From Bacteroidales bacterium (GTDB lineage: Bacteria; Bacteroidota; Bacteroidia; Bacteroidales; UBA932), in assembly GCA_017471965.1 (NCBI GenBank), contig JAFURF010000006.1, positions 62,001 to 126,000 of the forward strand: a stretch of DNA of 64,000 bases, read 5' to 3'. The notes below the pieces were generated by a model. The model was not told the origin of the DNA, made no database searches, and saw only the letters and a program-made list of their open reading frames with translations. A program made the translations under genes and the position numbers. Below, piece by piece: positions 1 to 64,000 of this stretch. Position 1 is the stretch's first letter. The number at the start of each line of letters is the position of its first letter.

Positions 1-2
1 AA

Positions 3-1304
3 CAGGCCGGGTCCGTAAACGAGAAGGTGACCGAACCCCTGCCACGCTTCATCAATACTCTCCTTTCGGCGGTAAGGTTCCCTTCAATGCTCACAGAAGA
101 GATGGTGACCGAGAACTTCCAGGAACTCATGGCAATCAGAAAAGTACTGATGCCGTATCCTCTCAGTGTCGAAGGAGTCAGGATTGCCACAAAAAAGATC
201 ATGGAAATCATGAAGGACATGGTCCGCAAAGACCTGGAGGAAAAGCAACAGCAGCAGAACAGCCAGTCACAGGACGGACAGCAAGGTCAGCCAGGCCAGG
301 GCCAGGGCTCGCCGAACGGAAGTCCACAGAAAAAGCCTACCGCAAAAGAAGTCAACGAGGCTATGAAAAGCGCCCTGTCCTCGAAGCAGATGCAGGAGAC
401 ACTCAAGGCCGTAAATGCCGCTGCGCCCGAACAGGCCCAGGGAACAAAAGACAAGGCCGAATGCCTGAGGACGAACAACGACGGCGACAAGAAATACGTC
501 GACGGTGATGCGGAAAAGATAACCGCAACCGGAGCCGGGACAGGAAGCATATCCTACATGATAAGGCCCAAAGGGAACCAGACGAAGTACTCGAGGTCCT
601 ATGCCAGAATCAAATCCCATGTCGCCGCCATACGAAAGGCACTCATCTGCCATTCGCAGACAAGGGAATATGAACTAAGAGGCGAAAGGAACGGACGTCT
701 GGACACCAACAAACTGACCTCGCTCCGTCAGGGAAACCGCAACATATTCACCCGCCAGGGAGAAGTCACCTGCGAAAAGGCCAGCATATGCATCCTCATA
801 GACGAATCCGGTTCCATGAGGGGATCAAGGATCGAAGCGGCACGAGAGACGGCTATCCTGATCCGCGAAGCCGTGAAGACCATCGAGAGCCTCGACCTCT
901 TCATCTACGGATTCGGAGGAAACGAGATGCACCTGTATCAGGAAGGCCGAAAGGCGGACCGCTATGCCCTGGGCTCCCTCGTCGCCGACGGCGGCACCCC
1001 TACCGGGGAGGCGATGCAGATTGCATACCGCAAGATGGCGCGCCATTCATACCCGGCGTCGCTGATGCTGGTCATCACTGACGGTGATCCAGACCGTAAC
1101 AGCGCGGTCATTGAAGCGGACGCCATGCTGAGGAAGAAAGGCGTCATCCCGGTGGGCATCGGAATAGCAGGATGCAGGGCCGTCACAAGAATCTTCAAGG
1201 AGAACGTCGTGATAGACGACCTCTCGCAACTGGCTCCGCAACTTGGAAAAATCACCAAGAAACGCCTGACAAAGATGATGGAACGACATGACAGTCTGGC
1301 CTGA
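3..1304 (+). CDS. VWA-domain protein (CobT/NorD-like), 5' end cut by window
   Basis: The reading frame is open to the left edge, so the true start lies outside; the first internal start candidate is GTG at 27. The C-terminal half is a von Willebrand A domain. A MIDAS motif DESGSM sits near visible residue 267, a conserved GGTPTGEA Thr loop near 331 and DGDPD near 360. A Gln/Gly-rich low-complexity linker covers about residues 80-110. This layout (N-terminal helical region, polar linker, C-terminal VWA) resembles CobT/NorD-type proteins that work with a MoxR-family AAA ATPase, which would be expected just upstream. Role here is inferred only: metal-dependent chaperone-like remodelling, perhaps linked to the neighbouring anaerobic reductase. 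VWA call sure; partner unknown. Confidence 0.8.
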   Translation, partial: QAGSVNEKVTEPLPRFINTLLSAVRFPSMLTEEMVTENFQELMAIRKVLMPYPLSVEGVRIATKKIMEIMKDMVRKDLEEKQQQQNSQSQDGQQGQPGQGQGSPNGSPQKKPTAKEVNEAMKSALSSKQMQETLKAVNAAAPEQAQGTKDKAECLRTNNDGDKKYVDGDAEKITATGAGTGSISYMIRPKGNQTKYSRSYARIKSHVAAIRKALICHSQTREYELRGERNGRLDTNKLTSLRQGNRNIFTRQGEVTCEKASICILIDESGSMRGSRIEAARETAILIREAVKTIESLDLFIYGFGGNEMHLYQEGRKADRYALGSLVADGGTPTGEAMQIAYRKMARHSYPASLMLVITDGDPDRNSAVIEADAMLRKKGVIPVGIGIAGCRAVTRIFKENVVIDDLSQLAPQLGKITKKRLTKMMERHDSLA

Positions 1305-1362
1305 AAAGACCGGACTGTAAAAATAACCGAATTGTCAAAAACGCAATAAAAAATAATATTTA

Positions 1363-1402
1363 TTGCAAAAACACGGCAATTCAACAACATTTCATATCTT
1401 TG
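1363..1402 (+). promoter_or_regulatory. Probable promoter of the nrdD operon
   Basis: TATCTTTG at 1395-1402 matches the Bacteroidetes -7 box TAnnTTTG exactly and lies 18 bp before the nrdD ATG. No TTG sits at the ideal 19-21 bp distance; the nearest is at 1363-1365 (29-bp gap), so the -33 element is weak. The 80-bp gap also holds AAAATAACC and TTGCAA tracts that partly resemble the shared element at 6,714 and 52,517. Confidence 0.5.
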
Positions 1403-1420
1403 TCGAAAACAGAAGGAGTC

Positions 1421-3583
1421 ATGAAAGTAATAAAGAGAAACAATTCCCAGGTCGAATTCGACATCACCAAGATCCATGACGCAGTGAACGCGGCATTCCT
1501 TGACACGACTGGAGCACCTGCACCGCAGAGCCTCCTGATGTTCATTACCGAGACATTCTCCGAAATGGAAGAAAACAGGGTGATCCACATAGAGCAAATC
1601 CAGAACACGATTGAGATGATCCTCATGGACAGAGGCTATCATGACGTGGCCAAGGACTACATCCTCTACAGGGAAGAACATAAGGACAACAGGCTCATCC
1701 GCGAAAGGATCGAATACATGGACGGCTACGGACGTGACGGAGTCAATGCCGCCACCGCCTCGGAGACAGACGCGAACGCGAATGTCACGACCAAGAACGT
1801 GGCCAACCTTAACGGCGAGGTCTACAAGTCGTTCAACCGCAAGGTGCAGCGCTACAGGATGCGGAAGAAACTTGGAGTGATGTTCCCCGAATGTGAACGC
1901 CAGTATGAGGAGGATCTTGAACGTCACATCATCTACACTCATGACGAGAGTTCGACTCCAGTCGTCGAGAACTACTGCGAAGCCGTGACCATGTATCCGT
2001 TGAGCCAGTACGGCACGTCAACGCTGGACGGAACACAGACCAAGGCTCCGAAGGACATGAGCAATTTCTCAAGACAGTTCGCGGACATGGTCTTCCTTCT
2101 GGCCGCACAGTGCAAGGGAGCGGTTGCAACGAGCGAGTTCTTTAACTTCTTCGACCACTACTGCGCAAAGGAATACGGTCCCGACTATCACAGGCGTACC
2201 GACGAACAGGCTTCAATCTATCCGAAGAAGACCATCGGCCAGACCATTGACCAGTACTTCGAGCATATCATCTACTCAATCAACCAGCCCGCAGGAAACA
2301 GGAGTTTCCAGGCGCCGTTCACCAACTTCAGTTACTACGACAGCAACTACTGGCATGCGCTCTTCGACGAATTCCGTTTCCCTGACGGTTCAAGACCCGA
2401 ATGGGAGAGGGTGGACTTCCTCCAGAGACGCTTCATGAAATGGCTCAACAACGAGAGGACCAAGACGCTCCTCACATTCCCTGTCGAGACAATGGCACTG
2501 CTCTCCGACGGAAAGGACATCATCGACAAGGAATACAAGGAGTTCACCGCAGAGATGTATGCCGAAGGACACTCGTTCTTCACCTACATCAGCGACAATC
2601 CGAACGCGCTTGCTTCATGCTGCAGACTCAGGAACGAGATGACCGACAACATCTTCTCCTTCACGAACGGCCTTACGGGCGTTCAGACCGGCTCGGCCAA
2701 TGTCATAACGCTGAACATGAACCGAATCACGCAGGACTGGACGCGATCCATGAACCTCGACAGGGAAGACATGATACGCAACTTCTCCTACTTCGAGGAC
2801 AGTTTCGTGACATATCTCGAAGCCATTCTCGAAAGGGTATACAAGTACCACAAAGCCTACAAGACACTCCTGTACGAAGTGGAGAAGCAGGGCCTCATGA
2901 CTGCCTCGAACGCCGGATACATCTCAATGAGCAGGCTGTACAGCACCATCGGAATCAACGGAATCAACGAAGCCGCGGAATTCCTCGGAATGAAGTGCTC
3001 CTACAACGATGACTACAAACATTTCTGCCGCCTTGTCACCGGTACCATCAGCAGGATGAACAAGGAGAACTCCAAGGACAAGAGGTTCCTGTTCAACCAG
3101 GAGTTCGTGCCTGCGGAAGGCCTGTCGTCAAAAAACTACAGATGGGACAAGGCAGACGGATACTGGGTGCCTGAAGACAGGGTTCTCTACAACTCATATT
3201 TCTACCTTGCCGATGACAAGGACATATCCATCCTCGACAAGTTCCGGCTGCACGGACGTGAGTTCACCGAACTGCTCGACGGAGGCGTGGGCCTGCACTG
3301 CAACCTAGAAGACCACCTGTCCAAGAACCAGTGCCTGAAACTCATCGACTTCGCCATCGCAAACGGCACGAGTTACTTCACGTTCAACATCCCGAACAGC
3401 GAATGCACGAACCCGTCCTGCCACCATATCGTAAAGAAACCGCTCGAGACATGTCCCGAATGCGGTGCAAGAATGAGACAGTGGACCAGAATCATCGGAT
3501 ATCTAAGACCGGTGGAGTGCTTCGACAGATTCAGGTATCAAGAAGCGCAAAGAAGACATTACTCAAAACCGAAGATAGAATAA
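1421..3583 (+). CDS. nrdD: Anaerobic ribonucleoside-triphosphate reductase
   Basis: Glycyl-radical enzyme that reduces ribonucleoside triphosphates to dNTPs without oxygen. The N-terminus (residues 1-90) is an ATP-cone regulatory domain starting MKVIKRNNSQVEFD. The C-terminus has a four-Cys zinc site (CTNPSC near residue 662, then CPEC) and the glycyl-radical loop RIIGYLRP near residue 692 of 720, as in class III reductases. The length is normal for the family. ATG at 1421 is preferred over an in-frame TTG at 1400 because an AGAAGGAG ribosome site sits just before it and the TTG overlaps the -7 box. The activase NrdG follows 800 bp downstream. As cargo it would supply dNTPs for anaerobic DNA synthesis. 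Confidence 0.95.
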   Translation: MKVIKRNNSQVEFDITKIHDAVNAAFLDTTGAPAPQSLLMFITETFSEMEENRVIHIEQIQNTIEMILMDRGYHDVAKDYILYREEHKDNRLIRERIEYMDGYGRDGVNAATASETDANANVTTKNVANLNGEVYKSFNRKVQRYRMRKKLGVMFPECERQYEEDLERHIIYTHDESSTPVVENYCEAVTMYPLSQYGTSTLDGTQTKAPKDMSNFSRQFADMVFLLAAQCKGAVATSEFFNFFDHYCAKEYGPDYHRRTDEQASIYPKKTIGQTIDQYFEHIIYSINQPAGNRSFQAPFTNFSYYDSNYWHALFDEFRFPDGSRPEWERVDFLQRRFMKWLNNERTKTLLTFPVETMALLSDGKDIIDKEYKEFTAEMYAEGHSFFTYISDNPNALASCCRLRNEMTDNIFSFTNGLTGVQTGSANVITLNMNRITQDWTRSMNLDREDMIRNFSYFEDSFVTYLEAILERVYKYHKAYKTLLYEVEKQGLMTASNAGYISMSRLYSTIGINGINEAAEFLGMKCSYNDDYKHFCRLVTGTISRMNKENSKDKRFLFNQEFVPAEGLSSKNYRWDKADGYWVPEDRVLYNSYFYLADDKDISILDKFRLHGREFTELLDGGVGLHCNLEDHLSKNQCLKLIDFAIANGTSYFTFNIPNSECTNPSCHHIVKKPLETCPECGARMRQWTRIIGYLRPVECFDRFRYQEAQRRHYSKPKIE

Positions 3584-3586
3584 AAT

Positions 3587-3979
3587 ATGACATCCTATCC
3601 CACCCTTGATATAATCAAACTTGCAATCGGCATCATTCTGTTCACAGGAACAATCATATTCCTGATCCGGATCATAAAGGAATACCGCTGCTTCATGGCT
3701 GATGCGAAGGAACTGGCCCATACAAGAACCAACGGCCAGAAATGGCTTGATGACGCCCGGTCAAGATTTTCCCTCATAGTGACGATTATGGCAATAGTCC
3801 TGCTGTTCGCATTTACTCTAGGAACACTGGCGATCCTCAGAATCGGATCGGAAACCTTCTTCGCAGACATCTATACGCCGACACTATACTACACCTTCGC
3901 CATAATAAACTCCATATCGGTAATAGGCGAAGCGATAGTAATATCCATAATAATCTACAAACGCAACAAATTCAAATAA
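3587..3979 (+). CDS. Small integral membrane protein between nrdD and nrdG
   Basis: Begins 4 bp after nrdD, so it is co-transcribed. It has one N-terminal membrane segment (about residues 10-28), a charged cytoplasmic-type stretch (30-60), then two or three more hydrophobic segments to a lysine-rich end. The next gene has the same topology, a helix followed by a charged stretch and paired helices ending in a short basic tail, so the two look like distant tandem paralogs. No family recognised. Its place inside a nucleotide reductase operon is unusual and its function is unknown. Confidence 0.75.
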   Translation: MTSYPTLDIIKLAIGIILFTGTIIFLIRIIKEYRCFMADAKELAHTRTNGQKWLDDARSRFSLIVTIMAIVLLFAFTLGTLAILRIGSETFFADIYTPTLYYTFAIINSISVIGEAIVISIIIYKRNKFK

Positions 3980-3993
3980 AAAAACAAACCAAT

Positions 3994-4359
3994 ATGATAT
4001 ATTACATGATCATAGCCCTGGCATTTCTCTATTTTATAGGCCTCATCATCCTAAAAAAAAGAGCCTCATGGTATTATCAAAGAGAAATCAAAAATGCCGA
4101 AAAAAAACACAGACATCATCTTCAGGAAATAAAGACAGAATACAAACTTGTCGATGCATTCTTCATCATCGACATGGTCTTCGCTGTGACGCTGGCACTC
4201 TTTTATGCCATGGAAACTAATATGGCGACAGGTGCCATTTATCCGAAAGAAATGACTGTACTATATTATATCATGGGAACAGTCAACGCAATAGCGTTAC
4301 TGTCCTTATTCATACTGGTCTTTACAATTGTCTGCAAGCATAAAAGACTTGAGTTCTGA
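3994..4359 (+). CDS. Small integral membrane protein, probable paralog of the preceding gene
   Basis: 121 residues with hydrophobic segments near 3-20, 53-72 and 90-113, separated by a Lys/His-rich helical stretch (22-50) that may form a short coiled coil. It starts 14 bp after its neighbour and precedes nrdG by 21 bp. The topology mirrors the preceding protein, although sequence identity is low. Function not recognised; a membrane tether or sensor for the anaerobic reductase is only a guess from position. Confidence 0.75.
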   Translation: MIYYMIIALAFLYFIGLIILKKRASWYYQREIKNAEKKHRHHLQEIKTEYKLVDAFFIIDMVFAVTLALFYAMETNMATGAIYPKEMTVLYYIMGTVNAIALLSLFILVFTIVCKHKRLEF

Positions 4360-4380
4360 TCACAATGAACTAAAATAACC

Positions 4381-4857
4381 ATGCTTAAATATATAGAAAC
4401 AAAAGTCGTCCTGGAGGAAGTCCCTGACGAAATCACCCTCGCAATCAACATAAGCGGATGCCCCAACAGATGTCCGGGCTGTCATTCGCCTCATCTCTGG
4501 GAAGACTCGGGAACCGCACTCACGGAAGACAACCTCATGAACCTCATCAGCAAGAATCCTGGAATAACATGTGTCTGTCTGCTCGGAGGAGACGCGGATC
4601 CGGAGTACACAGCAGCACTCTTCAAATCCGTGAAAAAGAATACAGACCTGAAGACATGCTGGTACTCAGGAAGGGACATGGACTACGGATATGAAGGGCT
4701 GAAATACCTCGACTTCATCAAGACCGGCCCATACATCAAGGAAAAAGGCCCGCTGACCTCGCCTGTCACAAACCAGAGATTCCATTCTGTCTGCTATGAC
4801 AGTACTGAAGACACAATAAGTCTCAAAGATATAACCTTTAAATTTCAAAGAACATGA
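4381..4857 (+). CDS. nrdG: Anaerobic ribonucleotide reductase-activating protein (radical SAM)
   Basis: Uses a [4Fe-4S] cluster and S-adenosylmethionine to install the glycyl radical on NrdD. The cluster motif CPNRCPGCH (Cys27, Cys31, Cys34; C-x3-C-x2-C) is intact and followed by a GGDAD loop near residue 65 that matches the SAM-binding GGE-type position. At 158 residues it has the normal NrdG size. The stop overlaps the next start by 4 bp (ATGA), which suggests translational coupling to the frameshifted lipoprotein gene downstream. Partner NrdD is two genes upstream. Confidence 0.92.
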   Translation: MLKYIETKVVLEEVPDEITLAINISGCPNRCPGCHSPHLWEDSGTALTEDNLMNLISKNPGITCVCLLGGDADPEYTAALFKSVKKNTDLKTCWYSGRDMDYGYEGLKYLDFIKTGPYIKEKGPLTSPVTNQRFHSVCYDSTEDTISLKDITFKFQRT

Positions 4858-5268
4858 AAACACTCTTACCAATAATTTCACTTTCCTTTCTTGCAATATG
4901 CTGCTGCCCTGACACACTGGATTGTGACTGCACTGATTACCCGGAAAGGAATACCCCCCCAAGAAATTTCAGACACGCTGAAACAGGATGTCTACTATGT
5001 AAGATACATATGTGACAAATGCGCCCCACTTGGAACCGTAGAATTCAGAAGGGAAGACAACATGATCTTTCATACAGAAATTTACAACAATCATCCGTTT
5101 GAAAGAATCGTGGGTCCGGTATCAAAAGGATTTGAAGCGTATCTGTATGTAGAGAATATCAACAAGACAACAGATGGTCCCATCAGAATAGAAGTGATGC
5201 ATAATGACTCTCCATTCGTCGTCAAGAAAGAACTAATCAATCAACTTATAACCTACACAATAAAATGA
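4854..5268 (+). pseudogene. Lipoprotein gene frameshifted at a C7 tract (candidate phase-variable)
   Basis: ATG at 4854 overlaps the nrdG stop and opens a frame with a clear export signal (MKTLLPIISLSFLAICC, Cys-rich lipobox-like end). As written, that frame stops at 5015 after 53 residues. The +1 frame, entered at a run of seven C (4954-4960), continues without a stop to 5268 and encodes a plausible soluble domain. Removing one C gives an uninterrupted 137-residue lipoprotein. The 3' end overlaps the next gene by 4 bp (ATGA), as expected if the full frame is the real gene. Either a homopolymer sequencing error or slipped-strand ON/OFF switching would explain this. No family recognised. Confidence 0.7.
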
Positions 5269-5714
5269 AAACGTTAACAACAATAATCACGGCAATAATC
5301 ATGGCCTGTATCACCACGTCAATGGCACAGACACCACGAGAACTGATCAATCAAAGAATAGACAGCCTTTCCACAGGAGGACTAAACAGACAGCATCAGC
5401 AATATCTGCATTCCACCCAATCCGACCTTACTTCAATCCTCAAAAAGATAGACGACATCATTCAAAAAGGTGAAAGCCTCTCCAAGTTATCGGACACCAG
5501 AGACAGCAGAAAGGCAAAATCCGTCAAAATGCAGAAACAAAGTCTGTACGAAGATCTGAAGTCGTGCAGGAACCTCTATGAGATTACAAGAATGCTCATA
5601 GAAGTCAAAATAACAGAGCCAAATTTCACTGATGATGACAAAGCCAGATTCATGACCTTATTCAAAAATATAGAAGACAAAATGACGGACTGTGAAAAAA
5701 TCCTCACAGTCTGA
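5265..5714 (+). CDS. Exported helical protein, unknown function
   Basis: 149 residues with a typical signal peptide ending in SMAQ (cleavage near residue 21). The mature part is almost entirely polar and predicted helical, with a likely coiled coil at about 45-80 (IDDIIQKGESL). Its start overlaps the previous frame by 4 bp, and it is the last gene before a strong hairpin terminator. Periplasmic or surface location is inferred from the signal. No family recognised. Confidence 0.75.
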   Translation: MKTLTTIITAIIMACITTSMAQTPRELINQRIDSLSTGGLNRQHQQYLHSTQSDLTSILKKIDDIIQKGESLSKLSDTRDSRKAKSVKMQKQSLYEDLKSCRNLYEITRMLIEVKITEPNFTDDDKARFMTLFKNIEDKMTDCEKILTV

Positions 5715-5726
5715 CAATACAGACAG

Positions 5727-5762
5727 AAAAGGGCGGTATTCCTTACGGAGTGCCGCCCTTTT
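5727..5762. terminator. Bidirectional terminator
   Basis: AAAAGGGCGG at 5727-5736 pairs with CCGCCCTTTT at 5753-5762. The T-run on both strands suits the converging + strand nrd operon and the - strand relaxosome genes. Confidence 0.85.
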
Positions 5763-5777
5763 CTGTTGACCCCGGAC

Positions 5778-5993
5778 TCAGTCCTTCCTTTCCATCATCT
5801 TGCGCAACTCGGATACCTTCTTCTGCTTATCAGCAAGGTTGTTCCTGAGCAATCCCACAATGTAATCCGATATGCTCATTCCGGACATGATCGAGACAAT
5901 GCGCAGCGTAGATTCCAATTCCTTCGGAAGATCCAACGTCACATAGACTCTTGATATCCCATCATCGAGTTCCCTTTTGTTCTTTCTAGCCAT
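5778..5993 (-). CDS. Small ribbon-helix-helix protein (relaxosome-type)
   Basis: 71 residues from the ATG at 5993, chosen because AAAGGAGG lies 7 bp upstream; two in-frame upstream ATGs (5999, 6011) are possible. A beta strand (SRVYVTLDLP) followed by two helices (residues about 25-50) fits the ribbon-helix-helix fold, and the C-terminus is a charged helix. The start overlaps the upstream gene by 8 bp. Next to oriT-like DNA and divergent from the mobilization operon, such proteins usually bind oriT or repress their own promoter. Confidence 0.7.
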   Translation of the reverse strand: MARKNKRELDDGISRVYVTLDLPKELESTLRIVSIMSGMSISDYIVGLLRNNLADKQKKVSELRKMMERKD

Positions 5994-6435
5994 TATCATC
6001 CCTCCTTTCAAATTCTTTCAGCAAGTCAGACGCTAGAACCTTATCTATCTCGTTCTTCAGATATGCCTTTATCGAATCATTGATAAGGGAACTTACTGTC
6101 TGCCCATAAAGTCCTGCTATCACCCTTATCGCGATTCTGATATCCTCTGTGGTCATAAAGGCAATAAGAGTACTCCTGTAATCTGCATCACTGCCGCCTT
6201 CCGGAACTACATTCTTCTTCTTTCCGCTCCCAGGCTTTCTGCCGGGACCTCTCCCTTTCTTACGGGACCTCTTTCCGACTTCCTGGTTCTCGTCATCTGA
6301 AATCTTCTTCTTCAAGTCCTTCAGATAGGAACCGAAATCACCGACATCTTTGAACTTGAATTCTTCGAGGTTTATGTCGTCCAGATCGTTGCTTCTGTCA
6401 TCCCTTTCCAGGATGTCCATCTCTTCATTTTCCAT
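5986..6435 (-). CDS. Basic-linker DNA-binding protein (DUF3408/MobA-accessory-like)
   Basis: 149 residues. The N-terminal 50 are acidic, followed by a Lys/Arg/Gly-rich linker (KRSRKKGRGPGRKPG) and a C-terminal helical domain (about 85-145) of the type found at the end of DUF3408 and other mobilization accessory proteins. It has its own strong promoter at 6451-6481 on the - strand. With the downstream RHH gene it forms a two-gene operon divergent from the transfer genes, so binding to the intervening oriT-like region is likely. Exact family not certain. Confidence 0.65.
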   Translation of the reverse strand: MENEEMDILERDDRSNDLDDINLEEFKFKDVGDFGSYLKDLKKKISDDENQEVGKRSRKKGRGPGRKPGSGKKKNVVPEGGSDADYRSTLIAFMTTEDIRIAIRVIAGLYGQTVSSLINDSIKAYLKNEIDKVLASDLLKEFERRDDNG

Positions 6436-6450
6436 GCTTCATATTTTTTG

Positions 6451-6481
6451 CAAAATTAAATAACAAATTGCATAAATACAA
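6451..6481 (-). promoter_or_regulatory. Promoter of the two relaxosome-type genes
   Basis: On the - strand TTG (6481-6479), a 20-bp spacer, then TAATTTTG (6458-6451), a perfect Bacteroidetes -33/-7 pair. The spacer contains AATAACAAAT followed by TTGCA when read on the + strand. This is the core of the element repeated at 6,714-6,757 and 52,517-52,560. Confidence 0.75.
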
Positions 6482-6713
6482 ATGACCGTCCTTTTCAATT
6501 CACACGTATTCATCATTAGGTACACACGGTACGTACCGAACGTACCGTACCAAACCTTTAAACTTTAAATCCTTAAAACTTTATAGGTTTAAAAGTTTAT
6601 AAGTCTATAACATTTAATGTTTTAAAGATTCAAAGATTATATGTTTAAAAGATTCAGACTTTGAATCATCGAAAACAAATATCCAGGCCTGTTTTTAAAT
6701 TCAAAAGAATGGC
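6482..6713. other. AT-rich palindromic region, candidate oriT or origin
   Basis: No gene is visible. CGGTACGTACCG at 6527-6538 is a perfect 12-bp palindrome, followed at once by CGTACCGTACC (6541-6551). From 6552 to about 6690 the DNA is nearly all A/T with repeated CTTTAAA, TTTAAAG and GTTTAAAAG words, and AAACCT (6552) pairs with AGGTTT (6586). Divergent mobilization promoters flank it. Palindromes plus an AT-rich unwinding stretch fit an origin of transfer or a replication origin; no nic site can be named. Confidence 0.5.
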
Positions 6714-6780
6714 AAAATAACCAAATGTTGTAAAATAATAACAAATCGTTGCAATTCACAAAAATTAATTCATACCTTTG
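6714..6780 (+). promoter_or_regulatory. Promoter and operator of the DNA-processing operon
   Basis: TTG (6749-6751), 21-bp spacer, TACCTTTG (6773-6780) is a good Bacteroidetes promoter. Positions 6714-6757 match 52,560-52,517 on the - strand at nearly every base (AAAATAACCAA, then GTTG, then AAAATAATAACAAATC, then TTGCAATT) and end over the -33 box in both places. It probably binds a regulator common to the mobilization and fimbrial operons. Confidence 0.7.
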
Positions 6781-6835
6781 TAAACGATTAAAGTGGCTAA
6801 AAACGGCTCATTTTAACTACGGCAAGATGTGTAAA

Positions 6836-6864
6836 AGTTATACCACCTTTCAGGAGTTATACCA
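6836..6864 (+). repeat. Direct repeat, 19-bp period
   Basis: AGTTATACCA occurs at 6836-6845 and again at 6855-6864 in the untranslated leader between the promoter and the first mobilization gene. It may be a relaxosome or regulator site. Confidence 0.5.
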
Positions 6865-6925
6865 TTTTACCCGCTCCGCAAAAATCACGGAAACTACGTT
6901 TCATGTTTTTGCTCCGCTCATCTTG

Positions 6926-7046
6926 CTTTTTCCATGGTGAAAAGTGCAGATGCACATTTCCCATTGGAAAAAGAAACATCACCCCTCCGAAGTCAGGGGT
7001 GATGAGTTCCGAAACTCCGCAGTCGTTTCGTCCTGGCAGGGGCCTG
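6926..7046 (+). promoter_or_regulatory. Series of four inverted repeats before the mobilization genes (oriT or leader RNA)
   Basis: Four hairpins follow one another without a gene. (1) 6926-6973: outer arms CTTTTTCCA/TGGAAAAAG, inner pairs TGG/CCA, GAAA/TTTC and GTGCA/TGCAC around a GA loop. (2) 6977-7004: CATCACCCCT/AGGGGTGATG around an 8-nt loop. (3) 7010-7030: CGAAAC/GTTTCG. (4) 7037-7046: CAGG/CCTG. They sit 20-140 bp upstream of the first coding start. Such density fits a relaxase recognition region or a structured 5' leader. Confidence 0.6.
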
Positions 7047-7063
7047 ATAAAAAAAGAATTGTT

Positions 7064-7651
7064 ATGAAAAACAATGACAAAAAACATTTCAAAAAACTAT
7101 ATGACAGCAAGAAGAAACTCATCGGGATATCCATGAATCCCCGCGAGAAATCTCTTCTGGATGCCATGATGCAGAAGGATGACTGGGAGAATGTCGGAGG
7201 ATTCATCAAGTACAAACTCTTCGGCTTTGACTACAAGAAGAAATACAAGAAGGCTATAGAGGAGGCTGATGAAGTCCTTCTGCAGAAAATCCTGATCAAC
7301 CTCATGTCAGACATGAACGATCAGATCGATTACATCAATGCAAGGTTCACCAAGGAACTTGAGGATCTGAAGAGAACGACAAAGATGATAGATGCCAAGG
7401 CCATTTCGAAATGGGTGTCCCTGCTAAAACATTGGAACGAAAGCATCGAGAACAAGACCGACCTTCTATTCAACGACTGTCAACTCCTGCTGAAGAGGAT
7501 GGACATAGTAGTCGAAAGGAAACAGCAGGATTACCTGCGCAGCCTTCCTGACTCCGTTCTTGAAGAATACGGAAGAAACTGGGACGACACGACTTCTCCG
7601 GAAGTTCTGGAACACGTAAGAAGAATGCACGAAAAATACGACAACAAATAA
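7064..7651 (+). CDS. Mobilization accessory protein
   Basis: 195 residues from ATG 7064 (MKNNDKKHFKK); longer in-frame starts at 6944 would run through the hairpins and are rejected. The N-terminal part (about 15-60) has a ribbon-helix-helix-like pattern, basic strand then helices (REKSLLDAMMQ...FIKYKLFG), as in Bacteroidetes mobilization proteins. The remainder is long charged helices, probably a coiled coil. First gene of the operon that contains SSB, relaxase and coupling protein, so an oriT-binding role is likely. Exact family uncertain. Confidence 0.65.
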   Translation: MKNNDKKHFKKLYDSKKKLIGISMNPREKSLLDAMMQKDDWENVGGFIKYKLFGFDYKKKYKKAIEEADEVLLQKILINLMSDMNDQIDYINARFTKELEDLKRTTKMIDAKAISKWVSLLKHWNESIENKTDLLFNDCQLLLKRMDIVVERKQQDYLRSLPDSVLEEYGRNWDDTTSPEVLEHVRRMHEKYDNK

Positions 7652-7654
7652 CGT

Positions 7655-7948
7655 ATGGAGATCATAACATTATCAGGCAGGCTCTACGGCGACTGTGAGC
7701 AGAAAACCGACAAAAACGGAAACAGATACATCCGTTTCAAGGTGTCATGCACAGGCCGGGACTACAGCGGAAACATCAAGTACACCATGTACCGCTGCTT
7801 CTGTTATGACACATCGTACAGCATCCTCAAGAACGGAGACCTTGTGTTCCTGTCAGGAGACCTGAACACCAGCATAAGGACTGACGACACAGGCAAATCC
7901 TGGATCAACTGTGACGTTTACGTAAAGAACATAACCAAAGGGAACTAA
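7655..7948 (+). CDS. Small SSB-like OB-fold protein
   Basis: 97 residues with the single-strand-binding pattern: LSGRLYGDCEQK, then RFKVSC, a central FCYDT and KNGDLVFLSGDL, ending in a VYVKNI strand. It lacks the acidic C-terminal tail of chromosomal SSB, like other short mobile-element SSB proteins. It starts 3 bp after its neighbour. Likely coats the transferred strand in donor or recipient. Confidence 0.75.
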   Translation: MEIITLSGRLYGDCEQKTDKNGNRYIRFKVSCTGRDYSGNIKYTMYRCFCYDTSYSILKNGDLVFLSGDLNTSIRTDDTGKSWINCDVYVKNITKGN

Positions 7949-7955
7949 TTGCATC

Positions 7956-9116
7956 ATGAATACAAGGATAATCTTCGAATACTATGGAATAGCATGCGCA
8001 GTACTGCTTCCTGTCTGCCTCATGCTCGTAATCGTCTTCGCACGCAAAGGCGGTCTGATCGAAAAGGTCAACGGATGGCTGGATGCAATGATGCCAGCAA
8101 AGAAGACTGCATCAGAAACTGACAAGAAAAAACCAGAAGAGAAGAAGGAATCGGACTGGGACAGAAACAGCAAGGTCATGACCTGCATGAGGCTCAAGGC
8201 CGGAGAAACATACCAGTGCATACTCAGTGATACAGAAAAGAACGAAGTCGGAAGCCAAAGGGAATGGTCGGTATCCGATGCGTTTGTCGGACAGATCAAC
8301 GACGACACGGCAGTGTTCAAGGCACTCAAGGCCGGAAAGACCTATGTCGAATGCGGCGAAGTCAGGATATATTACATCGAGGTTACTCCGAAAGACGGCA
8401 AGTGGTTCGCCAGGCAGGAATATGAAGCCTACATCCAGTCTTCCGCTTCAGATCAGATAAAGAAGATGTATCCGCCCAAGAAGATCCAGACATCAGCGGA
8501 CAACCAAATCATAAAAGTCAATGATATCTTACAAAACGCGTCAGTAACGTTCGGTCTTGACAAAAAAGGCACATGTCAAAACGTGCTGTTCACGCTCCCT
8601 AACAATGAACAGAACCTTACGGCTATAAAGAACGGCATGTCCGACAGAATGGAACAGATAGAGATCAAGAATCTCGACATGATGCTATGGATCCTCAAGC
8701 AAGGCAGAAAAAAAGAGGAAACCGTCAGTTCGGCAGCCTTTGTCATTCTCAAAAAGAAAACCATCCTGTTCGGTTTCGGAAGAAACTGGCGTCAGGACGG
8801 AACAATAGAGGAATTTCTGGCAAATCCGAACATGTTCATCCGCACATTCTCTACAATGCTGGATGATGAAGATATACCTACAATCATGGCAATCGTGGAT
8901 GAATCCCCAGGAAAAGAGTCTGCAAAGCAGAAGACAGAACCGGAGAAACCGGTCGAAAAACCTGAGGACAAGAACGGACCGGAAGACGTAAAAAAAGATG
9001 AATCTTCATCTGCTCCCGACAAAGAAGAAGACGAACCCTGGGACGTCAATATAGATGATGAATTCATAGACAAAGCCTTCGAATTGGAAGAACAGGAACT
9101 GGAAATATACGAATAA
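7956..9116 (+). CDS. Membrane-anchored protein with acidic tail, unknown
   Basis: 386 residues. A membrane helix at about 10-29 is followed by a Lys-rich linker and a region (75-130) with the spacing of a bacterial Ig-like domain (RLKAGETYQC...FKALKAGKTYVECG). A mixed alpha/beta region follows (about 170-310), then a 70-residue Glu/Asp/Lys/Pro-rich tail. Downstream of SSB by 7 bp and upstream of the exonuclease by 12 bp in the same operon. A link to mating-channel or relaxosome assembly is inferred from position only. Confidence 0.7.
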   Translation: MNTRIIFEYYGIACAVLLPVCLMLVIVFARKGGLIEKVNGWLDAMMPAKKTASETDKKKPEEKKESDWDRNSKVMTCMRLKAGETYQCILSDTEKNEVGSQREWSVSDAFVGQINDDTAVFKALKAGKTYVECGEVRIYYIEVTPKDGKWFARQEYEAYIQSSASDQIKKMYPPKKIQTSADNQIIKVNDILQNASVTFGLDKKGTCQNVLFTLPNNEQNLTAIKNGMSDRMEQIEIKNLDMMLWILKQGRKKEETVSSAAFVILKKKTILFGFGRNWRQDGTIEEFLANPNMFIRTFSTMLDDEDIPTIMAIVDESPGKESAKQKTEPEKPVEKPEDKNGPEDVKKDESSSAPDKEEDEPWDVNIDDEFIDKAFELEEQELEIYE

Positions 9117-9128
9117 AACACAACTATC

Positions 9129-9779
9129 ATGAACAAGATCCTATTCATCGACATCCTCACGACGGGACTGAATCCGCAGAAATGCGGCATCTATGCCATA
9201 GGAGGAATCCTGTGTGAAGACACGCAGTCCGTTATCAGGGAAACAAAGAGATTCGAATTCAGGCTCCGCCCGTCCGACGGTGCCAGGATCATTGACAACT
9301 CTCTGTGGCTCGGAGGAATCACAAGAAGCCATCTGCTCTACTACCAGCGGGAAGACGAAGTGCTGAAGGCATTCGTAGATATCATGTCCGAAGCCGTGAA
9401 CATTTCCGACCCTGAGGACAAGATCTTCATCTGCGGATTCAACTGCACGACTCTGGACATGCCGTTCCTCAAGGAATGGTATGAAAGAAACGGAAACAAG
9501 AGGTTCCGTGACTGTTTCCACATGCAGACGATTGACCTGATGAGCATCGCCACATATGCCCTGATGTCCGAAAGACATACCATGAGGGAATTCAATCTGT
9601 CCACAGTCTCCAGGAAACTGGGAATCGTGGCAAAGACAAGCGAGCACTATGCCTGCATGGACAACGTCGAGACATGCATACAGATATACCGTAAACTCAA
9701 GGAGCGACTTGGCAGGGGAGAATGGGGGGAACATCTTGTCTGTGATGAATCAGTAACCAACTTCAATCAAAAGGCATGA
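9129..9779 (+). CDS. DnaQ-fold 3'-5' exonuclease-like protein, first catalytic motif degenerate
   Basis: The ribonuclease H/DEDDh fold is readable. Motif I region is FIDILTTGL (Asp8), motif II is CGFNCTTLDMPFL with its Asp, motif III is EHYACMDNVETC with the expected His and Asp. In motif I the catalytic Glu of the usual DxETTG is Leu10, so metal binding is probably impaired. Either it is a structural or binding subunit, or it relies on another acidic residue. The stop overlaps the relaxase start by 4 bp (ATGA), so expression is coupled to the relaxase. Confidence 0.8.
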   Translation: MNKILFIDILTTGLNPQKCGIYAIGGILCEDTQSVIRETKRFEFRLRPSDGARIIDNSLWLGGITRSHLLYYQREDEVLKAFVDIMSEAVNISDPEDKIFICGFNCTTLDMPFLKEWYERNGNKRFRDCFHMQTIDLMSIATYALMSERHTMREFNLSTVSRKLGIVAKTSEHYACMDNVETCIQIYRKLKERLGRGEWGEHLVCDESVTNFNQKA

Positions 9780-11179
9780 TCATCAAGATACAGCCGCCAT
9801 CGGACATGGTGGACGCTACCGTAATGTACAATGAAACGAAGGCCAACGGCCCGGAAGGCGTAAGGGCAGATGACCAGAACGTCTTCAGGGAAGAGGACGG
9901 ACATGTAGTAGCGACCAGAAACGTGCCGGATGACAGCACACTTGAGGATGAGTTCGAACGGCTGCGCATCCTGAACGCAAAAAAGGCACGTGGAAGGAAC
10001 CTTGAAAAGGCTGCCTTCCATATGTCCGTCAATCCCGGAGTCAACGACGCCCCGCTGTCAGAAAGAGAAATGGCCGCATTCATCGACGAACTGATGCAAG
10101 GCATGGGATACGGAAGCAACCCGTACAGGATATACAAGCATACAGACATTGAACGGACACATTATCATGTCGTCACCTGCCGCATCGGTCAGGACGGGAA
10201 GAAGATAAACGACTCCTTCGAAAACAGACGGATAAACAGGCTGGCCGAAAAATTCGCCAAGAAATACGGCTACACCGTAGGACTGGATGAAGAACCGCTC
10301 GAAGAAGACCTCGAAGAGGTAAATGATGCCGATACAACAGAAGATGTGTCCCATCAGAAAGAAAGACAAGAAAAAACAGAACAGGCTGAAAAGACCGGGC
10401 AGACTCAGGATAGTGACGATGCCCCAAAGAAGAAACAGTTCGTACCTCCGTTCAACAAGGAATCCGACGAACCGATAACCGAACAGTTCCGGAAGATTCA
10501 TGAAGAGGCCATGAAATGGAACTTCACAACTCCGGAACAATACAAGGCCCTTCTTAAATGGAGGTTCAATGTGGAAGCGGACGAATTCGAAGACGGAATC
10601 AACTTCATAGGACTTGACAGAAACGGCAAGGAAGCGACCAGTCCCGTATCTGAAAAAGACCTGGGCATCGATGCGGCGGAAGACATCATCCGCAAATGCA
10701 CTACCACAGACATGAAGAAACGCCGCAGACAGCGAGAGAGGTTAGAGGGATATGCCCTTGAAGCGATAAAGGGCAGCATGTCACTCAAGGAGTTCAGAAA
10801 GAAAATGAACGATAAGGGAATATATGTCGTAATCTCCTATACAGAAAACGGAAAGCCATTCGGTCTGACATGGCTGGACAGAGCGACGAAGTGTGCATTC
10901 AAAGGCAGTGAAACGTCGTGTGACCTCAGATGGCTCATAGAGGGTGCCGAAAAGAACGGGTGGATCCTGGAAAGAATTCACAGGTTCGACAGGACATCCG
11001 ACATAAAGTCAAGATACAAATCAAGATACCGCGTCGGCAGCGAAATAAAGAGACGCATCCAGCAGAAGAAGGACGAAGCCCTTGCAAAACAGATGATGAG
11101 AGACCAGGATGAAAGATCGAACACCCGGGCTGTCAACACCTCCGAACTCAATGATGATCCAAACAACATCAAAATATAG
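9776..11179 (+). CDS. Relaxase/mobilization nuclease (HUH type)
   Basis: 467 residues. The N-terminal 150 residues form the relaxase domain: AFHMSVNPG near 83, then the histidine cluster YKHTDIERTHYHVV near 120-133, which matches the HxH metal site of Bacteroidetes MOB relaxases. A Glu/Lys-rich linker (about 175-240) and a helical C-terminal half follow. It would nick oriT, bind the 5' end and pilot the strand. The coupling protein gene follows 8 bp downstream, the usual Bacteroides mobB-mobC order. Exact MOB class not assigned. Confidence 0.88.
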   Translation: MIIKIQPPSDMVDATVMYNETKANGPEGVRADDQNVFREEDGHVVATRNVPDDSTLEDEFERLRILNAKKARGRNLEKAAFHMSVNPGVNDAPLSEREMAAFIDELMQGMGYGSNPYRIYKHTDIERTHYHVVTCRIGQDGKKINDSFENRRINRLAEKFAKKYGYTVGLDEEPLEEDLEEVNDADTTEDVSHQKERQEKTEQAEKTGQTQDSDDAPKKKQFVPPFNKESDEPITEQFRKIHEEAMKWNFTTPEQYKALLKWRFNVEADEFEDGINFIGLDRNGKEATSPVSEKDLGIDAAEDIIRKCTTTDMKKRRRQRERLEGYALEAIKGSMSLKEFRKKMNDKGIYVVISYTENGKPFGLTWLDRATKCAFKGSETSCDLRWLIEGAEKNGWILERIHRFDRTSDIKSRYKSRYRVGSEIKRRIQQKKDEALAKQMMRDQDERSNTRAVNTSELNDDPNNIKI

Positions 11180-11187
11180 CAGAAGAC

Positions 11188-13314
11188 ATGGCAAGAGACA
11201 CACAGAAGACAGAATCACTATCGTGGGCGCTGATTGCGTTCTCGCTGGTGCTTACGTTCCTGTACGGATACTGGCTCACCGCACCTGTCCTTGCGTCACA
11301 CGGAATCCGATTCGGATTCCTGGAACAGATCATGCTGCTATATAAGGACTACTTCTCACACCCATGGAAAATCAAAGGACTCGCATTCATGCTCCTTGTC
11401 TGTTCGGCCATGTTCCGTTCAGGAAAGAAGACCACCACGACGGTAGGGAAAATCGTCCTTTGGTGCATCGCAGGAACAGTGATCTTCTTCATCAAGGTCG
11501 AAGATCCTCTCATACACGTGATAACCATGCTTGTCGGACTGTTCCTGAGCAACTACGGCTATTCTCTGCTTGTACGTAACATATGGGAAGAAGCAGAACC
11601 CGATGACGATGAGGGCTTCGAGCAGACGCAGCGTCTGATAATGACAAAGGACTCGATCAACATACCATATGTCTTCATCTATAAGAATAAACAGTACAAA
11701 GGCTGGATAAACTGCATCAATCCGTACAGGGCTTCAATGGTCCTCGGTTCCCCTGGATCCGGCAAGTCGTTTGCCTTCTACAATGCGTTCATAGAACAGA
11801 CACTCAGGAAGGGATTCACGATGTTCCTCTATGACTACAAGTTCCCAGACCTGACAGAAAGAGTCATCACGGAAGTCGCATATCAGATGCAGTACGAAGG
11901 TCTCTGGAAAGACATGAAGATAAAGCCGCATCTGTATATCATCAACTTCGACGACCCGATAAAATCCAACAGATGCAACCCAATACATCACTCGTACATC
12001 ACCGACCCTGCGGATACGTCGGAAATCGCAGACCTGGTGTTCAAGAACATCAACAAAGGTTCCGACGGCAAAGGATTCAACTTCTTCGATGAATCTGCAA
12101 AAGTATATCTTGATGCACTGGTCTGGTTCCTTGCCAATTACGATCCGGACGCACTGTATGATGATGACGGAAACGTGATCGGCTCATCGACCGACTATAA
12201 GAGAAAAGGATGCTACTGCACGTTCCCTCATGTCATCGAACTGATGGCATATAACTATCAGAAATGCTTCCAGATCCTGCAGTTCACCAAGGGTCTCGAA
12301 GCAAAGATATCACCGTTCGCCAGCGCACTGAAAGACGGAGCAATGGAACAGTTGCAGGGACAGATCGCCTCCGCGCAGATTCCGATGGGAAAATTCGTGT
12401 CACCGGCACTGTACTGGGTAATGACAGGAGACGACTTCACTCTTGACATAAACAATCCCGAAGACCCTAAGATCGTATGCATGGGTAACAACCCGGACAG
12501 ACAGACGATCTATGGAACGACCCTCGCACTGTACACGTCAAGGATGTTCAAACTCATCAACCATAAAAAGAAACTCAAGAGTGTGGTACTCCTTGACGAG
12601 TTGCCTACGGTCTTCATCAAAGGCCTCGACAACCTCATCGCCACAGCCCGTTCCAACAAGGTCGCCATCGTCCTCGGTGCGCAGGACAAGAGCCAGTTGA
12701 AGAGGGACTACGGAGACAAGGAGGCGGAAGTCATCATGTCCACTGTCGGAAACGTCTTCTCGGGCTCTGTTGAAGGAACCACTGCAGAAAGCATATCAAA
12801 GTCTTTCGGAAAGGAATTCAGAATGAGGGTCTCACAGTCATTGGGAGATGACTCGGACTCCCGTTCGATCAGTTATCAACTCGAGGACATCCTGCCTGCG
12901 AGCAAGATCATGGACATGAGCCAGGGTACCTTCTGCGGATGGGTAAAAGATAACTTCTCAGACAAGATCAAGAGAAAGAAATTCCACGGCGAGGTAACAG
13001 TAGACATAAAGAGGAACGAAAGACTGGACCAGAACCAGCAAGGCGTGCCGGTAATCACCAAGATCTTCGGAGACACAATGCCGGCACTGCAAGACGCGGA
13101 CAGGGAGAGGCTTAAGAAAATCTGGCCGAAACTGGCAGACAACGAAAAGGCCCTCCATGCGAAATACATCGACGAACTCGTACAGGTGGAAGTCCTGAAG
13201 AACTTCAAGAAGATAAAGGACGACATCAGGTTCATAGTCGAGAAGGAATACGAACGCACGAAGCCGCTGGCGGAAAAGAACAAACAGGAAATGCAGAACG
13301 AAGATGACGAATAA
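11188..13314 (+). CDS. Type IV coupling protein (VirD4/TraG, Bacteroides MobC type)
   Basis: 708 residues. Two N-terminal membrane segments (about 12-33 and 74-115) carry the YGYWLTAPVL signature of Bacteroides MobC coupling proteins. Walker A is GSPGSGKS near residue 187 and Walker B is VVLLDELP near 467, followed by a TARSNKVAIVLGAQD sensor-like strand. It is the inner-membrane ATPase that hands relaxase-DNA to the secretion channel. It follows the relaxase in the same operon, while the channel operon lies at the other end of the window. Confidence 0.93.
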   Translation: MARDTQKTESLSWALIAFSLVLTFLYGYWLTAPVLASHGIRFGFLEQIMLLYKDYFSHPWKIKGLAFMLLVCSAMFRSGKKTTTTVGKIVLWCIAGTVIFFIKVEDPLIHVITMLVGLFLSNYGYSLLVRNIWEEAEPDDDEGFEQTQRLIMTKDSINIPYVFIYKNKQYKGWINCINPYRASMVLGSPGSGKSFAFYNAFIEQTLRKGFTMFLYDYKFPDLTERVITEVAYQMQYEGLWKDMKIKPHLYIINFDDPIKSNRCNPIHHSYITDPADTSEIADLVFKNINKGSDGKGFNFFDESAKVYLDALVWFLANYDPDALYDDDGNVIGSSTDYKRKGCYCTFPHVIELMAYNYQKCFQILQFTKGLEAKISPFASALKDGAMEQLQGQIASAQIPMGKFVSPALYWVMTGDDFTLDINNPEDPKIVCMGNNPDRQTIYGTTLALYTSRMFKLINHKKKLKSVVLLDELPTVFIKGLDNLIATARSNKVAIVLGAQDKSQLKRDYGDKEAEVIMSTVGNVFSGSVEGTTAESISKSFGKEFRMRVSQSLGDDSDSRSISYQLEDILPASKIMDMSQGTFCGWVKDNFSDKIKRKKFHGEVTVDIKRNERLDQNQQGVPVITKIFGDTMPALQDADRERLKKIWPKLADNEKALHAKYIDELVQVEVLKNFKKIKDDIRFIVEKEYERTKPLAEKNKQEMQNEDDE

Positions 13315-13318
13315 AACC

Positions 13319-13639
13319 ATGGAACAGACACTTTACATACCGGTCAGCAACGAAATCGCTTCTGCGATCATACGTCTTGCCGATGACCCCAAGGCAGGAG
13401 ACAACCATCCTGCAGCATATCTCCGTTCTTTGATTGCCCGGGAAGAAGGCTCTTATATGTTCAGATGCAGCATTAAGAAAATAGAAGAAGCCATCAGATG
13501 TCTTCTTTCCGTAATGGTATCAGTGAACCAGGTGCTGGACTTCATGGAAATGCAGGAGGAGGCATTATTAAGATATGAAAAGGAAATACAGGGATTCCTT
13601 TCCGTATTTCATCCACAATCAAATAAAAAACTGAACTGA
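13319..13639 (+). CDS. Small helical protein, unknown
   Basis: 106 residues from ATG 13319, 5 bp after the coupling protein stop; an in-frame start at 13304 would overlap it. The first 40 residues (YIPVSNEIASAIIRLADDP) look like a ribbon-helix-helix or small antitoxin-like DNA-binding start; the rest is amphipathic helix. Not recognised further. Confidence 0.6.
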   Translation: MEQTLYIPVSNEIASAIIRLADDPKAGDNHPAAYLRSLIAREEGSYMFRCSIKKIEEAIRCLLSVMVSVNQVLDFMEMQEEALLRYEKEIQGFLSVFHPQSNKKLN

Positions 13640-13640
13640 C

Positions 13641-16022
13641 ATGTCATTCAAACTGATAATAGCGGAAAAACCGTCAGTAGCGGGTTCCATAGCAAAAATC
13701 GTCGGAGCGACCACGCCTCACAGGGATGGTCCATGCGGATACCTCGAAGGCAGAGGTTTCAAGGTCACATGGGCGTTCGGCCATCTGGTCGGACTTCAGA
13801 CACCGTCACAGATGGGCCTAGGCAGAGATGCTCTGCCGGTCTTTCCACAGAAATGGACCACCAAGATACTCGGCAAGAAGGACAAGTCCGGCAAGGAACA
13901 GCCTGACCCGATGGTCGCCAAACAGATGAAGACCATCGAACAACTCTTCTCCAGTGCGGACGAAATCATTGTGGCGACGGATGCCGGTCGAGAAGGGGAA
14001 CTCATATTCAGGTACATCTATGAACACCTGGGATGCACTACGCCTTTCAGAAGACTATGGATATCATCACTGACTGACGAAGCCATCAGGAAAGGCATGG
14101 ACAATCTCAAGAACGGACATGAATACGACAGCCTCTCCGACGCTGCACATGCCAGAAGCCAGGCCGACTGGCTGGTCGGATTCAATGCGTCGATGGCGCT
14201 CTCGGCGTTCTCCGGATTCAAAGGCATAGTGTCGCTGGGAAGAGTACAGACACCGACTCTGGGCATGATCTGCCAGCGATATGAAGACAACAAGTCCTTT
14301 GTCCCTGTCCCTTACTGGATCCTGAACGTAAAGACTGCAAGGGATAATATCCAGTTTGAAGTGGCGTCTGAACGGAAATATGAAAGCGAGACATTCGCTG
14401 ATGACGACCTGAGAAGAACGAAGCAGGCATGCCAACTTAAGGTCAAGGAGGTCGAGAAGAAACAGACGCATACAAAACCACCCCTTCTGCATGACCTCAC
14501 ATCCCTGCAGAGAGCAGCCAACGGTAAATACGGAATGACGGCTGATGAGACGCTCAAGACGGCTCAGAGCCTTTATGAAAAGAAATACCTGACCTATCCC
14601 CGCACCGGCTCAAGATACATCCCTGCGGATGTGTTCATGGAGATACCTGCCCTGATCGACAAGATATGCGGCTATCTGCCGTTCTCCGGACCAGCGGAGA
14701 ACCTGAAAGGAAAGAAACTCTGCCGCAAGTCGGTGAACGACTCGAAGGTCACAGACCATCATGCACTGCTTCCTACCGGAGTCATCCCGACAGACATGAC
14801 CGACAAGGAAAGAAAGATCTACGACCTTGTCTGCGGAAGGATGCTGGAAGCCTTCGGAGAAGACCACGTGGCCGACGTGACCAACGTGGTATTCACTGCC
14901 GGAGAGGTCAGATACAAGGCTCATGGCAACACTCCTGTCTACATGGGATGGAAGGGAGTCTTCGGAAACTCTCAGGAAGAACAGGACAAAGACGCTGAAG
15001 ACGATGAAAAGACAGTACGCCTGCCGGAACTGAAGGAAGGTGACCTGCTCCCTATCGACGACGCCGTGAAGACACTGAAACATACGAAGCCTCTTCCTAT
15101 CTACACAGACAGTTCCCTTCTCGGAGAGATGGAGACCTGCGGCAAGAGAATAGACGACGAGGAGGCACGTGAAGCGATGAAGGACGTCGGAATCGGCACG
15201 CCTGCAACACGCGCCCAGACGATTGAGATACTCATCCGCCGTGACTATATCTACAGGGAGAAGAAGAAACTCATCCCTACGGAACTCGGACTGTCCGTAT
15301 GGCATATCGTGAAGGGCAGGAAGATATCGGACGTGAAGACGACCGGCGAATGGGAAAGGGACCTTGCGCTCGTCGAAAGCGGAAGCATGCCGTCGGAAAA
15401 ATTCAATTCCGGTATTCATGACTTCGTCATCGACATCATCGAAGACCTGAAGCAGAACTGCACGAAACTCGAAGGCATGGAATCACAGGAACCCGTGCGA
15501 AAGTGTCCTTCATGCGGCAAGCCGATGAAGAACATGAAGTTCAACATCGTCTGCGATGACAAGGACGGAGGCTGCGGCTACAAGGTGCCGCGCGAAGTCG
15601 CAGGAAAAAAACTTCCGGCTAAAGCCATCGAAGCCCTCTGCGCCGGCAAGCCGACTCAGAAGATAAAGGGCTTCAAGAGCAAGTCGGGAAAGACCTTCGA
15701 GGCTGTCATCATGCCTGACACGAACACAAGAGAAATGAAGTTCGTGTTCGACGAAAAGCCTACTCCGAAAATGGAAGGACAGATATGCCCTCTCTGCGGA
15801 GCGGATCTGAAGGATGAACCGTCGTACATAACATGCCAATGCGGCCTCAAGATATGGAAGAAGATATGCGGCAAAGTACTCTCCGAGGAAAACCTGAAGA
15901 CCATACTGTCAGGCAAGACGGCAAGGGTATACGGAATGACAAGCAAGAAGACGGGAAAGAAGTTCGATGCCGGAGTAAGACTGAACAGAGACTCTAAAGA
16001 AACCGAACTGACGTTCAATTAA
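13641..16022 (+). CDS. topB: DNA topoisomerase III (type IA)
   Basis: 793 residues. The TOPRIM domain has AEKPSVA at 8-14 and ATDAGREGE near 111-119. The catalytic tyrosine lies in YLTYPRTGSRY near residue 318. The C-terminus carries zinc-finger-like Cys pairs (CPSCGKPMKN near 618, CPLCGADL near 716) and repeated Toprim-Crpt-type segments. Relaxes or decatenates DNA during transfer or replication; TopB homologs are standard passengers of Bacteroidetes conjugative elements. The gene starts 1 bp after its upstream neighbour's stop. Confidence 0.93.
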   Translation: MSFKLIIAEKPSVAGSIAKIVGATTPHRDGPCGYLEGRGFKVTWAFGHLVGLQTPSQMGLGRDALPVFPQKWTTKILGKKDKSGKEQPDPMVAKQMKTIEQLFSSADEIIVATDAGREGELIFRYIYEHLGCTTPFRRLWISSLTDEAIRKGMDNLKNGHEYDSLSDAAHARSQADWLVGFNASMALSAFSGFKGIVSLGRVQTPTLGMICQRYEDNKSFVPVPYWILNVKTARDNIQFEVASERKYESETFADDDLRRTKQACQLKVKEVEKKQTHTKPPLLHDLTSLQRAANGKYGMTADETLKTAQSLYEKKYLTYPRTGSRYIPADVFMEIPALIDKICGYLPFSGPAENLKGKKLCRKSVNDSKVTDHHALLPTGVIPTDMTDKERKIYDLVCGRMLEAFGEDHVADVTNVVFTAGEVRYKAHGNTPVYMGWKGVFGNSQEEQDKDAEDDEKTVRLPELKEGDLLPIDDAVKTLKHTKPLPIYTDSSLLGEMETCGKRIDDEEAREAMKDVGIGTPATRAQTIEILIRRDYIYREKKKLIPTELGLSVWHIVKGRKISDVKTTGEWERDLALVESGSMPSEKFNSGIHDFVIDIIEDLKQNCTKLEGMESQEPVRKCPSCGKPMKNMKFNIVCDDKDGGCGYKVPREVAGKKLPAKAIEALCAGKPTQKIKGFKSKSGKTFEAVIMPDTNTREMKFVFDEKPTPKMEGQICPLCGADLKDEPSYITCQCGLKIWKKICGKVLSEENLKTILSGKTARVYGMTSKKTGKKFDAGVRLNRDSKETELTFN

Positions 16023-16033
16023 CAGATAATGAT

Positions 16034-16519
16034 ATGGGACATATCCTTAAGAAAGCCTGGCCTCGAAAAAACCTCAAGGAACTGATCGCGTTCATTGAGG
16101 AACAGCACGGCTATGAGCCATCGCTGGAAGAGTTGTCACAGAAGACCGGTCTGTCGGTCGCCAATATTTCGGCCATATTCATCAGAGATGACATGAAACT
16201 CAGCCGAGCGGAAGCCATCGCCAGAAAATATGGCCATGAACTGAAACTGTTCTTCCCCTTGAAGGAATATCCTATAGAATGGGAAAGCCATATATCAAGA
16301 CGGGAATTCCCGAATGCAGGCAATCTGTCGGGGCTGATAAAATACATGTATGACAGCAACATTTCAATAAATCACATGAGCAGACGCATCAACCGCAGCC
16401 ACATGATGATAAACAAGGCGTTCTCAAAAGGCGACATATTCATATCCAGCCTGAACCAAATAATCGATAACCTTAACATTGACGTAATATGGATGTTCGA
16501 AAAAATGACGAAAGAATAA
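16034..16519 (+). CDS. Double helix-turn-helix regulator
   Basis: 161 residues containing two HTH-like units. Unit 1 (about 15-75) has LEELSQKTGLSVANISAIF, unit 2 (about 100-158) has ISINHMSRRINRSHMMINKAF. Both are followed by a stretch ending in a short hydrophobic strand (LKLFFPL, DVIWMF). This duplicated architecture also occurs in the protein at 32,274, so the element carries two related regulators. It may bind the shared operator, which is inference. Confidence 0.7.
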   Translation: MGHILKKAWPRKNLKELIAFIEEQHGYEPSLEELSQKTGLSVANISAIFIRDDMKLSRAEAIARKYGHELKLFFPLKEYPIEWESHISRREFPNAGNLSGLIKYMYDSNISINHMSRRINRSHMMINKAFSKGDIFISSLNQIIDNLNIDVIWMFEKMTKE

Positions 16520-16536
16520 GACTGACTTACAAAGAC

Positions 16537-16821
16537 ATGTCAGATCAAGACGAACAGATACAGTTCGAGATAACCTACAAAGAGATGATGGTCATCCTTG
16601 CCGCAGCGGGGAAACAGGTCACCATCATGCTTACCGATATTGCAGGAGAGTGCTGGCAAGTCGATCTCGAGACGGTACAGATACGCCTCGACATTAAAAA
16701 TCTCGCCATGGAGATGACAGCCATTCCGTTCCTCGATGATATCAACATCGAAGATATAGAAGCAGCAGTCAAAGCCGCAGAACTGCGTGATGAATGCTGT
16801 GATAACCTCGTGAATAATTGA
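16537..16821 (+). CDS. Small acidic protein, unknown
   Basis: 94 residues from ATG 16537 (MSDQDEQIQFE). An in-frame ATG at 16489 would add 16 residues and overlap the previous gene by 31 bp, so it is less likely. It is acidic with alternating strands and helices, and the tail is Glu/Asp/Ala-rich. No family recognised. It lies 17 bp after the HTH gene and 3 bp before the next. Confidence 0.55.
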   Translation: MSDQDEQIQFEITYKEMMVILAAAGKQVTIMLTDIAGECWQVDLETVQIRLDIKNLAMEMTAIPFLDDINIEDIEAAVKAAELRDECCDNLVNN

Positions 16822-16824
16822 ATT

Positions 16825-17388
16825 ATGAAGAAAACTAAAAGAACACCTGAACAACAGGTCAAAAGAGGGAAGCGCGCCCTTGCCATCCTTACGGCCATGG
16901 CCGCCGTGTGCCTGCTGGCATTCGCTGCCCGAAAATGCGAAGAACCTGAAGCAATGGATCATGTGACTCTTGCAATGGACGAGATGCTCGATTCACTCAT
17001 GAACGAACAGATCTTCATCGTGACACGTATAACTGACAAAGAGGACTACAGGACCTGCAGGATAACACCGCCATGCCCTGAGGAAGACTCCCTGCACGTC
17101 CTGAAACTGAAGATACAGTTCAGCGAAACGGATGAAGAAACAGCACGTCAGGCTAACAGGCGGATAACAGATCTGGAAGAACACATCAAAAGATACTATG
17201 ATGACAAGACCAACGAACTCGTGTACTATAACAGGAGAATCCGTTTCGAAACCGAAGGCGGTCATGAATATACGTGCATCCAGACGATTGATACCACCCT
17301 CCTGGAATCAAGACTGAAGCATATCATCTGTCTCGACAACATCGAGATCGACATGAGCATGATAAAGGAAATAGAAAATACTCACTAA
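16825..17388 (+). CDS. Single-pass membrane protein, unknown
   Basis: 187 residues. A basic N-terminus (KKTKRTPEQQVKRGKR) precedes one membrane helix at about 18-36, consistent with N-in anchoring. The outer part contains a charged helix (about 105-130) that could be a coiled coil. No family recognised. It lies directly upstream of the ParA-like gene. Confidence 0.65.
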   Translation: MKKTKRTPEQQVKRGKRALAILTAMAAVCLLAFAARKCEEPEAMDHVTLAMDEMLDSLMNEQIFIVTRITDKEDYRTCRITPPCPEEDSLHVLKLKIQFSETDEETARQANRRITDLEEHIKRYYDDKTNELVYYNRRIRFETEGGHEYTCIQTIDTTLLESRLKHIICLDNIEIDMSMIKEIENTH

Positions 17389-17401
17389 AACAGAACATTT
17401 C

Positions 17402-18310
17402 ATGAAAATAATAGCATTCTTCAGTGAAAAGGGCGGAGTGGGGAAGTCTACCTTCACCCTTATGTACGCCTCATGGCTTAAGAAGCACGGCGTAAAAGTC
17501 GGAGTAGCAGATTTCAACAAAAGACTTACGGAATACCGGAAAGACGAAATCGCTTTCCTGAAAAAGAACGGTACCTTCGATGATTCGATGCTCGAGAGCG
17601 CCTGGCCTATCATTCCTGTCGACAGGAAGTTCGCAGCACAGTTCGGAGCAGATAATCCGGGCAACGCAATCTGGCTTGATACGCAGATTAGGGAAGGAGG
17701 CCTACGCGACCTGGACGTCCTGCTTGTCGATCTGCCCGGCGCAACAAGCGGAAAGGAACTGCCAGAACTGATAATATGCAAGATGCTGAACATGATCATC
17801 ATCCCCGTAGAGAAAGACCGGCAGACCCTCGGAGCCGCGCTCGCCGTAAAGAACTTCCTCATCAAGGCCAACACATGTCGGTTCTTCGGATTCATAAACA
17901 AGATTCAGACATCGTACGGCAAGAAGGCTGATTATGTCAAGATAATGAGGGTAATGAAAAGACAAGGCCTACCAATGCTCCCCGACATGGTGTCATTCTC
18001 ATCAAGGATGGAAAACTTCGAGAAGGTCGACATGATGAGAAGCACCTTCGCTTATCCCGACTGGGATCTTCCAGCGTACAAGGGATCAAGAGATCTTGGA
18101 ATCGAGAACCTTTTCTATGACATCGCCAGAGAAATGCTCAAGGTCTCCGATTACAGAGACACACGCCCGGCAGACCTGTCATTCGTGGAGTCCTTGAAAA
18201 AAGACACGTCGATGCAATCTCTCAACAGGCAACTAAACGACACTTCGTTCCCTGAATACGAAATAGAACTGTCGGAAGACATGAAGACAAGATTCAAGAA
18301 AAACAGATAA
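17402..18310 (+). CDS. ParA/MinD-type ATPase (TraA-like)
   Basis: 302 residues with the deviant Walker A motif KGGVGKST at 10-17 and a VLLVDLPG Walker B strand near 110. MinD/ParA-like ATPases of this length open the transfer region of Bacteroides conjugative transposons (TraA). Position beside mobilization rather than the RHH partition pair favours a role in conjugation or relaxosome positioning. A second, distinct ParA is encoded at 33,667. Confidence 0.8.
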   Translation: MKIIAFFSEKGGVGKSTFTLMYASWLKKHGVKVGVADFNKRLTEYRKDEIAFLKKNGTFDDSMLESAWPIIPVDRKFAAQFGADNPGNAIWLDTQIREGGLRDLDVLLVDLPGATSGKELPELIICKMLNMIIIPVEKDRQTLGAALAVKNFLIKANTCRFFGFINKIQTSYGKKADYVKIMRVMKRQGLPMLPDMVSFSSRMENFEKVDMMRSTFAYPDWDLPAYKGSRDLGIENLFYDIAREMLKVSDYRDTRPADLSFVESLKKDTSMQSLNRQLNDTSFPEYEIELSEDMKTRFKKNR

Positions 18311-18311
18311 A

Positions 18312-19025
18312 ATGCAGGACCTGCACATCATAGAAATTGCAGTTTCAACCGTAATGTTCATGCTTACGCTGCTCATATGCTATGCCATCTGGTATGTACT
18401 GTTCGGAAAGAGAATGCCTCTGCCTGACCATACTAAAAGCAAAGCCAACCCGGGCAAGGACTGCCCGCTGAACAAGATCATGGGCTATGACTTCATTCAG
18501 GTGAAGACAATCGAACCATCAGTAGAAAACGATGAGCCTGCAGGCAATACCGCCTCGAAGCAAACGGCGGAACAAGACGGCCCTGCCCTTTATGCGGTAG
18601 CCGATACCGAGCCATACAACATCTTCAACGAGCCTGACTCAGAAACGGAACCTGACCCGGTACCAGAAAAGCAGGATGTCCTGAATCTGACCGACGATGA
18701 CATGGATGTCATTACCAAAGAACCATGGGAACAGGCGATGGATATCGACGAACTCGAAAGAATGGCAAAGTTCTATGCTTCTCAGCCTTTCCCTCCTCTC
18801 GATACAGATGACAGAGAAGAAGAAAACTTTACAGAGCAGGAGATGGAACACGAAGCAGAATTCGACCAATACCGCGACGATTTCTACGACAGCCTGGACA
18901 ACATGACACAGACAGACGAAGACCGCGAAGCGCTGCTTGACCTTGACAAGGAACTCGATGAATCCGAAGGCTCAGACATAGAAGAGGATGAATCACCGGA
19001 AGAAAACGATATCCCGGAAATTTGA
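18312..19025 (+). CDS. Membrane-anchored acidic protein, unknown
   Basis: 237 residues. An N-terminal membrane helix (about 8-28) ends in a short basic stretch; the remaining 190 residues are very rich in Asp and Glu and look disordered. It begins 1 bp after the ParA-like gene, so the two are probably translated together and may interact at the membrane. Family not recognised. Confidence 0.65.
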   Translation: MQDLHIIEIAVSTVMFMLTLLICYAIWYVLFGKRMPLPDHTKSKANPGKDCPLNKIMGYDFIQVKTIEPSVENDEPAGNTASKQTAEQDGPALYAVADTEPYNIFNEPDSETEPDPVPEKQDVLNLTDDDMDVITKEPWEQAMDIDELERMAKFYASQPFPPLDTDDREEENFTEQEMEHEAEFDQYRDDFYDSLDNMTQTDEDREALLDLDKELDESEGSDIEEDESPEENDIPEI

Positions 19026-19033
19026 TTTGAAAG

Positions 19034-19924
19034 ATGACCGACATAAGAATATCCGACATACTGGAAGCAGGTGAAAGACTGCAGAAGACCATAGATCCTG
19101 AAGGGATGCTGGCCAACGGCAGCATAACCAGGATAACACACAGACTGTCCGACGACGGAAGGGGATTCTCCTGGAAGTCGGACGTGACCTTCATGTCTGA
19201 AGATGTGCTGAAACTGCATGGCCAATATCACGAAGACATAGGCTTTCTCCTTAATAGATGCGTCATCATGTCCGGAAGAGAGCGGCATGACATCCGCCTG
19301 AAACCCGCAGAAACGCTCGCTACGGCGCTCGAGGAACTTCATCGGCTTCCCGTGTGTCTGAGGAGGAACCTGGCCAGAATAAGCCTGAAAACAGGCAAAG
19401 AAGGGAAGCCCGATATTCAATACGACATGAATATCTATAAGACAGCCACAGATGCACTCTTCTGGAATGTCGAAGGAGGTGATGAAAAAGACAGGGAAAG
19501 AAGCATGTTCAGGGAAACGACACTCCTGATGAAGAGGGATTCAAACGGATTCTTCACCAATACGACAATCATCGGAAACTGTCCCACCAAGAACGGATCC
19601 ATCAAGGTAAGAGTGAGCGTAGACGTGTACGGTCTGAGTTCTCAGGCAGTCACTGTGGAAAAAAACTTCAACGACAAGAACGAGATTTCAGCATACTGCT
19701 ACTCGGAAGACACGTCAGGCCGAAAGATTCCGTCACTAAGGCTGGCATTCAGGATAGACCGCATGCTTACAGGAAAAGACGACATCCGCGAGCATGTGCA
19801 AAGAAACAGCATAGAACTGCCGAACGGAGAAAGAGAATCACAAGAAGAGTCTCCCAATGCATCAAGACAGTCTGACGAAGAACAAAAGGAACCGGTTATA
19901 CAACCGAAAGCATACAGGCATTGA
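19034..19924 (+). CDS. Conserved-looking protein, unknown, last gene of the + operon
   Basis: 296 residues, mostly mixed alpha/beta and soluble, with a disordered Glu/Ser/Gln-rich tail after about 265. No motif recognised. Starts 8 bp after its neighbour and ends at a strong terminator whose first arm includes its stop codon. Confidence 0.6.
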   Translation: MTDIRISDILEAGERLQKTIDPEGMLANGSITRITHRLSDDGRGFSWKSDVTFMSEDVLKLHGQYHEDIGFLLNRCVIMSGRERHDIRLKPAETLATALEELHRLPVCLRRNLARISLKTGKEGKPDIQYDMNIYKTATDALFWNVEGGDEKDRERSMFRETTLLMKRDSNGFFTNTTIIGNCPTKNGSIKVRVSVDVYGLSSQAVTVEKNFNDKNEISAYCYSEDTSGRKIPSLRLAFRIDRMLTGKDDIREHVQRNSIELPNGERESQEESPNASRQSDEEQKEPVIQPKAYRH

Positions 19925-19958
19925 CATATCCACCGCCGGAAGGCAGGGGATATGTCAA
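19921..19958. terminator. Bidirectional terminator between convergent operons
   Basis: TTGACATATCC (19921-19931) pairs perfectly with GGATATGTCAA (19948-19958), an 11-bp stem, between the converging genes ending at 19924 and 19971. Confidence 0.75.
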
Positions 19959-19970
19959 TCGCATTCAACT

Positions 19971-21071
19971 TTACCTTTTCGGCCCTGACGGTCTTTTCTT
20001 CTCTTCTTCAACCTTACGTACCTTTCCCTGAACCTGTTGTCGGGCCTCGTTCCGGCCATGCTCGGCCATGATGCTGATGCCTTCGGCCTTGCCCATCTTG
20101 AATCCCTCCTTGAAGGCCTGGCTTATACGTTCCGGCATACTTGACTTCAGATGACTGACGAAAGGCCCGTTATTGCCCAATGCCTTCCCCCCGTCATAAT
20201 GCCTGGCATAGGCCTCGTCAATAAGGTCTAATGAGAAAGTCATCTGATCTGATCCTTTGCAAGACAAACCATACACATAAGCCTTTGCATATCTATCGAT
20301 CTCCGCTGTCCTCGACAAGGCGTCCTGCTTGAGCATTTCAAAACTCTCCGTATGCTCCAACGCATAAGAGGTCTCCGCAAGATTGTAATAGGCCTTCACG
20401 TCACCACCTTCTACGACATATGTGGCTACGGCGTTCGGATTCGGCGAAATGCCATATTCTTCAAGTTCCTGACGCGTCGCATACACATTGCAGTCCCTCC
20501 ATCTCGCAAGAGAAAGACTCTTGGCTATCATGGTGAAGCATCCGGCACCTTGTATATAGGAACCGTCTATCCTTCTCGGATATCTGACAGTCCTGTCGGT
20601 GTCTTTCCCGTCCAGTCCTGAAAAGGCATAGAACATGTCCCTCTGTACGATTTCAAGCCGTCCTTCCTTATCCTTGGACAAGAAGACGGACTCATCTATG
20701 CGTCTGATCACACTGTGATTCATGAACGACAGATTGTTTCTATCAAGAAAATCCACTGCACTCTGGAATGCCCTGACTCCAAAATCCTTTACAAAGCGCT
20801 CCTTCCCATACGTCATTATCTCAAATGCATTGCCGATTCCGGCCTTTCTCAACTTCCTGATGGCTGCGGCGGAAAAGTCCCTCTCAAAAAAATATACTGT
20901 CCTTGCGCTGACGGTCTTGCTTGCCTTGACAGGTGACGGTGCTGGAGCAGAATAACCTACTACTGGCTTCTCTGACATCCTCTTCAGTTCTTTCCTTACC
21001 TCCTGCCTTCTGTTCAGATTGTCTTCAAACAGAATTCCACCAAAAAATTTACGTCTCGTATCAGAAGCCAT
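19971..21071 (-). CDS. ArdC-like N-terminal-domain protein (probable antirestriction or recipient-entry factor)
   Basis: 366 residues. The central part (about 190-240) reads NAVATYVVEGGDVKAYYNLAETSY, whose YYNLAxT ending resembles the ArdC-type single-strand-binding domain of mobile elements. The N-terminus is basic. The C-terminal 45 residues are a charged helix rich in Lys/Glu. Last gene of the long - strand operon that also contains the giant polyvalent protein, which supports a protective role in the recipient. ArdC assignment is tentative because only the fold-like segment is visible. Confidence 0.5.
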   Translation of the reverse strand: MASDTRRKFFGGILFEDNLNRRQEVRKELKRMSEKPVVGYSAPAPSPVKASKTVSARTVYFFERDFSAAAIRKLRKAGIGNAFEIMTYGKERFVKDFGVRAFQSAVDFLDRNNLSFMNHSVIRRIDESVFLSKDKEGRLEIVQRDMFYAFSGLDGKDTDRTVRYPRRIDGSYIQGAGCFTMIAKSLSLARWRDCNVYATRQELEEYGISPNPNAVATYVVEGGDVKAYYNLAETSYALEHTESFEMLKQDALSRTAEIDRYAKAYVYGLSCKGSDQMTFSLDLIDEAYARHYDGGKALGNNGPFVSHLKSSMPERISQAFKEGFKMGKAEGISIMAEHGRNEARQQVQGKVRKVEEEKKRPSGPKR

Positions 21072-21100
21072 TGGATTCTTAAAATTATTTACTATATTTG
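21071..21100 (+). promoter_or_regulatory. + strand promoter pointing antisense into the - strand operon
   Basis: TTG (21071-21073), 19-bp spacer, TATATTTG (21093-21100) is a perfect Bacteroidetes promoter on the + strand. It sits in the 149-bp gap between two - strand genes, and transcripts would run antisense to the gene at 21,221-22,054. No + strand coding gene follows convincingly. Confidence 0.5.
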
Positions 21101-21204
21101 TAGCAACTATGTGGCCCTACGTTCTCCGGAATCCTGTCATACATTGAAACAGATATACCGTTGAATCGAGTGATGTCCGATAAATAACGCTTGTAAAGAT
21201 TCAT
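21085..21204 (-). CDS. Possible 39-residue protein
   Basis: ATG at 21204, 17 bp after the upstream stop, encodes 39 residues beginning MNLYKRYLSDITRFNG. The same frame is open further upstream to 21285, overlapping the end of the preceding gene. It could therefore be an independent small gene or the shifted C-terminus of the 277-residue protein. No homopolymer is seen at the overlap. Evidence is weak. Confidence 0.3.
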   Translation of the reverse strand: MNLYKRYLSDITRFNGISVSMYDRIPENVGPHSCYKYSK

Positions 21205-21220
21205 GATGTAATCCTCATTG

Positions 21221-22054
21221 TCAAAGTTTGAAATAACCTTTATACTTCTGAGCCTGCGTTGCAGTCTGCCTTCTGACGGATTCAATGCATCTCTTTGTGC
21301 TTCCTTCTGAAACGATCAGCCTGTCCCTGAAAAGAGAACTCTCCAGTCCGTAAACCTTCTGATCGCTTATGTCTGTCCACTTACAAGACTTAAGGTCGGC
21401 ACGTGAATCGACATGAGGAGGAAGAAAGTCAGTATCCGGACCCCATGGGTGAGCCGGAATGAAGACTCTAGGTCTATCATCTTCTATGATGACAAGGATC
21501 GACGACCTATAAGTTCTATCATTGAAACTAAATGTCACGTCCTTCGGCTTGCCAGGTGTGATGCCGGGCTCTATGTCGTGAACATGAACGGAACCACTTA
21601 CATCATCATTCAGAAAGCCATTTATCCTGACCTCAAGCATCGATCTCAAGGATGTACGGTTCACACCGCAGTCGTAAAACTGGGACCGGATATAACGAAG
21701 ATTGGAAGACAACTGATTCTTATACTGTCTGCAGACCTGCAGATAAGTGACAGCATCAACAGTACCGTCATCCCGTCCTTTCTCAAAGAAACTCAGCGTG
21801 TTTGTCCAGATTCCAAACACGTTTCCCAGATACACCTCATCCTTCGACATAGTGGAGATGTCCTGACATCTGAACATACCCCTCCGGTCCGGACCGAAGC
21901 CGGAATGCCTGATCCCGTCATTCCACAAGAGTTTATGCAGGTTGAACACCTCATCAAGGGTATGCGCCTTGTCTATCCGGTCAATATATGACTGAATTAA
22001 CGCGAATCCGTCCTCCTTAAGAACTGTAGATGAATTATTCTTTCTGATTGCCAT
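21221..22054 (-). CDS. Unknown protein of the anti-defence operon
   Basis: 277 residues from ATG 22054 (MAIRKNNSSTVL), 4 bp after the giant gene; an in-frame start at 22081 would overlap it. Soluble, mixed helices (about 20-130) and strands (150-220), with VFIPAHPWGPDTDFLPPHVD in the later part. No family recognised. Probably co-translated with the polyvalent protein. Confidence 0.65.
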   Translation of the reverse strand: MAIRKNNSSTVLKEDGFALIQSYIDRIDKAHTLDEVFNLHKLLWNDGIRHSGFGPDRRGMFRCQDISTMSKDEVYLGNVFGIWTNTLSFFEKGRDDGTVDAVTYLQVCRQYKNQLSSNLRYIRSQFYDCGVNRTSLRSMLEVRINGFLNDDVSGSVHVHDIEPGITPGKPKDVTFSFNDRTYRSSILVIIEDDRPRVFIPAHPWGPDTDFLPPHVDSRADLKSCKWTDISDQKVYGLESSLFRDRLIVSEGSTKRCIESVRRQTATQAQKYKGYFKL

Positions 22055-22058
22055 AATA

Positions 22059-25000
22059 TTACATTTTTGGTGAATTACCATTCTTTCTGTTCCTTGAAAC
22101 CTTCTTGTCAGTAGAAAGTATCAGATCCTTCAGTCTGTCATAATCCTTCTTCTCAAATCGTCCCACAAAAGCATCACGATCTCCGATCACATCCTTACCG
22201 TCCATATTACGGAATCTCCAGTCGTTCGGTGCATGGACAGTCGCCGGAATATTCAGAACCTTGGCCATGACCGCTCCGGCCTCGTCGACTCCTGTCTGAC
22301 CGCCGCAACGTATGCTGGACATCTTCACTCCGCTGTCGACCAAACCTGCTCCAACCTTGCACAGGAATTCATCGATATCATTCTGACTGATGCCGCTCTT
22401 TGCAAGCGTGTATATGCCGTTACCGGCTATATTGAAACCACACTCAAGGTCGTTGACGAACTCTTCAGGCAAAGACTCGACGATCTCACGAACCACATTC
22501 TCAACAGCCTTAGACGACATGTCGATACCTCCCTTTGCCTTGACAGGAATATCCACAGCAATAAGACTGTCTCCTGCAGCACGTGCCGTCGCCTTCTCAC
22601 CGTAAGTATCAAAGTCAATAGCAAAGGCCAGTGTGAAATCTACATCATCCGCCTGAGCATTCTCGATGGTCCTCTTCTGATAACCTCCCGCCGAAACGGT
22701 GTATATGATATCCTGCTCGACCGACTCTTCAAGTCCTTTGGACAGTTCGTCTCGTACTGCCATCAAAATTTCCGGAAAGAGTTGCCCCCAACGGGAATCG
22801 TCCGGGATATGAGTAATCACTGCATCACCAGTAGAAAGCAGATCTTCACGAGCCTTGTCATTAGCAAAAGACGCCATTATCAGATCCTTCATCAGTTCTG
22901 ATGAAACCTGATCCCAATCTTCAACATTGAGGCCCGGAAGATTCTTACCCAGACGTCTTAGTTCAGCCCCGTCAGTAGTCGCAAGAATCGCTTTGCGATA
23001 TTCCTTGCAGTCCTTCGTCGAGCACAAACTATAAAAACTCTTCATATACTGGAAGCCTTGCTCGACGCTCTCGAAATGAATGGTACCGTTGTTGGTCTCA
23101 AAATCGAACGGACGCACAGCAAAATTACTGAGATGCGGATTGTCTCCCTTACCGAAATGAATATTTATTATATTCTGCTCCGCTGTCTGTTGAGATTCCT
23201 TAACTTCCGGAAGATTAACGACCTTGTCGTCAACCTTCGTCTCTATCTGACTTACATGCATATCAAACAGCGCATTGCCGCAATCCTTGACCGCAAGACT
23301 CTTCAAGGACATTTCTATCACCTTAGGTGAGGCGACAATACGGGTATCAGTCTTGTACGTCCTTTTTACAGAAGACAGGATTATATCCTTTGCCAGTTCT
23401 AGGTCATCAACAGTCCTCCACCAAGACTGGGTCCCATCAGGAAGAGTATAACGATACACAGCCCATCCCTTGAATCCGTCATTCGCGACTATCTTGCCGG
23501 CATATACCTCATCATCCTCCCTTCCTTGTCTGCCACGTACATTAATCCAGTCAGGATCCATTTCCAGCATAGTCTCGTTCGGTCTCGCAGAAAGAACATG
23601 CTTATCAATCAAATCGTAATTCTCGTCATTAGATGCCAACAGATGAACATAACCTTCACCATTAAGATCACAGAGTCCATCTACCCCGCGTCTGCAGTCT
23701 TCCTCAGAAAAGAGTTTGTATTCAACCTGTATCTCCTTCGCCCTCGAAACATAGGAGTTCATCGCCTGAATAAACCCAGGGATTTTTGACGAGTCGGAAC
23801 TTCTGACAGTAAACCTACACTCATCATTCCGCTCATAACTAAGGTACTTATTCAGTTCTCCTGCCGTGAACTTAGATGAAAGCCTCATGTCCGTCATCTT
23901 GAATACATTACCTTCCTCATCCTTAAATGCCATCTCGTGCAGAGGGGCCCTGTTACCCACAAGGATGTCATGAAAATTATAACGGCCAAACGCAACAACC
24001 AAATCATTAGGTCTCAGAATGACATCAGATCCATCTCTTTCCAAAGGTCTGTCATTAGTGAATGCCTTACTTACAGGAATCCTGGTGATGACAGGAATCT
24101 TTCCCTCTATCAACTCCTCATTATTCGAGGCTCCGATATAACTGTTAATCCTACGCTCCGCCATATCTCTCAGATTGTCCGGAACACCAGGGCCCAAGTC
24201 TATCCTACCTTCAGCATCAAGCGGGAATCTTAGAGGCTTACCGGTGACAACAGCAGTAGCATTTGCCATGTTAAGGGCAAAATTCAGATCATTCATGAAC
24301 TGCTCGGAAGTTATTCCCTCATAATCAATTCGAGGCAGTGAAAAACAGGTCAACGGATACTGGGAACCATTCTGAAGCATCGCCTCAAATCTCTTGACCA
24401 TCGCAAGATTCTTCGGTGCGGCATGCGGACTGTCCACCCAAGACTTCTTCCTGACGTATTCAGTATGATATTCCGTCTTACGCGTCGCCTTGTTATACAC
24501 CTGTCGTGTGATCTCCTTAGGAACTATGACACCACCTTCCTGAGTGATCTTACCTGTATTCCTGTCGAAAATCTCCTTTGTCCTCTCATAATCCCACACC
24601 TTCGGCTCAAATACACGGGAAAGAGAGTCCTTGAGGTCGCCGCTCCTGGTCGAATATGCGGAATAACACAACGCCAGTCCGTGTCTCAAAGCCGTATATC
24701 TTGCTTCAGCATTAGCAGAATAGATGGAATTTGCCAAGGATGCGCCGTCATTATCCATCAGGAACGAACACGGCTTGCCGAAATTATTGTCATGCTCATA
24801 AAACCCGCGATTCCTCTTCACAGCGATTCCATATGCACAGATGAATTCTTCTCCAGTCTCAGGATTGACCCTCATAAGACCGGTCAAATCCCTCTGACTA
24901 GGGTCACTGCTGACGGCGTACCTGCGTACCACATCGCTCAAATTCGAAGGGAAAAAGTATACGTAATCATTGCTTATCCTGTTGCCTTCAACGTCTTCGA

Positions 25001-27566
25001 TATACGGTCTTGACGCCTTTTCCCTGTTCAGGACATCCTCGCCATAACCTTCCTCCCACAGGACGAAACTAGGAGTATCCTGAGGCAAGGCTATCGCTAC
25101 AGGCTGAGAGGTTCCGAGGAACCACACACCATCCATCGCCTCCTGCATGTTACGTGGAAGACCGGTAGCGATCTTCTCTCCTTCCGCCTGAGCGGTCATC
25201 TTCTTCTGCCTCCTCTGAAGTTCGGCAGCGACGCGCTTGGCGTCTTCCGCGTCTTTCGCCCTTGATACTTCCAACTCTCTGTTTAGAGTATTCCTCTCAT
25301 CCATCATCACGACACCGAAACGGTTCTCGCCCTTACCATCCAGGCCCACAAACAATGCCGGTTCGCCAAACGAACTGACACATACGATATCTGAACTGCC
25401 TGTCTCCAGTATGCTGTCAGCAAAACGGCTGCTCGCCCTTGTCATCATGTGCACGGCATTCCTCATGCATCTCTCCTTCATGTCGTCATCGACATTCACA
25501 CCTGCCATATGTCTGTCATATACTCCCTGAAGTGAAATCATTCCATCCGATGCCTGCACCAGTTCCCTCAGTGTCTGCTTGTCACCCTTGCCGGCATTCT
25601 TCATCATAAGCGCACAATACACTCCATAGACAGAATTGAAAGGCACTCCGTCAACAAATACAGATGCATCATACCTGTTGGCGACGAACGGAATCGCTAT
25701 ATCAACTGCACCTGAAGGCATGTGAGACATGATGGTAGAAGCATCAAGGTCCCACTCCCTCCTCAATTCACCGGCAAACAGACTATCCTGATATGACGGT
25801 TCTCCCAGGATCGAAAACTTGACCTTTTCAGATTCCAACTGCAGGTCCATTATCTGCCCCTGCTCACTACTGTTGTCGATGACGTGAAGAAACGGTCTTC
25901 CACTTGCAACGGCCAGCGATCCACGTTCCAGAATCCTGGAATTCCATGAATCATCAGCAACAGAATAAGAAAGAAAACCATCAGGCATTATACCATCAGA
26001 CTTTGAAAAACGTACCTCGGAATCATCTGACATCTCATCAAGATTGAACTTTACAGATTCTTCCCTTCCAACCAGAACAGGATAGACATTACTGAAATTA
26101 CGCATCCTTACGACAGAAAGCCTGCTGTCCTTGTTCTTATTCTCATGGCCGGCAGTGTTGTTAAGACCTGCACGCGAATAGTTCCAGTCATACACGTTTC
26201 CTTCATGCTTCTCGACGTATTGCATAAGCATCTTGTCACAACCTACATTGGTTCCGCTGACGAAACGTACCTTCACGTTCGGATCGATATTCATAAGTAT
26301 CGAATCCATCCTTTCCGCAAAGGCTTCATAATCGATCGCAGCCTCCTGCTCGGACTTGAACTCGAACTCACGGACAGTACGGGTATCATAGATGGGATTT
26401 CCAGACGAATCATACATAGGGCGACCCTTGCTGTCCTTCCTGATGATATTCTTCTTCTTTGAAACCGCCTTCGTCCCCGGCACCCTGCCTCCAATGGTAT
26501 CGCTGCCGTCGACCACAATGGTGATCTCTCCTTTGCCTGTAACCGAAGAGAAACGGACGGCCTCCTCCTTGGATGGATTCTCCAGGGCCCTGATCACTCC
26601 GTTCTCCGAAGACGTGTACAGGAGACTCGGATTATTGATGTATCTTGCCAGAATATGTGCCGGAGACGGTGCAAGTACAGGATGATAGACGCTGCGTCCC
26701 ATACTCTTGTCGGAAATGACAAGACTGTCCGCTACAACGGTCTTCCCCTTCAATGTCCTGTCGCGGAGAATCTGCTCACGCATCCATTCAAACTGTGCCT
26801 TCAGTTCGTCAATGAGACGGTCCTCCTCAGAAGCCGTGAATCCCTTGACCAGACCTCTTCTCCTAAGGTCTTTGAACAACGACTTCCAGTCCATCTCACC
26901 ACGCAAGGCCTGTTCGTAATACATTGACGCCTCAGCGGCATTCTCTACCCTGACACGATGCTTACGCGTGAGGCCAAATGGACATTCGAACGTATGAAAG
27001 CGGATGTCTGATGCAGATGATCTTTTTGCATGCCCACTGGTGCCGGTGAAGCCGTCCGCATCATGCTGAAAGACAACAGGGCGATAAAGACCGACATGAA
27101 CATATCTGTCGCTGCCGTTCCTCTCCTGAAGTTCGATATCCGTAGCCTCGGCGCCTACCGCAGCATAATCGACTGTGACCTGGCCTTCCCTGACAGGCAC
27201 TTCGTCAAGAATCTGGCCCTTCATCTCTCTGATGTACCTGTCACGGCACTTCTCAAGAAATATTCCGTATGTATTATTGCCTTCCAGTTCCTTGCCGGTA
27301 CGGGAAACGAAATTCATTCCGACTTCATTCCTGTACTTTCCGACATAAACTATGTTGCCCGTGTATGAAACAAGTTCGTTGGCAACCTGAGGATTCTCCC
27401 GAAGATACTGCATCATCCGTTCTTCGTCCAGAACCCTGTCAAGCACCTTCTTCTCAAGAACAAACTCGTCAGTATTCCCGTCGATTCCAATGAAACGACT
27501 TATCTCAAGTTCCGGAAGGACCCTGCCGTCCAGAAGAACCGTATCACTGTTCAAATAATGTATCAT
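22059..27566 (-). CDS. Giant polyvalent protein with SLOG-like and NADAR domains
   Basis: 1,835 residues, the largest gene in the window. Near residues 370-560 a SLOG/DUF2493-like unit is suggested by ITIVVDGSD, then VRFVSGTNVGCDKMLMQYV. Residues about 1465-1605 form a NADAR (YbiA-like) domain: HLSNFAVRPF, FESVEQGFQYMKSFY, LLSTGDAVITHIPDD and WGQLFPEIL. Residues about 1745-1810 form a YpsA-type SLOG domain with RCGGQTGVDEAGAVMA and a HAPNDWR loop. The middle ~900 residues are not recognised. Such mosaics are known as polyvalent proteins of phages and conjugative elements, delivered with DNA to neutralise host nucleotide-based or ADP-ribosylation defences. Domain calls are by motif; function is inferred. 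Confidence 0.8.
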   Translation of the reverse strand: MIHYLNSDTVLLDGRVLPELEISRFIGIDGNTDEFVLEKKVLDRVLDEERMMQYLRENPQVANELVSYTGNIVYVGKYRNEVGMNFVSRTGKELEGNNTYGIFLEKCRDRYIREMKGQILDEVPVREGQVTVDYAAVGAEATDIELQERNGSDRYVHVGLYRPVVFQHDADGFTGTSGHAKRSSASDIRFHTFECPFGLTRKHRVRVENAAEASMYYEQALRGEMDWKSLFKDLRRRGLVKGFTASEEDRLIDELKAQFEWMREQILRDRTLKGKTVVADSLVISDKSMGRSVYHPVLAPSPAHILARYINNPSLLYTSSENGVIRALENPSKEEAVRFSSVTGKGEITIVVDGSDTIGGRVPGTKAVSKKKNIIRKDSKGRPMYDSSGNPIYDTRTVREFEFKSEQEAAIDYEAFAERMDSILMNIDPNVKVRFVSGTNVGCDKMLMQYVEKHEGNVYDWNYSRAGLNNTAGHENKNKDSRLSVVRMRNFSNVYPVLVGREESVKFNLDEMSDDSEVRFSKSDGIMPDGFLSYSVADDSWNSRILERGSLAVASGRPFLHVIDNSSEQGQIMDLQLESEKVKFSILGEPSYQDSLFAGELRREWDLDASTIMSHMPSGAVDIAIPFVANRYDASVFVDGVPFNSVYGVYCALMMKNAGKGDKQTLRELVQASDGMISLQGVYDRHMAGVNVDDDMKERCMRNAVHMMTRASSRFADSILETGSSDIVCVSSFGEPALFVGLDGKGENRFGVVMMDERNTLNRELEVSRAKDAEDAKRVAAELQRRQKKMTAQAEGEKIATGLPRNMQEAMDGVWFLGTSQPVAIALPQDTPSFVLWEEGYGEDVLNREKASRPYIEDVEGNRISNDYVYFFPSNLSDVVRRYAVSSDPSQRDLTGLMRVNPETGEEFICAYGIAVKRNRGFYEHDNNFGKPCSFLMDNDGASLANSIYSANAEARYTALRHGLALCYSAYSTRSGDLKDSLSRVFEPKVWDYERTKEIFDRNTGKITQEGGVIVPKEITRQVYNKATRKTEYHTEYVRKKSWVDSPHAAPKNLAMVKRFEAMLQNGSQYPLTCFSLPRIDYEGITSEQFMNDLNFALNMANATAVVTGKPLRFPLDAEGRIDLGPGVPDNLRDMAERRINSYIGASNNEELIEGKIPVITRIPVSKAFTNDRPLERDGSDVILRPNDLVVAFGRYNFHDILVGNRAPLHEMAFKDEEGNVFKMTDMRLSSKFTAGELNKYLSYERNDECRFTVRSSDSSKIPGFIQAMNSYVSRAKEIQVEYKLFSEEDCRRGVDGLCDLNGEGYVHLLASNDENYDLIDKHVLSARPNETMLEMDPDWINVRGRQGREDDEVYAGKIVANDGFKGWAVYRYTLPDGTQSWWRTVDDLELAKDIILSSVKRTYKTDTRIVASPKVIEMSLKSLAVKDCGNALFDMHVSQIETKVDDKVVNLPEVKESQQTAEQNIINIHFGKGDNPHLSNFAVRPFDFETNNGTIHFESVEQGFQYMKSFYSLCSTKDCKEYRKAILATTDGAELRRLGKNLPGLNVEDWDQVSSELMKDLIMASFANDKAREDLLSTGDAVITHIPDDSRWGQLFPEILMAVRDELSKGLEESVEQDIIYTVSAGGYQKRTIENAQADDVDFTLAFAIDFDTYGEKATARAAGDSLIAVDIPVKAKGGIDMSSKAVENVVREIVESLPEEFVNDLECGFNIAGNGIYTLAKSGISQNDIDEFLCKVGAGLVDSGVKMSSIRCGGQTGVDEAGAVMAKVLNIPATVHAPNDWRFRNMDGKDVIGDRDAFVGRFEKKDYDRLKDLILSTDKKVSRNRKNGNSPKM

Positions 27567-27584
27567 GGCTATATTGTTTACTGA

Positions 27585-28433
27585 TTAAAATTTCATCCCT
27601 TTCTTTACACGGCTCTCATGGCCGGACGATCGCTTCATACGCATATCCTTCTGTTCGAATGAAGGAAGATAAGGCCTAAACTTGCGCTGAAACTCCATGA
27701 CCGAAGGAAGAAGCCTCTGCATCTCCTTAACACTCAATGCATGTAATGACCTGGTTGTGTTTTCAAGTCTTGAATCAGGCAGATGCCTTTGAAAATGACA
27801 ATTGACACGACCATTCTCTGCGGGACTCAAGCCAATGAAGATGTTACCCTCCTCCATGTCAATCCTGTCAAAAGCATATATCCCGCTCAGTCCGTTACCT
27901 TCGCGTCCCATAGCAAGTGAAGCCACGGCTTCAAATGCACGGGCTGTATATGCGGACGCCCTGTCAGGACAAGCACCATGTGATATCATGTAAGACTCGG
28001 TCATCGCCAAGGTGCTGTCCAGCGACATCTCCATGATAGGATCTGGAGAAACCAGCATGAATTCTCTGTCCAAAGAGGTCTGAATCCTGGTAAGCGCAAG
28101 ATTGCCGAACTGGAAGTTATGTTCAGAATCAAGGCGCACAATGTCAGAACCGTATTTCCTGACATAATACCTCTCAAACGCTTCAGACATTCTATCCGAC
28201 CATTCGTTCACTAATGAACTTCTGTAGTGTCTTCTCAGATGCTCAGAGAAGACTTCGCCTTCTGTCTTTCCCATCACGACACAGCAACACTCACAAGGAT
28301 AAACCGACTGATTCATCTCCTCATAGGCGAAAGGCATATGTCTGTCCGCGCCGTACTGACCGAAAACATACGACAAGGCAGCATCCCGTTCAGGGGATGC
28401 CACCGCTTCCTTGCAGGCATTTCTGTTGATCAT
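27585..28433 (-). CDS. Unknown protein of the leading-region operon
   Basis: 282 residues. An early Cys cluster (YPCECCCVVMG near 45-55) could bind metal; a long helical centre and a basic tail (RMKRSSGHESRVKKG) follow. No family recognised. It lies 18 bp upstream of the giant gene, so likely acts in the same process. Confidence 0.65.
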   Translation of the reverse strand: MINRNACKEAVASPERDAALSYVFGQYGADRHMPFAYEEMNQSVYPCECCCVVMGKTEGEVFSEHLRRHYRSSLVNEWSDRMSEAFERYYVRKYGSDIVRLDSEHNFQFGNLALTRIQTSLDREFMLVSPDPIMEMSLDSTLAMTESYMISHGACPDRASAYTARAFEAVASLAMGREGNGLSGIYAFDRIDMEEGNIFIGLSPAENGRVNCHFQRHLPDSRLENTTRSLHALSVKEMQRLLPSVMEFQRKFRPYLPSFEQKDMRMKRSSGHESRVKKGMKF

Positions 28434-28443
28434 AACAACGGAA

Positions 28444-29097
28444 TTAAAAAGTTACACCCTTAACGTTACGCTGTGCTGCCTCCTGAACCTGCTTGCGTAT
28501 GTTCTTCATGCATGATGCAATGTTCATTATGCTCCTGTCGTTCAACATCGCCAACTTGACATTACTTGACTTACCGGCGTTGTCTATCACGGAAACATAA
28601 CAGTCATTGCCTGACCTGTCCATGAATACGGCAACGGCCCGACATTCAGCAACGGCGACATTAGCCGTAGCAATCCCAGGTTCCGTAGTAGCCAAAACAC
28701 GCGGACGCGTGCCTTCCTGAAAATCAATACTCCCGGAAGCGGATTCCGACAAAGCCTGCTCTATCATCTTATAATTGGAATACCTGAGAACCGAATCCCT
28801 TTCGTACTCCTCAAGACGGTCCGCAACGGCAACGAGATCACCAGCAGAAAGTTTCTCAATCTCACGTGGATTCAACGCTCCCACAGGAGAAGCGCTATCC
28901 GCATGATTGTAAAGGTCATAGCAGACCTTGAAAGTGCTGCTGTCATAATATACGGAACCAAGATACAAGGTCATCTCGCGTCCCTTATCCTTATTCGCGA
29001 ACACAATAGGTATTCTGTCTTCCGGTTCGAACTGAACCGACCCCTTCTTGATCATACGATGGATGTCCATCAGTATCCTGTCTGTATATATAGCCAT
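28444..29097 (-). CDS. Unknown protein of the leading-region operon
   Basis: 217 residues from ATG 29097 (MAIYTDRILMDIH); the longer in-frame start at 29145 begins in the intergenic spacer and is not used. Soluble and mixed alpha/beta, with a repeated strand pattern (IVFANKDKGREMTLYLGSVY; AVFMDRSGNDCYVSVIDN) suggesting two similar halves. Not recognised. Confidence 0.65.
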   Translation of the reverse strand: MAIYTDRILMDIHRMIKKGSVQFEPEDRIPIVFANKDKGREMTLYLGSVYYDSSTFKVCYDLYNHADSASPVGALNPREIEKLSAGDLVAVADRLEEYERDSVLRYSNYKMIEQALSESASGSIDFQEGTRPRVLATTEPGIATANVAVAECRAVAVFMDRSGNDCYVSVIDNAGKSSNVKLAMLNDRSIMNIASCMKNIRKQVQEAAQRNVKGVTF

Positions 29098-29160
29098 AAC
29101 GATTGAATTTAAGATTAGACAAAGAAAGTGGAAAGGCTCCGGCATACGCCGGAGTCCTCA

Positions 29161-30630
29161 TCAGAATCCCATAGAGAAGTTCTGCTTCTTGCGGGCTGTC
29201 TTCTTCGGTGCCTTTCTCTCGATCAGTTTCTGCGATGTGGAAGGGCTGAAAGCCTTGGCAAAACCATTCTTCTGGTTATCAGGAACGATGAATGCATCAT
29301 AAGTGATTTCCTTCGGCTTGCCACCCTTCTCAGGATAAGACACCCATTTGGCTCCTTCAACGACACCACCCCTGCCGCGTCTGTAATTGTCAAGATCTTC
29401 CGGACTCTTGAACTTGAGGTCCTGGCCGTTCACCTTAACGGTGCCGTCCGCATTGATACGGATGTCGGTCGCCTCATAGTGATATTTGTCGACCTCCTTG
29501 CCATTGAACTTGGTCTTGACCTGATTGCCGTCCTGGTCCAGATCGTTAACCTTGCGCATCTTAGTTGCACAAAGACCGCCGTTGACAACTGATACCTGAT
29601 ACTTGTCCCTAGTGATGACATCCTTGAACCTGTTTTCCTTGGAATCATACTCCATCTTATGCAGATAACCTTCAACCGGTTCGAACGATACGCCATAAGT
29701 CACAAGATCCTTACCTGCCTGATTAAGGATAGGAAGATCATATACGTCAGTCTTCACCTTTCCGTTCTGATCCCTCTCGAAAAAGTCCAGTTCGAGATTA
29801 CCCATCCTACGAACAGACGCGATATCAAGGATACCGTTCTTGCCCGGAACAGAAGGTTCCAGCGACTGGAACTTCGCCTTTACTTCTCCATTCTTCGACT
29901 CAACAAGTTTCGCCTGACCGGTCACGTTCAAAACACCAAATGATGTCCTGACGTAGCCGTTCACATCAAAGACCTCACCCGCGAGTATATCCCTCTTCGT
30001 GTCAACGTCAATCGCGTTGAAAGAATTAGCGTAAAGCCTGTTCTCATTGATTCCAACGCCCTCAAGCGCCATTACCTGAGCAGCAGTAAATCTTGGAAGT
30101 TCCTTCTGCTCCTCAGAGACAGCCTCTGCCGCTACAGCGGCTTCCGTAACGGAAGGGTCCGCCTTCTGGAGATACTCATGACAAGGATACGATGCAACGA
30201 ACACCTTGTGCTCTTTATCCAGTGCCACAGGCTTGTAGTCATTGTCATACGGGAATACGAAACGCATCGAAGCGACTGCCTGAATCGGCGGCATCTGACG
30301 CACTTCCTTCGCCTGCCTGTCATAAACAAGAGGAGTGACCCTCACGTTCAGTGGCTCAGTCACCCTACCGGCCTTGATGTCATGCACGGTATTAAGGGGA
30401 AGTGACGATAGATCAATACCCAATTCATCCTTGAGAAACTTTACTGCCGAAGGATGGAATCCCTTAGCAATAAGTTCATCGCGCTTCTGAGCCTCCGTTT
30501 CGGCAGCCTTGCCCTTACCCGCCTTCGCAGATGTACCCTTTGCTGTAGACTTTGCTTTTGAAGAAGTCCTCTTCTCGGTGTTCTCCTTCATCTTGGACTG
30601 CTTTGAGTCCGCTTTCTTGTTGATTGCCAT
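29161..30630 (-). CDS. DUF4099/DUF3945-like conjugative-element protein
   Basis: 489 residues. The N-terminal 55 residues are Lys/Ser/Ala/Thr-rich and probably disordered or DNA-binding. PRFTAAQVMALEGVGINENR near 185 and the GEVFDVNGYVRTSFG segment resemble the DUF4099-DUF3945 proteins common beside topoisomerases and primases on Bacteroides conjugative elements. Repeated strand-turn-strand units follow, and a basic tail ends it. Biochemical role unknown. It lies between the primase and the polyvalent gene. Confidence 0.65.
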   Translation of the reverse strand: MAINKKADSKQSKMKENTEKRTSSKAKSTAKGTSAKAGKGKAAETEAQKRDELIAKGFHPSAVKFLKDELGIDLSSLPLNTVHDIKAGRVTEPLNVRVTPLVYDRQAKEVRQMPPIQAVASMRFVFPYDNDYKPVALDKEHKVFVASYPCHEYLQKADPSVTEAAVAAEAVSEEQKELPRFTAAQVMALEGVGINENRLYANSFNAIDVDTKRDILAGEVFDVNGYVRTSFGVLNVTGQAKLVESKNGEVKAKFQSLEPSVPGKNGILDIASVRRMGNLELDFFERDQNGKVKTDVYDLPILNQAGKDLVTYGVSFEPVEGYLHKMEYDSKENRFKDVITRDKYQVSVVNGGLCATKMRKVNDLDQDGNQVKTKFNGKEVDKYHYEATDIRINADGTVKVNGQDLKFKSPEDLDNYRRGRGGVVEGAKWVSYPEKGGKPKEITYDAFIVPDNQKNGFAKAFSPSTSQKLIERKAPKKTARKKQNFSMGF

Positions 30631-30681
30631 AACTTTATCTTTTAATGGTTTTTGTTTTTACAGATTCCTTCGTCACCATAC

Positions 30682-32031
30682 TCAAAGGCTTTTTTTTTTC
30701 TGCGCCTTATCGGCAACCAAAGCGTCATTAAGATCGTTACAGGCCCCAAGAAGGTAATCCCCGGAAGTAACCAAGGTCCTCTTGCGGCAGCGTGACGAAT
30801 ACTCCTGAATACGGTCCCGCAGTTCATTGAAAGCCTTCCTCCCCGCACCCGACTTGAGGTCATTATCGAAAATGATCCTGACCTCATCCTCCATCGCAAG
30901 GAAAGGAACGGCCCATTTCAGATTCGTAATGGAATTGAGAACGACCAGTTCGACTCCCGGGCGGAAACCCCTTCCGGACATTCCCTGCATCTCAATGAAC
31001 GAAAGCCCGTCAAACATCCCTTCAACAACTGCGGCCTTGCCACATACAGGTGAATTCAACGAAGTAAGCACTGCACACAGACGCTTCACGTCCCTCTCAT
31101 CCAACACTCTGCCATGCCATTCGTCAAGCAAGGGGGCAGCATAATATGCAGCCTTGGGAGACACACCATAGAACCTCTGTGTCGGATTGATCAGAATGCT
31201 GAAGGACGACTTGTCATAACGTGAAAAATGCATCACATTGTCTCCCGCTCCCTGAAGGACCACGCCATATGCGGGACGCGTCCCGTCTGCCAAAAGAGTG
31301 GAGATATATGAAGTATTCGCGCCCTTGAATCCCTTACGGAGAGAAGTCTGAGGGACTCTGAAGACCATACCGCCGATATCATTGTAAAAGCCGACTGCTT
31401 CACGAATACCGTCATCCATCATCTCATTGCCTCTGGAATCAAGAAGAGGAAGCCCCGAAACCGGATCAAGCATCCTTCTTCCTTTGAGCGAAGTTGATTC
31501 AAACCTTGCGAACACACAATAACTCATGATATTCGCATCAGAAATGGCGCGATCCCTCCAGTATGACACCAGTTCAGACGGAACGGAAGCGTCATCGAGC
31601 CTTGTCACGGAAACGACCTGAAGAGCACTTGGACGCTCCGCCTCCGGCCTTCGCGTCGTGCGTCGCTGCGGCAGACTGTGCGACGACCTGTCAAGGCCTG
31701 CGCCATATTCAACCAGAGCACTTCTTTTGAGGACCAGCCAGGATAAAGAATCTACTGCTTCTATAAAGTCATAATGAGGAAAGACAGTCCTGTACAAGGA
31801 AATGTTGTCATAGACTTCTCCGGTCGAGAAGTCCTTTCCCTTCCATATCCCACCAGAAGAAATGAAACACGAAAAGGAAGCATTCCTGTCGTCACGAAGC
31901 GGTGACGGCATGACGCCTCTGTCCTTTACGGGATGTCCAGGGAAAAGCATACGGATGAGATCCGGCTGAGAAAATCTGCGGACCTCATCCAAGGCTTTTT
32001 CGTCCAGAATTCTGATCTGAGTGTTCATCAT
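30682..32031 (-). CDS. TOPRIM DNA primase (TraP-like)
   Basis: 449 residues. The N-terminal domain reads VMPSPLRDDRNASFSCF, the signature after the CHC2 finger of DnaG-type primases, but the zinc Cys/His residues are missing, so the finger is degenerate. A TOPRIM domain follows with VVEGMFDGLSF near 320 (catalytic Glu) and IIFDNDL near 370 (DxD), ending in CNDLNDAL. It would prime the transferred strand in the recipient. First gene of the - operon. A run of ten A codes KKK four codons before the stop (30690-30699) and could slip. Confidence 0.85.
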   Translation of the reverse strand: MMNTQIRILDEKALDEVRRFSQPDLIRMLFPGHPVKDRGVMPSPLRDDRNASFSCFISSGGIWKGKDFSTGEVYDNISLYRTVFPHYDFIEAVDSLSWLVLKRSALVEYGAGLDRSSHSLPQRRTTRRPEAERPSALQVVSVTRLDDASVPSELVSYWRDRAISDANIMSYCVFARFESTSLKGRRMLDPVSGLPLLDSRGNEMMDDGIREAVGFYNDIGGMVFRVPQTSLRKGFKGANTSYISTLLADGTRPAYGVVLQGAGDNVMHFSRYDKSSFSILINPTQRFYGVSPKAAYYAAPLLDEWHGRVLDERDVKRLCAVLTSLNSPVCGKAAVVEGMFDGLSFIEMQGMSGRGFRPGVELVVLNSITNLKWAVPFLAMEDEVRIIFDNDLKSGAGRKAFNELRDRIQEYSSRCRKRTLVTSGDYLLGACNDLNDALVADKAQKKKSL

Positions 32032-32101
32032 AACGCTGGTGATTAATAATGCACCGGTTTATAACAGGCGCCCCTGAATCAGAATCGGACAAAAACCGTC
32101 A

Positions 32102-32130
32102 TTGCAAATCAAAAAAAATTCGTAACTTGC
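32102..32130 (+). promoter_or_regulatory. Possible promoter of the double-HTH gene
   Basis: TTG (32102-32104), 18-bp spacer, TAACTTGC (32123-32130) is a near-match to the Bacteroidetes -33/-7 pair. No better promoter is visible in the 242-bp gap, and no convincing promoter for the divergent primase operon was found there. Confidence 0.35.
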
Positions 32131-32168
32131 GAACCGCTAAAATAACACAAATTACACTGTCGACCTGC

Positions 32169-32258
32169 ATGACCGAAGCCGCATTACAAATGTCGGCATT
32201 ATTATGTGAGTTGGCAAGAGCCTGCATCAACTTAAATTACTCATTCAATAGAATGTAA
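32169..32258 (+). CDS. Possible 29-residue leader peptide
   Basis: ATG 32169 to TAA encodes an amphipathic 29-residue peptide (MTEAALQMSALLCELARACI...). It lies between the likely promoter and the HTH gene, ending 15 bp before its start. Could be an upstream regulatory ORF; coding status unproven. Confidence 0.25.
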   Translation: MTEAALQMSALLCELARACINLNYSFNRM

Positions 32259-32273
32259 CAACAACATAATGCC

Positions 32274-32855
32274 ATGGAAGTAACGATAAAACAAAAGAAG
32301 TACAAAATCAACCGGCTTATAATTCTTGAATTCATCAGACAGAAAAAAGGCCTTACCCTCAGAGCCCTTGCTGAAAATGCCGGCTACGCTTCACAACAGA
32401 TGTATGTATGGTACAGGAACGATGATATTTACATCGAGCAATTGTACAATATCGCATCGGCAAACAATATGAAGATCGAAATAAGCCTACAAAAAAGGAT
32501 ATCAAATTTTAATACATTCTATGGCGACGTTACAATAGATGACGTGATGTATCGCATCGAGGATAAAAAAATAAATCCACATCCGAATATTGCTAAGTTT
32601 ACGCCTGAGGTACTAGAAAGACTAAAAGCCGGAGGGAAATTAAAATTTCTGGCAGAATTCATGCTCAGAACCAGAGAAAACAGCACACAGTTCTGCAGGA
32701 AAACAAGACTGAATGCAACTTCATTTAAAATGTGGATGAAAGAAGACAATATAAAGATTTCCCGAATCTACAAAATAGCAGAGGCATATGATGCAAAAAT
32801 TATCTGGAAACTGATAAGAGACAACAATGAAGAGTTGACATACTCTCCCGACTAA
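32274..32855 (+). CDS. Double helix-turn-helix regulator (paralog-like to 16,034)
   Basis: 193 residues with two similar HTH units separated by a linker. Unit 1 (about 14-70) has LTLRALAENAGYASQQMYVWYR; unit 2 (about 125-185) has NSTQFCRKTRLNATSFKMWM. Each is followed by an INxxxIA(E/S)A-type helix and a strand (MKIEISL, AKIIWKL). The duplication mirrors the protein at 16,034, so both likely belong to one regulator type. It lies between the primase operon and the orphan CRISPR/tracrRNA unit and may repress one of them. Confidence 0.7.
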   Translation: MEVTIKQKKYKINRLIILEFIRQKKGLTLRALAENAGYASQQMYVWYRNDDIYIEQLYNIASANNMKIEISLQKRISNFNTFYGDVTIDDVMYRIEDKKINPHPNIAKFTPEVLERLKAGGKLKFLAEFMLRTRENSTQFCRKTRLNATSFKMWMKEDNIKISRIYKIAEAYDAKIIWKLIRDNNEELTYSPD

Positions 32856-32974
32856 AGCCAGGGAGAATATCCGCTTGCCTTCATAAACATATCGACCGAG
32901 AACGAATAACGTATGTTGACAGATCCAGTAGGCCTGAAAATCAAATTCCATAGATAAACACCACTTGATACAAC

Positions 32975-33056
32975 AAAAATGCCCCCACTGACGCGGGGGC
33001 TCAGGCCTCCTCGAGACCTACGGCATATAGCCTTATTGTATCAAGATGTATTTTGT
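32975..33056 (-). ncRNA. tracrRNA (type II-like), orphan
   Basis: Read on the - strand from about 33056. The anti-repeat ACAAAAUACAUCUUGAUACA (33056-33037) pairs with the first ~19 nt of the CRISPR repeat: 8 pairs, a 2-nt U/U internal mismatch, then 9 pairs, the bulged duplex seen in tracrRNAs. Next comes AAGGCUAUAUGCCGU, a nexus hairpin GGC/GCC (33032-33022), a GGUCUC/GAGGCC hairpin (33018-33004), and a GC terminator GCCCCC/GGGGGC (33000-32981) followed by T5. The total of ~82 nt is a normal size. Its promoter is perfect. No cas9 is in the window. Confidence 0.85.
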
Positions 33057-33061
33057 ACCAG

Positions 33062-33092
33062 CAAAGATAGATATATTCTATTTCTTTGTCAA
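33062..33092 (-). promoter_or_regulatory. Promoter of the tracrRNA
   Basis: On the - strand TTG (33092-33090), 20-bp spacer, TATCTTTG (33069-33062), a perfect Bacteroidetes promoter. The expected start, about 6 nt downstream, coincides with the first base of the anti-repeat. Confidence 0.85.
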
Positions 33093-33099
33093 GTAAGTT

Positions 33100-33334
33100 T
33101 TCAAATAATACTTTGTTTCTACATCAAAATACAACGGCTCTAAAAGATGTGTTCGTGCGGGCCAAGTTGTATTTCACTCTATAAATACATCAAGATACAA
33201 CAGTCTCAGGTGTGCCAAGTTTGCCACGCTCGTTGTGTGTCACTATAAAATTACATCAAGATACAACGTACGATGAAGTCAGGTGAAATCAAAATCGTTG
33301 TATATCACTCAAAAAAATTACATCAAGATACAAC
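33100..33334 (-). CRISPR. Orphan CRISPR mini-array, four repeats and three spacers
   Basis: Repeats on the - strand begin GTTGTATCTTGATGTA and end ACAAC: 33334-33297 (38 nt), 33267-33232 (36), 33201-33166 (36) and a terminal copy 33135-33100 that keeps only its first 17 nt. Spacers are 33296-33268 (29 nt), 33231-33202 (30) and 33165-33136 (30) and are unrelated to one another. Repeat interiors differ between copies, more than in an active array. A -7-like TATCTTTG at 33423-33416 could transcribe it leftwards; its -33 is weak. Degeneration of the distal repeat matches this direction. No cas genes are present. Confidence 0.8.
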
Positions 33335-33434
33335 CTGAATGCAATAACAAAATGAACCTCAATCCATTAAGTAACATGTCAGGAAAATAAAATACCTTGA
33401 TGTTTCCTTACAGAACAAAGATAGATATTTATTT

Positions 33435-33647
33435 TCATCTGCCATATTTTCTTAACAAATCCATAAACGACTCAATTATAAGGTCGTTCAACTTCATCCC
33501 CCGTTCAGCGGCAAGGATCTTCATTTTACGCTGAAGACCCAATGGGACAAGATATGAAGACTTACGCATTTCATTATCAGATTCTGACTGTAACTTTCTC
33601 CTGGACATCTCGGAAAAATCAAAACCATTCAAGTTTTCTGTTTCCAT
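33435..33647 (-). CDS. Ribbon-helix-helix partition partner (ParG/CopG-like)
   Basis: 70 residues. A flexible N-terminal tail is followed by SSYLVPLGLQRKMKILAAER and MKLNDLIIESFMDLLRKYG, the strand-helix-helix layout of ParG/CopG proteins. It lies 19 bp downstream of ParA on the same strand, as in type Ib partition cassettes, where it would bind the centromere and the promoter. The -7-like box for the CRISPR array overlaps its 3' flank. Confidence 0.8.
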   Translation of the reverse strand: METENLNGFDFSEMSRRKLQSESDNEMRKSSYLVPLGLQRKMKILAAERGMKLNDLIIESFMDLLRKYGR

Positions 33648-33666
33648 ATCAAATGACTATTAAAAA

Positions 33667-34410
33667 TTATCTATAAAAACTTTCACTTATCCTCTCAAAC
33701 AACTCCGCGGCTACGGACGAATAATCAATAGCGCCAGCACTATCCGGGCGGTATTCAAAAATGCTCTTACGTTCTGCCATGCACTCGCTCAACGCTACAT
33801 TTCTTCGAACTACAGAACTAAGTACCGCTTCCCTATGATCATCACGAATCCTGCTTTCCATCTGCGCAGTATGCTTCTCCCTAAAGTCATGCTGCACAAA
33901 AATCACATCAATCGGCCTTATTCCTGCAATTATTCCGAATGTCTGGTCCAACGCCATCGCAGAAGCATAATCCGCTCTGACAGGACAGATGATCCTATCT
34001 GATACCACGCAAGCAGCCTGAAAAATGACCGAAGGATATGATGATGTATCAAGTATAATCAAATCATAGTCTTTCGCTACAGAAGAAACAAGTCTCTGGA
34101 GTCCAATGGAAACCTTTTCAAATTCATATTGATCTAAAACACATGAACGCATTGATCCTGGTGAGAGAAACAATTTCTCGCGCAATGAAATTACCGGCAA
34201 TTGTTGGCCATAAATCAAGGTATTATAAATTCCTTCTTTAAATAACACAGCAGATGTGTCTATCAAAGAATGTGTTAACGTTGCCTTCGGGTCAAGGTCA
34301 ACCATCAGAACCCGGTTCCCTTTCAAAGAATAGAAGGAACCTAAAGAAATAGCAGTGGTAGTCTTCCCTACCCCACCCTTGATATTCATAACCGATAATA
34401 CCAGTGCCAT
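33667..34410 (-). CDS. parA: ParA-type partition ATPase
   Basis: 247 residues with the deviant Walker A KGGVGKTT at 11-18, VDLDPKAT near 38-45 (switch I region) and LIILDTSSYPS Walker B near 115. Short, without an N-terminal HTH, as in type Ib systems that pair with RHH proteins. It would segregate the element, which supports an episomal stage. Promoter at 34516-34545. Confidence 0.88.
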   Translation of the reverse strand: MALVLSVMNIKGGVGKTTTAISLGSFYSLKGNRVLMVDLDPKATLTHSLIDTSAVLFKEGIYNTLIYGQQLPVISLREKLFLSPGSMRSCVLDQYEFEKVSIGLQRLVSSVAKDYDLIILDTSSYPSVIFQAACVVSDRIICPVRADYASAMALDQTFGIIAGIRPIDVIFVQHDFREKHTAQMESRIRDDHREAVLSSVVRRNVALSECMAERKSIFEYRPDSAGAIDYSSVAAELFERISESFYR

Positions 34411-34515
34411 TTCATATACAATTAATAGTAATTACACTTATACCAAACTACAGATATCTGTACTGATTAAAGTAAACTAACAATATTCAAGACATACTTA
34501 AATAATTATCATGCA

Positions 34516-34545
34516 CAAAGATACATCAATATATCGAAAAAACAA
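34516..34545 (-). promoter_or_regulatory. Promoter of the parA operon
   Basis: On the - strand TTG (34545-34543), 19-bp spacer, TATCTTTG (34523-34516). It lies about 105 bp upstream of the parA start. Confidence 0.75.
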
Positions 34546-34889
34546 ATAGCGGTTTCCTTATTTCGGTAATTACGGATATCCTTATAATAGGACTACGTCA
34601 CGCTAACCGATTCAACAACGCAGTATCAGAATCATCGGTTTAGCAATGATCTTAAGTCTTTCCCTGCGGCAACTCTCTGACAATCGCATATTTTTGTGAA
34701 AATGTGACAATGGATGGAAATTTTGAAATGTGCGATTCTTACAGAGTTTGGTTTACAAAATATACATTTTGTTAAATTGCCCTCATTTTCAATAGAATAA
34801 GAAAACAAAAGAAATTTTCACATGGAATTCACGAAGAAAATCACACCTTAATTATAACCGCTTTAACCGCATTAATTACTAATATCCTA
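34546..34889. other. Non-coding gap between parA and the recombinase operon
   Basis: No gene is seen. AATCGCA (34682-34688) and TGCGATT (34732-34738) enclose an imperfect ~55-bp inverted repeat that includes ATTTTTGTGAAAATG-like runs. The rest is AT-rich. Position between partition and a tyrosine recombinase makes it a candidate centromere or recombination site, but nothing identifies it directly. Confidence 0.4.
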
Positions 34890-34920
34890 TTGCATGTTAT
34901 AATAATTATAACTACTTTTG
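34890..34920 (+). promoter_or_regulatory. Promoter of the RHH-recombinase operon
   Basis: TTG (34890-34892), 20-bp spacer, TACTTTTG (34913-34920), 48 bp before the first start. TTTAATTATAATTATATTTAATT repeats between -7 and the ATG may form an operator. Confidence 0.75.
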
Positions 34921-34967
34921 CGGTATACAATAATATTTAATTATAATTATATTTAATTATCACGGTT

Positions 34968-35213
34968 ATGGCCGCTACACAGAAACAAAGATCAGTCTCA
35001 CTCAAGAACGAAACGCTTGAATTTCTTCAGATGATCAAATCGTGCTATATGCTCGGAAAGAAACGAAACACATCCTACGATGACATAATCGTAACCTTCG
35101 TAAAAGAAGGTATCAAAACCCAAGAGCCTAAGGTGTACGAAATATTCAAACTCGCATCCGAAACGGCAAGCGAGGATAATGAGGAACAAATCAATTCTGA
35201 AGACAAAGAATGA
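34968..35213 (+). CDS. Small RHH-like protein coupled to the recombinase
   Basis: 81 residues. QRSVSLKNETLEFLQMIKS followed by TSYDDIIVTFVKEGI fits a strand-helix-helix DNA-binding unit; the tail is acidic. Its stop overlaps the recombinase start by 4 bp, so the two are translationally coupled. It may supply the DNA-recognition part that the shortened recombinase lacks (inference). Confidence 0.6.
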   Translation: MAATQKQRSVSLKNETLEFLQMIKSCYMLGKKRNTSYDDIIVTFVKEGIKTQEPKVYEIFKLASETASEDNEEQINSEDKE

Positions 35214-35842
35214 CAACACCAAGAATAAAGATGCCAGCAAAACGCAAAATATCCACCATGCACAAGGCCGCTGACGCGATGGACTGGGACGAAGCCATGA
35301 GACTGATAGACAGTCTGAAGGAAGACGCCCGCTATCGCGACTGCATGCTCATTGCCTGCGGTTGCTTCCTGGGGCTCAGGATATCAGACCTCCTGCGTCT
35401 GAAATGGGCTGACCTGAAAGAATCCAAAGTTACGACAACCGAAAAGAAAACGGGCAAAGAAAGAATACTGAAGGTGAACGCCAGACTCCGCGAAATCGCT
35501 GACATGTGCTACCGGGAAATGGAGATACAGGATCCGCAGGAATTCGTGTTCTGCAGCAGGACGTACGGTTCATACTCGCCGATGAGCAGGCAGATGGCGT
35601 TCAAGATACTCAAGGAATGCAAGGAAACCTACGGGATCCGGTCTGCGGAAGTCCTTTCAACACATTCGCTAAGAAAGACTTTCGGAAGACGCGTGTGGCT
35701 TCAGGAATGCGAGAAGGGCAGGGGAGAACAGGCACTTCTACTACTACAGGATGTGTTCGGACACTCTTCAATGACCATCACGAAAAGATATCTCGGAATC
35801 CGTCAGGATGAGATTCTATCAGTATATGATTCACTGAACTAA
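35210..35842 (+). CDS. Tyrosine recombinase, catalytic domain only
   Basis: 210 residues. All catalytic positions are present: Arg57 in GLRISDLLRL, Lys79/80 in the EKKTGKER turn, HSLR (His152, Arg155), His185 in FGHSS and Tyr194 in KRYLGI. The N-terminal core-binding (SAM-like) domain of ordinary integrases (about 100 residues more) is missing, with only a short basic N-terminus. It could resolve multimers or integrate the element. The gene is intact with its own promoter, so this is not obvious decay. Confidence 0.85.
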   Translation: MTTPRIKMPAKRKISTMHKAADAMDWDEAMRLIDSLKEDARYRDCMLIACGCFLGLRISDLLRLKWADLKESKVTTTEKKTGKERILKVNARLREIADMCYREMEIQDPQEFVFCSRTYGSYSPMSRQMAFKILKECKETYGIRSAEVLSTHSLRKTFGRRVWLQECEKGRGEQALLLLQDVFGHSSMTITKRYLGIRQDEILSVYDSLN

Positions 35843-35871
35843 AACCATAAACCATAACAATATAAGAAAAA

Positions 35872-36153
35872 ATGAAGAGTAAAACAGTTCAGTATCTATT
35901 ACTTATTATCGCTGATATAGCAGTGATAGGGCTAACCCTATGGTTTGGATTGCAAGGCGTGCCCGTATGGAATATCGCATTGTTGTCGTTTTCTCAAATT
36001 GCCGTAGGATTCTTTATAATGCAAAACCTGGGACACTTGCTTAAAATCCGAGAGAATCAAAAGAATGAACTATGCTATATCATTACTGACATCATGCTTA
36101 TTATCGCATGGCCAGTAATATTTATGTTGCTTCTTATCGATAAAAAACAGTAA
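35872..36153 (+). CDS. Small membrane protein, unknown
   Basis: 93 residues with three hydrophobic segments (about 7-25, 32-50, 70-88) and a lysine-rich end. It follows the recombinase by 29 bp. No family recognised. Confidence 0.6.
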   Translation: MKSKTVQYLLLIIADIAVIGLTLWFGLQGVPVWNIALLSFSQIAVGFFIMQNLGHLLKIRENQKNELCYIITDIMLIIAWPVIFMLLLIDKKQ

Positions 36154-36176
36154 TCTCGTATAATAAATCGAATAAT

Positions 36177-36386
36177 ATGACAACGGAACTACTATTGACA
36201 AAAGAAGATTTCAGACTATGGGAAATACGTCTGGAAGGAAATAGTTTTCATTACTATACAACAGAAGAACCGACAGAATACCCCTGCTGCATCGTCTGGG
36301 ATGTCGAACCTGACTTCTACTCAACCGACAAGAGCGACTACATCCACTATACATTCGTATATCCTTCAATGTTTGAAAAGAAATGA
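36177..36386 (+). CDS. Small acidic protein, unknown
   Basis: 69 residues rich in Tyr, Glu and Asp with a strand-like centre (YPCCIVWDVEP). Its stop overlaps the next start by 4 bp, so it is coupled to the 317-residue protein. Two-gene arrangement resembles small immunity/toxin pairs, but nothing in either sequence supports that directly. Confidence 0.5.
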   Translation: MTTELLLTKEDFRLWEIRLEGNSFHYYTTEEPTEYPCCIVWDVEPDFYSTDKSDYIHYTFVYPSMFEKK

Positions 36387-37336
36387 GACTTCGAGACATC
36401 TATGACAAACTGGTCAAGTTCAACCATGAACGGTTCGATCTTGCCGAAGACTATGTAAGCCAAGCCTGTAAAGAACTGATACCGTTACTGCTCAAACTCA
36501 AAGACTACAACGAAGTGGCAGTAAATGAATATAACGACGCATGGTATGTAGACTTAAGATTCATACACAAGTACCTCGCCATAAGATACTGTGGCCGCTT
36601 CGTAAACGGAATACTCATAGAGAAAGACGGCTGGTGCGAAGAAGAGTACAGCAAGATATCGCTAAGATATCTCTATATCGAATCGGAATCGGAATACAAC
36701 CGTTTCCCGGATGACCAATATAAAAAGGACTCATCCGATACATTCGGAATCCAGTCATGTGACTATAAAAAGTTCTCAGACTTCATCTACTCTTTGATTC
36801 CCTTCTTCAAAGGGGGAGTCCATGAAGATGAATATATGCAGTTCTGGAAATCGCAAGGAGAGAAAACTAAAGAATTAAGAAAACTGGATGACAGAATAGC
36901 AGATGAAATCAACAACGATCTGGATTGTGTGCTTCATGAAATATTCAACGGATACTTCAAAAACAGAAACATTAAGAAACGTTTTCTCATGCTGCCGTAC
37001 GATGTATCAATCAGATACAGAGGAAAGTTCCACAACTGCATAATAGAAGATAATTACAGTATGTCATTGGGATATGTGAAAAATCTTACACATATGTCAG
37101 AAGACGAATACAACCAGGATCCATATACAATTGATTTTGACGCTACGAGATATCCTGACAATGTTCACGTGCTTATTCATGAAACCTCTCTGATAGCCAC
37201 GGAAAGCAACGGATATAATCTGCAATTTGCCATAAAAACACTCCTCGCCCTCTGTGAGCATGAACTGGAAAACGGAGAACTCGAATCACTTTCCGGTCTT
37301 GATGTGGAACACGTCAAGACAATACTGACAGACTAA
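36383..37336 (+). CDS. Protein with internal duplication, unknown
   Basis: 317 residues made of two similar halves. LAIRYCGRFVNGILIEKDG then ESEYNRFPDDQY (about 66-117) corresponds to SIRYRGKFHNCIIEDNYS then EDEYNQDPYTID (about 212-255). Both follow a helical segment and a run of aromatic residues. No catalytic motif is seen. The duplicated unit is probably a small beta-rich domain. Family unknown. Confidence 0.6.
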   Translation: MRLRDIYDKLVKFNHERFDLAEDYVSQACKELIPLLLKLKDYNEVAVNEYNDAWYVDLRFIHKYLAIRYCGRFVNGILIEKDGWCEEEYSKISLRYLYIESESEYNRFPDDQYKKDSSDTFGIQSCDYKKFSDFIYSLIPFFKGGVHEDEYMQFWKSQGEKTKELRKLDDRIADEINNDLDCVLHEIFNGYFKNRNIKKRFLMLPYDVSIRYRGKFHNCIIEDNYSMSLGYVKNLTHMSEDEYNQDPYTIDFDATRYPDNVHVLIHETSLIATESNGYNLQFAIKTLLALCEHELENGELESLSGLDVEHVKTILTD

Positions 37337-37346
37337 ATACATACAT

Positions 37347-37742
37347 ATGACAGACAAGGAATACAACAGCATCAAAGCCAGAAAAGAACAGATCCACACG
37401 GAAGCACAGAAACGTGCAGAAAGATGTCGAGAAGATCTCCGCCAGATATATGTTACAGTCTTTCAGGAAGGAGCCGAATGGGCAGATCAGCACCGTGCGT
37501 CCAATCCCCGTGACCTCATATTCACAAAACCTGTCAGAATCGAAAGAGATGCGGACGGGAAGGTTTCCGATACCATCAGGAAGATGCTCGCTAATCTTCC
37601 GACAGGAATGGGAATCATTGCAAGACGCAGGAATGATGACATGATCCATTTCCTTGATCCCGAAACAAACGGAGAGAACGGCTATGCCATCCTGGACGAC
37701 ATCCCCGATTTCGAGGAGTTCAAGATCATTTACCTAGCATAA
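37347..37742 (+). CDS. Soluble protein, unknown
   Basis: 131 residues. The N-terminal 45 are a charged helix (KARKEQIHTEAQKRAERC), likely coiled coil; the rest is mixed. It lies 10 bp after the duplicated protein, probably the same operon. Not recognised. Confidence 0.55.
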   Translation: MTDKEYNSIKARKEQIHTEAQKRAERCREDLRQIYVTVFQEGAEWADQHRASNPRDLIFTKPVRIERDADGKVSDTIRKMLANLPTGMGIIARRRNDDMIHFLDPETNGENGYAILDDIPDFEEFKIIYLA

Positions 37743-37748
37743 TATATA

Positions 37749-37777
37749 TAGTTAAAAACTATATAATAACTATATAA
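37749..37777. repeat. AT-rich inverted and direct repeat
   Basis: TATATAGTT, AAA, AACTATATA forms a 9-bp palindrome, and AACTATATA is repeated once more directly after it. Located between two + strand genes; could be an operator or weak terminator. Confidence 0.45.
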
Positions 37778-37783
37778 AACCTC

Positions 37784-38050
37784 ATGGACAGACAATCAAT
37801 GAGCCTGAGAAAACGCGTCGCCGGACACATGGTTGAGATACATAACATCTTCACCGGAATCCGCGAATCCTTCACAGTGACCGCATCCGAAAGAGACTGT
37901 TCAGGATACATCGTTCTGAAAGGGGAGAAGGACTCGCAAAGGATATATGTACCTTCGTCTGCAGTCCAGCCGCTAATCGATAACGGCTTCTGTTCATTCA
38001 TAAGACAAAACGACACGACATGCCTGGAATATCATATCAGAATATATTGA
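37784..38050 (+). CDS. Small protein, unknown
   Basis: 88 residues with a basic N-terminus and a beta-rich body (YIVLKGEKDSQRIYVPSSAV). It overlaps the transglycosylase start by 31 bp. Not recognised. Confidence 0.55.
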   Translation: MDRQSMSLRKRVAGHMVEIHNIFTGIRESFTVTASERDCSGYIVLKGEKDSQRIYVPSSAVQPLIDNGFCSFIRQNDTTCLEYHIRIY

Positions 38051-38955
38051 AAATCCTGTCATTTATTCCCGTACTTTTCCTTTCCGTGACTACATCAACA
38101 GCCCAGATCATCTCTGACTGGAATGATAACAGCGGCGTCATCAGCACATGGGACGAAGAACAGGATGTAGTCCACGGCTGGTCGGAGACTCTCGAAGAAT
38201 TCACACAAATGGAAGATCAAATTTCAGTTGTTGAAAAAAGTCTGAAGGAGGTTCCTGAAACGGGCGATACAACAGGTTTTGTACCTGTAATCGGAAGAAA
38301 GACCATCGTGATCAACAGCAGACGGACAGAAGTTCCCACTATGATCGTCGACGGTATGGACATGTACATGCTCCTAGAGGAGGGAATCAGCATATATATG
38401 GCAGCCAATCCTCCCGCATTCTATGAAGACATCGATCATGACACTGTCAGATGGATAAGATACTATGCCTTCTCAAAAAGGGAGTATACGGCAAAGATCT
38501 TCAGGAGATATGAAGAATGGAGCCACTATGTAGGGCTTGCCATGGAGGCTGAAGGTGTTCCTTCGGAACTGGGCCTTTTATGCCTCATAGAATCAGGCTG
38601 TACATATAAGGCGGTATCTCCCAAAGGAGCGGCAGGCATGTGGCAGTTCATGCCGGAGACTGCCACGGAAATGGGCCTGGAAGTCTCAATGTTACGCGAT
38701 GAAAGGACTGATCCGGTCAAGTCCACAAAAGCGGCTGCAAGGTACCTTAAAAACGCCTATGAAAGACTCGGCAGTTGGACCATGGCTGCGGCCTCATACA
38801 ACTGCGGTATAGGACGTACTACAGGAATCGTCAGAAATCACGGCAAGAACTGGATTGAAACAAAGGCACGTTTCCCTAAAGAAACCAGACAATATGTACC
38901 TGCACTCCAGGCCATACACTACGTCTGGACATACAGGAAAGAATTTGGACTCTGA
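38020..38955 (+). CDS. Lytic transglycosylase (SLT/MltD type)
   Basis: 311 residues with a signal peptide (ILSFIPVLFLSVTTSTAQ, cleavage near 29). The SLT domain covers about 170-300: catalytic Glu191 in CLIESG, then KGAAGMWQFMPETA, ARYLKNAYE and AAASYNCGIGR, all standard motifs. It cuts peptidoglycan, often to open a path for secretion channels, so it may serve the conjugation machinery encoded elsewhere in the window. The start is fixed by the signal peptide despite overlapping the previous gene by 31 bp. Confidence 0.9.
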   Translation: MPGISYQNILKILSFIPVLFLSVTTSTAQIISDWNDNSGVISTWDEEQDVVHGWSETLEEFTQMEDQISVVEKSLKEVPETGDTTGFVPVIGRKTIVINSRRTEVPTMIVDGMDMYMLLEEGISIYMAANPPAFYEDIDHDTVRWIRYYAFSKREYTAKIFRRYEEWSHYVGLAMEAEGVPSELGLLCLIESGCTYKAVSPKGAAGMWQFMPETATEMGLEVSMLRDERTDPVKSTKAAARYLKNAYERLGSWTMAAASYNCGIGRTTGIVRNHGKNWIETKARFPKETRQYVPALQAIHYVWTYRKEFGL

Positions 38956-38981
38956 CAACAAGGTCGCATGAATTACAAAAC

Positions 38982-39011
38982 CCCCTGCGCCTCAAGTATG
39001 AAACGCAGGGG
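38982..39011 (-). terminator. Terminator of the second fimbrial operon
   Basis: CCCCTGCG (38982-38989) pairs with CGCAGGGG (39004-39011); on the - strand it is followed by GTTTTG. It also lies behind the converging transglycosylase gene. Confidence 0.7.
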
Positions 39012-39073
39012 AGCAGACAAGGGACTTTCATTAAGCCTACAATGAATTATGTGGAAAGTTGTAAATTTATCAA

Positions 39074-40672
39074 TTAATTGCAAACACCACGAACAGATCG
39101 CCCATAGTAGCGGTAGATACCGTTTGTGTTCAAATAGCCATCGTAACTGAAATCCAAACTATACGAGTGGCTAGAGAGCGAACTTAATAAACTAGAGGAC
39201 CACAAACTACCGAAGCAACTCATATAGTACAACAAGATATCGTCACAGTAACCAGCAGCAGGAATAAAAATACTATTACCATTTAATCCAGTAAATTTAA
39301 CACCTTTTAGGTTACCATTCGATATCGAATTAGATTGTGTAAATTCGTTACCATCAAGGTCAATGAATATAGCAGTTGTATTGTCTTTAAGTTCTGTTAG
39401 ATCAGCATAAGTCGGCATTCTCCAATCAGAACCCATATTGACCGTAGCAGCATCATCAACGGCTTCAAGTACAGTAAGTCCACCTTCATTATTATACTTA
39501 TTGAATGTTGAACCGCCATCTGTTGTATCAAAATAGTTAGACCAAGCAAAAGTTTTCTCTCCGGCTTCTACCTGTTCTGGAGTATATCCAACCGTTTCAC
39601 CCCATGCGAAATAAAGACCTGCGTTCTCCGGACTGGCGGCTCCAACATTTCTGTCTGCCCACTTCAGACCTGAAGGCAGTCCGAGGTCAACGGCATTATA
39701 GGTAAGGCCGGCAGCCGGAGCCTCACCGAAGTCTGTCTCCTGCTCGTCGGCATCCCACTCAAGCACGTTGAGCGTAATAACGCTCACCTCAATAGCCTCC
39801 TCAGGAAGGTCACCCAGCGGAGTGTCGGCACCGGCCTGCCTTACGGTGAACCTGAACACACGGTGGGTGTTCCACTCGGGCTCGTAAGGGACATGGTAGT
39901 ACATCGCCTGACCGCCAAGGTCGCACTCAAGGACGAGCGCGGTACTGCCTGAACCATATGCGTACATCATCTGTGCGGTCTCATACTTCGAGCCGTCTGC
40001 GATCACGCTGTTCACAGGACTGTAGAGCATCGCATCCATCGCTGAACTGACATACGCTCCGCCGACGTTGTACGCCGCTGTCGCGCCTTCGGCCTTGTCG
40101 CCGGCATTCGCGACATAGATGCTCTTCAGCGTGAAGTCCTGCAGCGCGTTCTGGTCGTTCGTCCACTCGAGAGCCACTTCCGCGACCGTGATCTTGCCCA
40201 CGTAGCGCTTCATGTCGATGGTCACCGCTGGTGCCGAAGCCTGGTCGATGCCGGACCTGCTGCCCTTCATCTGAAGGCCTGAGGCCTCCTCGCCGATGAA
40301 CAGCACCTCGCCGTCGGCAGGCTCCGCATCCAGTTCGCCCATGTTCGCCCAGGCGTTGATGCTATACGTGTACTCCGTCTGGTCCGAGAACAGAAGGCTG
40401 AACTCGAAGGTCGACGCCTCGGCGTACGCCTTCTGATACAGAGTCGTCTCGTCTGTCTCGGCGTTGTGCTGCCATACGAACAGCGTCGCGTCCTCGATGG
40501 CGCCCTCGCCCGACAGGGATGACGATGCCTTCGTCATCGCATCACCAAGATTCACGGAAATCGTCCTGAGGACGTCTCCTTCGCCTGCAACAGACGTGAC
40601 GGCCTGCTTCTGGCAGGACACTCCCAGAAGGAGTGTTGCGGCCATGGCCGCTAATGTTTGAAATCGTTTCAT
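39074..40672 (-). CDS. Fimbrial tip-type lipoprotein with C-terminal FISUMP/DUF1566-like domain
   Basis: 532 residues from ATG 40672 (MKRFQTLAAMAATLLLGVSC, lipobox Cys20). The N-terminal two thirds resemble Mfa/fimbrillin-type adhesins, with MKRYVGKITV. From about residue 325 comes a FISUMP/DUF1566-like lectin-type domain: NAVDLGLPSGLKWADRNVGA, FAWGE, GSDWRMPTYADL, IFIPAAGY and finally YYGRSVRGVCN. The last ~40 residues are Ser/Tyr/Asn-rich, like variable regions of some retroelement-diversified proteins. Last gene of its operon. Surface adhesion is inferred. Confidence 0.8.
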   Translation of the reverse strand: MKRFQTLAAMAATLLLGVSCQKQAVTSVAGEGDVLRTISVNLGDAMTKASSSLSGEGAIEDATLFVWQHNAETDETTLYQKAYAEASTFEFSLLFSDQTEYTYSINAWANMGELDAEPADGEVLFIGEEASGLQMKGSRSGIDQASAPAVTIDMKRYVGKITVAEVALEWTNDQNALQDFTLKSIYVANAGDKAEGATAAYNVGGAYVSSAMDAMLYSPVNSVIADGSKYETAQMMYAYGSGSTALVLECDLGGQAMYYHVPYEPEWNTHRVFRFTVRQAGADTPLGDLPEEAIEVSVITLNVLEWDADEQETDFGEAPAAGLTYNAVDLGLPSGLKWADRNVGAASPENAGLYFAWGETVGYTPEQVEAGEKTFAWSNYFDTTDGGSTFNKYNNEGGLTVLEAVDDAATVNMGSDWRMPTYADLTELKDNTTAIFIDLDGNEFTQSNSISNGNLKGVKFTGLNGNSIFIPAAGYCDDILLYYMSCFGSLWSSSLLSSLSSHSYSLDFSYDGYLNTNGIYRYYGRSVRGVCN

Positions 40673-40706
40673 AAAATAATTAAGTTTAAAAATGAACAAC
40701 TGTTCC

Positions 40707-41513
40707 CTATTGAAACACTATATGGTCATGTCCTAAGTTCTCCCATGGGCGAACAGTAATGAAAACTTCACCGACTAAAAGATCAACCTTCATGTCAATG
40801 TCAGAAAGATCAGAAGTATTCCATGAAAAGCCATTCTGCGAAAATGTCTTTCCGAGATTCATCTCATCAACCTTCTCTCCCTCCCTGTAGACATCCATAA
40901 ATAGGGTTTCAGCAGCGCCTTCATGACGAGGGAGACGAAAAGAGAACGCACCTACCGAAGACACCGTCGGTTCATATCTGAATTCCCCCTCCGTCGGGCT
41001 GCAATCAAGCATATTCGTTCCGTTCACAGAACTGTGTACGACGACACGAAACGAACGAAAGTAATTGCCTGACATCTCTCCGTTTACTTCAAGTCTGACA
41101 TTAACGGTCGTCCATTCCTTTCGGAGAACCACCAGGTCCGATGCTGCTTCGCCACTACAATCAACCGTATTTCTATGGACGAAAAGCCTGTCCGCCTGCT
41201 CTCCCAAAGGTATAGTTACATCATAACCATTGCATACCGACCTGTCCAAGCCCGTATATACACACGTTCTGACGAGACCTCTGTCGACCTCCTTCTCATA
41301 GACGGCAGGATATTCCTGCATATCCACATGATCAGAAAAAAGCGTTGTTGAACGTACACCGCAGACATGTAACGAATCTGCCATTCCGACGCATTCGTGA
41401 AGAAGGAAATCCAACCAGCAAGGGCACAATTCCCTGTCTTCACGCACCCCGCAAGAAATCAGGATACCCGACACGGCCACAAAAGCCAACAGTCTGTATG
41501 AAATTCTTTTCAT
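40707..41513 (-). CDS. FimB/Mfa2-family fimbrial lipoprotein
   Basis: 268 residues from ATG 41513 (another ATG at 41522). A lipoprotein signal ends SGILISCG, followed by RELCPCWLDF, the CPxxL pattern at the start of Mfa2-type anchors, and MKVDLLVGEVFITVRPWENL at the C-terminus. Mfa2/FimB proteins anchor and terminate the fimbrial shaft at the outer membrane. Between the DUF3868 gene and the FISUMP tip gene. Confidence 0.75.
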   Translation of the reverse strand: MKRISYRLLAFVAVSGILISCGVREDRELCPCWLDFLLHECVGMADSLHVCGVRSTTLFSDHVDMQEYPAVYEKEVDRGLVRTCVYTGLDRSVCNGYDVTIPLGEQADRLFVHRNTVDCSGEAASDLVVLRKEWTTVNVRLEVNGEMSGNYFRSFRVVVHSSVNGTNMLDCSPTEGEFRYEPTVSSVGAFSFRLPRHEGAAETLFMDVYREGEKVDEMNLGKTFSQNGFSWNTSDLSDIDMKVDLLVGEVFITVRPWENLGHDHIVFQ

Positions 41514-41523
41514 CGTCCTCACT

Positions 41524-43497
41524 TTAATATATGAATTCCTCTTCCTCCTGCCTGTTCAGTCCATACCTATCAATAAGCACGGATATCTCCGGATCCAGGT
41601 TGCCTCTATGGATGTACGACGGCTCCTGCTCACAGGAACGGACATAACATTCGACGGCCTCCCTGTCCTCTCCCCTACGGGAATGAATTACCGCAAGCAT
41701 GTAGTTCACCCTTGCATCCCGCGGGAGCCCGGAAAGAATCTGGTATGCTGAAGCATCGTGACCGAGGCCCAGATGGGCAACCGCCGTATTCATATCATTG
41801 TAGGGCCTCAGAAGTGCCAAAGCGGCCTCATAGTCCATATCCTTGAGAGCCTGAACGCCGCTCATGTATGCGGTGTCTAGAACGGTCGTATGGACGGTGT
41901 CCTTGACCATTCCCTTACGGTGCATGTTGAACTCCATCCTCACACATCTGAGTGAAGGATAAAGTCTCTCGCGCATGTCCTTATACCAAGACTTTGACTG
42001 CATGAGATACTCCCTCCTATCACTCTCCACTTCCTTCATGGAGAAATACTCCGACTTGTCCGCCTCCGTCATCACGGTGTCACGCACTATCATGGAATCA
42101 AGGCTGTCCCAGTCCTCGCCGTTGCTTCTGCTGATCATGTCTATCATACCAACGCTTCCATCAAGCCTCACCCTACCCTTCTCATCAACGGAAAATCCCT
42201 TCTCCATCTTCAGGGAATCGGCATACTTCGCCATAAGTGAGGAGAAATACCGCCCGACGGACTCGGCCCTTCGGAGCGAAAGACTCCTATTGAACGAAGC
42301 CTTGCCCTCAGGGGACGCGAATGATGTCACAACTACTGAATCAAGATCAAAGGACTCGTTTCGCATGAGGGTCCTGAGATAACTTCCTATCCTTTCAATC
42401 TCACGGGCATTGTCACCCAATGAAGCATCTATCTCATGTCTACCTGATGCGAACTCTATGTCACACCTGGTATCGGCCTGAAGGCGTCTTTCCACCACCC
42501 TGGTGAGATATCTTTCCCTCTGGTCTACGAAAGCACTTAGAGAACTGATATAGAACGTGAGAGGGCCAGAAGTCGGAACGGTATATTCCACATTCTCGCG
42601 CTGGTATATCTCACCGGAAAGGAAGATGTCCACCTTCCTGAGTCTAGGACGAGTGTTGATCTGCTGTATGTAGTCATATACGAAACTTCCGTCCGCTGCA
42701 CGCACAATGGTATCGAGGCGCAGTCCCTCGCTTATGATCGGAGACTTGACATACCTGCGGAACATCCTGTCCATCCTTGACTTCTTCCTCTCATTCATCT
42801 TCACACGCATGCTGTAGGTATAGTGCTTTACGGCCTCAGGGCCTGTCACACCGAAGGCCGATCTCCATTCGTTGTCCGAAACAAAGGTCGTGTCATCCTT
42901 GAACGCGTACACCTCCTTGAAGTTCCTTCTGAGGAATCTGTCCAGAAGGAAAGCGTTGATGAACACGGAAGTGTCAGTCACAATGCTGCCGACAAACCTC
43001 TCGTATCTCTCATATCCGCGCAACTGGGATCTCCTGTAATCAAGCCCCGTGATGTATATCGGATCAAGCCTTACGCTGTCACCCATGACGAACATGTCCG
43101 GATACAGACGCAACTGCCATCGGCTGTCCACCATCTCCTCAGGCACTATCACCTGGAAATTGATGTTGACCTTTCCGTTTCGTTCCGCAACATTACGGAA
43201 CTTGGCCGTAACCTTCGCCGCATCGAGGAAATCATGCGCAACCATCTCACCATCCTCGTCACGCACAGCCCGCATGATTAGAAGTTCCTCCCCGTCCAGT
43301 CCGGTGACCTTAAGGGTATCACGTGAGGCAGTCGCCCCGGCAGAATCCAGATCCGGAATGAAAGTGTCCTTCATGAAGGTCAGGTCCGCAGACGTATGAC
43401 TCTGCCTCAGAGACCTGTATTTACTCTGTGTAGAGCAGGATACGGCAAGCAGAAAAGCGGCAGCCGACACCAATGTCATTATGAAGATTCTGCGCAT
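41524..43497 (-). CDS. DUF3868/OmpA-like fimbrial operon protein
   Basis: 657 residues, signal peptide with lipobox (LLAVSCS). N-terminal DUF3868-like region with KVTAKFRNVAERNGKVNINF and QLRGYERYERFV. An OmpA-like segment near 355-420 (FASGRHEIDASLGDNAREIE, SFASPEGKASFNRSLSLRRA) suggests peptidoglycan contact. The C-terminus has TPR-like helices. It is a clear paralog of the protein at 49,757 (same order of motifs, similar length). Probably an outer-membrane scaffold for fimbria assembly. Confidence 0.75.
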   Translation of the reverse strand: MRRIFIMTLVSAAAFLLAVSCSTQSKYRSLRQSHTSADLTFMKDTFIPDLDSAGATASRDTLKVTGLDGEELLIMRAVRDEDGEMVAHDFLDAAKVTAKFRNVAERNGKVNINFQVIVPEEMVDSRWQLRLYPDMFVMGDSVRLDPIYITGLDYRRSQLRGYERYERFVGSIVTDTSVFINAFLLDRFLRRNFKEVYAFKDDTTFVSDNEWRSAFGVTGPEAVKHYTYSMRVKMNERKKSRMDRMFRRYVKSPIISEGLRLDTIVRAADGSFVYDYIQQINTRPRLRKVDIFLSGEIYQRENVEYTVPTSGPLTFYISSLSAFVDQRERYLTRVVERRLQADTRCDIEFASGRHEIDASLGDNAREIERIGSYLRTLMRNESFDLDSVVVTSFASPEGKASFNRSLSLRRAESVGRYFSSLMAKYADSLKMEKGFSVDEKGRVRLDGSVGMIDMISRSNGEDWDSLDSMIVRDTVMTEADKSEYFSMKEVESDRREYLMQSKSWYKDMRERLYPSLRCVRMEFNMHRKGMVKDTVHTTVLDTAYMSGVQALKDMDYEAALALLRPYNDMNTAVAHLGLGHDASAYQILSGLPRDARVNYMLAVIHSRRGEDREAVECYVRSCEQEPSYIHRGNLDPEISVLIDRYGLNRQEEEEFIY

Positions 43498-43500
43498 GGC

Positions 43501-44052
43501 CTAGAAAATGAAAGTCAGTGAAACCATTATGTCGTTGGGCATTACGAACCACTTGGAGCCCTGATCCATGATACGCCCGCAATTCGTGCAACGGAAAACG
43601 GTGTAATCCTTCCTTCCTCCCCACACTCCCATGCCTAAATCAATATTGAAACGCTCCCCCAACAGAAGGGCGTAGCCGAACCCTATCCCCGCTCCATAGG
43701 CGTCGGCCTCCTCGGAAGATTCCGAAAGAAGTCCGCCACGGTTGAATACCTGATACTGCGCACATCCCCTCACCCACCATCCGGCGTAAACGTGCCATGG
43801 CCACCATCTGGTACCGACGGAAGCGGTAAGACTCCTGTCCTGGAACTGCTCCGGACTCCCCTCACGGAAAGTCCACGGGTTGTATGCCCAACCGGCATCG
43901 AAGGACCAATGCCTCGCAACGGCCACCGAACCATCGATGTTGACTGTGCCGAATTCAGCCCATTCCACCAGATTGGTGCTTACGGACCAGCGTTGAGCAC
44001 TGCAGTGAATGCTCAAGCAAAACAGGATTGATATGATGACAGTTCTTCTCAT
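43501..44052 (-). CDS. DUF3575 outer-membrane beta-barrel protein
   Basis: 183 residues with signal peptide (cleaved after HCSAQ). Alternating strands rich in Trp/Tyr (WSFDAGWAYNPWTFRE, RWWPWHVYAGWWVRG) and a terminal VSLTFIF, ending in Phe, are typical of a small barrel. The CTNCG pair near 155 matches ACPDCG in the paralog at 51,780. First gene of the second fimbrial operon, directly after the structured leader. Confidence 0.8.
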   Translation of the reverse strand: MRRTVIISILFCLSIHCSAQRWSVSTNLVEWAEFGTVNIDGSVAVARHWSFDAGWAYNPWTFREGSPEQFQDRSLTASVGTRWWPWHVYAGWWVRGCAQYQVFNRGGLLSESSEEADAYGAGIGFGYALLLGERFNIDLGMGVWGGRKDYTVFRCTNCGRIMDQGSKWFVMPNDIMVSLTFIF

Positions 44053-44075
44053 CTATTTTCTTTTGCATGATTGTC

Positions 44076-44212
44076 GTCTTATGACCCTCTCCCGCCTAAA
44101 GGCAGGAAGCAACCGTGACACCACGGAACTTTTCCCGCTTCGACCTGTGACTGCTTCTTAGACCAGCAAACTGGCGGTCGTCCACAGTCCGACGGCAAGG
44201 TCATACGAAGAC
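44076..44212 (-). ncRNA. Structured 5' leader RNA of the second fimbrial operon
   Basis: On the - strand, GUCUUCGUAUGACC (44212-44199) pairs with GGUCAUAAGAC (44086-44076) to close a 137-nt element. Inside are GACUG/CAGUC enclosing CCAG-UUUG-CUGG, GAAGC/GCUUC enclosing CCGUG-GUGU-CACGG, and CCUGCC-UUUA-GGCGGG with a U-G pair. The start codon of the DUF3575 gene follows 24 nt later. No known riboswitch class is recognised. Not present before the related operon at 52,466. Confidence 0.6.
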
Positions 44213-44236
44213 CAAAATTCCAGGCGAATCTCTTAA

Positions 44237-44271
44237 GAAAAACCCACCGACCCGTCACAGGCGGGTGGGTT
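44237..44271 (-). terminator. Terminator of the first fimbrial operon
   Basis: AACCCACC (44241-44248) and GGTGGGTT (44264-44271) form the stem; on the - strand the hairpin runs into T5. It separates the Mfa2-like gene ending at 44,337 from the leader RNA. Confidence 0.8.
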
Positions 44272-44336
44272 GCATTGTGTGTGTAAATACGATTGGTTTT
44301 GTGTATAATGATTATCTATGTAAATATTATCTCCGC

Positions 44337-45161
44337 TTATATCTCAATAGTAAACAGTCTTACAACGTTCCAGTCCTTGATCTTGACCGAAACGGTACAG
44401 CCTACATAATCGATCACGATGTCTATGTCAGAAAGCGATTCGGCAGACCAGTCATATCCCAAACCGTCAGTTATGAACCTGCCGATATTTATCGAACTCA
44501 CCTTTTCAAAGCCTTCGATCTCAGAAGGGACACCTATCACGGTCTCACGGAAGATCTCGACGAAAAGACTGTTGTCAAGTTGACGCGGGATCCTTACAGA
44601 ATATTTGTCGTCATCAGACCCATATGAAAGATACCTGAACTCACCCCCTACCGGCTTCAGTGACCTCACGTCGAAACCCACGGAATTGCCCGTATATCTG
44701 AGGATATGACGCACGTCCGGCTCCGGCATGACCAGTGTCACGTTAATCACAGCAAACTGCTTGTTAAGCGTGCCGTTCACCTGCGCACGCTCCCTGTTCG
44801 TGTCGACAAGAAAGTCACAGAAGGCATAAACAGCGTCACACTGCTCACCCTTGGTGATCAGCAGCCTGGTATCCACCTCACGGTACATCCTGTCAATGCC
44901 TCCTATGCAGCAGACGTCCATCAGCCCTCTGCGCACCTCGATATCCGGTTCGTCCTCTATGAGTTCAGAAACGGAATGAGAACCTCCGTCCTGATAGGCG
45001 GGACCGTCAAACACGTCCACCTGAACATTTCCGTCAAAACCAGCAGCATCAAAACCGCCGTGACTGAACAGAAGATAACAAGGACAATCCGACCTGTCCT
45101 GCTTGACACAGGATACAAGAGGAAGAACGGCCAGCAATATGTAAAGCACTCTTTTCATCAT
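44337..45161 (-). CDS. FimB/Mfa2-family fimbrial lipoprotein
   Basis: 274 residues. Lipoprotein signal (LLAVLPLVSC) then SDCPCYLLFSH, the CPCxL feature also seen at 40,707. The C-terminal SDIDIVIDYVGCTVSVKIKDW parallels the other Mfa2-like end. Likely membrane anchor of the shaft built from the upstream fimbrillins; last gene of the first fimbrial operon. Confidence 0.72.
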   Translation of the reverse strand: MMKRVLYILLAVLPLVSCVKQDRSDCPCYLLFSHGGFDAAGFDGNVQVDVFDGPAYQDGGSHSVSELIEDEPDIEVRRGLMDVCCIGGIDRMYREVDTRLLITKGEQCDAVYAFCDFLVDTNRERAQVNGTLNKQFAVINVTLVMPEPDVRHILRYTGNSVGFDVRSLKPVGGEFRYLSYGSDDDKYSVRIPRQLDNSLFVEIFRETVIGVPSEIEGFEKVSSINIGRFITDGLGYDWSAESLSDIDIVIDYVGCTVSVKIKDWNVVRLFTIEI

Positions 45162-45183
45162 GTCATCGAAATTTAGATATCCA

Positions 45184-46161
45184 CTACTCCATTACTATAT
45201 CACGGCTTGACTCGCCCCAGGAATTGATCTCTATATTGAACGACACCTGGTTACGGTCATACTCTCCATCAGGCGAACCGGAACCGAATCCAAGGAGTCT
45301 GATATTATCAATCAGGTACTCGTTGTTCGGCGCAAGAGCCGGAAGGTCTACTGCATAATATCCTGTCTCACCCAGGATGGTGGACTCGATTACAAGCCTT
45401 GTCTGTGATGTTGCCTTGCCTATCACATCACCGCTGTAGCAAAGAAGGGACAGATCGAGGCTATGAGGCTCATCACTGTCAACAAGGATGTTCAGGTCCT
45501 TATGGAACATGCCCAGAAGCAACGGATCTATGTCCTCCCCGATACCGGCACGATAGTACCACGGTCCGTTTCCCGTAATGTCACCGAAATAACTGATTCC
45601 CCCACACACTTCAGTAAGATAGACCTTCGTAATGCGGACCTCATGTACATTCAGCGCCTCGTTCCAGAATACGGGAGTAATGTTGCTTATCGTGATCCTC
45701 GAACACAGTCTGGACAGAACGACGTCAACCTTCGTGTCCGCAACGAACGAACCCGCCGCCTTTCCTGTCATGACATACAGGTCCTGGCTGTCCTCCAGAG
45801 AAGACTCCAGAAGCAATAGTTCAGAAAGATCCTTCACATCAGCCAGCCTCTCGTCGCTACAGTTCGCGACGAACCTTATGTCATGCTGAAGGCCCTTGCG
45901 GAGGGTCAGCCATGCTTCCGATCCGTTGAACTTCTGATAATGCACGATTTCGCCGCTCTCCCAGTCGAATACAAGCGCTGTAAGCGACTCGATATGGTCG
46001 CGAGGATCGATGTCCTCCGACTTCGTAGGGGCGTCGGCAAGGCCGGCACCGAAGCATACGAGCACGTCGCCAGTCTCCCCCTCCTTCTGTCCTGCGGGTG
46101 TGCGGGAGCAGGAAGAAAGCACTGCAACGGCAGCAAGCAATATGAATAACTTCCTTTTCAT
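45184..46161 (-). CDS. Fimbrillin-family (Mfa1/FimA-like) lipoprotein
   Basis: 325 residues with lipobox signal (LAAVAVLSSCS). The mature start GDVLVCFGAGLADAPTKSE and the later VDVVLSRLCSRITISNI strand are typical of FimA/Mfa-type shaft or accessory subunits, whose N-terminal strand is removed on assembly. Longer than the four fimbrillins upstream, so perhaps an adaptor. Confidence 0.72.
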   Translation of the reverse strand: MKRKLFILLAAVAVLSSCSRTPAGQKEGETGDVLVCFGAGLADAPTKSEDIDPRDHIESLTALVFDWESGEIVHYQKFNGSEAWLTLRKGLQHDIRFVANCSDERLADVKDLSELLLLESSLEDSQDLYVMTGKAAGSFVADTKVDVVLSRLCSRITISNITPVFWNEALNVHEVRITKVYLTEVCGGISYFGDITGNGPWYYRAGIGEDIDPLLLGMFHKDLNILVDSDEPHSLDLSLLCYSGDVIGKATSQTRLVIESTILGETGYYAVDLPALAPNNEYLIDNIRLLGFGSGSPDGEYDRNQVSFNIEINSWGESSRDIVME

Positions 46162-46185
46162 TCTGTAACAATATTTTGATTTGGA

Positions 46186-46208
46186 ACCCCGGGAATCATC
46201 CCTGACGC
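46186..46208 (-). terminator. Possible attenuator hairpin inside the fimbrial operon
   Basis: CCCCGGGA and TCCC/CCCGGG arms lie in the 90-bp gap between two fimbrillin genes; no T-run follows. It could tune the ratio of upstream to downstream subunits. Confidence 0.35.
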
Positions 46209-46251
46209 CCGGGATTAGATATTCATGTGCGCATCGTATGATGCCGACATG

Positions 46252-47154
46252 CTAGTTGAGTGTCACGTCCTGACTGGTAGCGCCCCAAGGAGTAACCGAT
46301 ACCGAGAACGCGATGTTCAATGCATCAGCATTAGGAAGACTGAGGTTGATGGTATTCTTCTTACCCATGTCAAGAACGATAGCGCCGGTCTGTCCGATTG
46401 CTGGTGTGCTCTTGGTGTAAGTCTCGATAAGTTGACCATCAATAAAGCACTCCCAAGAGACTGTGATCTGAACCTGGCCAGGAAGGAAGGTCATGACCTC
46501 ATTTACACTGGTTGCAGCAGAAGTAGACACAGGAAGATTGCCTGAATAATAGGCAACAGCAGCACCTGCACCACGCTCCCATGTGTTGTCAGCATATCTG
46601 TAGGTACCACCGTTAGGGGCAGTAACTGTGATTGACTTGAGGTAATAGTCCACATGAGGGTCAGTACCTGTGGCGGTGAACATCAACTGAGAAAGGATAT
46701 GCTCGAATGTCATAGCGACAGCACCGCTCTGAGCGGTCACGTTCTCCTTCTTTGCGACGATAAGGTCCTCAGAATTGTTCTGAGTGTACGCAAGAGTCGC
46801 AACGCCATTGTTGACTGTGATAGTGCGGCTTACAGGATGGCATGCATAGAAGTCCATCGACTTGCCTGTAGGATAATAGTACTTCTTTGCAGTCACATAC
46901 TCCGAACCGGACTTGCTTGCAAGTTCGTTGAAATAAGTGATCTGGTCAGAGATGATGCCGGCAACGTTGAATCCGGTAGACTCGAGGGTGGTCACGTCAG
47001 ACTCGCTCACTGCCTTGGTCGCACCAAGGTCAGAAACTCCGAATGTAATGAGGTCTTTCTCTGCAGGAGCCGGTGCCTGCTCAGGAGTGATGTTGTTCTT
47101 GTTACAAGAAACCATGGCTGCAACAGCCATCATGCAAATAAAAATCTTTTTCAT
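46252..47154 (-). CDS. Fimbrillin-family lipoprotein 4 of 4
   Basis: 300 residues from ATG 47154 (MKKIFICMMAVAAMVSCN). Mature sequence has TKAV early, AKKYYYPTGKSMDFYACHP, then MTFEHILSQLMFTATG and a terminal VTPWGATSQDVTL, the common pattern of gut fimbrillins. Last of four tandem paralogs. Extended starts upstream overlap the neighbouring gene and are not used. Confidence 0.78.
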   Translation of the reverse strand: MKKIFICMMAVAAMVSCNKNNITPEQAPAPAEKDLITFGVSDLGATKAVSESDVTTLESTGFNVAGIISDQITYFNELASKSGSEYVTAKKYYYPTGKSMDFYACHPVSRTITVNNGVATLAYTQNNSEDLIVAKKENVTAQSGAVAMTFEHILSQLMFTATGTDPHVDYYLKSITVTAPNGGTYRYADNTWERGAGAAVAYYSGNLPVSTSAATSVNEVMTFLPGQVQITVSWECFIDGQLIETYTKSTPAIGQTGAIVLDMGKKNTINLSLPNADALNIAFSVSVTPWGATSQDVTLN

Positions 47155-47183
47155 GGTATATGGATTATTTTGAATGGTTTGAC

Positions 47184-48017
47184 TTAACTCAATGTAACAC
47201 TGTGGTTCTGTGTGCCCCACGCGTTGAGAGATACAGACAGAGTTATCTCTGACGCCTCCTCACCTGCGGCAAATGAAGGTGTGGCCGTGATGTTATTGAT
47301 CTTGCCACCCACAAGACTTATGGTAGCAGTCTTTGTGAACGTCTTGACATACTCGCCACGGGTAAGAGTATAGGTCACGGTCACAGTCACATCCCCCGGA
47401 GCGACATACACGTCATTGCTGCCGTTCGACAGAGTGTGCGATACAGCGGATCCTCTAGACCAGGTACCATTCTTAACATTATAAGTACCTGAAACCGGAG
47501 CGCTCATGGTCACGGCGCTCACATTACTTACGGTATAACCTGACGGTGCGCTGACAGTAAAGGTGCCGACCCTGGCAAAGATGTGATTGAAAGTAAGACC
47601 GATCGCCTGCTTGTAGTTCGATGCGCTGTAGGCGCTGAAAGCAGCCACGATGTCGGTATTGGCATTCGCCACGGCGATTGTCGCTCCCTGCTGAGAATAC
47701 GTCATCGCTGCGTTCGACGCATAGAAAGCATACTTCTGGTCAGTGATAGGCCAGTACTTTGCAGTAAGGTAATTAGAACCGCTCTTAGTCACGGAAGAAA
47801 TCGACCATACCTGTGTCGCTGTAGAGGTGTTTTCGGCGATCACGTTGAACGTGTTCAAAGAAGTGACGGCAGTAGCCTTGGTCTCAACATTGAAGTCGAG
47901 GTCCCCTTCCACCTGGAAGGCAATCTCCTTAGCAGTGACATCGTCACATACCACAGCCTCCTTCTGACATGAAATCAGGGCGGCCAGTCCAAAGATTAAA
48001 AATGAAAGTCTCTTCAT
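47184..48017 (-). CDS. Fimbrillin-family lipoprotein 3 of 4
   Basis: 277 residues from ATG 48017 (MKRLSFLIFGLAALISCQ). Shares with its neighbours ETKATAVTSL, YLTAKYWPITDQKYAFYAS, LTFNHIFARVGTFTVSAP and a final SLNAWGTQNHSVTLS. Probably a fimbrial shaft or tip subunit processed after export. Confidence 0.78.
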   Translation of the reverse strand: MKRLSFLIFGLAALISCQKEAVVCDDVTAKEIAFQVEGDLDFNVETKATAVTSLNTFNVIAENTSTATQVWSISSVTKSGSNYLTAKYWPITDQKYAFYASNAAMTYSQQGATIAVANANTDIVAAFSAYSASNYKQAIGLTFNHIFARVGTFTVSAPSGYTVSNVSAVTMSAPVSGTYNVKNGTWSRGSAVSHTLSNGSNDVYVAPGDVTVTVTYTLTRGEYVKTFTKTATISLVGGKINNITATPSFAAGEEASEITLSVSLNAWGTQNHSVTLS

Positions 48018-48031
48018 GTTATAAAATGTAT

Positions 48032-48865
48032 TTAAGATATTGTTGGCGTAATTGTATTCGTACCCCATGCATTGAGGGTAGTCGAGATGACAATCTCCTG
48101 AGCGCCGCTGGCGCCGTAACTTGCAGAGATGTTGTTTATTTTGCCTGCAACAAGCGTCACGTCCGCCGAAGCCGAGAAGGATGCCGAATAATCCCCGTAA
48201 CTCTTTGTTCCGGAAACCGTGACCGTATATGTGCCAGGCACAAGATACATGTCCTGAACCATCGTAGTGGAACCAAGTGCTGTAAGACCGCTCCATGCTC
48301 CGGTATAAAGATTATATGTCCCGGCAGTACCGCCACCGGTCTTCGACTGGATCTTGTACGTCAGATTGCTCAAGGTATAACTATTGGAGGACGAGCAGGA
48401 GAACGTCCCTATCCTGGCGAAGACATGGTTCATCGTCACTGACGGAGCAGTAGATGTAGAGGCGGTCGTCAGACCTACGATCACGTCCGTCGCATTTGTC
48501 GCGGCCACTGTACAGCCTGCAGCATTGAAGGTCATGCCGACATTCGACACATAATAGTTATATGGCGTAGGAGTCGTGGTCTGAAACAGACCGGTACTGA
48601 TCTTACCGCCAGAAACCGACTTCGAGACTGATGCCATCTGACTGGTCTGAGTGTTGGACGAACCGCTGGTTACGGCGATGTAAAGGCTGGAAGGCACCGA
48701 TGTCACGGCTGTCGCCTTGCTTGTCACGGACATGTCCAGCGAGCACTCGTCAACGGCAATCACCACCTCCCTGCCGGATACGGAAACATCCTGCGGAAGA
48801 TCCTTGGTGCAGGACGCAAGGACAAGCGCCGAAAGCGCACACATGATTATATAAGTTCTTCTCAT
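48032..48865 (-). CDS. Fimbrillin-family lipoprotein 2 of 4
   Basis: 277 residues from ATG 48865 (MRRTYIIMCALSALVLASC). Same layout: TSKATAVTSVPS, YNYYVSNVGMTF, VTMNHVFARIGTFSCSSS, then LNAWGTNTITPTIS. It lies 14 bp before the third paralog. More diverged in the central region than copies 1 and 3. Confidence 0.76.
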   Translation of the reverse strand: MRRTYIIMCALSALVLASCTKDLPQDVSVSGREVVIAVDECSLDMSVTSKATAVTSVPSSLYIAVTSGSSNTQTSQMASVSKSVSGGKISTGLFQTTTPTPYNYYVSNVGMTFNAAGCTVAATNATDVIVGLTTASTSTAPSVTMNHVFARIGTFSCSSSNSYTLSNLTYKIQSKTGGGTAGTYNLYTGAWSGLTALGSTTMVQDMYLVPGTYTVTVSGTKSYGDYSASFSASADVTLVAGKINNISASYGASGAQEIVISTTLNAWGTNTITPTIS

Positions 48866-48894
48866 TTCAATGAATGTTTTTAGATTCGACATGA

Positions 48895-49749
48895 CTACAT
48901 TCCTTCATCGACGTTGCCACCGCCTTCCCATGGGTCTATCACCACCCCTCCATCAGGGGCTCCGGACGAATTGCCGTCAGGAAGATTGAGAACGATGTTG
49001 TTCGTCTTGCCCGCAACAAGCGTCACAGATACGGACTTGGAGAACGCTTCCGTATAACTGTCCTTGCTCAGCGTATATGCCAGAGTCAATGTATAAGTTC
49101 CCGGCACGACATAAGTGCCTGCAGACGCAGTTGAATTCAATGAGGTGGTCAAGGTCGACTGTGAGCCTGCGCTCTTTGATGACCATGTACCTGAATAGAT
49201 CTTATAATAACCGGAAACATACGGAGTCATCTTCACGGAAAGCCCGCTTACAGAATAACCGCTTGGCGCCGATACCTTGCAGTAACCGAGTTTGGCGAAT
49301 ATATGATTGAAGGTAAGCCCGATTGTCTGCTTGTAATCCGAAGCGTTATATGCCCTGTATGCGACCACCACGTCGGTGCTGTTTGACGCTGACACGTAGG
49401 CACCGTTAGACGCGGCGGTAATGGTGTTGTTCGATGCATAGAAGCCGTACTTCGCATCGCTCGACGGCCAGTACTTCGAACCATAATAATACGAACCGCT
49501 CTTGCTGAACTGCTTATTAAACTGCGAGGTCTCGGACGAACCCATCGTGCCCGTGATGCACATCACGTTGAATGACGACAGCGACGTCACGTCCGCCCTG
49601 GTATCGACATCCATGCTGCTGAAGCAGATCTCGTCGTCAGACAATACCGTGCTTATCTCATTGTCGAACGATACGTCCTGCGACTCCTTCTGACAGGAAG
49701 CGACCGCCATGAGGCAGCATAGGACTACACCTAACTTTCTGTTTGTCAT
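48895..49749 (-). CDS. Fimbrillin-family lipoprotein 1 of 4
   Basis: 284 residues from ATG 49749 (MTNRKLGVVLCCLMAVASC); another ATG at 49755. Contains DTRADVTSLSSFNV, YYYGSKYWPSSDAKYGFYAS, LTFNHIFAKLGYCKVSAPSG like copy 3. The end differs: a Gly-rich acidic tail (PWEGGGNVDEG) replaces the usual WG strand, so it may not polymerise the same way. Confidence 0.76.
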   Translation of the reverse strand: MTNRKLGVVLCCLMAVASCQKESQDVSFDNEISTVLSDDEICFSSMDVDTRADVTSLSSFNVMCITGTMGSSETSQFNKQFSKSGSYYYGSKYWPSSDAKYGFYASNNTITAASNGAYVSASNSTDVVVAYRAYNASDYKQTIGLTFNHIFAKLGYCKVSAPSGYSVSGLSVKMTPYVSGYYKIYSGTWSSKSAGSQSTLTTSLNSTASAGTYVVPGTYTLTLAYTLSKDSYTEAFSKSVSVTLVAGKTNNIVLNLPDGNSSGAPDGGVVIDPWEGGGNVDEGM

Positions 49750-49756
49750 ATTCATA

Positions 49757-51769
49757 TTAAAATCCATAATCAAATTCATCTTCCGGTTCTGCATTCAGAT
49801 TGTACTTCCTAATCAATGCGGCTATCTCTGGGTCGAGGTTTCCTCTATGGACATAAGACCCGTCCTGCCTGCATGACGTGAGATAACGCTCGACAGCCTT
49901 CTTCTCCTCGCCGAATCTTGAATAGACGACGGCCATCATGTAGTTGACCTGCGGAGTCTCCGGCAGTTTCTCAAGTATGTTCATCGCCGATATATTCCTG
50001 TCGAGAGCGACATATGCAATCGCCGCATTGTAATCATTATATTGTCCAAGTATCGAAACAGCCCCTTCGTAGTCCCTGTCCTCGAGCATCTGCACTCCCG
50101 CCATATAGACCGAATCAAGCACTGTGGTGTGCACGGTGTCCTTCACCATGTCCCTGCGGTGCAGGAAGAAACGGAACTGGACGTTCCTCAGTTTCGGATA
50201 CAGGTCCTTCTTCATGTGAGCATAGAAAGGATACGACTTGAGATGCTGTTCCCTGTCATCAAGGTTCCTGATCTCCCTGCTATCCGAATAAACCGCCTTC
50301 TCGCTTTCGTTCATCCTCTCGTCATTCTCCACAAGTACGTCAAGATAAGACCAGTTCTCACCGCCGTTTAAAGACTTGAACGTGATGTCAGGAATGTTCC
50401 TTCCCACCTTGGACATTGACGATTCCGTCATGTCGTCTCCGACGACTATGAGCATGCCTGCCGTCCTGTCGATGGAGTCACGCAGCATCCTCACCTCCCT
50501 GTCGAAATGTCTCTCGATCGCACCGGCCCTGGACTTGCAGAGTCTGTTGTTGAGAGTGACGGATCCCTCTGGCGAAGCATATGCGGCAATGGTAATGGAG
50601 TCAAGGACGAATTCGTCGTCAGTCATCAGTCTCCTTAGATTCCTGCTTATGTTATCCATCTGGGCGGCATTCTCGCCCAATGAGAAATCAATGTCAGAAC
50701 CTCCCGCCTTGAACTCGATCTGCCATGTGGCGTCAACCTCAGCCTGCCTTTCGATAACTCTGGTCAGATACCTAGGCGTCTTGTTCACGAACGACGATAT
50801 CGATGACACGTAATATGTCAGAGGTTCAGTCTCAGGTATGCTGTACAATCTCCTGTCAGCCTGATACATCTCACCCTGAAGTGAAATGTCGATCTTCTTC
50901 AAACCCTTCCGGGTACGTACCGGCTGCACATAAGTATAGACAAAGTCACCCTCGGCATTACGTATGACCGTATCAAGCCTGACGCCTGTGGTGACGATAG
51001 GCGACTTGACGTACTTGGCGTACATCTTATCCCTTTTGGCTATACGCCTTTCGTTCATCTTCCTTGCATAACGGTTTGTATAATGGTCTATCGCCATCTT
51101 CTCGGATACGCCGAAATAAGACAGGAACTGCTGCTCTGAAACATACGACGAGTCTGTCTTGAAGTAATAGATCTGAGGCATGTTCCTCTGAAGGAATATC
51201 TCAAGATTCCTCAAGTCTATGAATTTGGTAGTGTCGGAAACGATCTTCGAAAGGAATCTCTCGTATCTCTCATATCCCCTTAATTGCTCCTTCCTGTATC
51301 CGGAACCGGTAACGATAACCTTCTCCAGATTCACGGTATCCTCAAGAATACGCATCTGAGGATAGAAACGAAGTTGCCAGTCCTCGGAAACCAGCGATTG
51401 AGGAACCCTGACTTCAAATTCGAGGTCGATGTTGCCGTGACGTTCCGCCACGTTCCTGAACCTTGCGGTCACGAATGCGGCCTGCAGTTCCTGGTGCGCG
51501 ACCATCTCGCCTGTCTCCTCGTCCTTGATTGCCTTCATGAGGACCATCTCGTGACCGTCGATGTTGACCGTCATGGTATCGGACGATACGGGAGCGGCCA
51601 TGGCAATGCTGTCGTCAAGGAACGACGTCTCGTCTATGCGAGACTGCGGGAGAGTGAGCATGATGCCGGTATTCTCCTGCCTGATATGATTCAGACGCCG
51701 TGTCTGACCGCAGCCTGACAGCATCAGAAGCAGCATCGCCGCCGCCAAATGTATCTCTTTGATCTTCAT
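49757..51769 (-). CDS. DUF3868/OmpA-like fimbrial operon protein
   Basis: 670 residues with lipobox signal (MLLLMLSGCG). Same motif order as the paralog at 41,524: FVTARFRNVAERHGNIDLEF, QLRGYERYERFL, then an OmpA-like stretch (FKAGGSDIDFSLGENAAQMD, AAYASPEGSVTLNNRLCKSR) and C-terminal helices. Sits between DUF3575 and the four fimbrillins; probably envelope scaffold. Confidence 0.75.
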   Translation of the reverse strand: MKIKEIHLAAAMLLLMLSGCGQTRRLNHIRQENTGIMLTLPQSRIDETSFLDDSIAMAAPVSSDTMTVNIDGHEMVLMKAIKDEETGEMVAHQELQAAFVTARFRNVAERHGNIDLEFEVRVPQSLVSEDWQLRFYPQMRILEDTVNLEKVIVTGSGYRKEQLRGYERYERFLSKIVSDTTKFIDLRNLEIFLQRNMPQIYYFKTDSSYVSEQQFLSYFGVSEKMAIDHYTNRYARKMNERRIAKRDKMYAKYVKSPIVTTGVRLDTVIRNAEGDFVYTYVQPVRTRKGLKKIDISLQGEMYQADRRLYSIPETEPLTYYVSSISSFVNKTPRYLTRVIERQAEVDATWQIEFKAGGSDIDFSLGENAAQMDNISRNLRRLMTDDEFVLDSITIAAYASPEGSVTLNNRLCKSRAGAIERHFDREVRMLRDSIDRTAGMLIVVGDDMTESSMSKVGRNIPDITFKSLNGGENWSYLDVLVENDERMNESEKAVYSDSREIRNLDDREQHLKSYPFYAHMKKDLYPKLRNVQFRFFLHRRDMVKDTVHTTVLDSVYMAGVQMLEDRDYEGAVSILGQYNDYNAAIAYVALDRNISAMNILEKLPETPQVNYMMAVVYSRFGEEKKAVERYLTSCRQDGSYVHRGNLDPEIAALIRKYNLNAEPEDEFDYGF

Positions 51770-51779
51770 CGGCAGGAGT

Positions 51780-52466
51780 CTAGAAAATGAACATTACACT
51801 TACGAACACTTCATCCGGCAGCAGGAAGAACTTTCCTGACGGCTCCTCGGAACCGTCAAGCCTGTCCACCCTTTTTCCGCAATCCGGACAAGCCTCTGTG
51901 CCTTCATAAGCCTTATAGAGTTTATATCCGCTCCAGAATCCCAGACCGAAGTCTATGTTTAGCCACGATCTCAACTGGATCGAATGACCCGCAGCCAGAG
52001 CGAGGCCGAAAGCATCACCCTCCTCCTTTCTATAGATGTTCGTCAACGACCTCTGGGAGTACTCCTCATACTGTCCGCCGGCAGAGAACCACCAGCCCGA
52101 ATAGACATACCATGGCCAGAAACGCACCCCGGCACTATACTCCTGCGAACACTGACGGTTCTTCCTCATCGGATCCTCTTCCCTGAATGTCCAGTTGTTG
52201 TACTTGGTCATCGCCTCGACAGACCATCGTCTTCCGAAGGAATACTGGATGTCAAGATTTGGGGTAAGGAACCATCCCAGGTCGACTATGTTGGTGGAGA
52301 TTGCAAATCTTGCGGTGTTCTCGCTCGCACGGAATGTCTGCTTTCTTTCCTTCACCGTGTCAGAAACCACTGCGGTAGAATCGTTGGATTCTGTTCCGGA
52401 CTGTTGCGCAGATGCCCCGAAAGCGGCAACGAAAAGGAATGCGATACTGAATATTAAAGACTTCAT
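51780..52466 (-). CDS. DUF3575 outer-membrane beta-barrel protein
   Basis: 228 residues from ATG 52466 (MKSLIFSIAFLFVAAFGASAQ signal peptide). Barrel-like strands (RWSVEAMTKYNNWTFREEDP, RFWPWYVYSGWWFSAGG), EACPDCGKRVD and terminal VSVMFIF match the paralog at 43,501. It has 40 extra polar residues after the signal. First gene of the first fimbrial operon. Confidence 0.8.
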   Translation of the reverse strand: MKSLIFSIAFLFVAAFGASAQQSGTESNDSTAVVSDTVKERKQTFRASENTARFAISTNIVDLGWFLTPNLDIQYSFGRRWSVEAMTKYNNWTFREEDPMRKNRQCSQEYSAGVRFWPWYVYSGWWFSAGGQYEEYSQRSLTNIYRKEEGDAFGLALAAGHSIQLRSWLNIDFGLGFWSGYKLYKAYEGTEACPDCGKRVDRLDGSEEPSGKFFLLPDEVFVSVMFIF

Positions 52467-52494
52467 ATACATCAATCTGTCATTTTTTATGGTG

Positions 52495-52560
52495 CAAATA
52501 TATTACTTATTACAATAAATTGCAATGATTTGTTATTATTTTGCAACGGTTGGTTATTTT
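52495..52560 (-). promoter_or_regulatory. Promoter and shared operator of the first fimbrial operon
   Basis: On the - strand TTG (52525-52523), 20-bp spacer, TATATTTG (52502-52495): a perfect Bacteroidetes promoter. Bases 52560-52517 match 6714-6757 on the + strand with few differences (AAAATAACCAA, GTTG, AAAATAATAACAAATC, TTGCAATT). Confidence 0.8.
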
Positions 52561-52675
52561 CACATTGGTCAATTAAGAGATTCTCCCGGGAATACTACCT
52601 ACCTCTCAGTGGGAAAGAATCACATCAACAGATGGACACGACATAAAGGGTAATTGATGCAAATACGAAATAAAA

Positions 52676-52707
52676 TTCCCCACGCATCCTAACTGATGTG
52701 TGGGGAA
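52676..52707 (-). terminator. Terminator of the transfer operon
   Basis: TTCCCCAC (52676-52683) pairs with GTGGGGAA (52700-52707), with inner CAT/ATG pairs; T-rich on the - strand just after the stem. It ends the operon that runs from 63.9 kb. Confidence 0.8.
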
Positions 52708-52731
52708 ACAATTTCATGTGTTCCGTAAAAA

Positions 52732-54842
52732 CTAATCGTATGAAAATTCAAACGGCAAACATTCAAATGCGTTATAAACATCTAAAGAAGCCTTATCAAT
52801 CGGCACAAAATCATTTTCAACATAAGCCCAAACTTTATCTGCCGAATACTGTGTACTCGTCCATAAATACTGAAAATTACCCTCATTATTTATATCCATA
52901 CTATAAAAGTATTTCATAAATTCCGCAAACTTATCCCAATATTCAAAAAACAGAACTAATTCACCAACTGATGGAAGATAACCCCCATAAAAATAATAGG
53001 AAGTCCATGGGAATTCTGCCAAGCCCTGATTCAAAGCATACATAATCGCTTCCGTGTTTTCTTTACCTGCAAAATCGGAAAGTGCAGTCTCTCTATCCTG
53101 CGTAGTAAATACTCCATCAACCAGAAAGGCAGATGTTGACCACGCCTCACCAGACCAACCACCAAGAGATAAGGCAACAACGTGAGTACCATCTCCAAAA
53201 ACAAATGATAAATTATCAGTAGGATTGCCGTACCCTGGAAGTATCAAGTTAGATCTGTTATAACGATTTTCATTTCCTATATAATAAGCACAACCTTTAA
53301 GGGCACTGTGATTACCGACACAAAAACATAAACCGAAAGAAGTTTCATCTGAAGAATGAAGTAGAATCTCTCCCCTTGCGGACAACTCAACCACATAATA
53401 TGACCCGTCAGGATGAGGTGTGCTTGACAGATAACTGAAACGTGAAGGTAACAGTGTTGGGCTATTATAATCCAATAACGACAGATATTCATTTATCTGA
53501 TCTCTGTACTTGCAAACTAAAAGCAACTCTCCTACGGACGGAATATAAGGGAAATTACCATTCCTAGCAGGATTCTGATTCGATATGTTAGCGAGAGGGA
53601 ATTGGTTCAAATCGTCAAAAAATGGCAATTTCATCTTTTCAAAATTATCATAACCAGAAAAGTCTAGATTCGGATCAGCCACGGTCCAATCAGATTCAAG
53701 TGACACATACGTACTATAATCTGAATTAATTAACCATTTTGAGTTAAGAACAAAAGAATGAACTCCATCACCAACACAAACACCTACCGCTTGCGAAAAA
53801 GGATATGTCTGTAGACGCTTTGTAATATCCGTAATTTCCAATGTACCGTCATCAAACAGAACTGCAGCGCCAATCCCAGAATAAACTGGTTTTTGACCCA
53901 AATCTAGCGAGTTATCATTCTCTTCATAGTCTTCCATAGTCAATCCCGTCTGAACAGCCTCAATAGTGATCTCCGGAAGTTCCTGCAAAGGCGACGCTGT
54001 TCCCTCCTGATAAACATTCAACACATAATTTACATGAGCATTCGGCTTAAGACCTGAAATATTTACAGTATAATAACTGGCTTTACCAAATAATTCTACA
54101 TACAGAACAAGTTTGGCATTTTCACCATAACAATACAATTCAATATCTACCGGATTATCTGCATTATTTTCCAAAGGTACAGACATTCTACAAAAAAGAA
54201 AATCCCAATATCCATCCAGGTTTTCGCATGCGCCATCATTATTTAAAATTGCTCTTCCACGAACCGAGTCATAAACCTGCGCTAAAAACGCAGTATAGAT
54301 ATAAGGATTAGATTCATTATATACTTCAGGCAATCTTAAATTTATGCTGGAGACAGTAATCTTACTGACATAGCGCTTCATTTCAATAGATATTGTATTT
54401 TCCTCAGAATCTAATTCCTCGGACTCTCCGTAACACTGAAAAGAAGTAAGGCTTTCTTCTGACAAGAAAATATCATTCGGTTCGTCAATCAGTTCACCCA
54501 TATTACCATAGGCTATAATGTAGTATTTATATTCCACATCACTGTTGAAGATGAAATCAACACGAATGTCAGAAACATCAGTCGTATAAAGACGCTTATA
54601 TATTGAAGGCCTGTCATCATCAACACTCCGATAAATAAAAAGAGTCGCGTCGTCTATAAAAGAGGCATCAGCCTTTGTAGCCTCATTACTCAGGTTTACG
54701 TCAAGGGTCTTAACGTAATCTCCTTCTGAGAGTATCAGATCCTCTCCCCCCCCGATACAGAAGGACTGAAAACCTGCTTCTGGCAAGACGCTCCAATAAG
54801 GAACAGCGCGGCCATGGCCGCTAATGTTAGATATCGTTTCAT
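52732..54842 (-). pseudogene. FISUMP-type tip lipoprotein frameshifted at a G8 tract (candidate phase-variable)
   Basis: ATG 54842 starts MKRYLTLAAMAALFLIGASC with lipobox, nearly identical at DNA level to the 5' end of the tip gene at 40,672. That frame ends after about 36 residues because of a run of eight G (54753-54746 on the - strand). The -1/+1 frame carries the rest to 52,732: MKRYVSKITV, SVGELLLVCKYRDQ and SVGELVLFFEYWDKFAEF, then YLWTSTQYS, two FISUMP-like units. G9 or G6 would restore a ~703-residue lipoprotein. The body is clearly more AT-rich than its neighbours. Placed last in the transfer operon, 44 bp after traN. Confidence 0.75.
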
Positions 54843-54885
54843 AAAATAAAATAATTAAGGTTAATATGATTGTCAAGACTCATCG

Positions 54886-55788
54886 TCATTTAGGAGAGAC
54901 GGCATAATTAATGTCATTGTCGGTAAGAGTAAGAATCAGGTTCCTGTTACCGGACTTCTCGTAGATATACACTTTCAGGCATTCACCCTTGAGAAGAGTG
55001 AGTTTCGGGATTGTATATCCCACCTTCGACTTGCCTCGCGGAGGGCAGGAAAGACTGCCGTGAGAACTCTTGATCCAGACCGTCTTGTCTGTAGCAAGAC
55101 TCTTCATGTTCGGATTGAGGTTCTCAATCGTGAACTGAGCATCCCCCGCCTCGAAACCTATATCAGTGTTATTCTTCAAACTGATGACAAGATATGTCAG
55201 ATCGGAATAGACATATACATTCACGCAGAACGCCTCAATGCCGAAATTCTTGTCACCGATATGGAACAACTGCTGCTTGCGTCTCATGACCTCTTCCAGA
55301 GTTGGAGCATCACCCCTGCCGAAATTCGAAGTCTCCGTCGACGTGATGTCCACACCGCTCCCGGCAGGCGCCTCAGCACCTGCAGCGGGTATCTCCTCCT
55401 TCTTTACGGCACCAGGTCTTACCTGAGTGTTTATCTGCCCTGACGCAGATGCGGCGGTACCTGTCCTTGTGTCAACCAACAGGCCCTTGGGAAACGGATC
55501 ATACCTTACCTTGAATGTATGCATCGTTCCGTTGGCCTCCAGCGCCGAAACCGTAGTGAAGACCTCGAAAGGCTTCCTCGCCTTGAGCGCAAGCATGTTC
55601 TTAGACGCGTCCACCACCTTCGCGGCGATGAATTCTGGAGTCGAGACATCCACATAGGTGAGGTCCGACATGAACAATACGTGAGTAGTCGAATGCTCAC
55701 CCACATCAATCACGGTCAAGCCGTCATCCTGAGCATGCATGGCCAATGTCATGCATGACAGCAGGGCGATTTGCAAAATCCTCTTCAT
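54886..55788 (-). CDS. traN: Conjugative transfer protein TraN (DUF4138, VirB9-like)
   Basis: 300 residues with signal peptide (MTLAMHAQ). THVLFMSDLTYVDVSTPEFI near 34-53 and KNMLALKARKPF are the TraN start signature; the C-terminal beta domain includes YLVISLKNNTDIGFEAGDAQF. It forms the outer-membrane part of the CTnDOT-type secretion core with TraM. Preceded by the DUF3853 gene. Confidence 0.9.
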   Translation of the reverse strand: MKRILQIALLSCMTLAMHAQDDGLTVIDVGEHSTTHVLFMSDLTYVDVSTPEFIAAKVVDASKNMLALKARKPFEVFTTVSALEANGTMHTFKVRYDPFPKGLLVDTRTGTAASASGQINTQVRPGAVKKEEIPAAGAEAPAGSGVDITSTETSNFGRGDAPTLEEVMRRKQQLFHIGDKNFGIEAFCVNVYVYSDLTYLVISLKNNTDIGFEAGDAQFTIENLNPNMKSLATDKTVWIKSSHGSLSCPPRGKSKVGYTIPKLTLLKGECLKVYIYEKSGNRNLILTLTDNDINYAVSPK

Positions 55789-55813
55789 ATCACAATACGA
55801 TCACTAATAAAAC

Positions 55814-56044
55814 CTATTCGATGAAGTCGTCAGGATTCTCGAACCCGAACAGTTCGAGCGCCTTGCGCGTGTCCACCAGTATTATGCCCCCCTGCCTTTT
55901 GCAGGCATCCTTGATGACCCCTTTCGACATCTTGAGCGCAGTGGACGACGACACGTTGAACAGTGTCGCCACTCCCTTCAACCCGTACAGCAAGCGAGGA
56001 AACTTGCCGTTTGTCACATTCACCTCAATCTTCCTTCTAGCCAT
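55814..56044 (-). CDS. DUF3853-like helix-turn-helix protein
   Basis: 76 residues. LKGVATLFNVSSSTALKMSK is a clear helix-turn-helix, followed by GGIILVDTRKALELFGF. DUF3853 proteins of Bacteroidetes have this excisionase-like form. Its start overlaps traM by 8 bp, and it lies between traM and traN, an odd site for a regulator; it may control the operon. Confidence 0.75.
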   Translation of the reverse strand: MARRKIEVNVTNGKFPRLLYGLKGVATLFNVSSSTALKMSKGVIKDACKRQGGIILVDTRKALELFGFENPDDFIE

Positions 56045-57281
56045 TGTTCTTTATGTTTTCAAAAATGTAAAAATCATATCCTGCGACTACGCTGATGGCC
56101 ACCGAACCGTCATCAAGCGTAGTCCTCGACAGTTCCCTGATGCCGTCTGACGCAATCCTGCCGACGTACGGATTGCCGGTGAACAGTGTCGCCGCCGTGG
56201 ACGCCAGCCCTGTCGCAGCCTGACCTGCCATCCTCCCAGCCGCCTTCCTTCCCTTCTTCTGTTCAATCACCGGACAGTATATTCCTTCAGTACCATCATT
56301 GTCATAGACGCTCATGTCAGTCCTGTGGATTCTTCCTCCGTAATTGACAGTAGTTATCGCTATCTCCAGACGGCTGCCCACCCGACATATTCCGGACACA
56401 TGAGTATTCGCCGGAATCACGGTTCCGTCGGACAGCCTCATCGGTTCCTTGAGCCTCATGATCACCCTCTGTCCCGCAACGACCTTCTCGGACTTCAGGA
56501 ACGTCGCCTTGACCGGACGGATCCTCACCTCGCCGTCCTCATACACAAGGCCCTGTTCTTCCTGCTCAAGCGACGAGATGATGCCGTCTCCGGACATGGC
56601 GTCATCCGGGATGAACGACGGCTCCGGTATGACTATATGCCTGGCATCGTCACCCTCGTCTGCAGACTCCTTCTTCTCCTCCTCAGCCGGAGCGGCAGCC
56701 TCCGGAGGAGTACTGTATTTCATGGCCAACTGATAGGCCCTCTCCATCCTTGCGAAATAGGCGCTGTCGCTGTTCTCGCTAGCACGGGATGCACTTCGGG
56801 CGGCATCCGAGGCCTTCCTTTCCGCCTCCTCACGGTCCCTCTCCACATGCTCGGCATCCACCTGCGCCTTCGTCTTCACCCCGTTGCGTATATAGTATAT
56901 CTCCAGTTCGGAATAGACTGAAGGATCAAGGAATTCCTCTCCGCCGCCGGAAGGGGCCTTCGCCTGGCCCTGACCTCCCTGCACGTCGACAAGAAGTCCG
57001 CCGCTCCCCTCCTGCTCCAACTGGTTCCAGAAGTCCGATGCGGACACTGAAGAATTCATACCCTGACGCCTGTAGGTCTCAACGCGGGACATCTCCTGGT
57101 CCTCCAGTGATGCGTCCGGCACTTCAAGCAGAACCTGGCCCTGTTCCTGTACCACCTCTTCCTTACCGCCACCGAAGGCCGCAAAGTATACAACACATCC
57201 CAGCAGGCCGAAAACCACGGCTGCCAGCAGCATCTGGATCGCCTTAGGCAATCCCGTTATCCAGTCAATGATCTTATCCAT
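56037..57281 (-). CDS. traM: Conjugative transfer protein TraM (VirB10-like)
   Basis: 414 residues from ATG 57281 (MDKIIDWITGLPK), one inner-membrane helix at about 18-36, a Glu/Ala/Ser-rich central region with VEHVERDREEAERK-type helix, and a conserved C-terminal domain (PVKATFLKSEKVVAGQRV, IPANTHVSGICRVGSRLEI). It spans the periplasm and links inner and outer membrane parts of the channel. Confidence 0.9.
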   Translation of the reverse strand: MDKIIDWITGLPKAIQMLLAAVVFGLLGCVVYFAAFGGGKEEVVQEQGQVLLEVPDASLEDQEMSRVETYRRQGMNSSVSASDFWNQLEQEGSGGLLVDVQGGQGQAKAPSGGGEEFLDPSVYSELEIYYIRNGVKTKAQVDAEHVERDREEAERKASDAARSASRASENSDSAYFARMERAYQLAMKYSTPPEAAAPAEEEKKESADEGDDARHIVIPEPSFIPDDAMSGDGIISSLEQEEQGLVYEDGEVRIRPVKATFLKSEKVVAGQRVIMRLKEPMRLSDGTVIPANTHVSGICRVGSRLEIAITTVNYGGRIHRTDMSVYDNDGTEGIYCPVIEQKKGRKAAGRMAGQAATGLASTAATLFTGNPYVGRIASDGIRELSRTTLDDGSVAISVVAGYDFYIFENIKNNG

Positions 57282-57298
57282 GATCCACCTCCGTTTTA

Positions 57299-57481
57299 TC
57301 AAAAGAAATACATAACCGACATCACCAGTTCGACAAGCGCCCAGACACATCCCGCTATCAGTAAGTAGAATCCTGCGGGAAACTTCTTCAGCCTGTCCTT
57401 CAGCGGCTCCTTCGCCGTGCCGTCACCGCGCCCCTGTTCCAGACGCTCCCTGCGGCTCATTACACCTTTCTCAGTACTCAT
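57299..57481 (-). CDS. traL: TraL-like small membrane protein
   Basis: 60 residues, basic N-terminal half and one membrane helix (FYLLIAGCVWALVELVMSVM). Its position between traK and traM matches the small TraL gene of CTnDOT-type operons. Assigned mainly by synteny. Confidence 0.7.
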   Translation of the reverse strand: MSTEKGVMSRRERLEQGRGDGTAKEPLKDRLKKFPAGFYLLIAGCVWALVELVMSVMYFF

Positions 57482-57484
57482 ATC

Positions 57485-58123
57485 CTATCTGTTCCTCGTC
57501 TCGACGAGATTGTTTTCCGTCACATTGAAGTTCTTGATCATCAGTCCATGCAGATTGGCAGGAGAACGCGGGATGTTTTCAAGAGTGCACTCAGTCACCA
57601 AGGTATAGAGGCTCATGTTGCTCTTTCTGGTCACCCATTGGTTCGCCGTCACCCTCACCCTGTACGGATATGAGGACACGTCCACCTGGATCTCCTTGAT
57701 CTCGATCTGCTGGTACGCCTCCGCACTGGTCATCCTCTTGTAGTACCCCGACTCCTTGAGGTTCTCGAAATACTGGTACGCGGACCGGTCGGCCAGAGCC
57801 AGGGCCCTCTCGAGGTTCCTGTTCACCATGGTGATGTCAGGAGGGATGTTGAAGAACAGTTCGTGAAAGCGCGTGACGTGATCGTTTATCTCGTCCTGCC
57901 TTGACAGTGACGCATCCTGCGAAGTCGCAGAGAAGGCTGCGCCCCCGTCAAGGACATATATCTTCGATTGGAATTCGGCGACCTTCACGAACGTATAGGC
58001 CACACACCCCAAGGCGCACAGCAGGGCCGCCACCACCGAAACGATGGTGACGACCTTGAATGATGTGAAGGAAGCCGTGATGCTCTCCATCGAGCCTACA
58101 AGCCCGTCTACTTTCTTTGGCAT
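57485..58123 (-). CDS. traK: Conjugative transfer protein TraK (VirB8-like)
   Basis: 212 residues. Short cytoplasmic N-terminus, membrane helix about 24-46, periplasmic domain with DEINDHVTRFHELFFNIPPD and later TRKSNMSLYTLVTECTLENI, ending DxxGLMIKNFNVTENN-like. Matches TraK of Bacteroides conjugative transposons; structural core of the channel. Confidence 0.9.
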   Translation of the reverse strand: MPKKVDGLVGSMESITASFTSFKVVTIVSVVAALLCALGCVAYTFVKVAEFQSKIYVLDGGAAFSATSQDASLSRQDEINDHVTRFHELFFNIPPDITMVNRNLERALALADRSAYQYFENLKESGYYKRMTSAEAYQQIEIKEIQVDVSSYPYRVRVTANQWVTRKSNMSLYTLVTECTLENIPRSPANLHGLMIKNFNVTENNLVETRNR

Positions 58124-58146
58124 ATAAATAATGTTTTAATCAATGA

Positions 58147-59376
58147 TTAAGGATTATTAGGATCCGGATTCCCTGACTGATCCTGCACGTTCCATCCGTA
58201 AAGCGCACCCTGGCCATATTTCGCAGTATCCATGACAGCCTTCTTGAAACCGTTCTGGTTGACATCGCCAATAAAGCCGACAAGACCCTTATGCTTGAAC
58301 CCATTCATGAAATTATTGAACGAATTAGCCTGACCGACAGTACCGGAAACGACCATTCCTCCGGTCGCCATTGCAGCGCTACTGATAGTCTGAAGTCCCT
58401 GAGACAATGATACGGCACCTGACGCTCCCTCGATGATCATGGATGCAATAGTGGGAACACTTACCAGACCGACAAGATTCGCAAGAGTAATCGCAAAGAC
58501 CATGAGGAATCCCATCGCATTGCCTGCACTTGAATCAAGAAGAAGATAAGCACTTACAGTAAATGCGTCAATAAACGCACAAAGAGGGCCGAACAAAGCA
58601 AACTGGCATATCCTTATGAACCAGGACACAACATTCGCCCCACGCCCGGGCAAAATCGCAAATGCGAAGGAGATCGGCCCGAAGACAACAACGACACTGG
58701 TCATCATGATGCCGAAGATCTTGAGGCAGAACGAAACACCAGAACAGATCCACGACATGACGGAACAAAGTATCCCAGAAAAACTAAGTCTCTCAGACGT
58801 CAGGTTCTCTGCAGTGGAACTGTTTGCTGAAACGGCAAATTCGGATATCAGGCGTATTGCAGAAAGTCATGTAATACCTTTCCATGCGGACTTCATCATT
58901 GACTTCCACTTGGCATCCGCCACAGTCGTCCCGGCTTCATCTCCCTGTTCGTTCTCTTCCAGTTCCTCGTCCTTTCCCTCCCCAGACGTCGGGTCATCCT
59001 CAAGATGAGTGCTGACATAATGGTCGTTGACGGTAGATATTCCTTCTGAACCTTGCGGATTCAACAAATCATGCTTCTTGTCCATCAATACTTCCGTGAT
59101 ACTTCTTGATAATGTGGTAGTAAACTGAACTACAGGTCTGGCCACCCATCCGAAATTGCATACACACAGAAAAAGCAGAAGAGGAATCAGCATCTTCATC
59201 TGAAACTTACCTCCGGCCAGAATCGTGATGATGTAATAGATCACGACGATGAGCAGCATGATGGCACCGATTCCGATACCTATCCTGCCTACTCCCTCAG
59301 CCATCTCCAGGGAGCCACCAATAAGATCGTCGGAAATCTCGACGAATCGTTCTGAAGCAACCAACGGCAACAACAT
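58147..59376 (-). pseudogene. traJ: TraJ (VirB6-like) interrupted by an in-frame TGA
   Basis: The frame runs 410 codons from ATG 59376 to 58147 with a single TGA at 58869-58867 (codon 170, KSAWKGIT then stop). The next 36 codons stay open and join MSWICSGVSFCLKIFG and SFAFAILPGRGANVVSWFIR, the conserved membrane half. The N-terminal half has membrane helices (about 31-53, 63-81) and an acidic loop. A TraJ-length protein results only if the TGA is read or is an error. The base after TGA is C, a leaky context. Traditional annotation would show two genes; the conserved join argues for one broken or recoded gene. Confidence 0.8.
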
Positions 59377-59379
59377 ATA

Positions 59380-60021
59380 CTAACAGATTACCAGGTTAAC
59401 CATTTCATTGGCCTTCTCTCCCTGCTTACGCATCTTGTACTCATGAATCTCATCGGCAATAGTGGTGATACACTCATCCGAGATGACATCTATCGTAGAA
59501 CTTGCGCCCTCGATTATGTCATTCATCACCCTGAGCATGTCTGAACCTTCAGTGGAATCAAGTTTCTTGATGGATCGCAATGTCGACTCCATATCGCTGA
59601 GAACCAACTTCGTCTTGCTGTTGAACGACCTATAGATGAAGTAGCACCTCGTTATCTCGAAGTCGTCCCCCATCGTACCCAGATATTTTATATAATTGTT
59701 TATCCTCAGCGTGGTCCTCGTCAGTTTCCTGGTCACTTCGACGACATTGTTGAACGTCTGTATTCCCTTCTGACCGTTCTCGAAGATGTTTACCATCTTC
59801 TGCAGGTCCCTGGTCTTGTCCTCAAGCCCCTTGATGAGTTCGCTGAAATTCATGTCCGACAACTGGCTGATATCCATGTCCTGAAAGAACTGAAGTACCT
59901 GCTGCACCAAGAGTGCAGTATCAGACACACCGAACATGTCAGCCTTCGCCGGCTTCGTGGTATGACACATGCCGGCAACAATCAATGCCAGTGTCACTAA
60001 GATCCTTGTAATACGTCTCAT
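59380..60021 (-). CDS. traI: Transfer protein of the DUF4141/TraI type (VirB5-like)
   Basis: 213 residues with signal peptide (cleaved near AKADMF) and a long helical body (QQVLQFFQDMDISQLSDMNF, GLEDKTRDLQKMVNIFENG, RKLTRTTLRINNYI). This helical exported protein sits between traG and traJ, as the DUF4141 protein (TraI) does in CTnDOT-type loci. It lies 3 bp before traJ. Confidence 0.82.
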   Translation of the reverse strand: MRRITRILVTLALIVAGMCHTTKPAKADMFGVSDTALLVQQVLQFFQDMDISQLSDMNFSELIKGLEDKTRDLQKMVNIFENGQKGIQTFNNVVEVTRKLTRTTLRINNYIKYLGTMGDDFEITRCYFIYRSFNSKTKLVLSDMESTLRSIKKLDSTEGSDMLRVMNDIIEGASSTIDVISDECITTIADEIHEYKMRKQGEKANEMVNLVIC

Positions 60022-60025
60022 GATA

Positions 60026-62695
60026 TCATCTTTTTTTCTGTGATTCCCTTATCCTTGCCGCCATAGTCTTCACGGCTTCTATGAACGACCCCGTCTCCCT
60101 GGCCAGATCGAACAGAGGCTTCTTCCTGACCTTGTCGGACTCATACGTCAAAGCCTCCTCCAACGACACCTCGATACCGAACACGTTGCCGTAACTCTCA
60201 CCTATTCCAAAGAACGCTTCCTTGTATATGTGAGCCGGCGAGAGATCCCTGCCTACGGACAGCACCAGACCGATATCCTTCGGACTAAGACCGAGTATCT
60301 CCGCGCTCTTCTCGAAATTGTTTGCGTTCTTGCGCTGATCCAGCAGGATCTTCACGGAAGAGTTCTGGATGATCGCATCCTTGACTATCTCCGAAGACAC
60401 AAGGTCCGAAAGCGACTGCGTCACAACGACAGCCGACGTCATGAACTTACGGGCGGTACGCCACATCCATACGATGAAGTTCGCCATCGCCGGCTTCGCT
60501 ATCGCGCTCCAGGCCTCCTCGATGACCATCACCTTCTGACAAGGAACGGAACGCATCTTCTCCTCGAAAGAATGCAGTATGCAGAGAGTCCAAAGAGGGA
60601 AGAGGTCGTCGTTGTCCTTGATGGTATCCACCTCGAACACTGTGAGCCGGCTCGCAAAGAGATCGGCCTCCGTCTCGGCATTGAGAAGGAACCCGTACTC
60701 CCCGCCCAACTTGTATTTCCCAAGGGCCACGCCGAACTTGTCCATGTCGAACATGTCCATGCGCAGCCTCACGTTGTCGATATAGTAGTTGTCGTCGTTC
60801 ACCAGCGGGCTGACGACAAGCGTCACGTACCTGAAGAAACTGTCGAACAGAGGGTCCCTGCCCGCCCTGCCGTCAGGAAAGACCTCCGGAAGAGGATTCA
60901 TCCAGCCCCTGTGGGCCTTGGACTCGTCGAACGGCTTGCCGTTCTCCTTGGCCCTCTTCCTTTTGGAATTCACGTACGCCTCAAGAAGCCTGTCCCGGAG
61001 CGTTTCGTCATATCCTTCGTCCCAGATGCGGAAGAACTCGCCCAACAGAGAAGTGAGCACCGCCGTCGCATCCTTGGTCCACCCTTCCGCCGGCTCGTAT
61101 ATGGTCCTTATCAGAGAAAGCACGAACTCCATTCCGGAACCCGTCCTCTCGCCGTCCTCATCCACCTCGTTCCAGTGCTTCCTTCCCTTGAACGGATTGA
61201 AACTGAACGGATGCTCCGGATCGTAGGTGTTGTATACTCCGTCCCTGCCTCCCGTCTCCTCGCTGATCACGCGGCAGAGTCCCTGATAGGAGTCTCCCAC
61301 GTCGATTATGAAGATGTGCTGGCCGGCGTTGTACCAGTTGCGCACAAGAGTGTTCATCGTGAACGACTTTCCTGTTCCCGAAGGACCGACTACGATGGAG
61401 TTCATGTTGTCCACATACCCGAGGGAACGGGCAACCGCCTGGACGTCTATCGTCACCGGAATCATCCTCCTCCTGTCCGACACCTTCACCGCTCCGCCCC
61501 TCATGCCGAAGTCGTAGCCGTCCCACAGTCCATGGCAGAGGAACGCCGTCATCTCGCTCGTCATGTAGAAGTCATAGCCCAGTTCGCCTGCGGCGCCCGG
61601 AATCGCGGCATAATGCAGCGTCGGACATATCCTGGTCTCCTCACAGACGGTCATGTCCAGTTCAGAAAAGGCGGTCACCACCGCATTCCTCATGTCCCTG
61701 ACCTCCTCCGGCCTTCCCCATGCCATCACGCTCGTGAAGCACTTGATGGTCGTCGCGCTGTCCCTCGCGCTCTCAAGAAGATATCCGCTCAGGTCCTCCG
61801 CATTCACCCTGCATTCCGAAGAATACAGGCTGAAGGAGTTCATCAGTTTCATTCTCTGGTTCAGTTCGGACTCCACCGACTTGCGCGGAAGCGTCACGAC
61901 GTAACGGTTCACCACATGAGGGATCTTCAACTGATATCCTATAGGGGATCCGCCCGACAAGTAGACCTTAGAATTCGCGGACGACATGGATCCCACCGGG
62001 CATACGGAATTCACCATCCCCGGATAGGAGTCGCTGTCCTGCACGTACCAGCACTTGGCCACCATGTCCCCGACGATCACGCAGTCAGGCTCGAACTCCA
62101 GCGGATACTCCAGCGACTTCGTGTCCGAAAAGAGCCTCAGATAGTCGGGGATGAGACCGAGGTCCTCCCCGTCCGGACCCATCCTCAGGAAGTCTCCGTC
62201 CGTAAGCGGAACCACATGGAGCAGGCTGTTGTTACGGAGCACCGCCTCGAACTGCGACGCCACCGCTGCGGCATTGCGGATCTTGTCGGCAGGCTTCGGC
62301 CTTGCGGCCAGGGAAGAGAACGCACCGCTGCTTCCCGACTTCGCCTCGATCACGTTCTTGCTGGAGAACGTCAGATAGACATAGCAGTAGCCGTTCAGAT
62401 ATGTCCTGCCCTCGAAATGCCTCTCATAGGCGTCGCCGAGGAATTCCCCGACACTCCCCGCATGATAGACGTCATTCTTGAAGATGTCCTGCTTGTGCAC
62501 GATGCACCACGTAGGCAGAAGCCTGTACGCCTGCATGAACGATGCGATTATGGAATCATAGCCAGGCTCGTTGACGGTATACGCCACAGGAAGGTAGACC
62601 CTCCATCCGAAGGTGAGGTCCCCCCTCTTCGACACGACGCATCCGTCGACGATCTGCATGACCGGTATGTATTCCCTGAGTGTCCTGTCGTTCAT
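60026..62695 (-). CDS. traG: Conjugation ATPase TraG (VirB4-like)
   Basis: 889 residues from ATG 62695 (MNDRTLREYIPVM); upstream in-frame starts overlap traF. Walker A VVGPSGTGKSFTMNTLV near 435, HIFIIDVGDSYQGLC just after it, Walker B VMVIEEAWS near 720, then VVTQSLSDL. It powers assembly of the channel at the inner membrane. A 906-codon open frame on the opposite strand is a shadow of this GC-rich gene. Confidence 0.93.
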   Translation of the reverse strand: MNDRTLREYIPVMQIVDGCVVSKRGDLTFGWRVYLPVAYTVNEPGYDSIIASFMQAYRLLPTWCIVHKQDIFKNDVYHAGSVGEFLGDAYERHFEGRTYLNGYCYVYLTFSSKNVIEAKSGSSGAFSSLAARPKPADKIRNAAAVASQFEAVLRNNSLLHVVPLTDGDFLRMGPDGEDLGLIPDYLRLFSDTKSLEYPLEFEPDCVIVGDMVAKCWYVQDSDSYPGMVNSVCPVGSMSSANSKVYLSGGSPIGYQLKIPHVVNRYVVTLPRKSVESELNQRMKLMNSFSLYSSECRVNAEDLSGYLLESARDSATTIKCFTSVMAWGRPEEVRDMRNAVVTAFSELDMTVCEETRICPTLHYAAIPGAAGELGYDFYMTSEMTAFLCHGLWDGYDFGMRGGAVKVSDRRRMIPVTIDVQAVARSLGYVDNMNSIVVGPSGTGKSFTMNTLVRNWYNAGQHIFIIDVGDSYQGLCRVISEETGGRDGVYNTYDPEHPFSFNPFKGRKHWNEVDEDGERTGSGMEFVLSLIRTIYEPAEGWTKDATAVLTSLLGEFFRIWDEGYDETLRDRLLEAYVNSKRKRAKENGKPFDESKAHRGWMNPLPEVFPDGRAGRDPLFDSFFRYVTLVVSPLVNDDNYYIDNVRLRMDMFDMDKFGVALGKYKLGGEYGFLLNAETEADLFASRLTVFEVDTIKDNDDLFPLWTLCILHSFEEKMRSVPCQKVMVIEEAWSAIAKPAMANFIVWMWRTARKFMTSAVVVTQSLSDLVSSEIVKDAIIQNSSVKILLDQRKNANNFEKSAEILGLSPKDIGLVLSVGRDLSPAHIYKEAFFGIGESYGNVFGIEVSLEEALTYESDKVRKKPLFDLARETGSFIEAVKTMAARIRESQKKR

Positions 62696-62699
62696 ATGA

Positions 62700-63074
62700 T
62701 TAACTGTTTTCGTTTTCCTTTCCGTCCCTCGCACGCTGCGAAGCGGCGAACCAGGACGGTTCATCTTCATGTTCCAGCAGGATACGGCAGAGCGTCTCGC
62801 GCCTCTTCACGCATCCCCTGGACCTTCCCTCAAGCGGCAGTTTCTCCAGTTCCCGGCAAGGAGTCCTGCCCTGCATGGAGATACATACCACGAAGGAGCA
62901 TACAGCCCCAACTATGGCCACGCTCACCCCGATTCCGGTACCCATCATGACTCCCACCACGATGCCCGCAAGCACGAACAGACCCGCCAGCACGAGGAAG
63001 ACGGTTATCCATTTGCCCTTCAGGCCGAATATGTCCACCGGCCTGTCCAAGGCCTTGCAGAAATACAGCGTCAT
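62700..63074 (-). CDS. traF: Transfer protein TraF (DUF4133, VirB3-like)
   Basis: 124 residues from ATG 63074 (MTLYFCKALDRPVDIFGLKG). Two membrane helices (about 22-40, 45-65) followed by a basic cytoplasmic tail. DUF4133/TraF lies before traG in CTnDOT-type operons, as here. Confidence 0.85.
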   Translation of the reverse strand: MTLYFCKALDRPVDIFGLKGKWITVFLVLAGLFVLAGIVVGVMMGTGIGVSVAIVGAVCSFVVCISMQGRTPCRELEKLPLEGRSRGCVKRRETLCRILLEHEDEPSWFAASQRARDGKENENS

Positions 63075-63289
63075 AATTTCTCCAGAATTGAAATCAATAT
63101 GAATCCCACGGCGGTCGCCATGAACCACACGGAAACCTTCTTCGCGGCCTCCCTGTCACCCTGGACCACATGTATGATCACCAAGGCAAGAGATATCATC
63201 GCGACAAGGCCCAGCACCGCCATCAGAAGCGACGCCAGGCTGGTGCGGATGTACGCGAACGGGTCATCCGATATAAGCAAACGGACCAT
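63071..63289 (-). CDS. TraE-like (DUF4134) small membrane protein, copy 3
   Basis: 72 residues from ATG 63289 (MVRLLISDDPFAYIRTSL). Two membrane helices flank VVQGDREAAKKVSVWFMA, the G-D/E-REAAxK signature shared by all three copies. It lacks a signal peptide and overlaps copy 2 by 26 bp. Confidence 0.8.
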   Translation of the reverse strand: MVRLLISDDPFAYIRTSLASLLMAVLGLVAMISLALVIIHVVQGDREAAKKVSVWFMATAVGFILISILEKL

Positions 63290-63596
63290 ATAGCACGAAT
63301 TCTTTTGACATGACCATATATAAGGCTTCAAGCAGGGCCAGACCTCCCGCAAGTCCTATTACCCACCACAGGAGGTTCTTCGCGGCCTCCTTGTCTCCGC
63401 TCATGACCTTGATGATTATTCTAGCGACAATGACCAGGGCCGCAATGATGATAACCACCTCCAATAGATGCTTTAAGGCAAGATACAGACTCGAGATACC
63501 GTCCCTGGCACCAGCAAAAGGATCAGTGTCATCGAACAATGAAGCCTGAAGAATTAAAAGGGATGCGAGGATATGACCCGTCTTGAACATTGCCAT
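63264..63596 (-). CDS. TraE-like (DUF4134) small membrane protein, copy 2
   Basis: 110 residues with signal-like N-terminus, then two membrane helices around KVMSGDKEAAKNLLWWVIG. The C-terminal LYGPFAYIG resembles the start of copy 3 (DDPFAYIR). Start overlaps the copy 1 stop. VirB2-like pilin or channel subunit. Confidence 0.85.
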   Translation of the reverse strand: MAMFKTGHILASLLILQASLFDDTDPFAGARDGISSLYLALKHLLEVVIIIAALVIVARIIIKVMSGDKEAAKNLLWWVIGLAGGLALLEALYMVMSKEFVLYGPFAYIG

Positions 63597-63919
63597 TAAT
63601 CAATAAGGCCCGAAACAACAGACAGAAGGGTGAAGCCAAGAGTAAGTCCCACAACCCACCATGCGAGTTTCTGGGCGGCCTCCCTCTCTCCCTTGAACAC
63701 CTGGAAGATGACTATGGCCAGAACGACGATCGCTCCAATTCCCATCACCACCTGAAGAAGGCTGACTATCGAATCAAGCAGGTTCTGCAGAGCACTGGTA
63801 GATTCCGTGAGGACGGTCTCGCCGAGATTGAGACCGGCCTGCGCATCAGCGACCGTTCCGACGAGCATCAGGCCTGCTGTAAGAAAGGCTATCTTAGCCC
63901 TGATTAAGAAAGATTTCAT
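63596..63919 (-). CDS. traE: TraE (DUF4134) small membrane protein, copy 1
   Basis: 107 residues from ATG 63919 (63928 also possible). Signal peptide ending ADAQAG, then two helices around FKGEREAAQKLAWWVVG. Most similar to the standard TraE of Bacteroides conjugative transposons; likely the main pilin-like subunit. Confidence 0.87.
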   Translation of the reverse strand: MKSFLIRAKIAFLTAGLMLVGTVADAQAGLNLGETVLTESTSALQNLLDSIVSLLQVVMGIGAIVVLAIVIFQVFKGEREAAQKLAWWVVGLTLGFTLLSVVSGLID

Positions 63920-63987
63920 GATCATCATTATTTAATGGTTCAACAAAAATGTTATTTTTTTGCAATAATCGGTCATTATTTATGCGG

Positions 63988-63995
63988 CAAAAATA
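63988..63995 (-). promoter_or_regulatory. Likely -7 box of the transfer operon
   Basis: TATTTTTG on the - strand, about 70 bp before traE. The -33 element would lie past the window edge. The leader between contains TTGCAAAAAAATAACA, similar to part of the shared operator. Confidence 0.5.
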
Positions 63996-64000
63996 TAAAT

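Follow-up and report, generated by a model that had tools for sequence, protein, structure and literature searches.

The window analysed here is a 64,000-nucleotide stretch (C29:62001-126000) of a 129,989-base (about 130 kb) contig from a Bacteroidales genome. A short CRISPR array, or mini-array, lies on its minus strand beside partition genes. The array has four repeats of 38, 36, 36, and 36 nucleotides and three spacers (W1, W2, and W3) of 29, 30, and 30 nucleotides, and is followed on the same strand by a gene for a tracrRNA-type RNA. Features of the mini-array and the main genes of the window are listed in Table 1.

Table 1. Mini-array features and selected genes of the window. Positions are those of the window.
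Feature	Position	Strand	Remark
MobA/VirD2-type relaxase	9776..11179	+	
VirD4/MobC-type coupling protein	11188..13314	+	Above cut-off in Pfam, below cut-off in another model set
tracrRNA-type gene	32975..33056	-	82 nt; anti-repeat, nexus, hairpin, GC terminator with T-run
tracrRNA second hairpin	33020-33002	-	
tracrRNA nexus	33032-33022	-	GGC-UAUAU-GCC
tracrRNA anti-repeat	33035..33053	-	
Predicted tracrRNA-gene promoter	33062..33092	-	Sequence pattern TTG-N20-TATCTTTG
Degenerate last repeat	33100..33135	-	Near-identical degenerate repeat also closes the cas9-side array
Spacer W3	33136..33165	-	30 nt; no target found
CRISPR repeat 3	33166..33201	-	36 nt
Spacer W2	33202..33231	-	30 nt; no target found
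CRISPR repeat 2	33232..33267	-	36 nt
Spacer W1	33268..33296	-	29 nt
CRISPR repeat 1	33297..33334	-	38 nt; T-rich interior
Second copy of promoter core	33416..33428	-	13 nt (ATATCTATCTTTG); upstream of repeat 1
Ribbon-helix-helix-like ORF	33435-33647		70 aa; after the ParA gene; Antitox_RHH below Pfam cut-off
ParA-type ATPase	33667..34410	-	Upstream of the mini-array
Conjugation protein TraM	56037..57350	-	Above cut-off in Pfam, below cut-off in another model
Conjugation ATPase TraG	60026..62770	-	

The RNA at 33056-32975 folds with a ∆G of −33.0 kcal/mol (z = −4.0), and 0 of 200 shuffles were equally stable. Repeat 3 and the anti-repeat form 8 and 9 base pairs flanking a 2x2 loop, or 17 out of 19. 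The duplex of repeat 2 with the anti-repeat has a ∆G of −16.6 kcal/mol; among 2000 shuffled anti-repeats, one paired equally well. The repeat pattern, the z-score of the fold, and the anti-repeat shuffles rule out chance repeats as the source of the mini-array. An Rfam scan of the window gave nothing above the cut-offs, which rules out a known Rfam RNA as the identity of this RNA. The predicted promoter of the tracrRNA gene is of a type that we take to be that of Bacteroidota. The second copy of its core, upstream of repeat 1, is a possible promoter of the array itself, with a clear −33 TTG at 20 nucleotides absent.

Profile searches of the contig identified a Rep3 initiator, the relaxase, the coupling protein, TraG, TraM, and ParA, and the contig is likely a plasmid-like, conjugative element. 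The best matches listed for the Rep3 protein among plasmid proteins are replication initiators at 28.5-29% identity. An overlap between the two contig ends was not found, so circularity is unproven and some room is left for a misjoin. The element also carries a large uncharacterised protein, an 1835-aa ORF with a NADAR domain (window 22059-27566, minus strand), and fimbrillin/FimA-like genes (window 45184-47220, minus strand).

An earlier account made from the letters of the window alone (the sequence-only reading) had described most of these features, and much of it holds. Its four repeats, three spacers, and same-strand tracrRNA-type gene are seen again on reading the sequence, as are the 17 out of 19 anti-repeat pairs. 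Folding returned the order of nexus, second hairpin, and GC terminator that it had given, and the TTG-N20-TATCTTTG sequence that it named is present at 33092-33062. The conjugative carrier that it proposed agrees with the relaxase, coupling protein, TraG, and TraM genes. It had seen no cas9 or cas1 in the window, and genome-wide searches likewise place no Cas9-type HNH domain or Cas1 there. The cas1 profile (PF01867) has zero matches in the whole of the own genome, which is 64% complete.

A search of this genome with the cassette (array plus tracrRNA gene) gave a second copy at C29:4909-5279, which is 77% identical over about 370 nucleotides. This second cassette is downstream of a gene encoding a 1228-aa Cas9 (C29:5538-9221). 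The Cas9 gene and the mini-array are on the same contig and are 85.8 kb apart. The array that the sequence-only reading had called an orphan thus has a Cas9, a paralogous array, and a paralogous tracrRNA on its own contig. That reading had named, as something that would refute it, a cas9 locus just outside the unit that would make it an ordinary system. Half of this applies: the cas9 gene is there, but with its nuclease residues replaced the system is not ordinary.

Adjoining cas9 are an OrfB/TnpB gene and the Rep3 gene. The tnpB gene (IS605 OrfB; L005:9241-10398, minus strand) is directly upstream of cas9, between cas9 and the Rep3 gene. Its GIDLG, LED, and D-V-N-A motifs appear intact.

In the cas9-side array, five repeats are well formed, the last is degenerate, and a remnant precedes them all; five spacers (C1 to C5) separate the repeats named r1 to r6. 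The two cassettes are most alike at their tracrRNA ends. From the last repeat to the terminator they share 89-91% identity (91% mean column identity), the degenerate repeat and the promoter included; the cas9-side promoter reads TTG-N20-TATTTTTG. Unlike the tracrRNA regions, the spacers of the two cassettes are different. The cas9-side tracrRNA has a longer hairpin and still folds as a hairpin. Repeat 1 of the mini-array is 97% identical to repeat 5 of the cas9-side array across 38 nucleotides. With the tracrRNA inside it, a cassette could be duplicated elsewhere as a self-contained functional unit and be expressed separately, in this case next to the partition genes.

Similar hairpins of the form CTCTCCC...GGGAGAG are found 3' of the mini-array tracrRNA (window ~32840-32875) and at L005 ~5445-5475, inside the degenerate start of the cas9-side array. 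A 24-nucleotide exact PLSDB match to a Hymenobacter transposase gene (E 0.1) overlaps this hairpin region. It is a guess that the hairpin is an IS605-type end that helped move the cassette.

The ten repeats of both arrays were typed, and no two are identical. The eight well-formed repeats have a near-constant first 16 and last 13 nucleotides, position −8 excepted, and a middle part that varies in both sequence and length. Conservation of the 5' part can be attributed to pairing with the anti-repeat. The 3' part, which is unpaired with the anti-repeat, is about as conserved, and pairing does not account for it. The variable repeats here, set against the near-uniform repeats of relatives, suggest that the arrays were not recently copied from one leader repeat. 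The lack of recent acquisition noted in the sequence-only reading is consistent with ten differing repeats and a degenerate last one.

The plasmid Cas9 (P0001) matches TIGR01865 with 362 bits (cut-off 100). Profiles PF13395 and PF18470 are over their cut-offs and PF18541 is below. It is the only match to the Cas9-type HNH domain (HNH_4) in the 64%-complete genome. Protein searches returned the best 120 of 3564 matches per search, and P0001 to P0130 were aligned, two of the 130 being N-terminally cut. Three catalytic positions are replaced in P0001. The RuvC-I Asp (D in 121 of the 130) is His25, the HNH His (H in 123) is Tyr689, and the RuvC-III Asp (D in 123) is Asn858. The RuvC-II Glu (Glu606), the RuvC-III His (His855), and the HNH Asn (Asn712) are retained. 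At the three altered positions, D, H, and D are present in the Cas9 that matches best in the PDB. The 8uzb chain has Ala at the first two and is read as a laboratory dead version. From these residues the plasmid Cas9 is predicted to be nuclease-dead, although the Asp-to-His change could in principle leave some RuvC activity.

Conservation outside the catalytic positions was scored with the alignment columns that are at least 98% invariant in 121 intact Cas9s, with region borders set by us. P0001 keeps 15 of 16 such columns in the bridge helix, 101 of 116 in REC, 57 of 66 in the C-terminal region, 13 of 16 in RuvC-I, and 31 of 38 in the RuvC-II stretch. The HNH and RuvC-III regions keep 24 of 33 and 31 of 60, respectively. 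Kept binding regions with relaxed RuvC-III and HNH are the pattern expected if binding is selected and cutting is not.

P0001 is accompanied, among the matches listed, by at least seven further database proteins that each carry at least two of the three changes. P0004 is 98% identical to P0001, has all three, and is perhaps from the same plasmid population. P0005 and P0007 have the same three replacements, and P0008 is changed at the three positions with Phe where P0001 has Tyr. The HNH His is kept in P0006 and the RuvC-III Asp in P0020, with the other changes present in each. P0124, which is N-terminally cut, has Tyr and Asn. A quick maximum-likelihood tree was built from 64 of the 130 proteins. 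In it P0001, the six other full-length members, and the N-terminally cut one fall into a single group of eight with an SH-aLRT of 100. Mapped on the tree, the nuclease-loss label requires one change, against 7.7 in shuffles. P0020, P0002, and P0056 are on long branches, and the placement of P0020 is for this reason the least sure. Losses common to the clade point to a maintained lineage and not to a single broken gene.

Among near-full Cas9s taken from 19 other genomes or records, every readable catalytic position is intact. The Cas9 profile matches 44 of 400 genomes of the genus, the own genome included. Judged by bit score, no further dead Cas9 was seen in these 400 or in 333 genomes of the order, where the own copy scores 2254 and all others score 1690 or less. 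IMG/VR, searched with the Cas9 and with the clade alignment, gave no relative. The Cas9 matches in PLSDB are below 60% identity (51 records; best rows 23-27%), and INPHARED has a single match to P0001 at 24.9% over 37%.

Type II-C systems that are presumably chromosomal occur in the same genus and order (L050 and L052-L057), and they have the tracrRNA architecture and nexus sequence of the plasmid system. The Cas9s of the five closest genomes with such a system are 43-47% identical to the plasmid Cas9. Unlike the plasmid Cas9, the relatives have intact catalytic residues in 7 out of 7 cases. Five of the six searched have cas1 (L050 was outside this search). The exception is G003, which is 92% complete, carries the L054 Cas9 locus, and has no cas1 match genome-wide. 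L054 (G003:C43:33000-50000) itself has a Cas9 with intact catalytic residues, an array, and a tracrRNA. Repeats are near-uniform in the six relatives' arrays viewed, and no array was detected in L053.

The relatives have the repeat GTTGTGGTTTGATGTAGA and the anti-repeat TCTACATCTTACCACAA, or close variants, and the plasmid has the repeat GTTGTATCTTGATGTA and the anti-repeat TACATCTTGATACAA. Duplexes were computed for two of the eight well-formed plasmid repeats and six other repeats with two plasmid and seven other anti-repeats. Plasmid repeats with plasmid anti-repeats have ∆G values of −16.6 to −20.2 kcal/mol. Plasmid repeats with relatives' anti-repeats have values of −6.4 to −10.6 kcal/mol, and relatives' repeats with plasmid anti-repeats have values of −11.0 to −11.3 kcal/mol. 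By this comparison of sequences and predicted duplexes, the plasmid repeat and anti-repeat have co-changed. The tracrRNAs of relatives share architecture and nexus with the plasmid RNA but differ in repeat/anti-repeat pairing.

Eight spacers (W1-W3 and C1-C5) were searched for targets. The remnant start of the cas9-side array was left out, save for one 19-nucleotide piece. An accepted full-length target was found for one of the eight, C2, and for none of the three in the mini-array.

Spacer C2 matches 30 out of 30 nucleotides in G285, a genome of the same genus. We estimate the chance of a 30-nucleotide match across 400 genomes at about 1e-9 per spacer. The matched gene is of the AbiH family (PF14253, 63 bits, cut-off 30.9), and PADLOC gave no match for its protein. 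The own genome has a different AbiH gene in which the C2 site is absent. On one side the target gene is flanked by a DUF234 ATPase (PADLOC candidate PDC-S27), an asparaginase, a dicarboxylate transporter, and a glycosidase. The opposite flank carries an SDH-type protease, a type IIG restriction-methyltransferase match, PDC-M64B, and a methyltransferase. Two of these neighbours belong to PADLOC candidate defence families, and the neighbourhood as a whole is read as a chromosomal defence island. Catalytically dead Cas9 (dCas9) blocks elongation when the crRNA is complementary to the coding strand. The C2 crRNA is complementary to the coding strand of the AbiH-family gene, and this orientation would be expected to block transcription. 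The 3' flank of the protospacer is TCAATAAA. A PAM could not be derived from the relatives' arrays, two of which matched one phage record each. These phage matches were rejected as protospacers as the matching pieces resemble repeats.

The other spacers gave partial matches. W1 has a 21-nucleotide exact match in 17 of the 400 genus genomes (23 of 24 nucleotides in two of them) and weaker matches in nine more. All nine loci inspected are rpsS, with mismatches at both spacer ends and the crRNA in the coding sense, an orientation opposite to that of C2 on AbiH. We estimate that chance alone would give a match of this kind in about 1% of such searches, and rpsS was not accepted as the W1 target. 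C4 has matches in four genomes at E values of about 1e-5 to 7e-5. They were rejected because they span the spacer/repeat junction, and in the loci inspected the spacer itself has 8 to 12 mismatches. Matches of 16 to 21 nucleotides for W2 and W3 were also rejected, being in the 5' part of the spacer and not reaching the 3' end. The 13-nucleotide 3' seed of C3 occurs in the own plasmid near the traM end (window 56030-56042; p = 0.007 before correction for eight spacers).

Within the own contig, the 20-nucleotide 3' ends of the eight spacers have at least five mismatches and the 19-nucleotide piece has at least four. No protospacer was found in the own genome at E up to 10 for the mini-array and up to 0.02 for the cas9-side array. 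PLSDB and INPHARED gave short matches alone for both arrays, with E of 0.1 or worse. IMG/VR, searched with the 18-nucleotide 3' ends of W1, W2, W3, C3, and C5, gave two single matches, neither of which extends. Both spacer searches of the genus genomes scored at most two candidates per genome in the first pass, so that misses are possible.

The plasmid system, as judged by its Cas9 and RNA sequences, derives from type II-C. It shares with canonical II-C systems the Cas9 signature and a tracrRNA whose anti-repeat pairs with the array repeat. It differs in that no cas1 was found in the 64%-complete genome, and in its lack of intact RuvC and HNH residues and of near-identical repeats. Absence of cas1 alone is common for plasmid systems: PMC9071438 reports an adaptation module for 36% of those on plasmids, compared with 88% of the chromosomal ones. 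The same module is often absent in type IV (PMC11656645, available portion).

Several mobile-element systems are comparable, as far as the accessible text of the cited papers describes them. The phage variant II-C2 is likewise a Cas9-family effector on a mobile element with an inactivated RuvC, but its HNH is apparently active (PMC12669027). In the plasmid Cas9 the HNH His is Tyr and two RuvC residues are replaced, and loss of both activities is predicted from these residues. The plasmid system further differs in being on a Rep3 contig with conjugation genes, in having two guide cassettes, and in having no close phage match. The phage Cas9 of PMC11656645 resembles it in having a tracrRNA encoded by the phage. 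An inactivated Cas12b3 with a mini-array on an Actinomyces conjugative plasmid is also a nuclease-inactivated class 2 effector, of type V where the present one is a Cas9 (PMC12669027). Plasmid systems of type V-M (Cas12m) and type IV-A have unrelated effectors and described targets that are mostly plasmids. The plasmid Cas9 would act as they do, by binding and transcription block without cutting. Viral mini-arrays and Racr are very short arrays on mobile elements, as here, but have repeats identical to the host system (PMC11656645). The present mini-array has its own tracrRNA and effector on the element. Its repeat differs from those of the genus relatives, and the own genome, 64% complete, gave no second Cas9-type HNH.

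TldR, an RNA-guided transcription factor of phages, originates from TnpB. It is likewise encoded by a mobile element and regulates a host gene, but is a TnpB-type protein and not a Cas9 with an array and tracrRNA (PMC13418256, accessible text). The binding-only comparators (IV-A, V-M, Cas12b3, and TldR) are covered in the accessible parts of PMC11656645, PMC12669027, PMC10442227, PMC11013384, and PMC13418256. The literature covered was open-access, with subscription papers mostly outside its scope. No natural Cas9 with both nuclease domains inactivated was found in the text available.

The mini-array is best explained as a duplicated guide cassette that likely serves the contig's own Cas9. Given its replaced nuclease residues, this Cas9 is predicted to silence its targets by binding and not to cut them. 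We put the probability of this explanation at roughly 0.6. RNase III would process crRNA:tracrRNA pairs from both cassettes, the RNAs of both would load one and the same dead Cas9, and the complex would block RNA polymerase. At least one purpose may be to help the plasmid establish and persist by silencing defence genes of the host, those for abortive infection or others. The system is probably a case of natural dead-Cas9 silencing on a conjugative plasmid, used in counter-defence; the silencing itself we infer from sequence. The broadest form of this proposal is tentative and falls somewhat short of even odds. It holds that a conjugative plasmid employs a fully nuclease-dead Cas9 and two cassettes as a CRISPRi weapon against abortive-infection and other defence genes of the bacteria that it enters, and that this counter-defence belongs to the whole clade of dead Cas9s.

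The strongest competing explanation, itself rather unlikely, is that the dead Cas9 acts mainly on rival plasmids or phages, where its binding would block replication or transcription as for IV-A and V-M. Plasmid CRISPR systems mostly target plasmids, according to the available part of PMC11656645. Seven of the eight guides are without an accepted target, and rival elements are poorly sampled. The only full-length target, however, is a defence-type gene beside restriction genes, with the asparaginase and transporter genes opposite. The PLSDB and INPHARED matches are short, with E values no better than 0.1, and nothing extended in IMG/VR for the five spacers searched there.

Decay would explain some of the same observations. 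A II-C system captured by the plasmid would have lost its adaptation genes and then its nuclease, leaving the arrays as drifting relics. All ten repeats differ, the last repeat is degenerate in both arrays, and cas1 was not found in the own 64%-complete genome. We nevertheless consider this improbable, since the 1228-aa frame is open and seven further proteins of one clade, among the matches listed, share most of the losses. Conservation is high in the binding regions and relaxed in RuvC-III and HNH, and pairing, promoter, and tracrRNA fold are retained in both cassettes. It is equally improbable that the protein still cuts or nicks through His25 and the kept Glu606, His855, and Asn712, as part of an immune system with unusual active sites. 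Some ligands are indeed kept, and the clade member P0006 retains the HNH His. Against this, P0001 has lost both conserved RuvC Asp residues along with the HNH His, and RuvC-III and HNH are its least conserved regions.

The dead Cas9 and extra tracrRNA might also serve as an RNA/protein anti-CRISPR that titrates host type II crRNAs. A phage II-C2 Cas9 with inactive RuvC has been proposed as an anti-CRISPR in the accessible parts of PMC12669027 and PMC11656645. This explanation is very improbable here, as predicted pairing of the plasmid anti-repeats with the six relatives' repeats is poor, the plasmid has its own guides (one with a full-length target), and a second Cas9-type HNH was not found in the own incomplete genome. 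The proposal of the sequence-only reading, a guide cassette that borrows or redirects a chromosomal host Cas9, can be nearly dismissed: intact II-C Cas9s with the same nexus occur in some genus genomes, but the element has its own Cas9 on the same contig (the only HNH_4 match in the 64%-complete genome), pairing with the RNAs of relatives is mismatched (poor for the two plasmid repeats tested with the tracrRNAs of seven presumed chromosomal relatives), and matches to the Cas9 profile are confined to 44 of the 400 genomes of the genus, including the own genome. Service to a plasmid-borne, predicted nuclease-dead Cas9 takes its place.

The dCas9 used for silencing in the laboratory carries engineered mutations at the RuvC Asp and the HNH His. 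Here these two residues and a third catalytic residue are replaced in nature, in a plasmid Cas9 lineage that keeps its binding regions, tracrRNA, and guides. An array that has a tracrRNA but no neighbouring effector is not necessarily an orphan, as the effector may be encoded on the same element at a distance of tens of kilobases. If the plasmid Cas9 does silence genes, CRISPRi would be an evolved function of type II systems as well as a tool, and plasmids would, given the AbiH match, have in it a means to switch off bacterial immunity.
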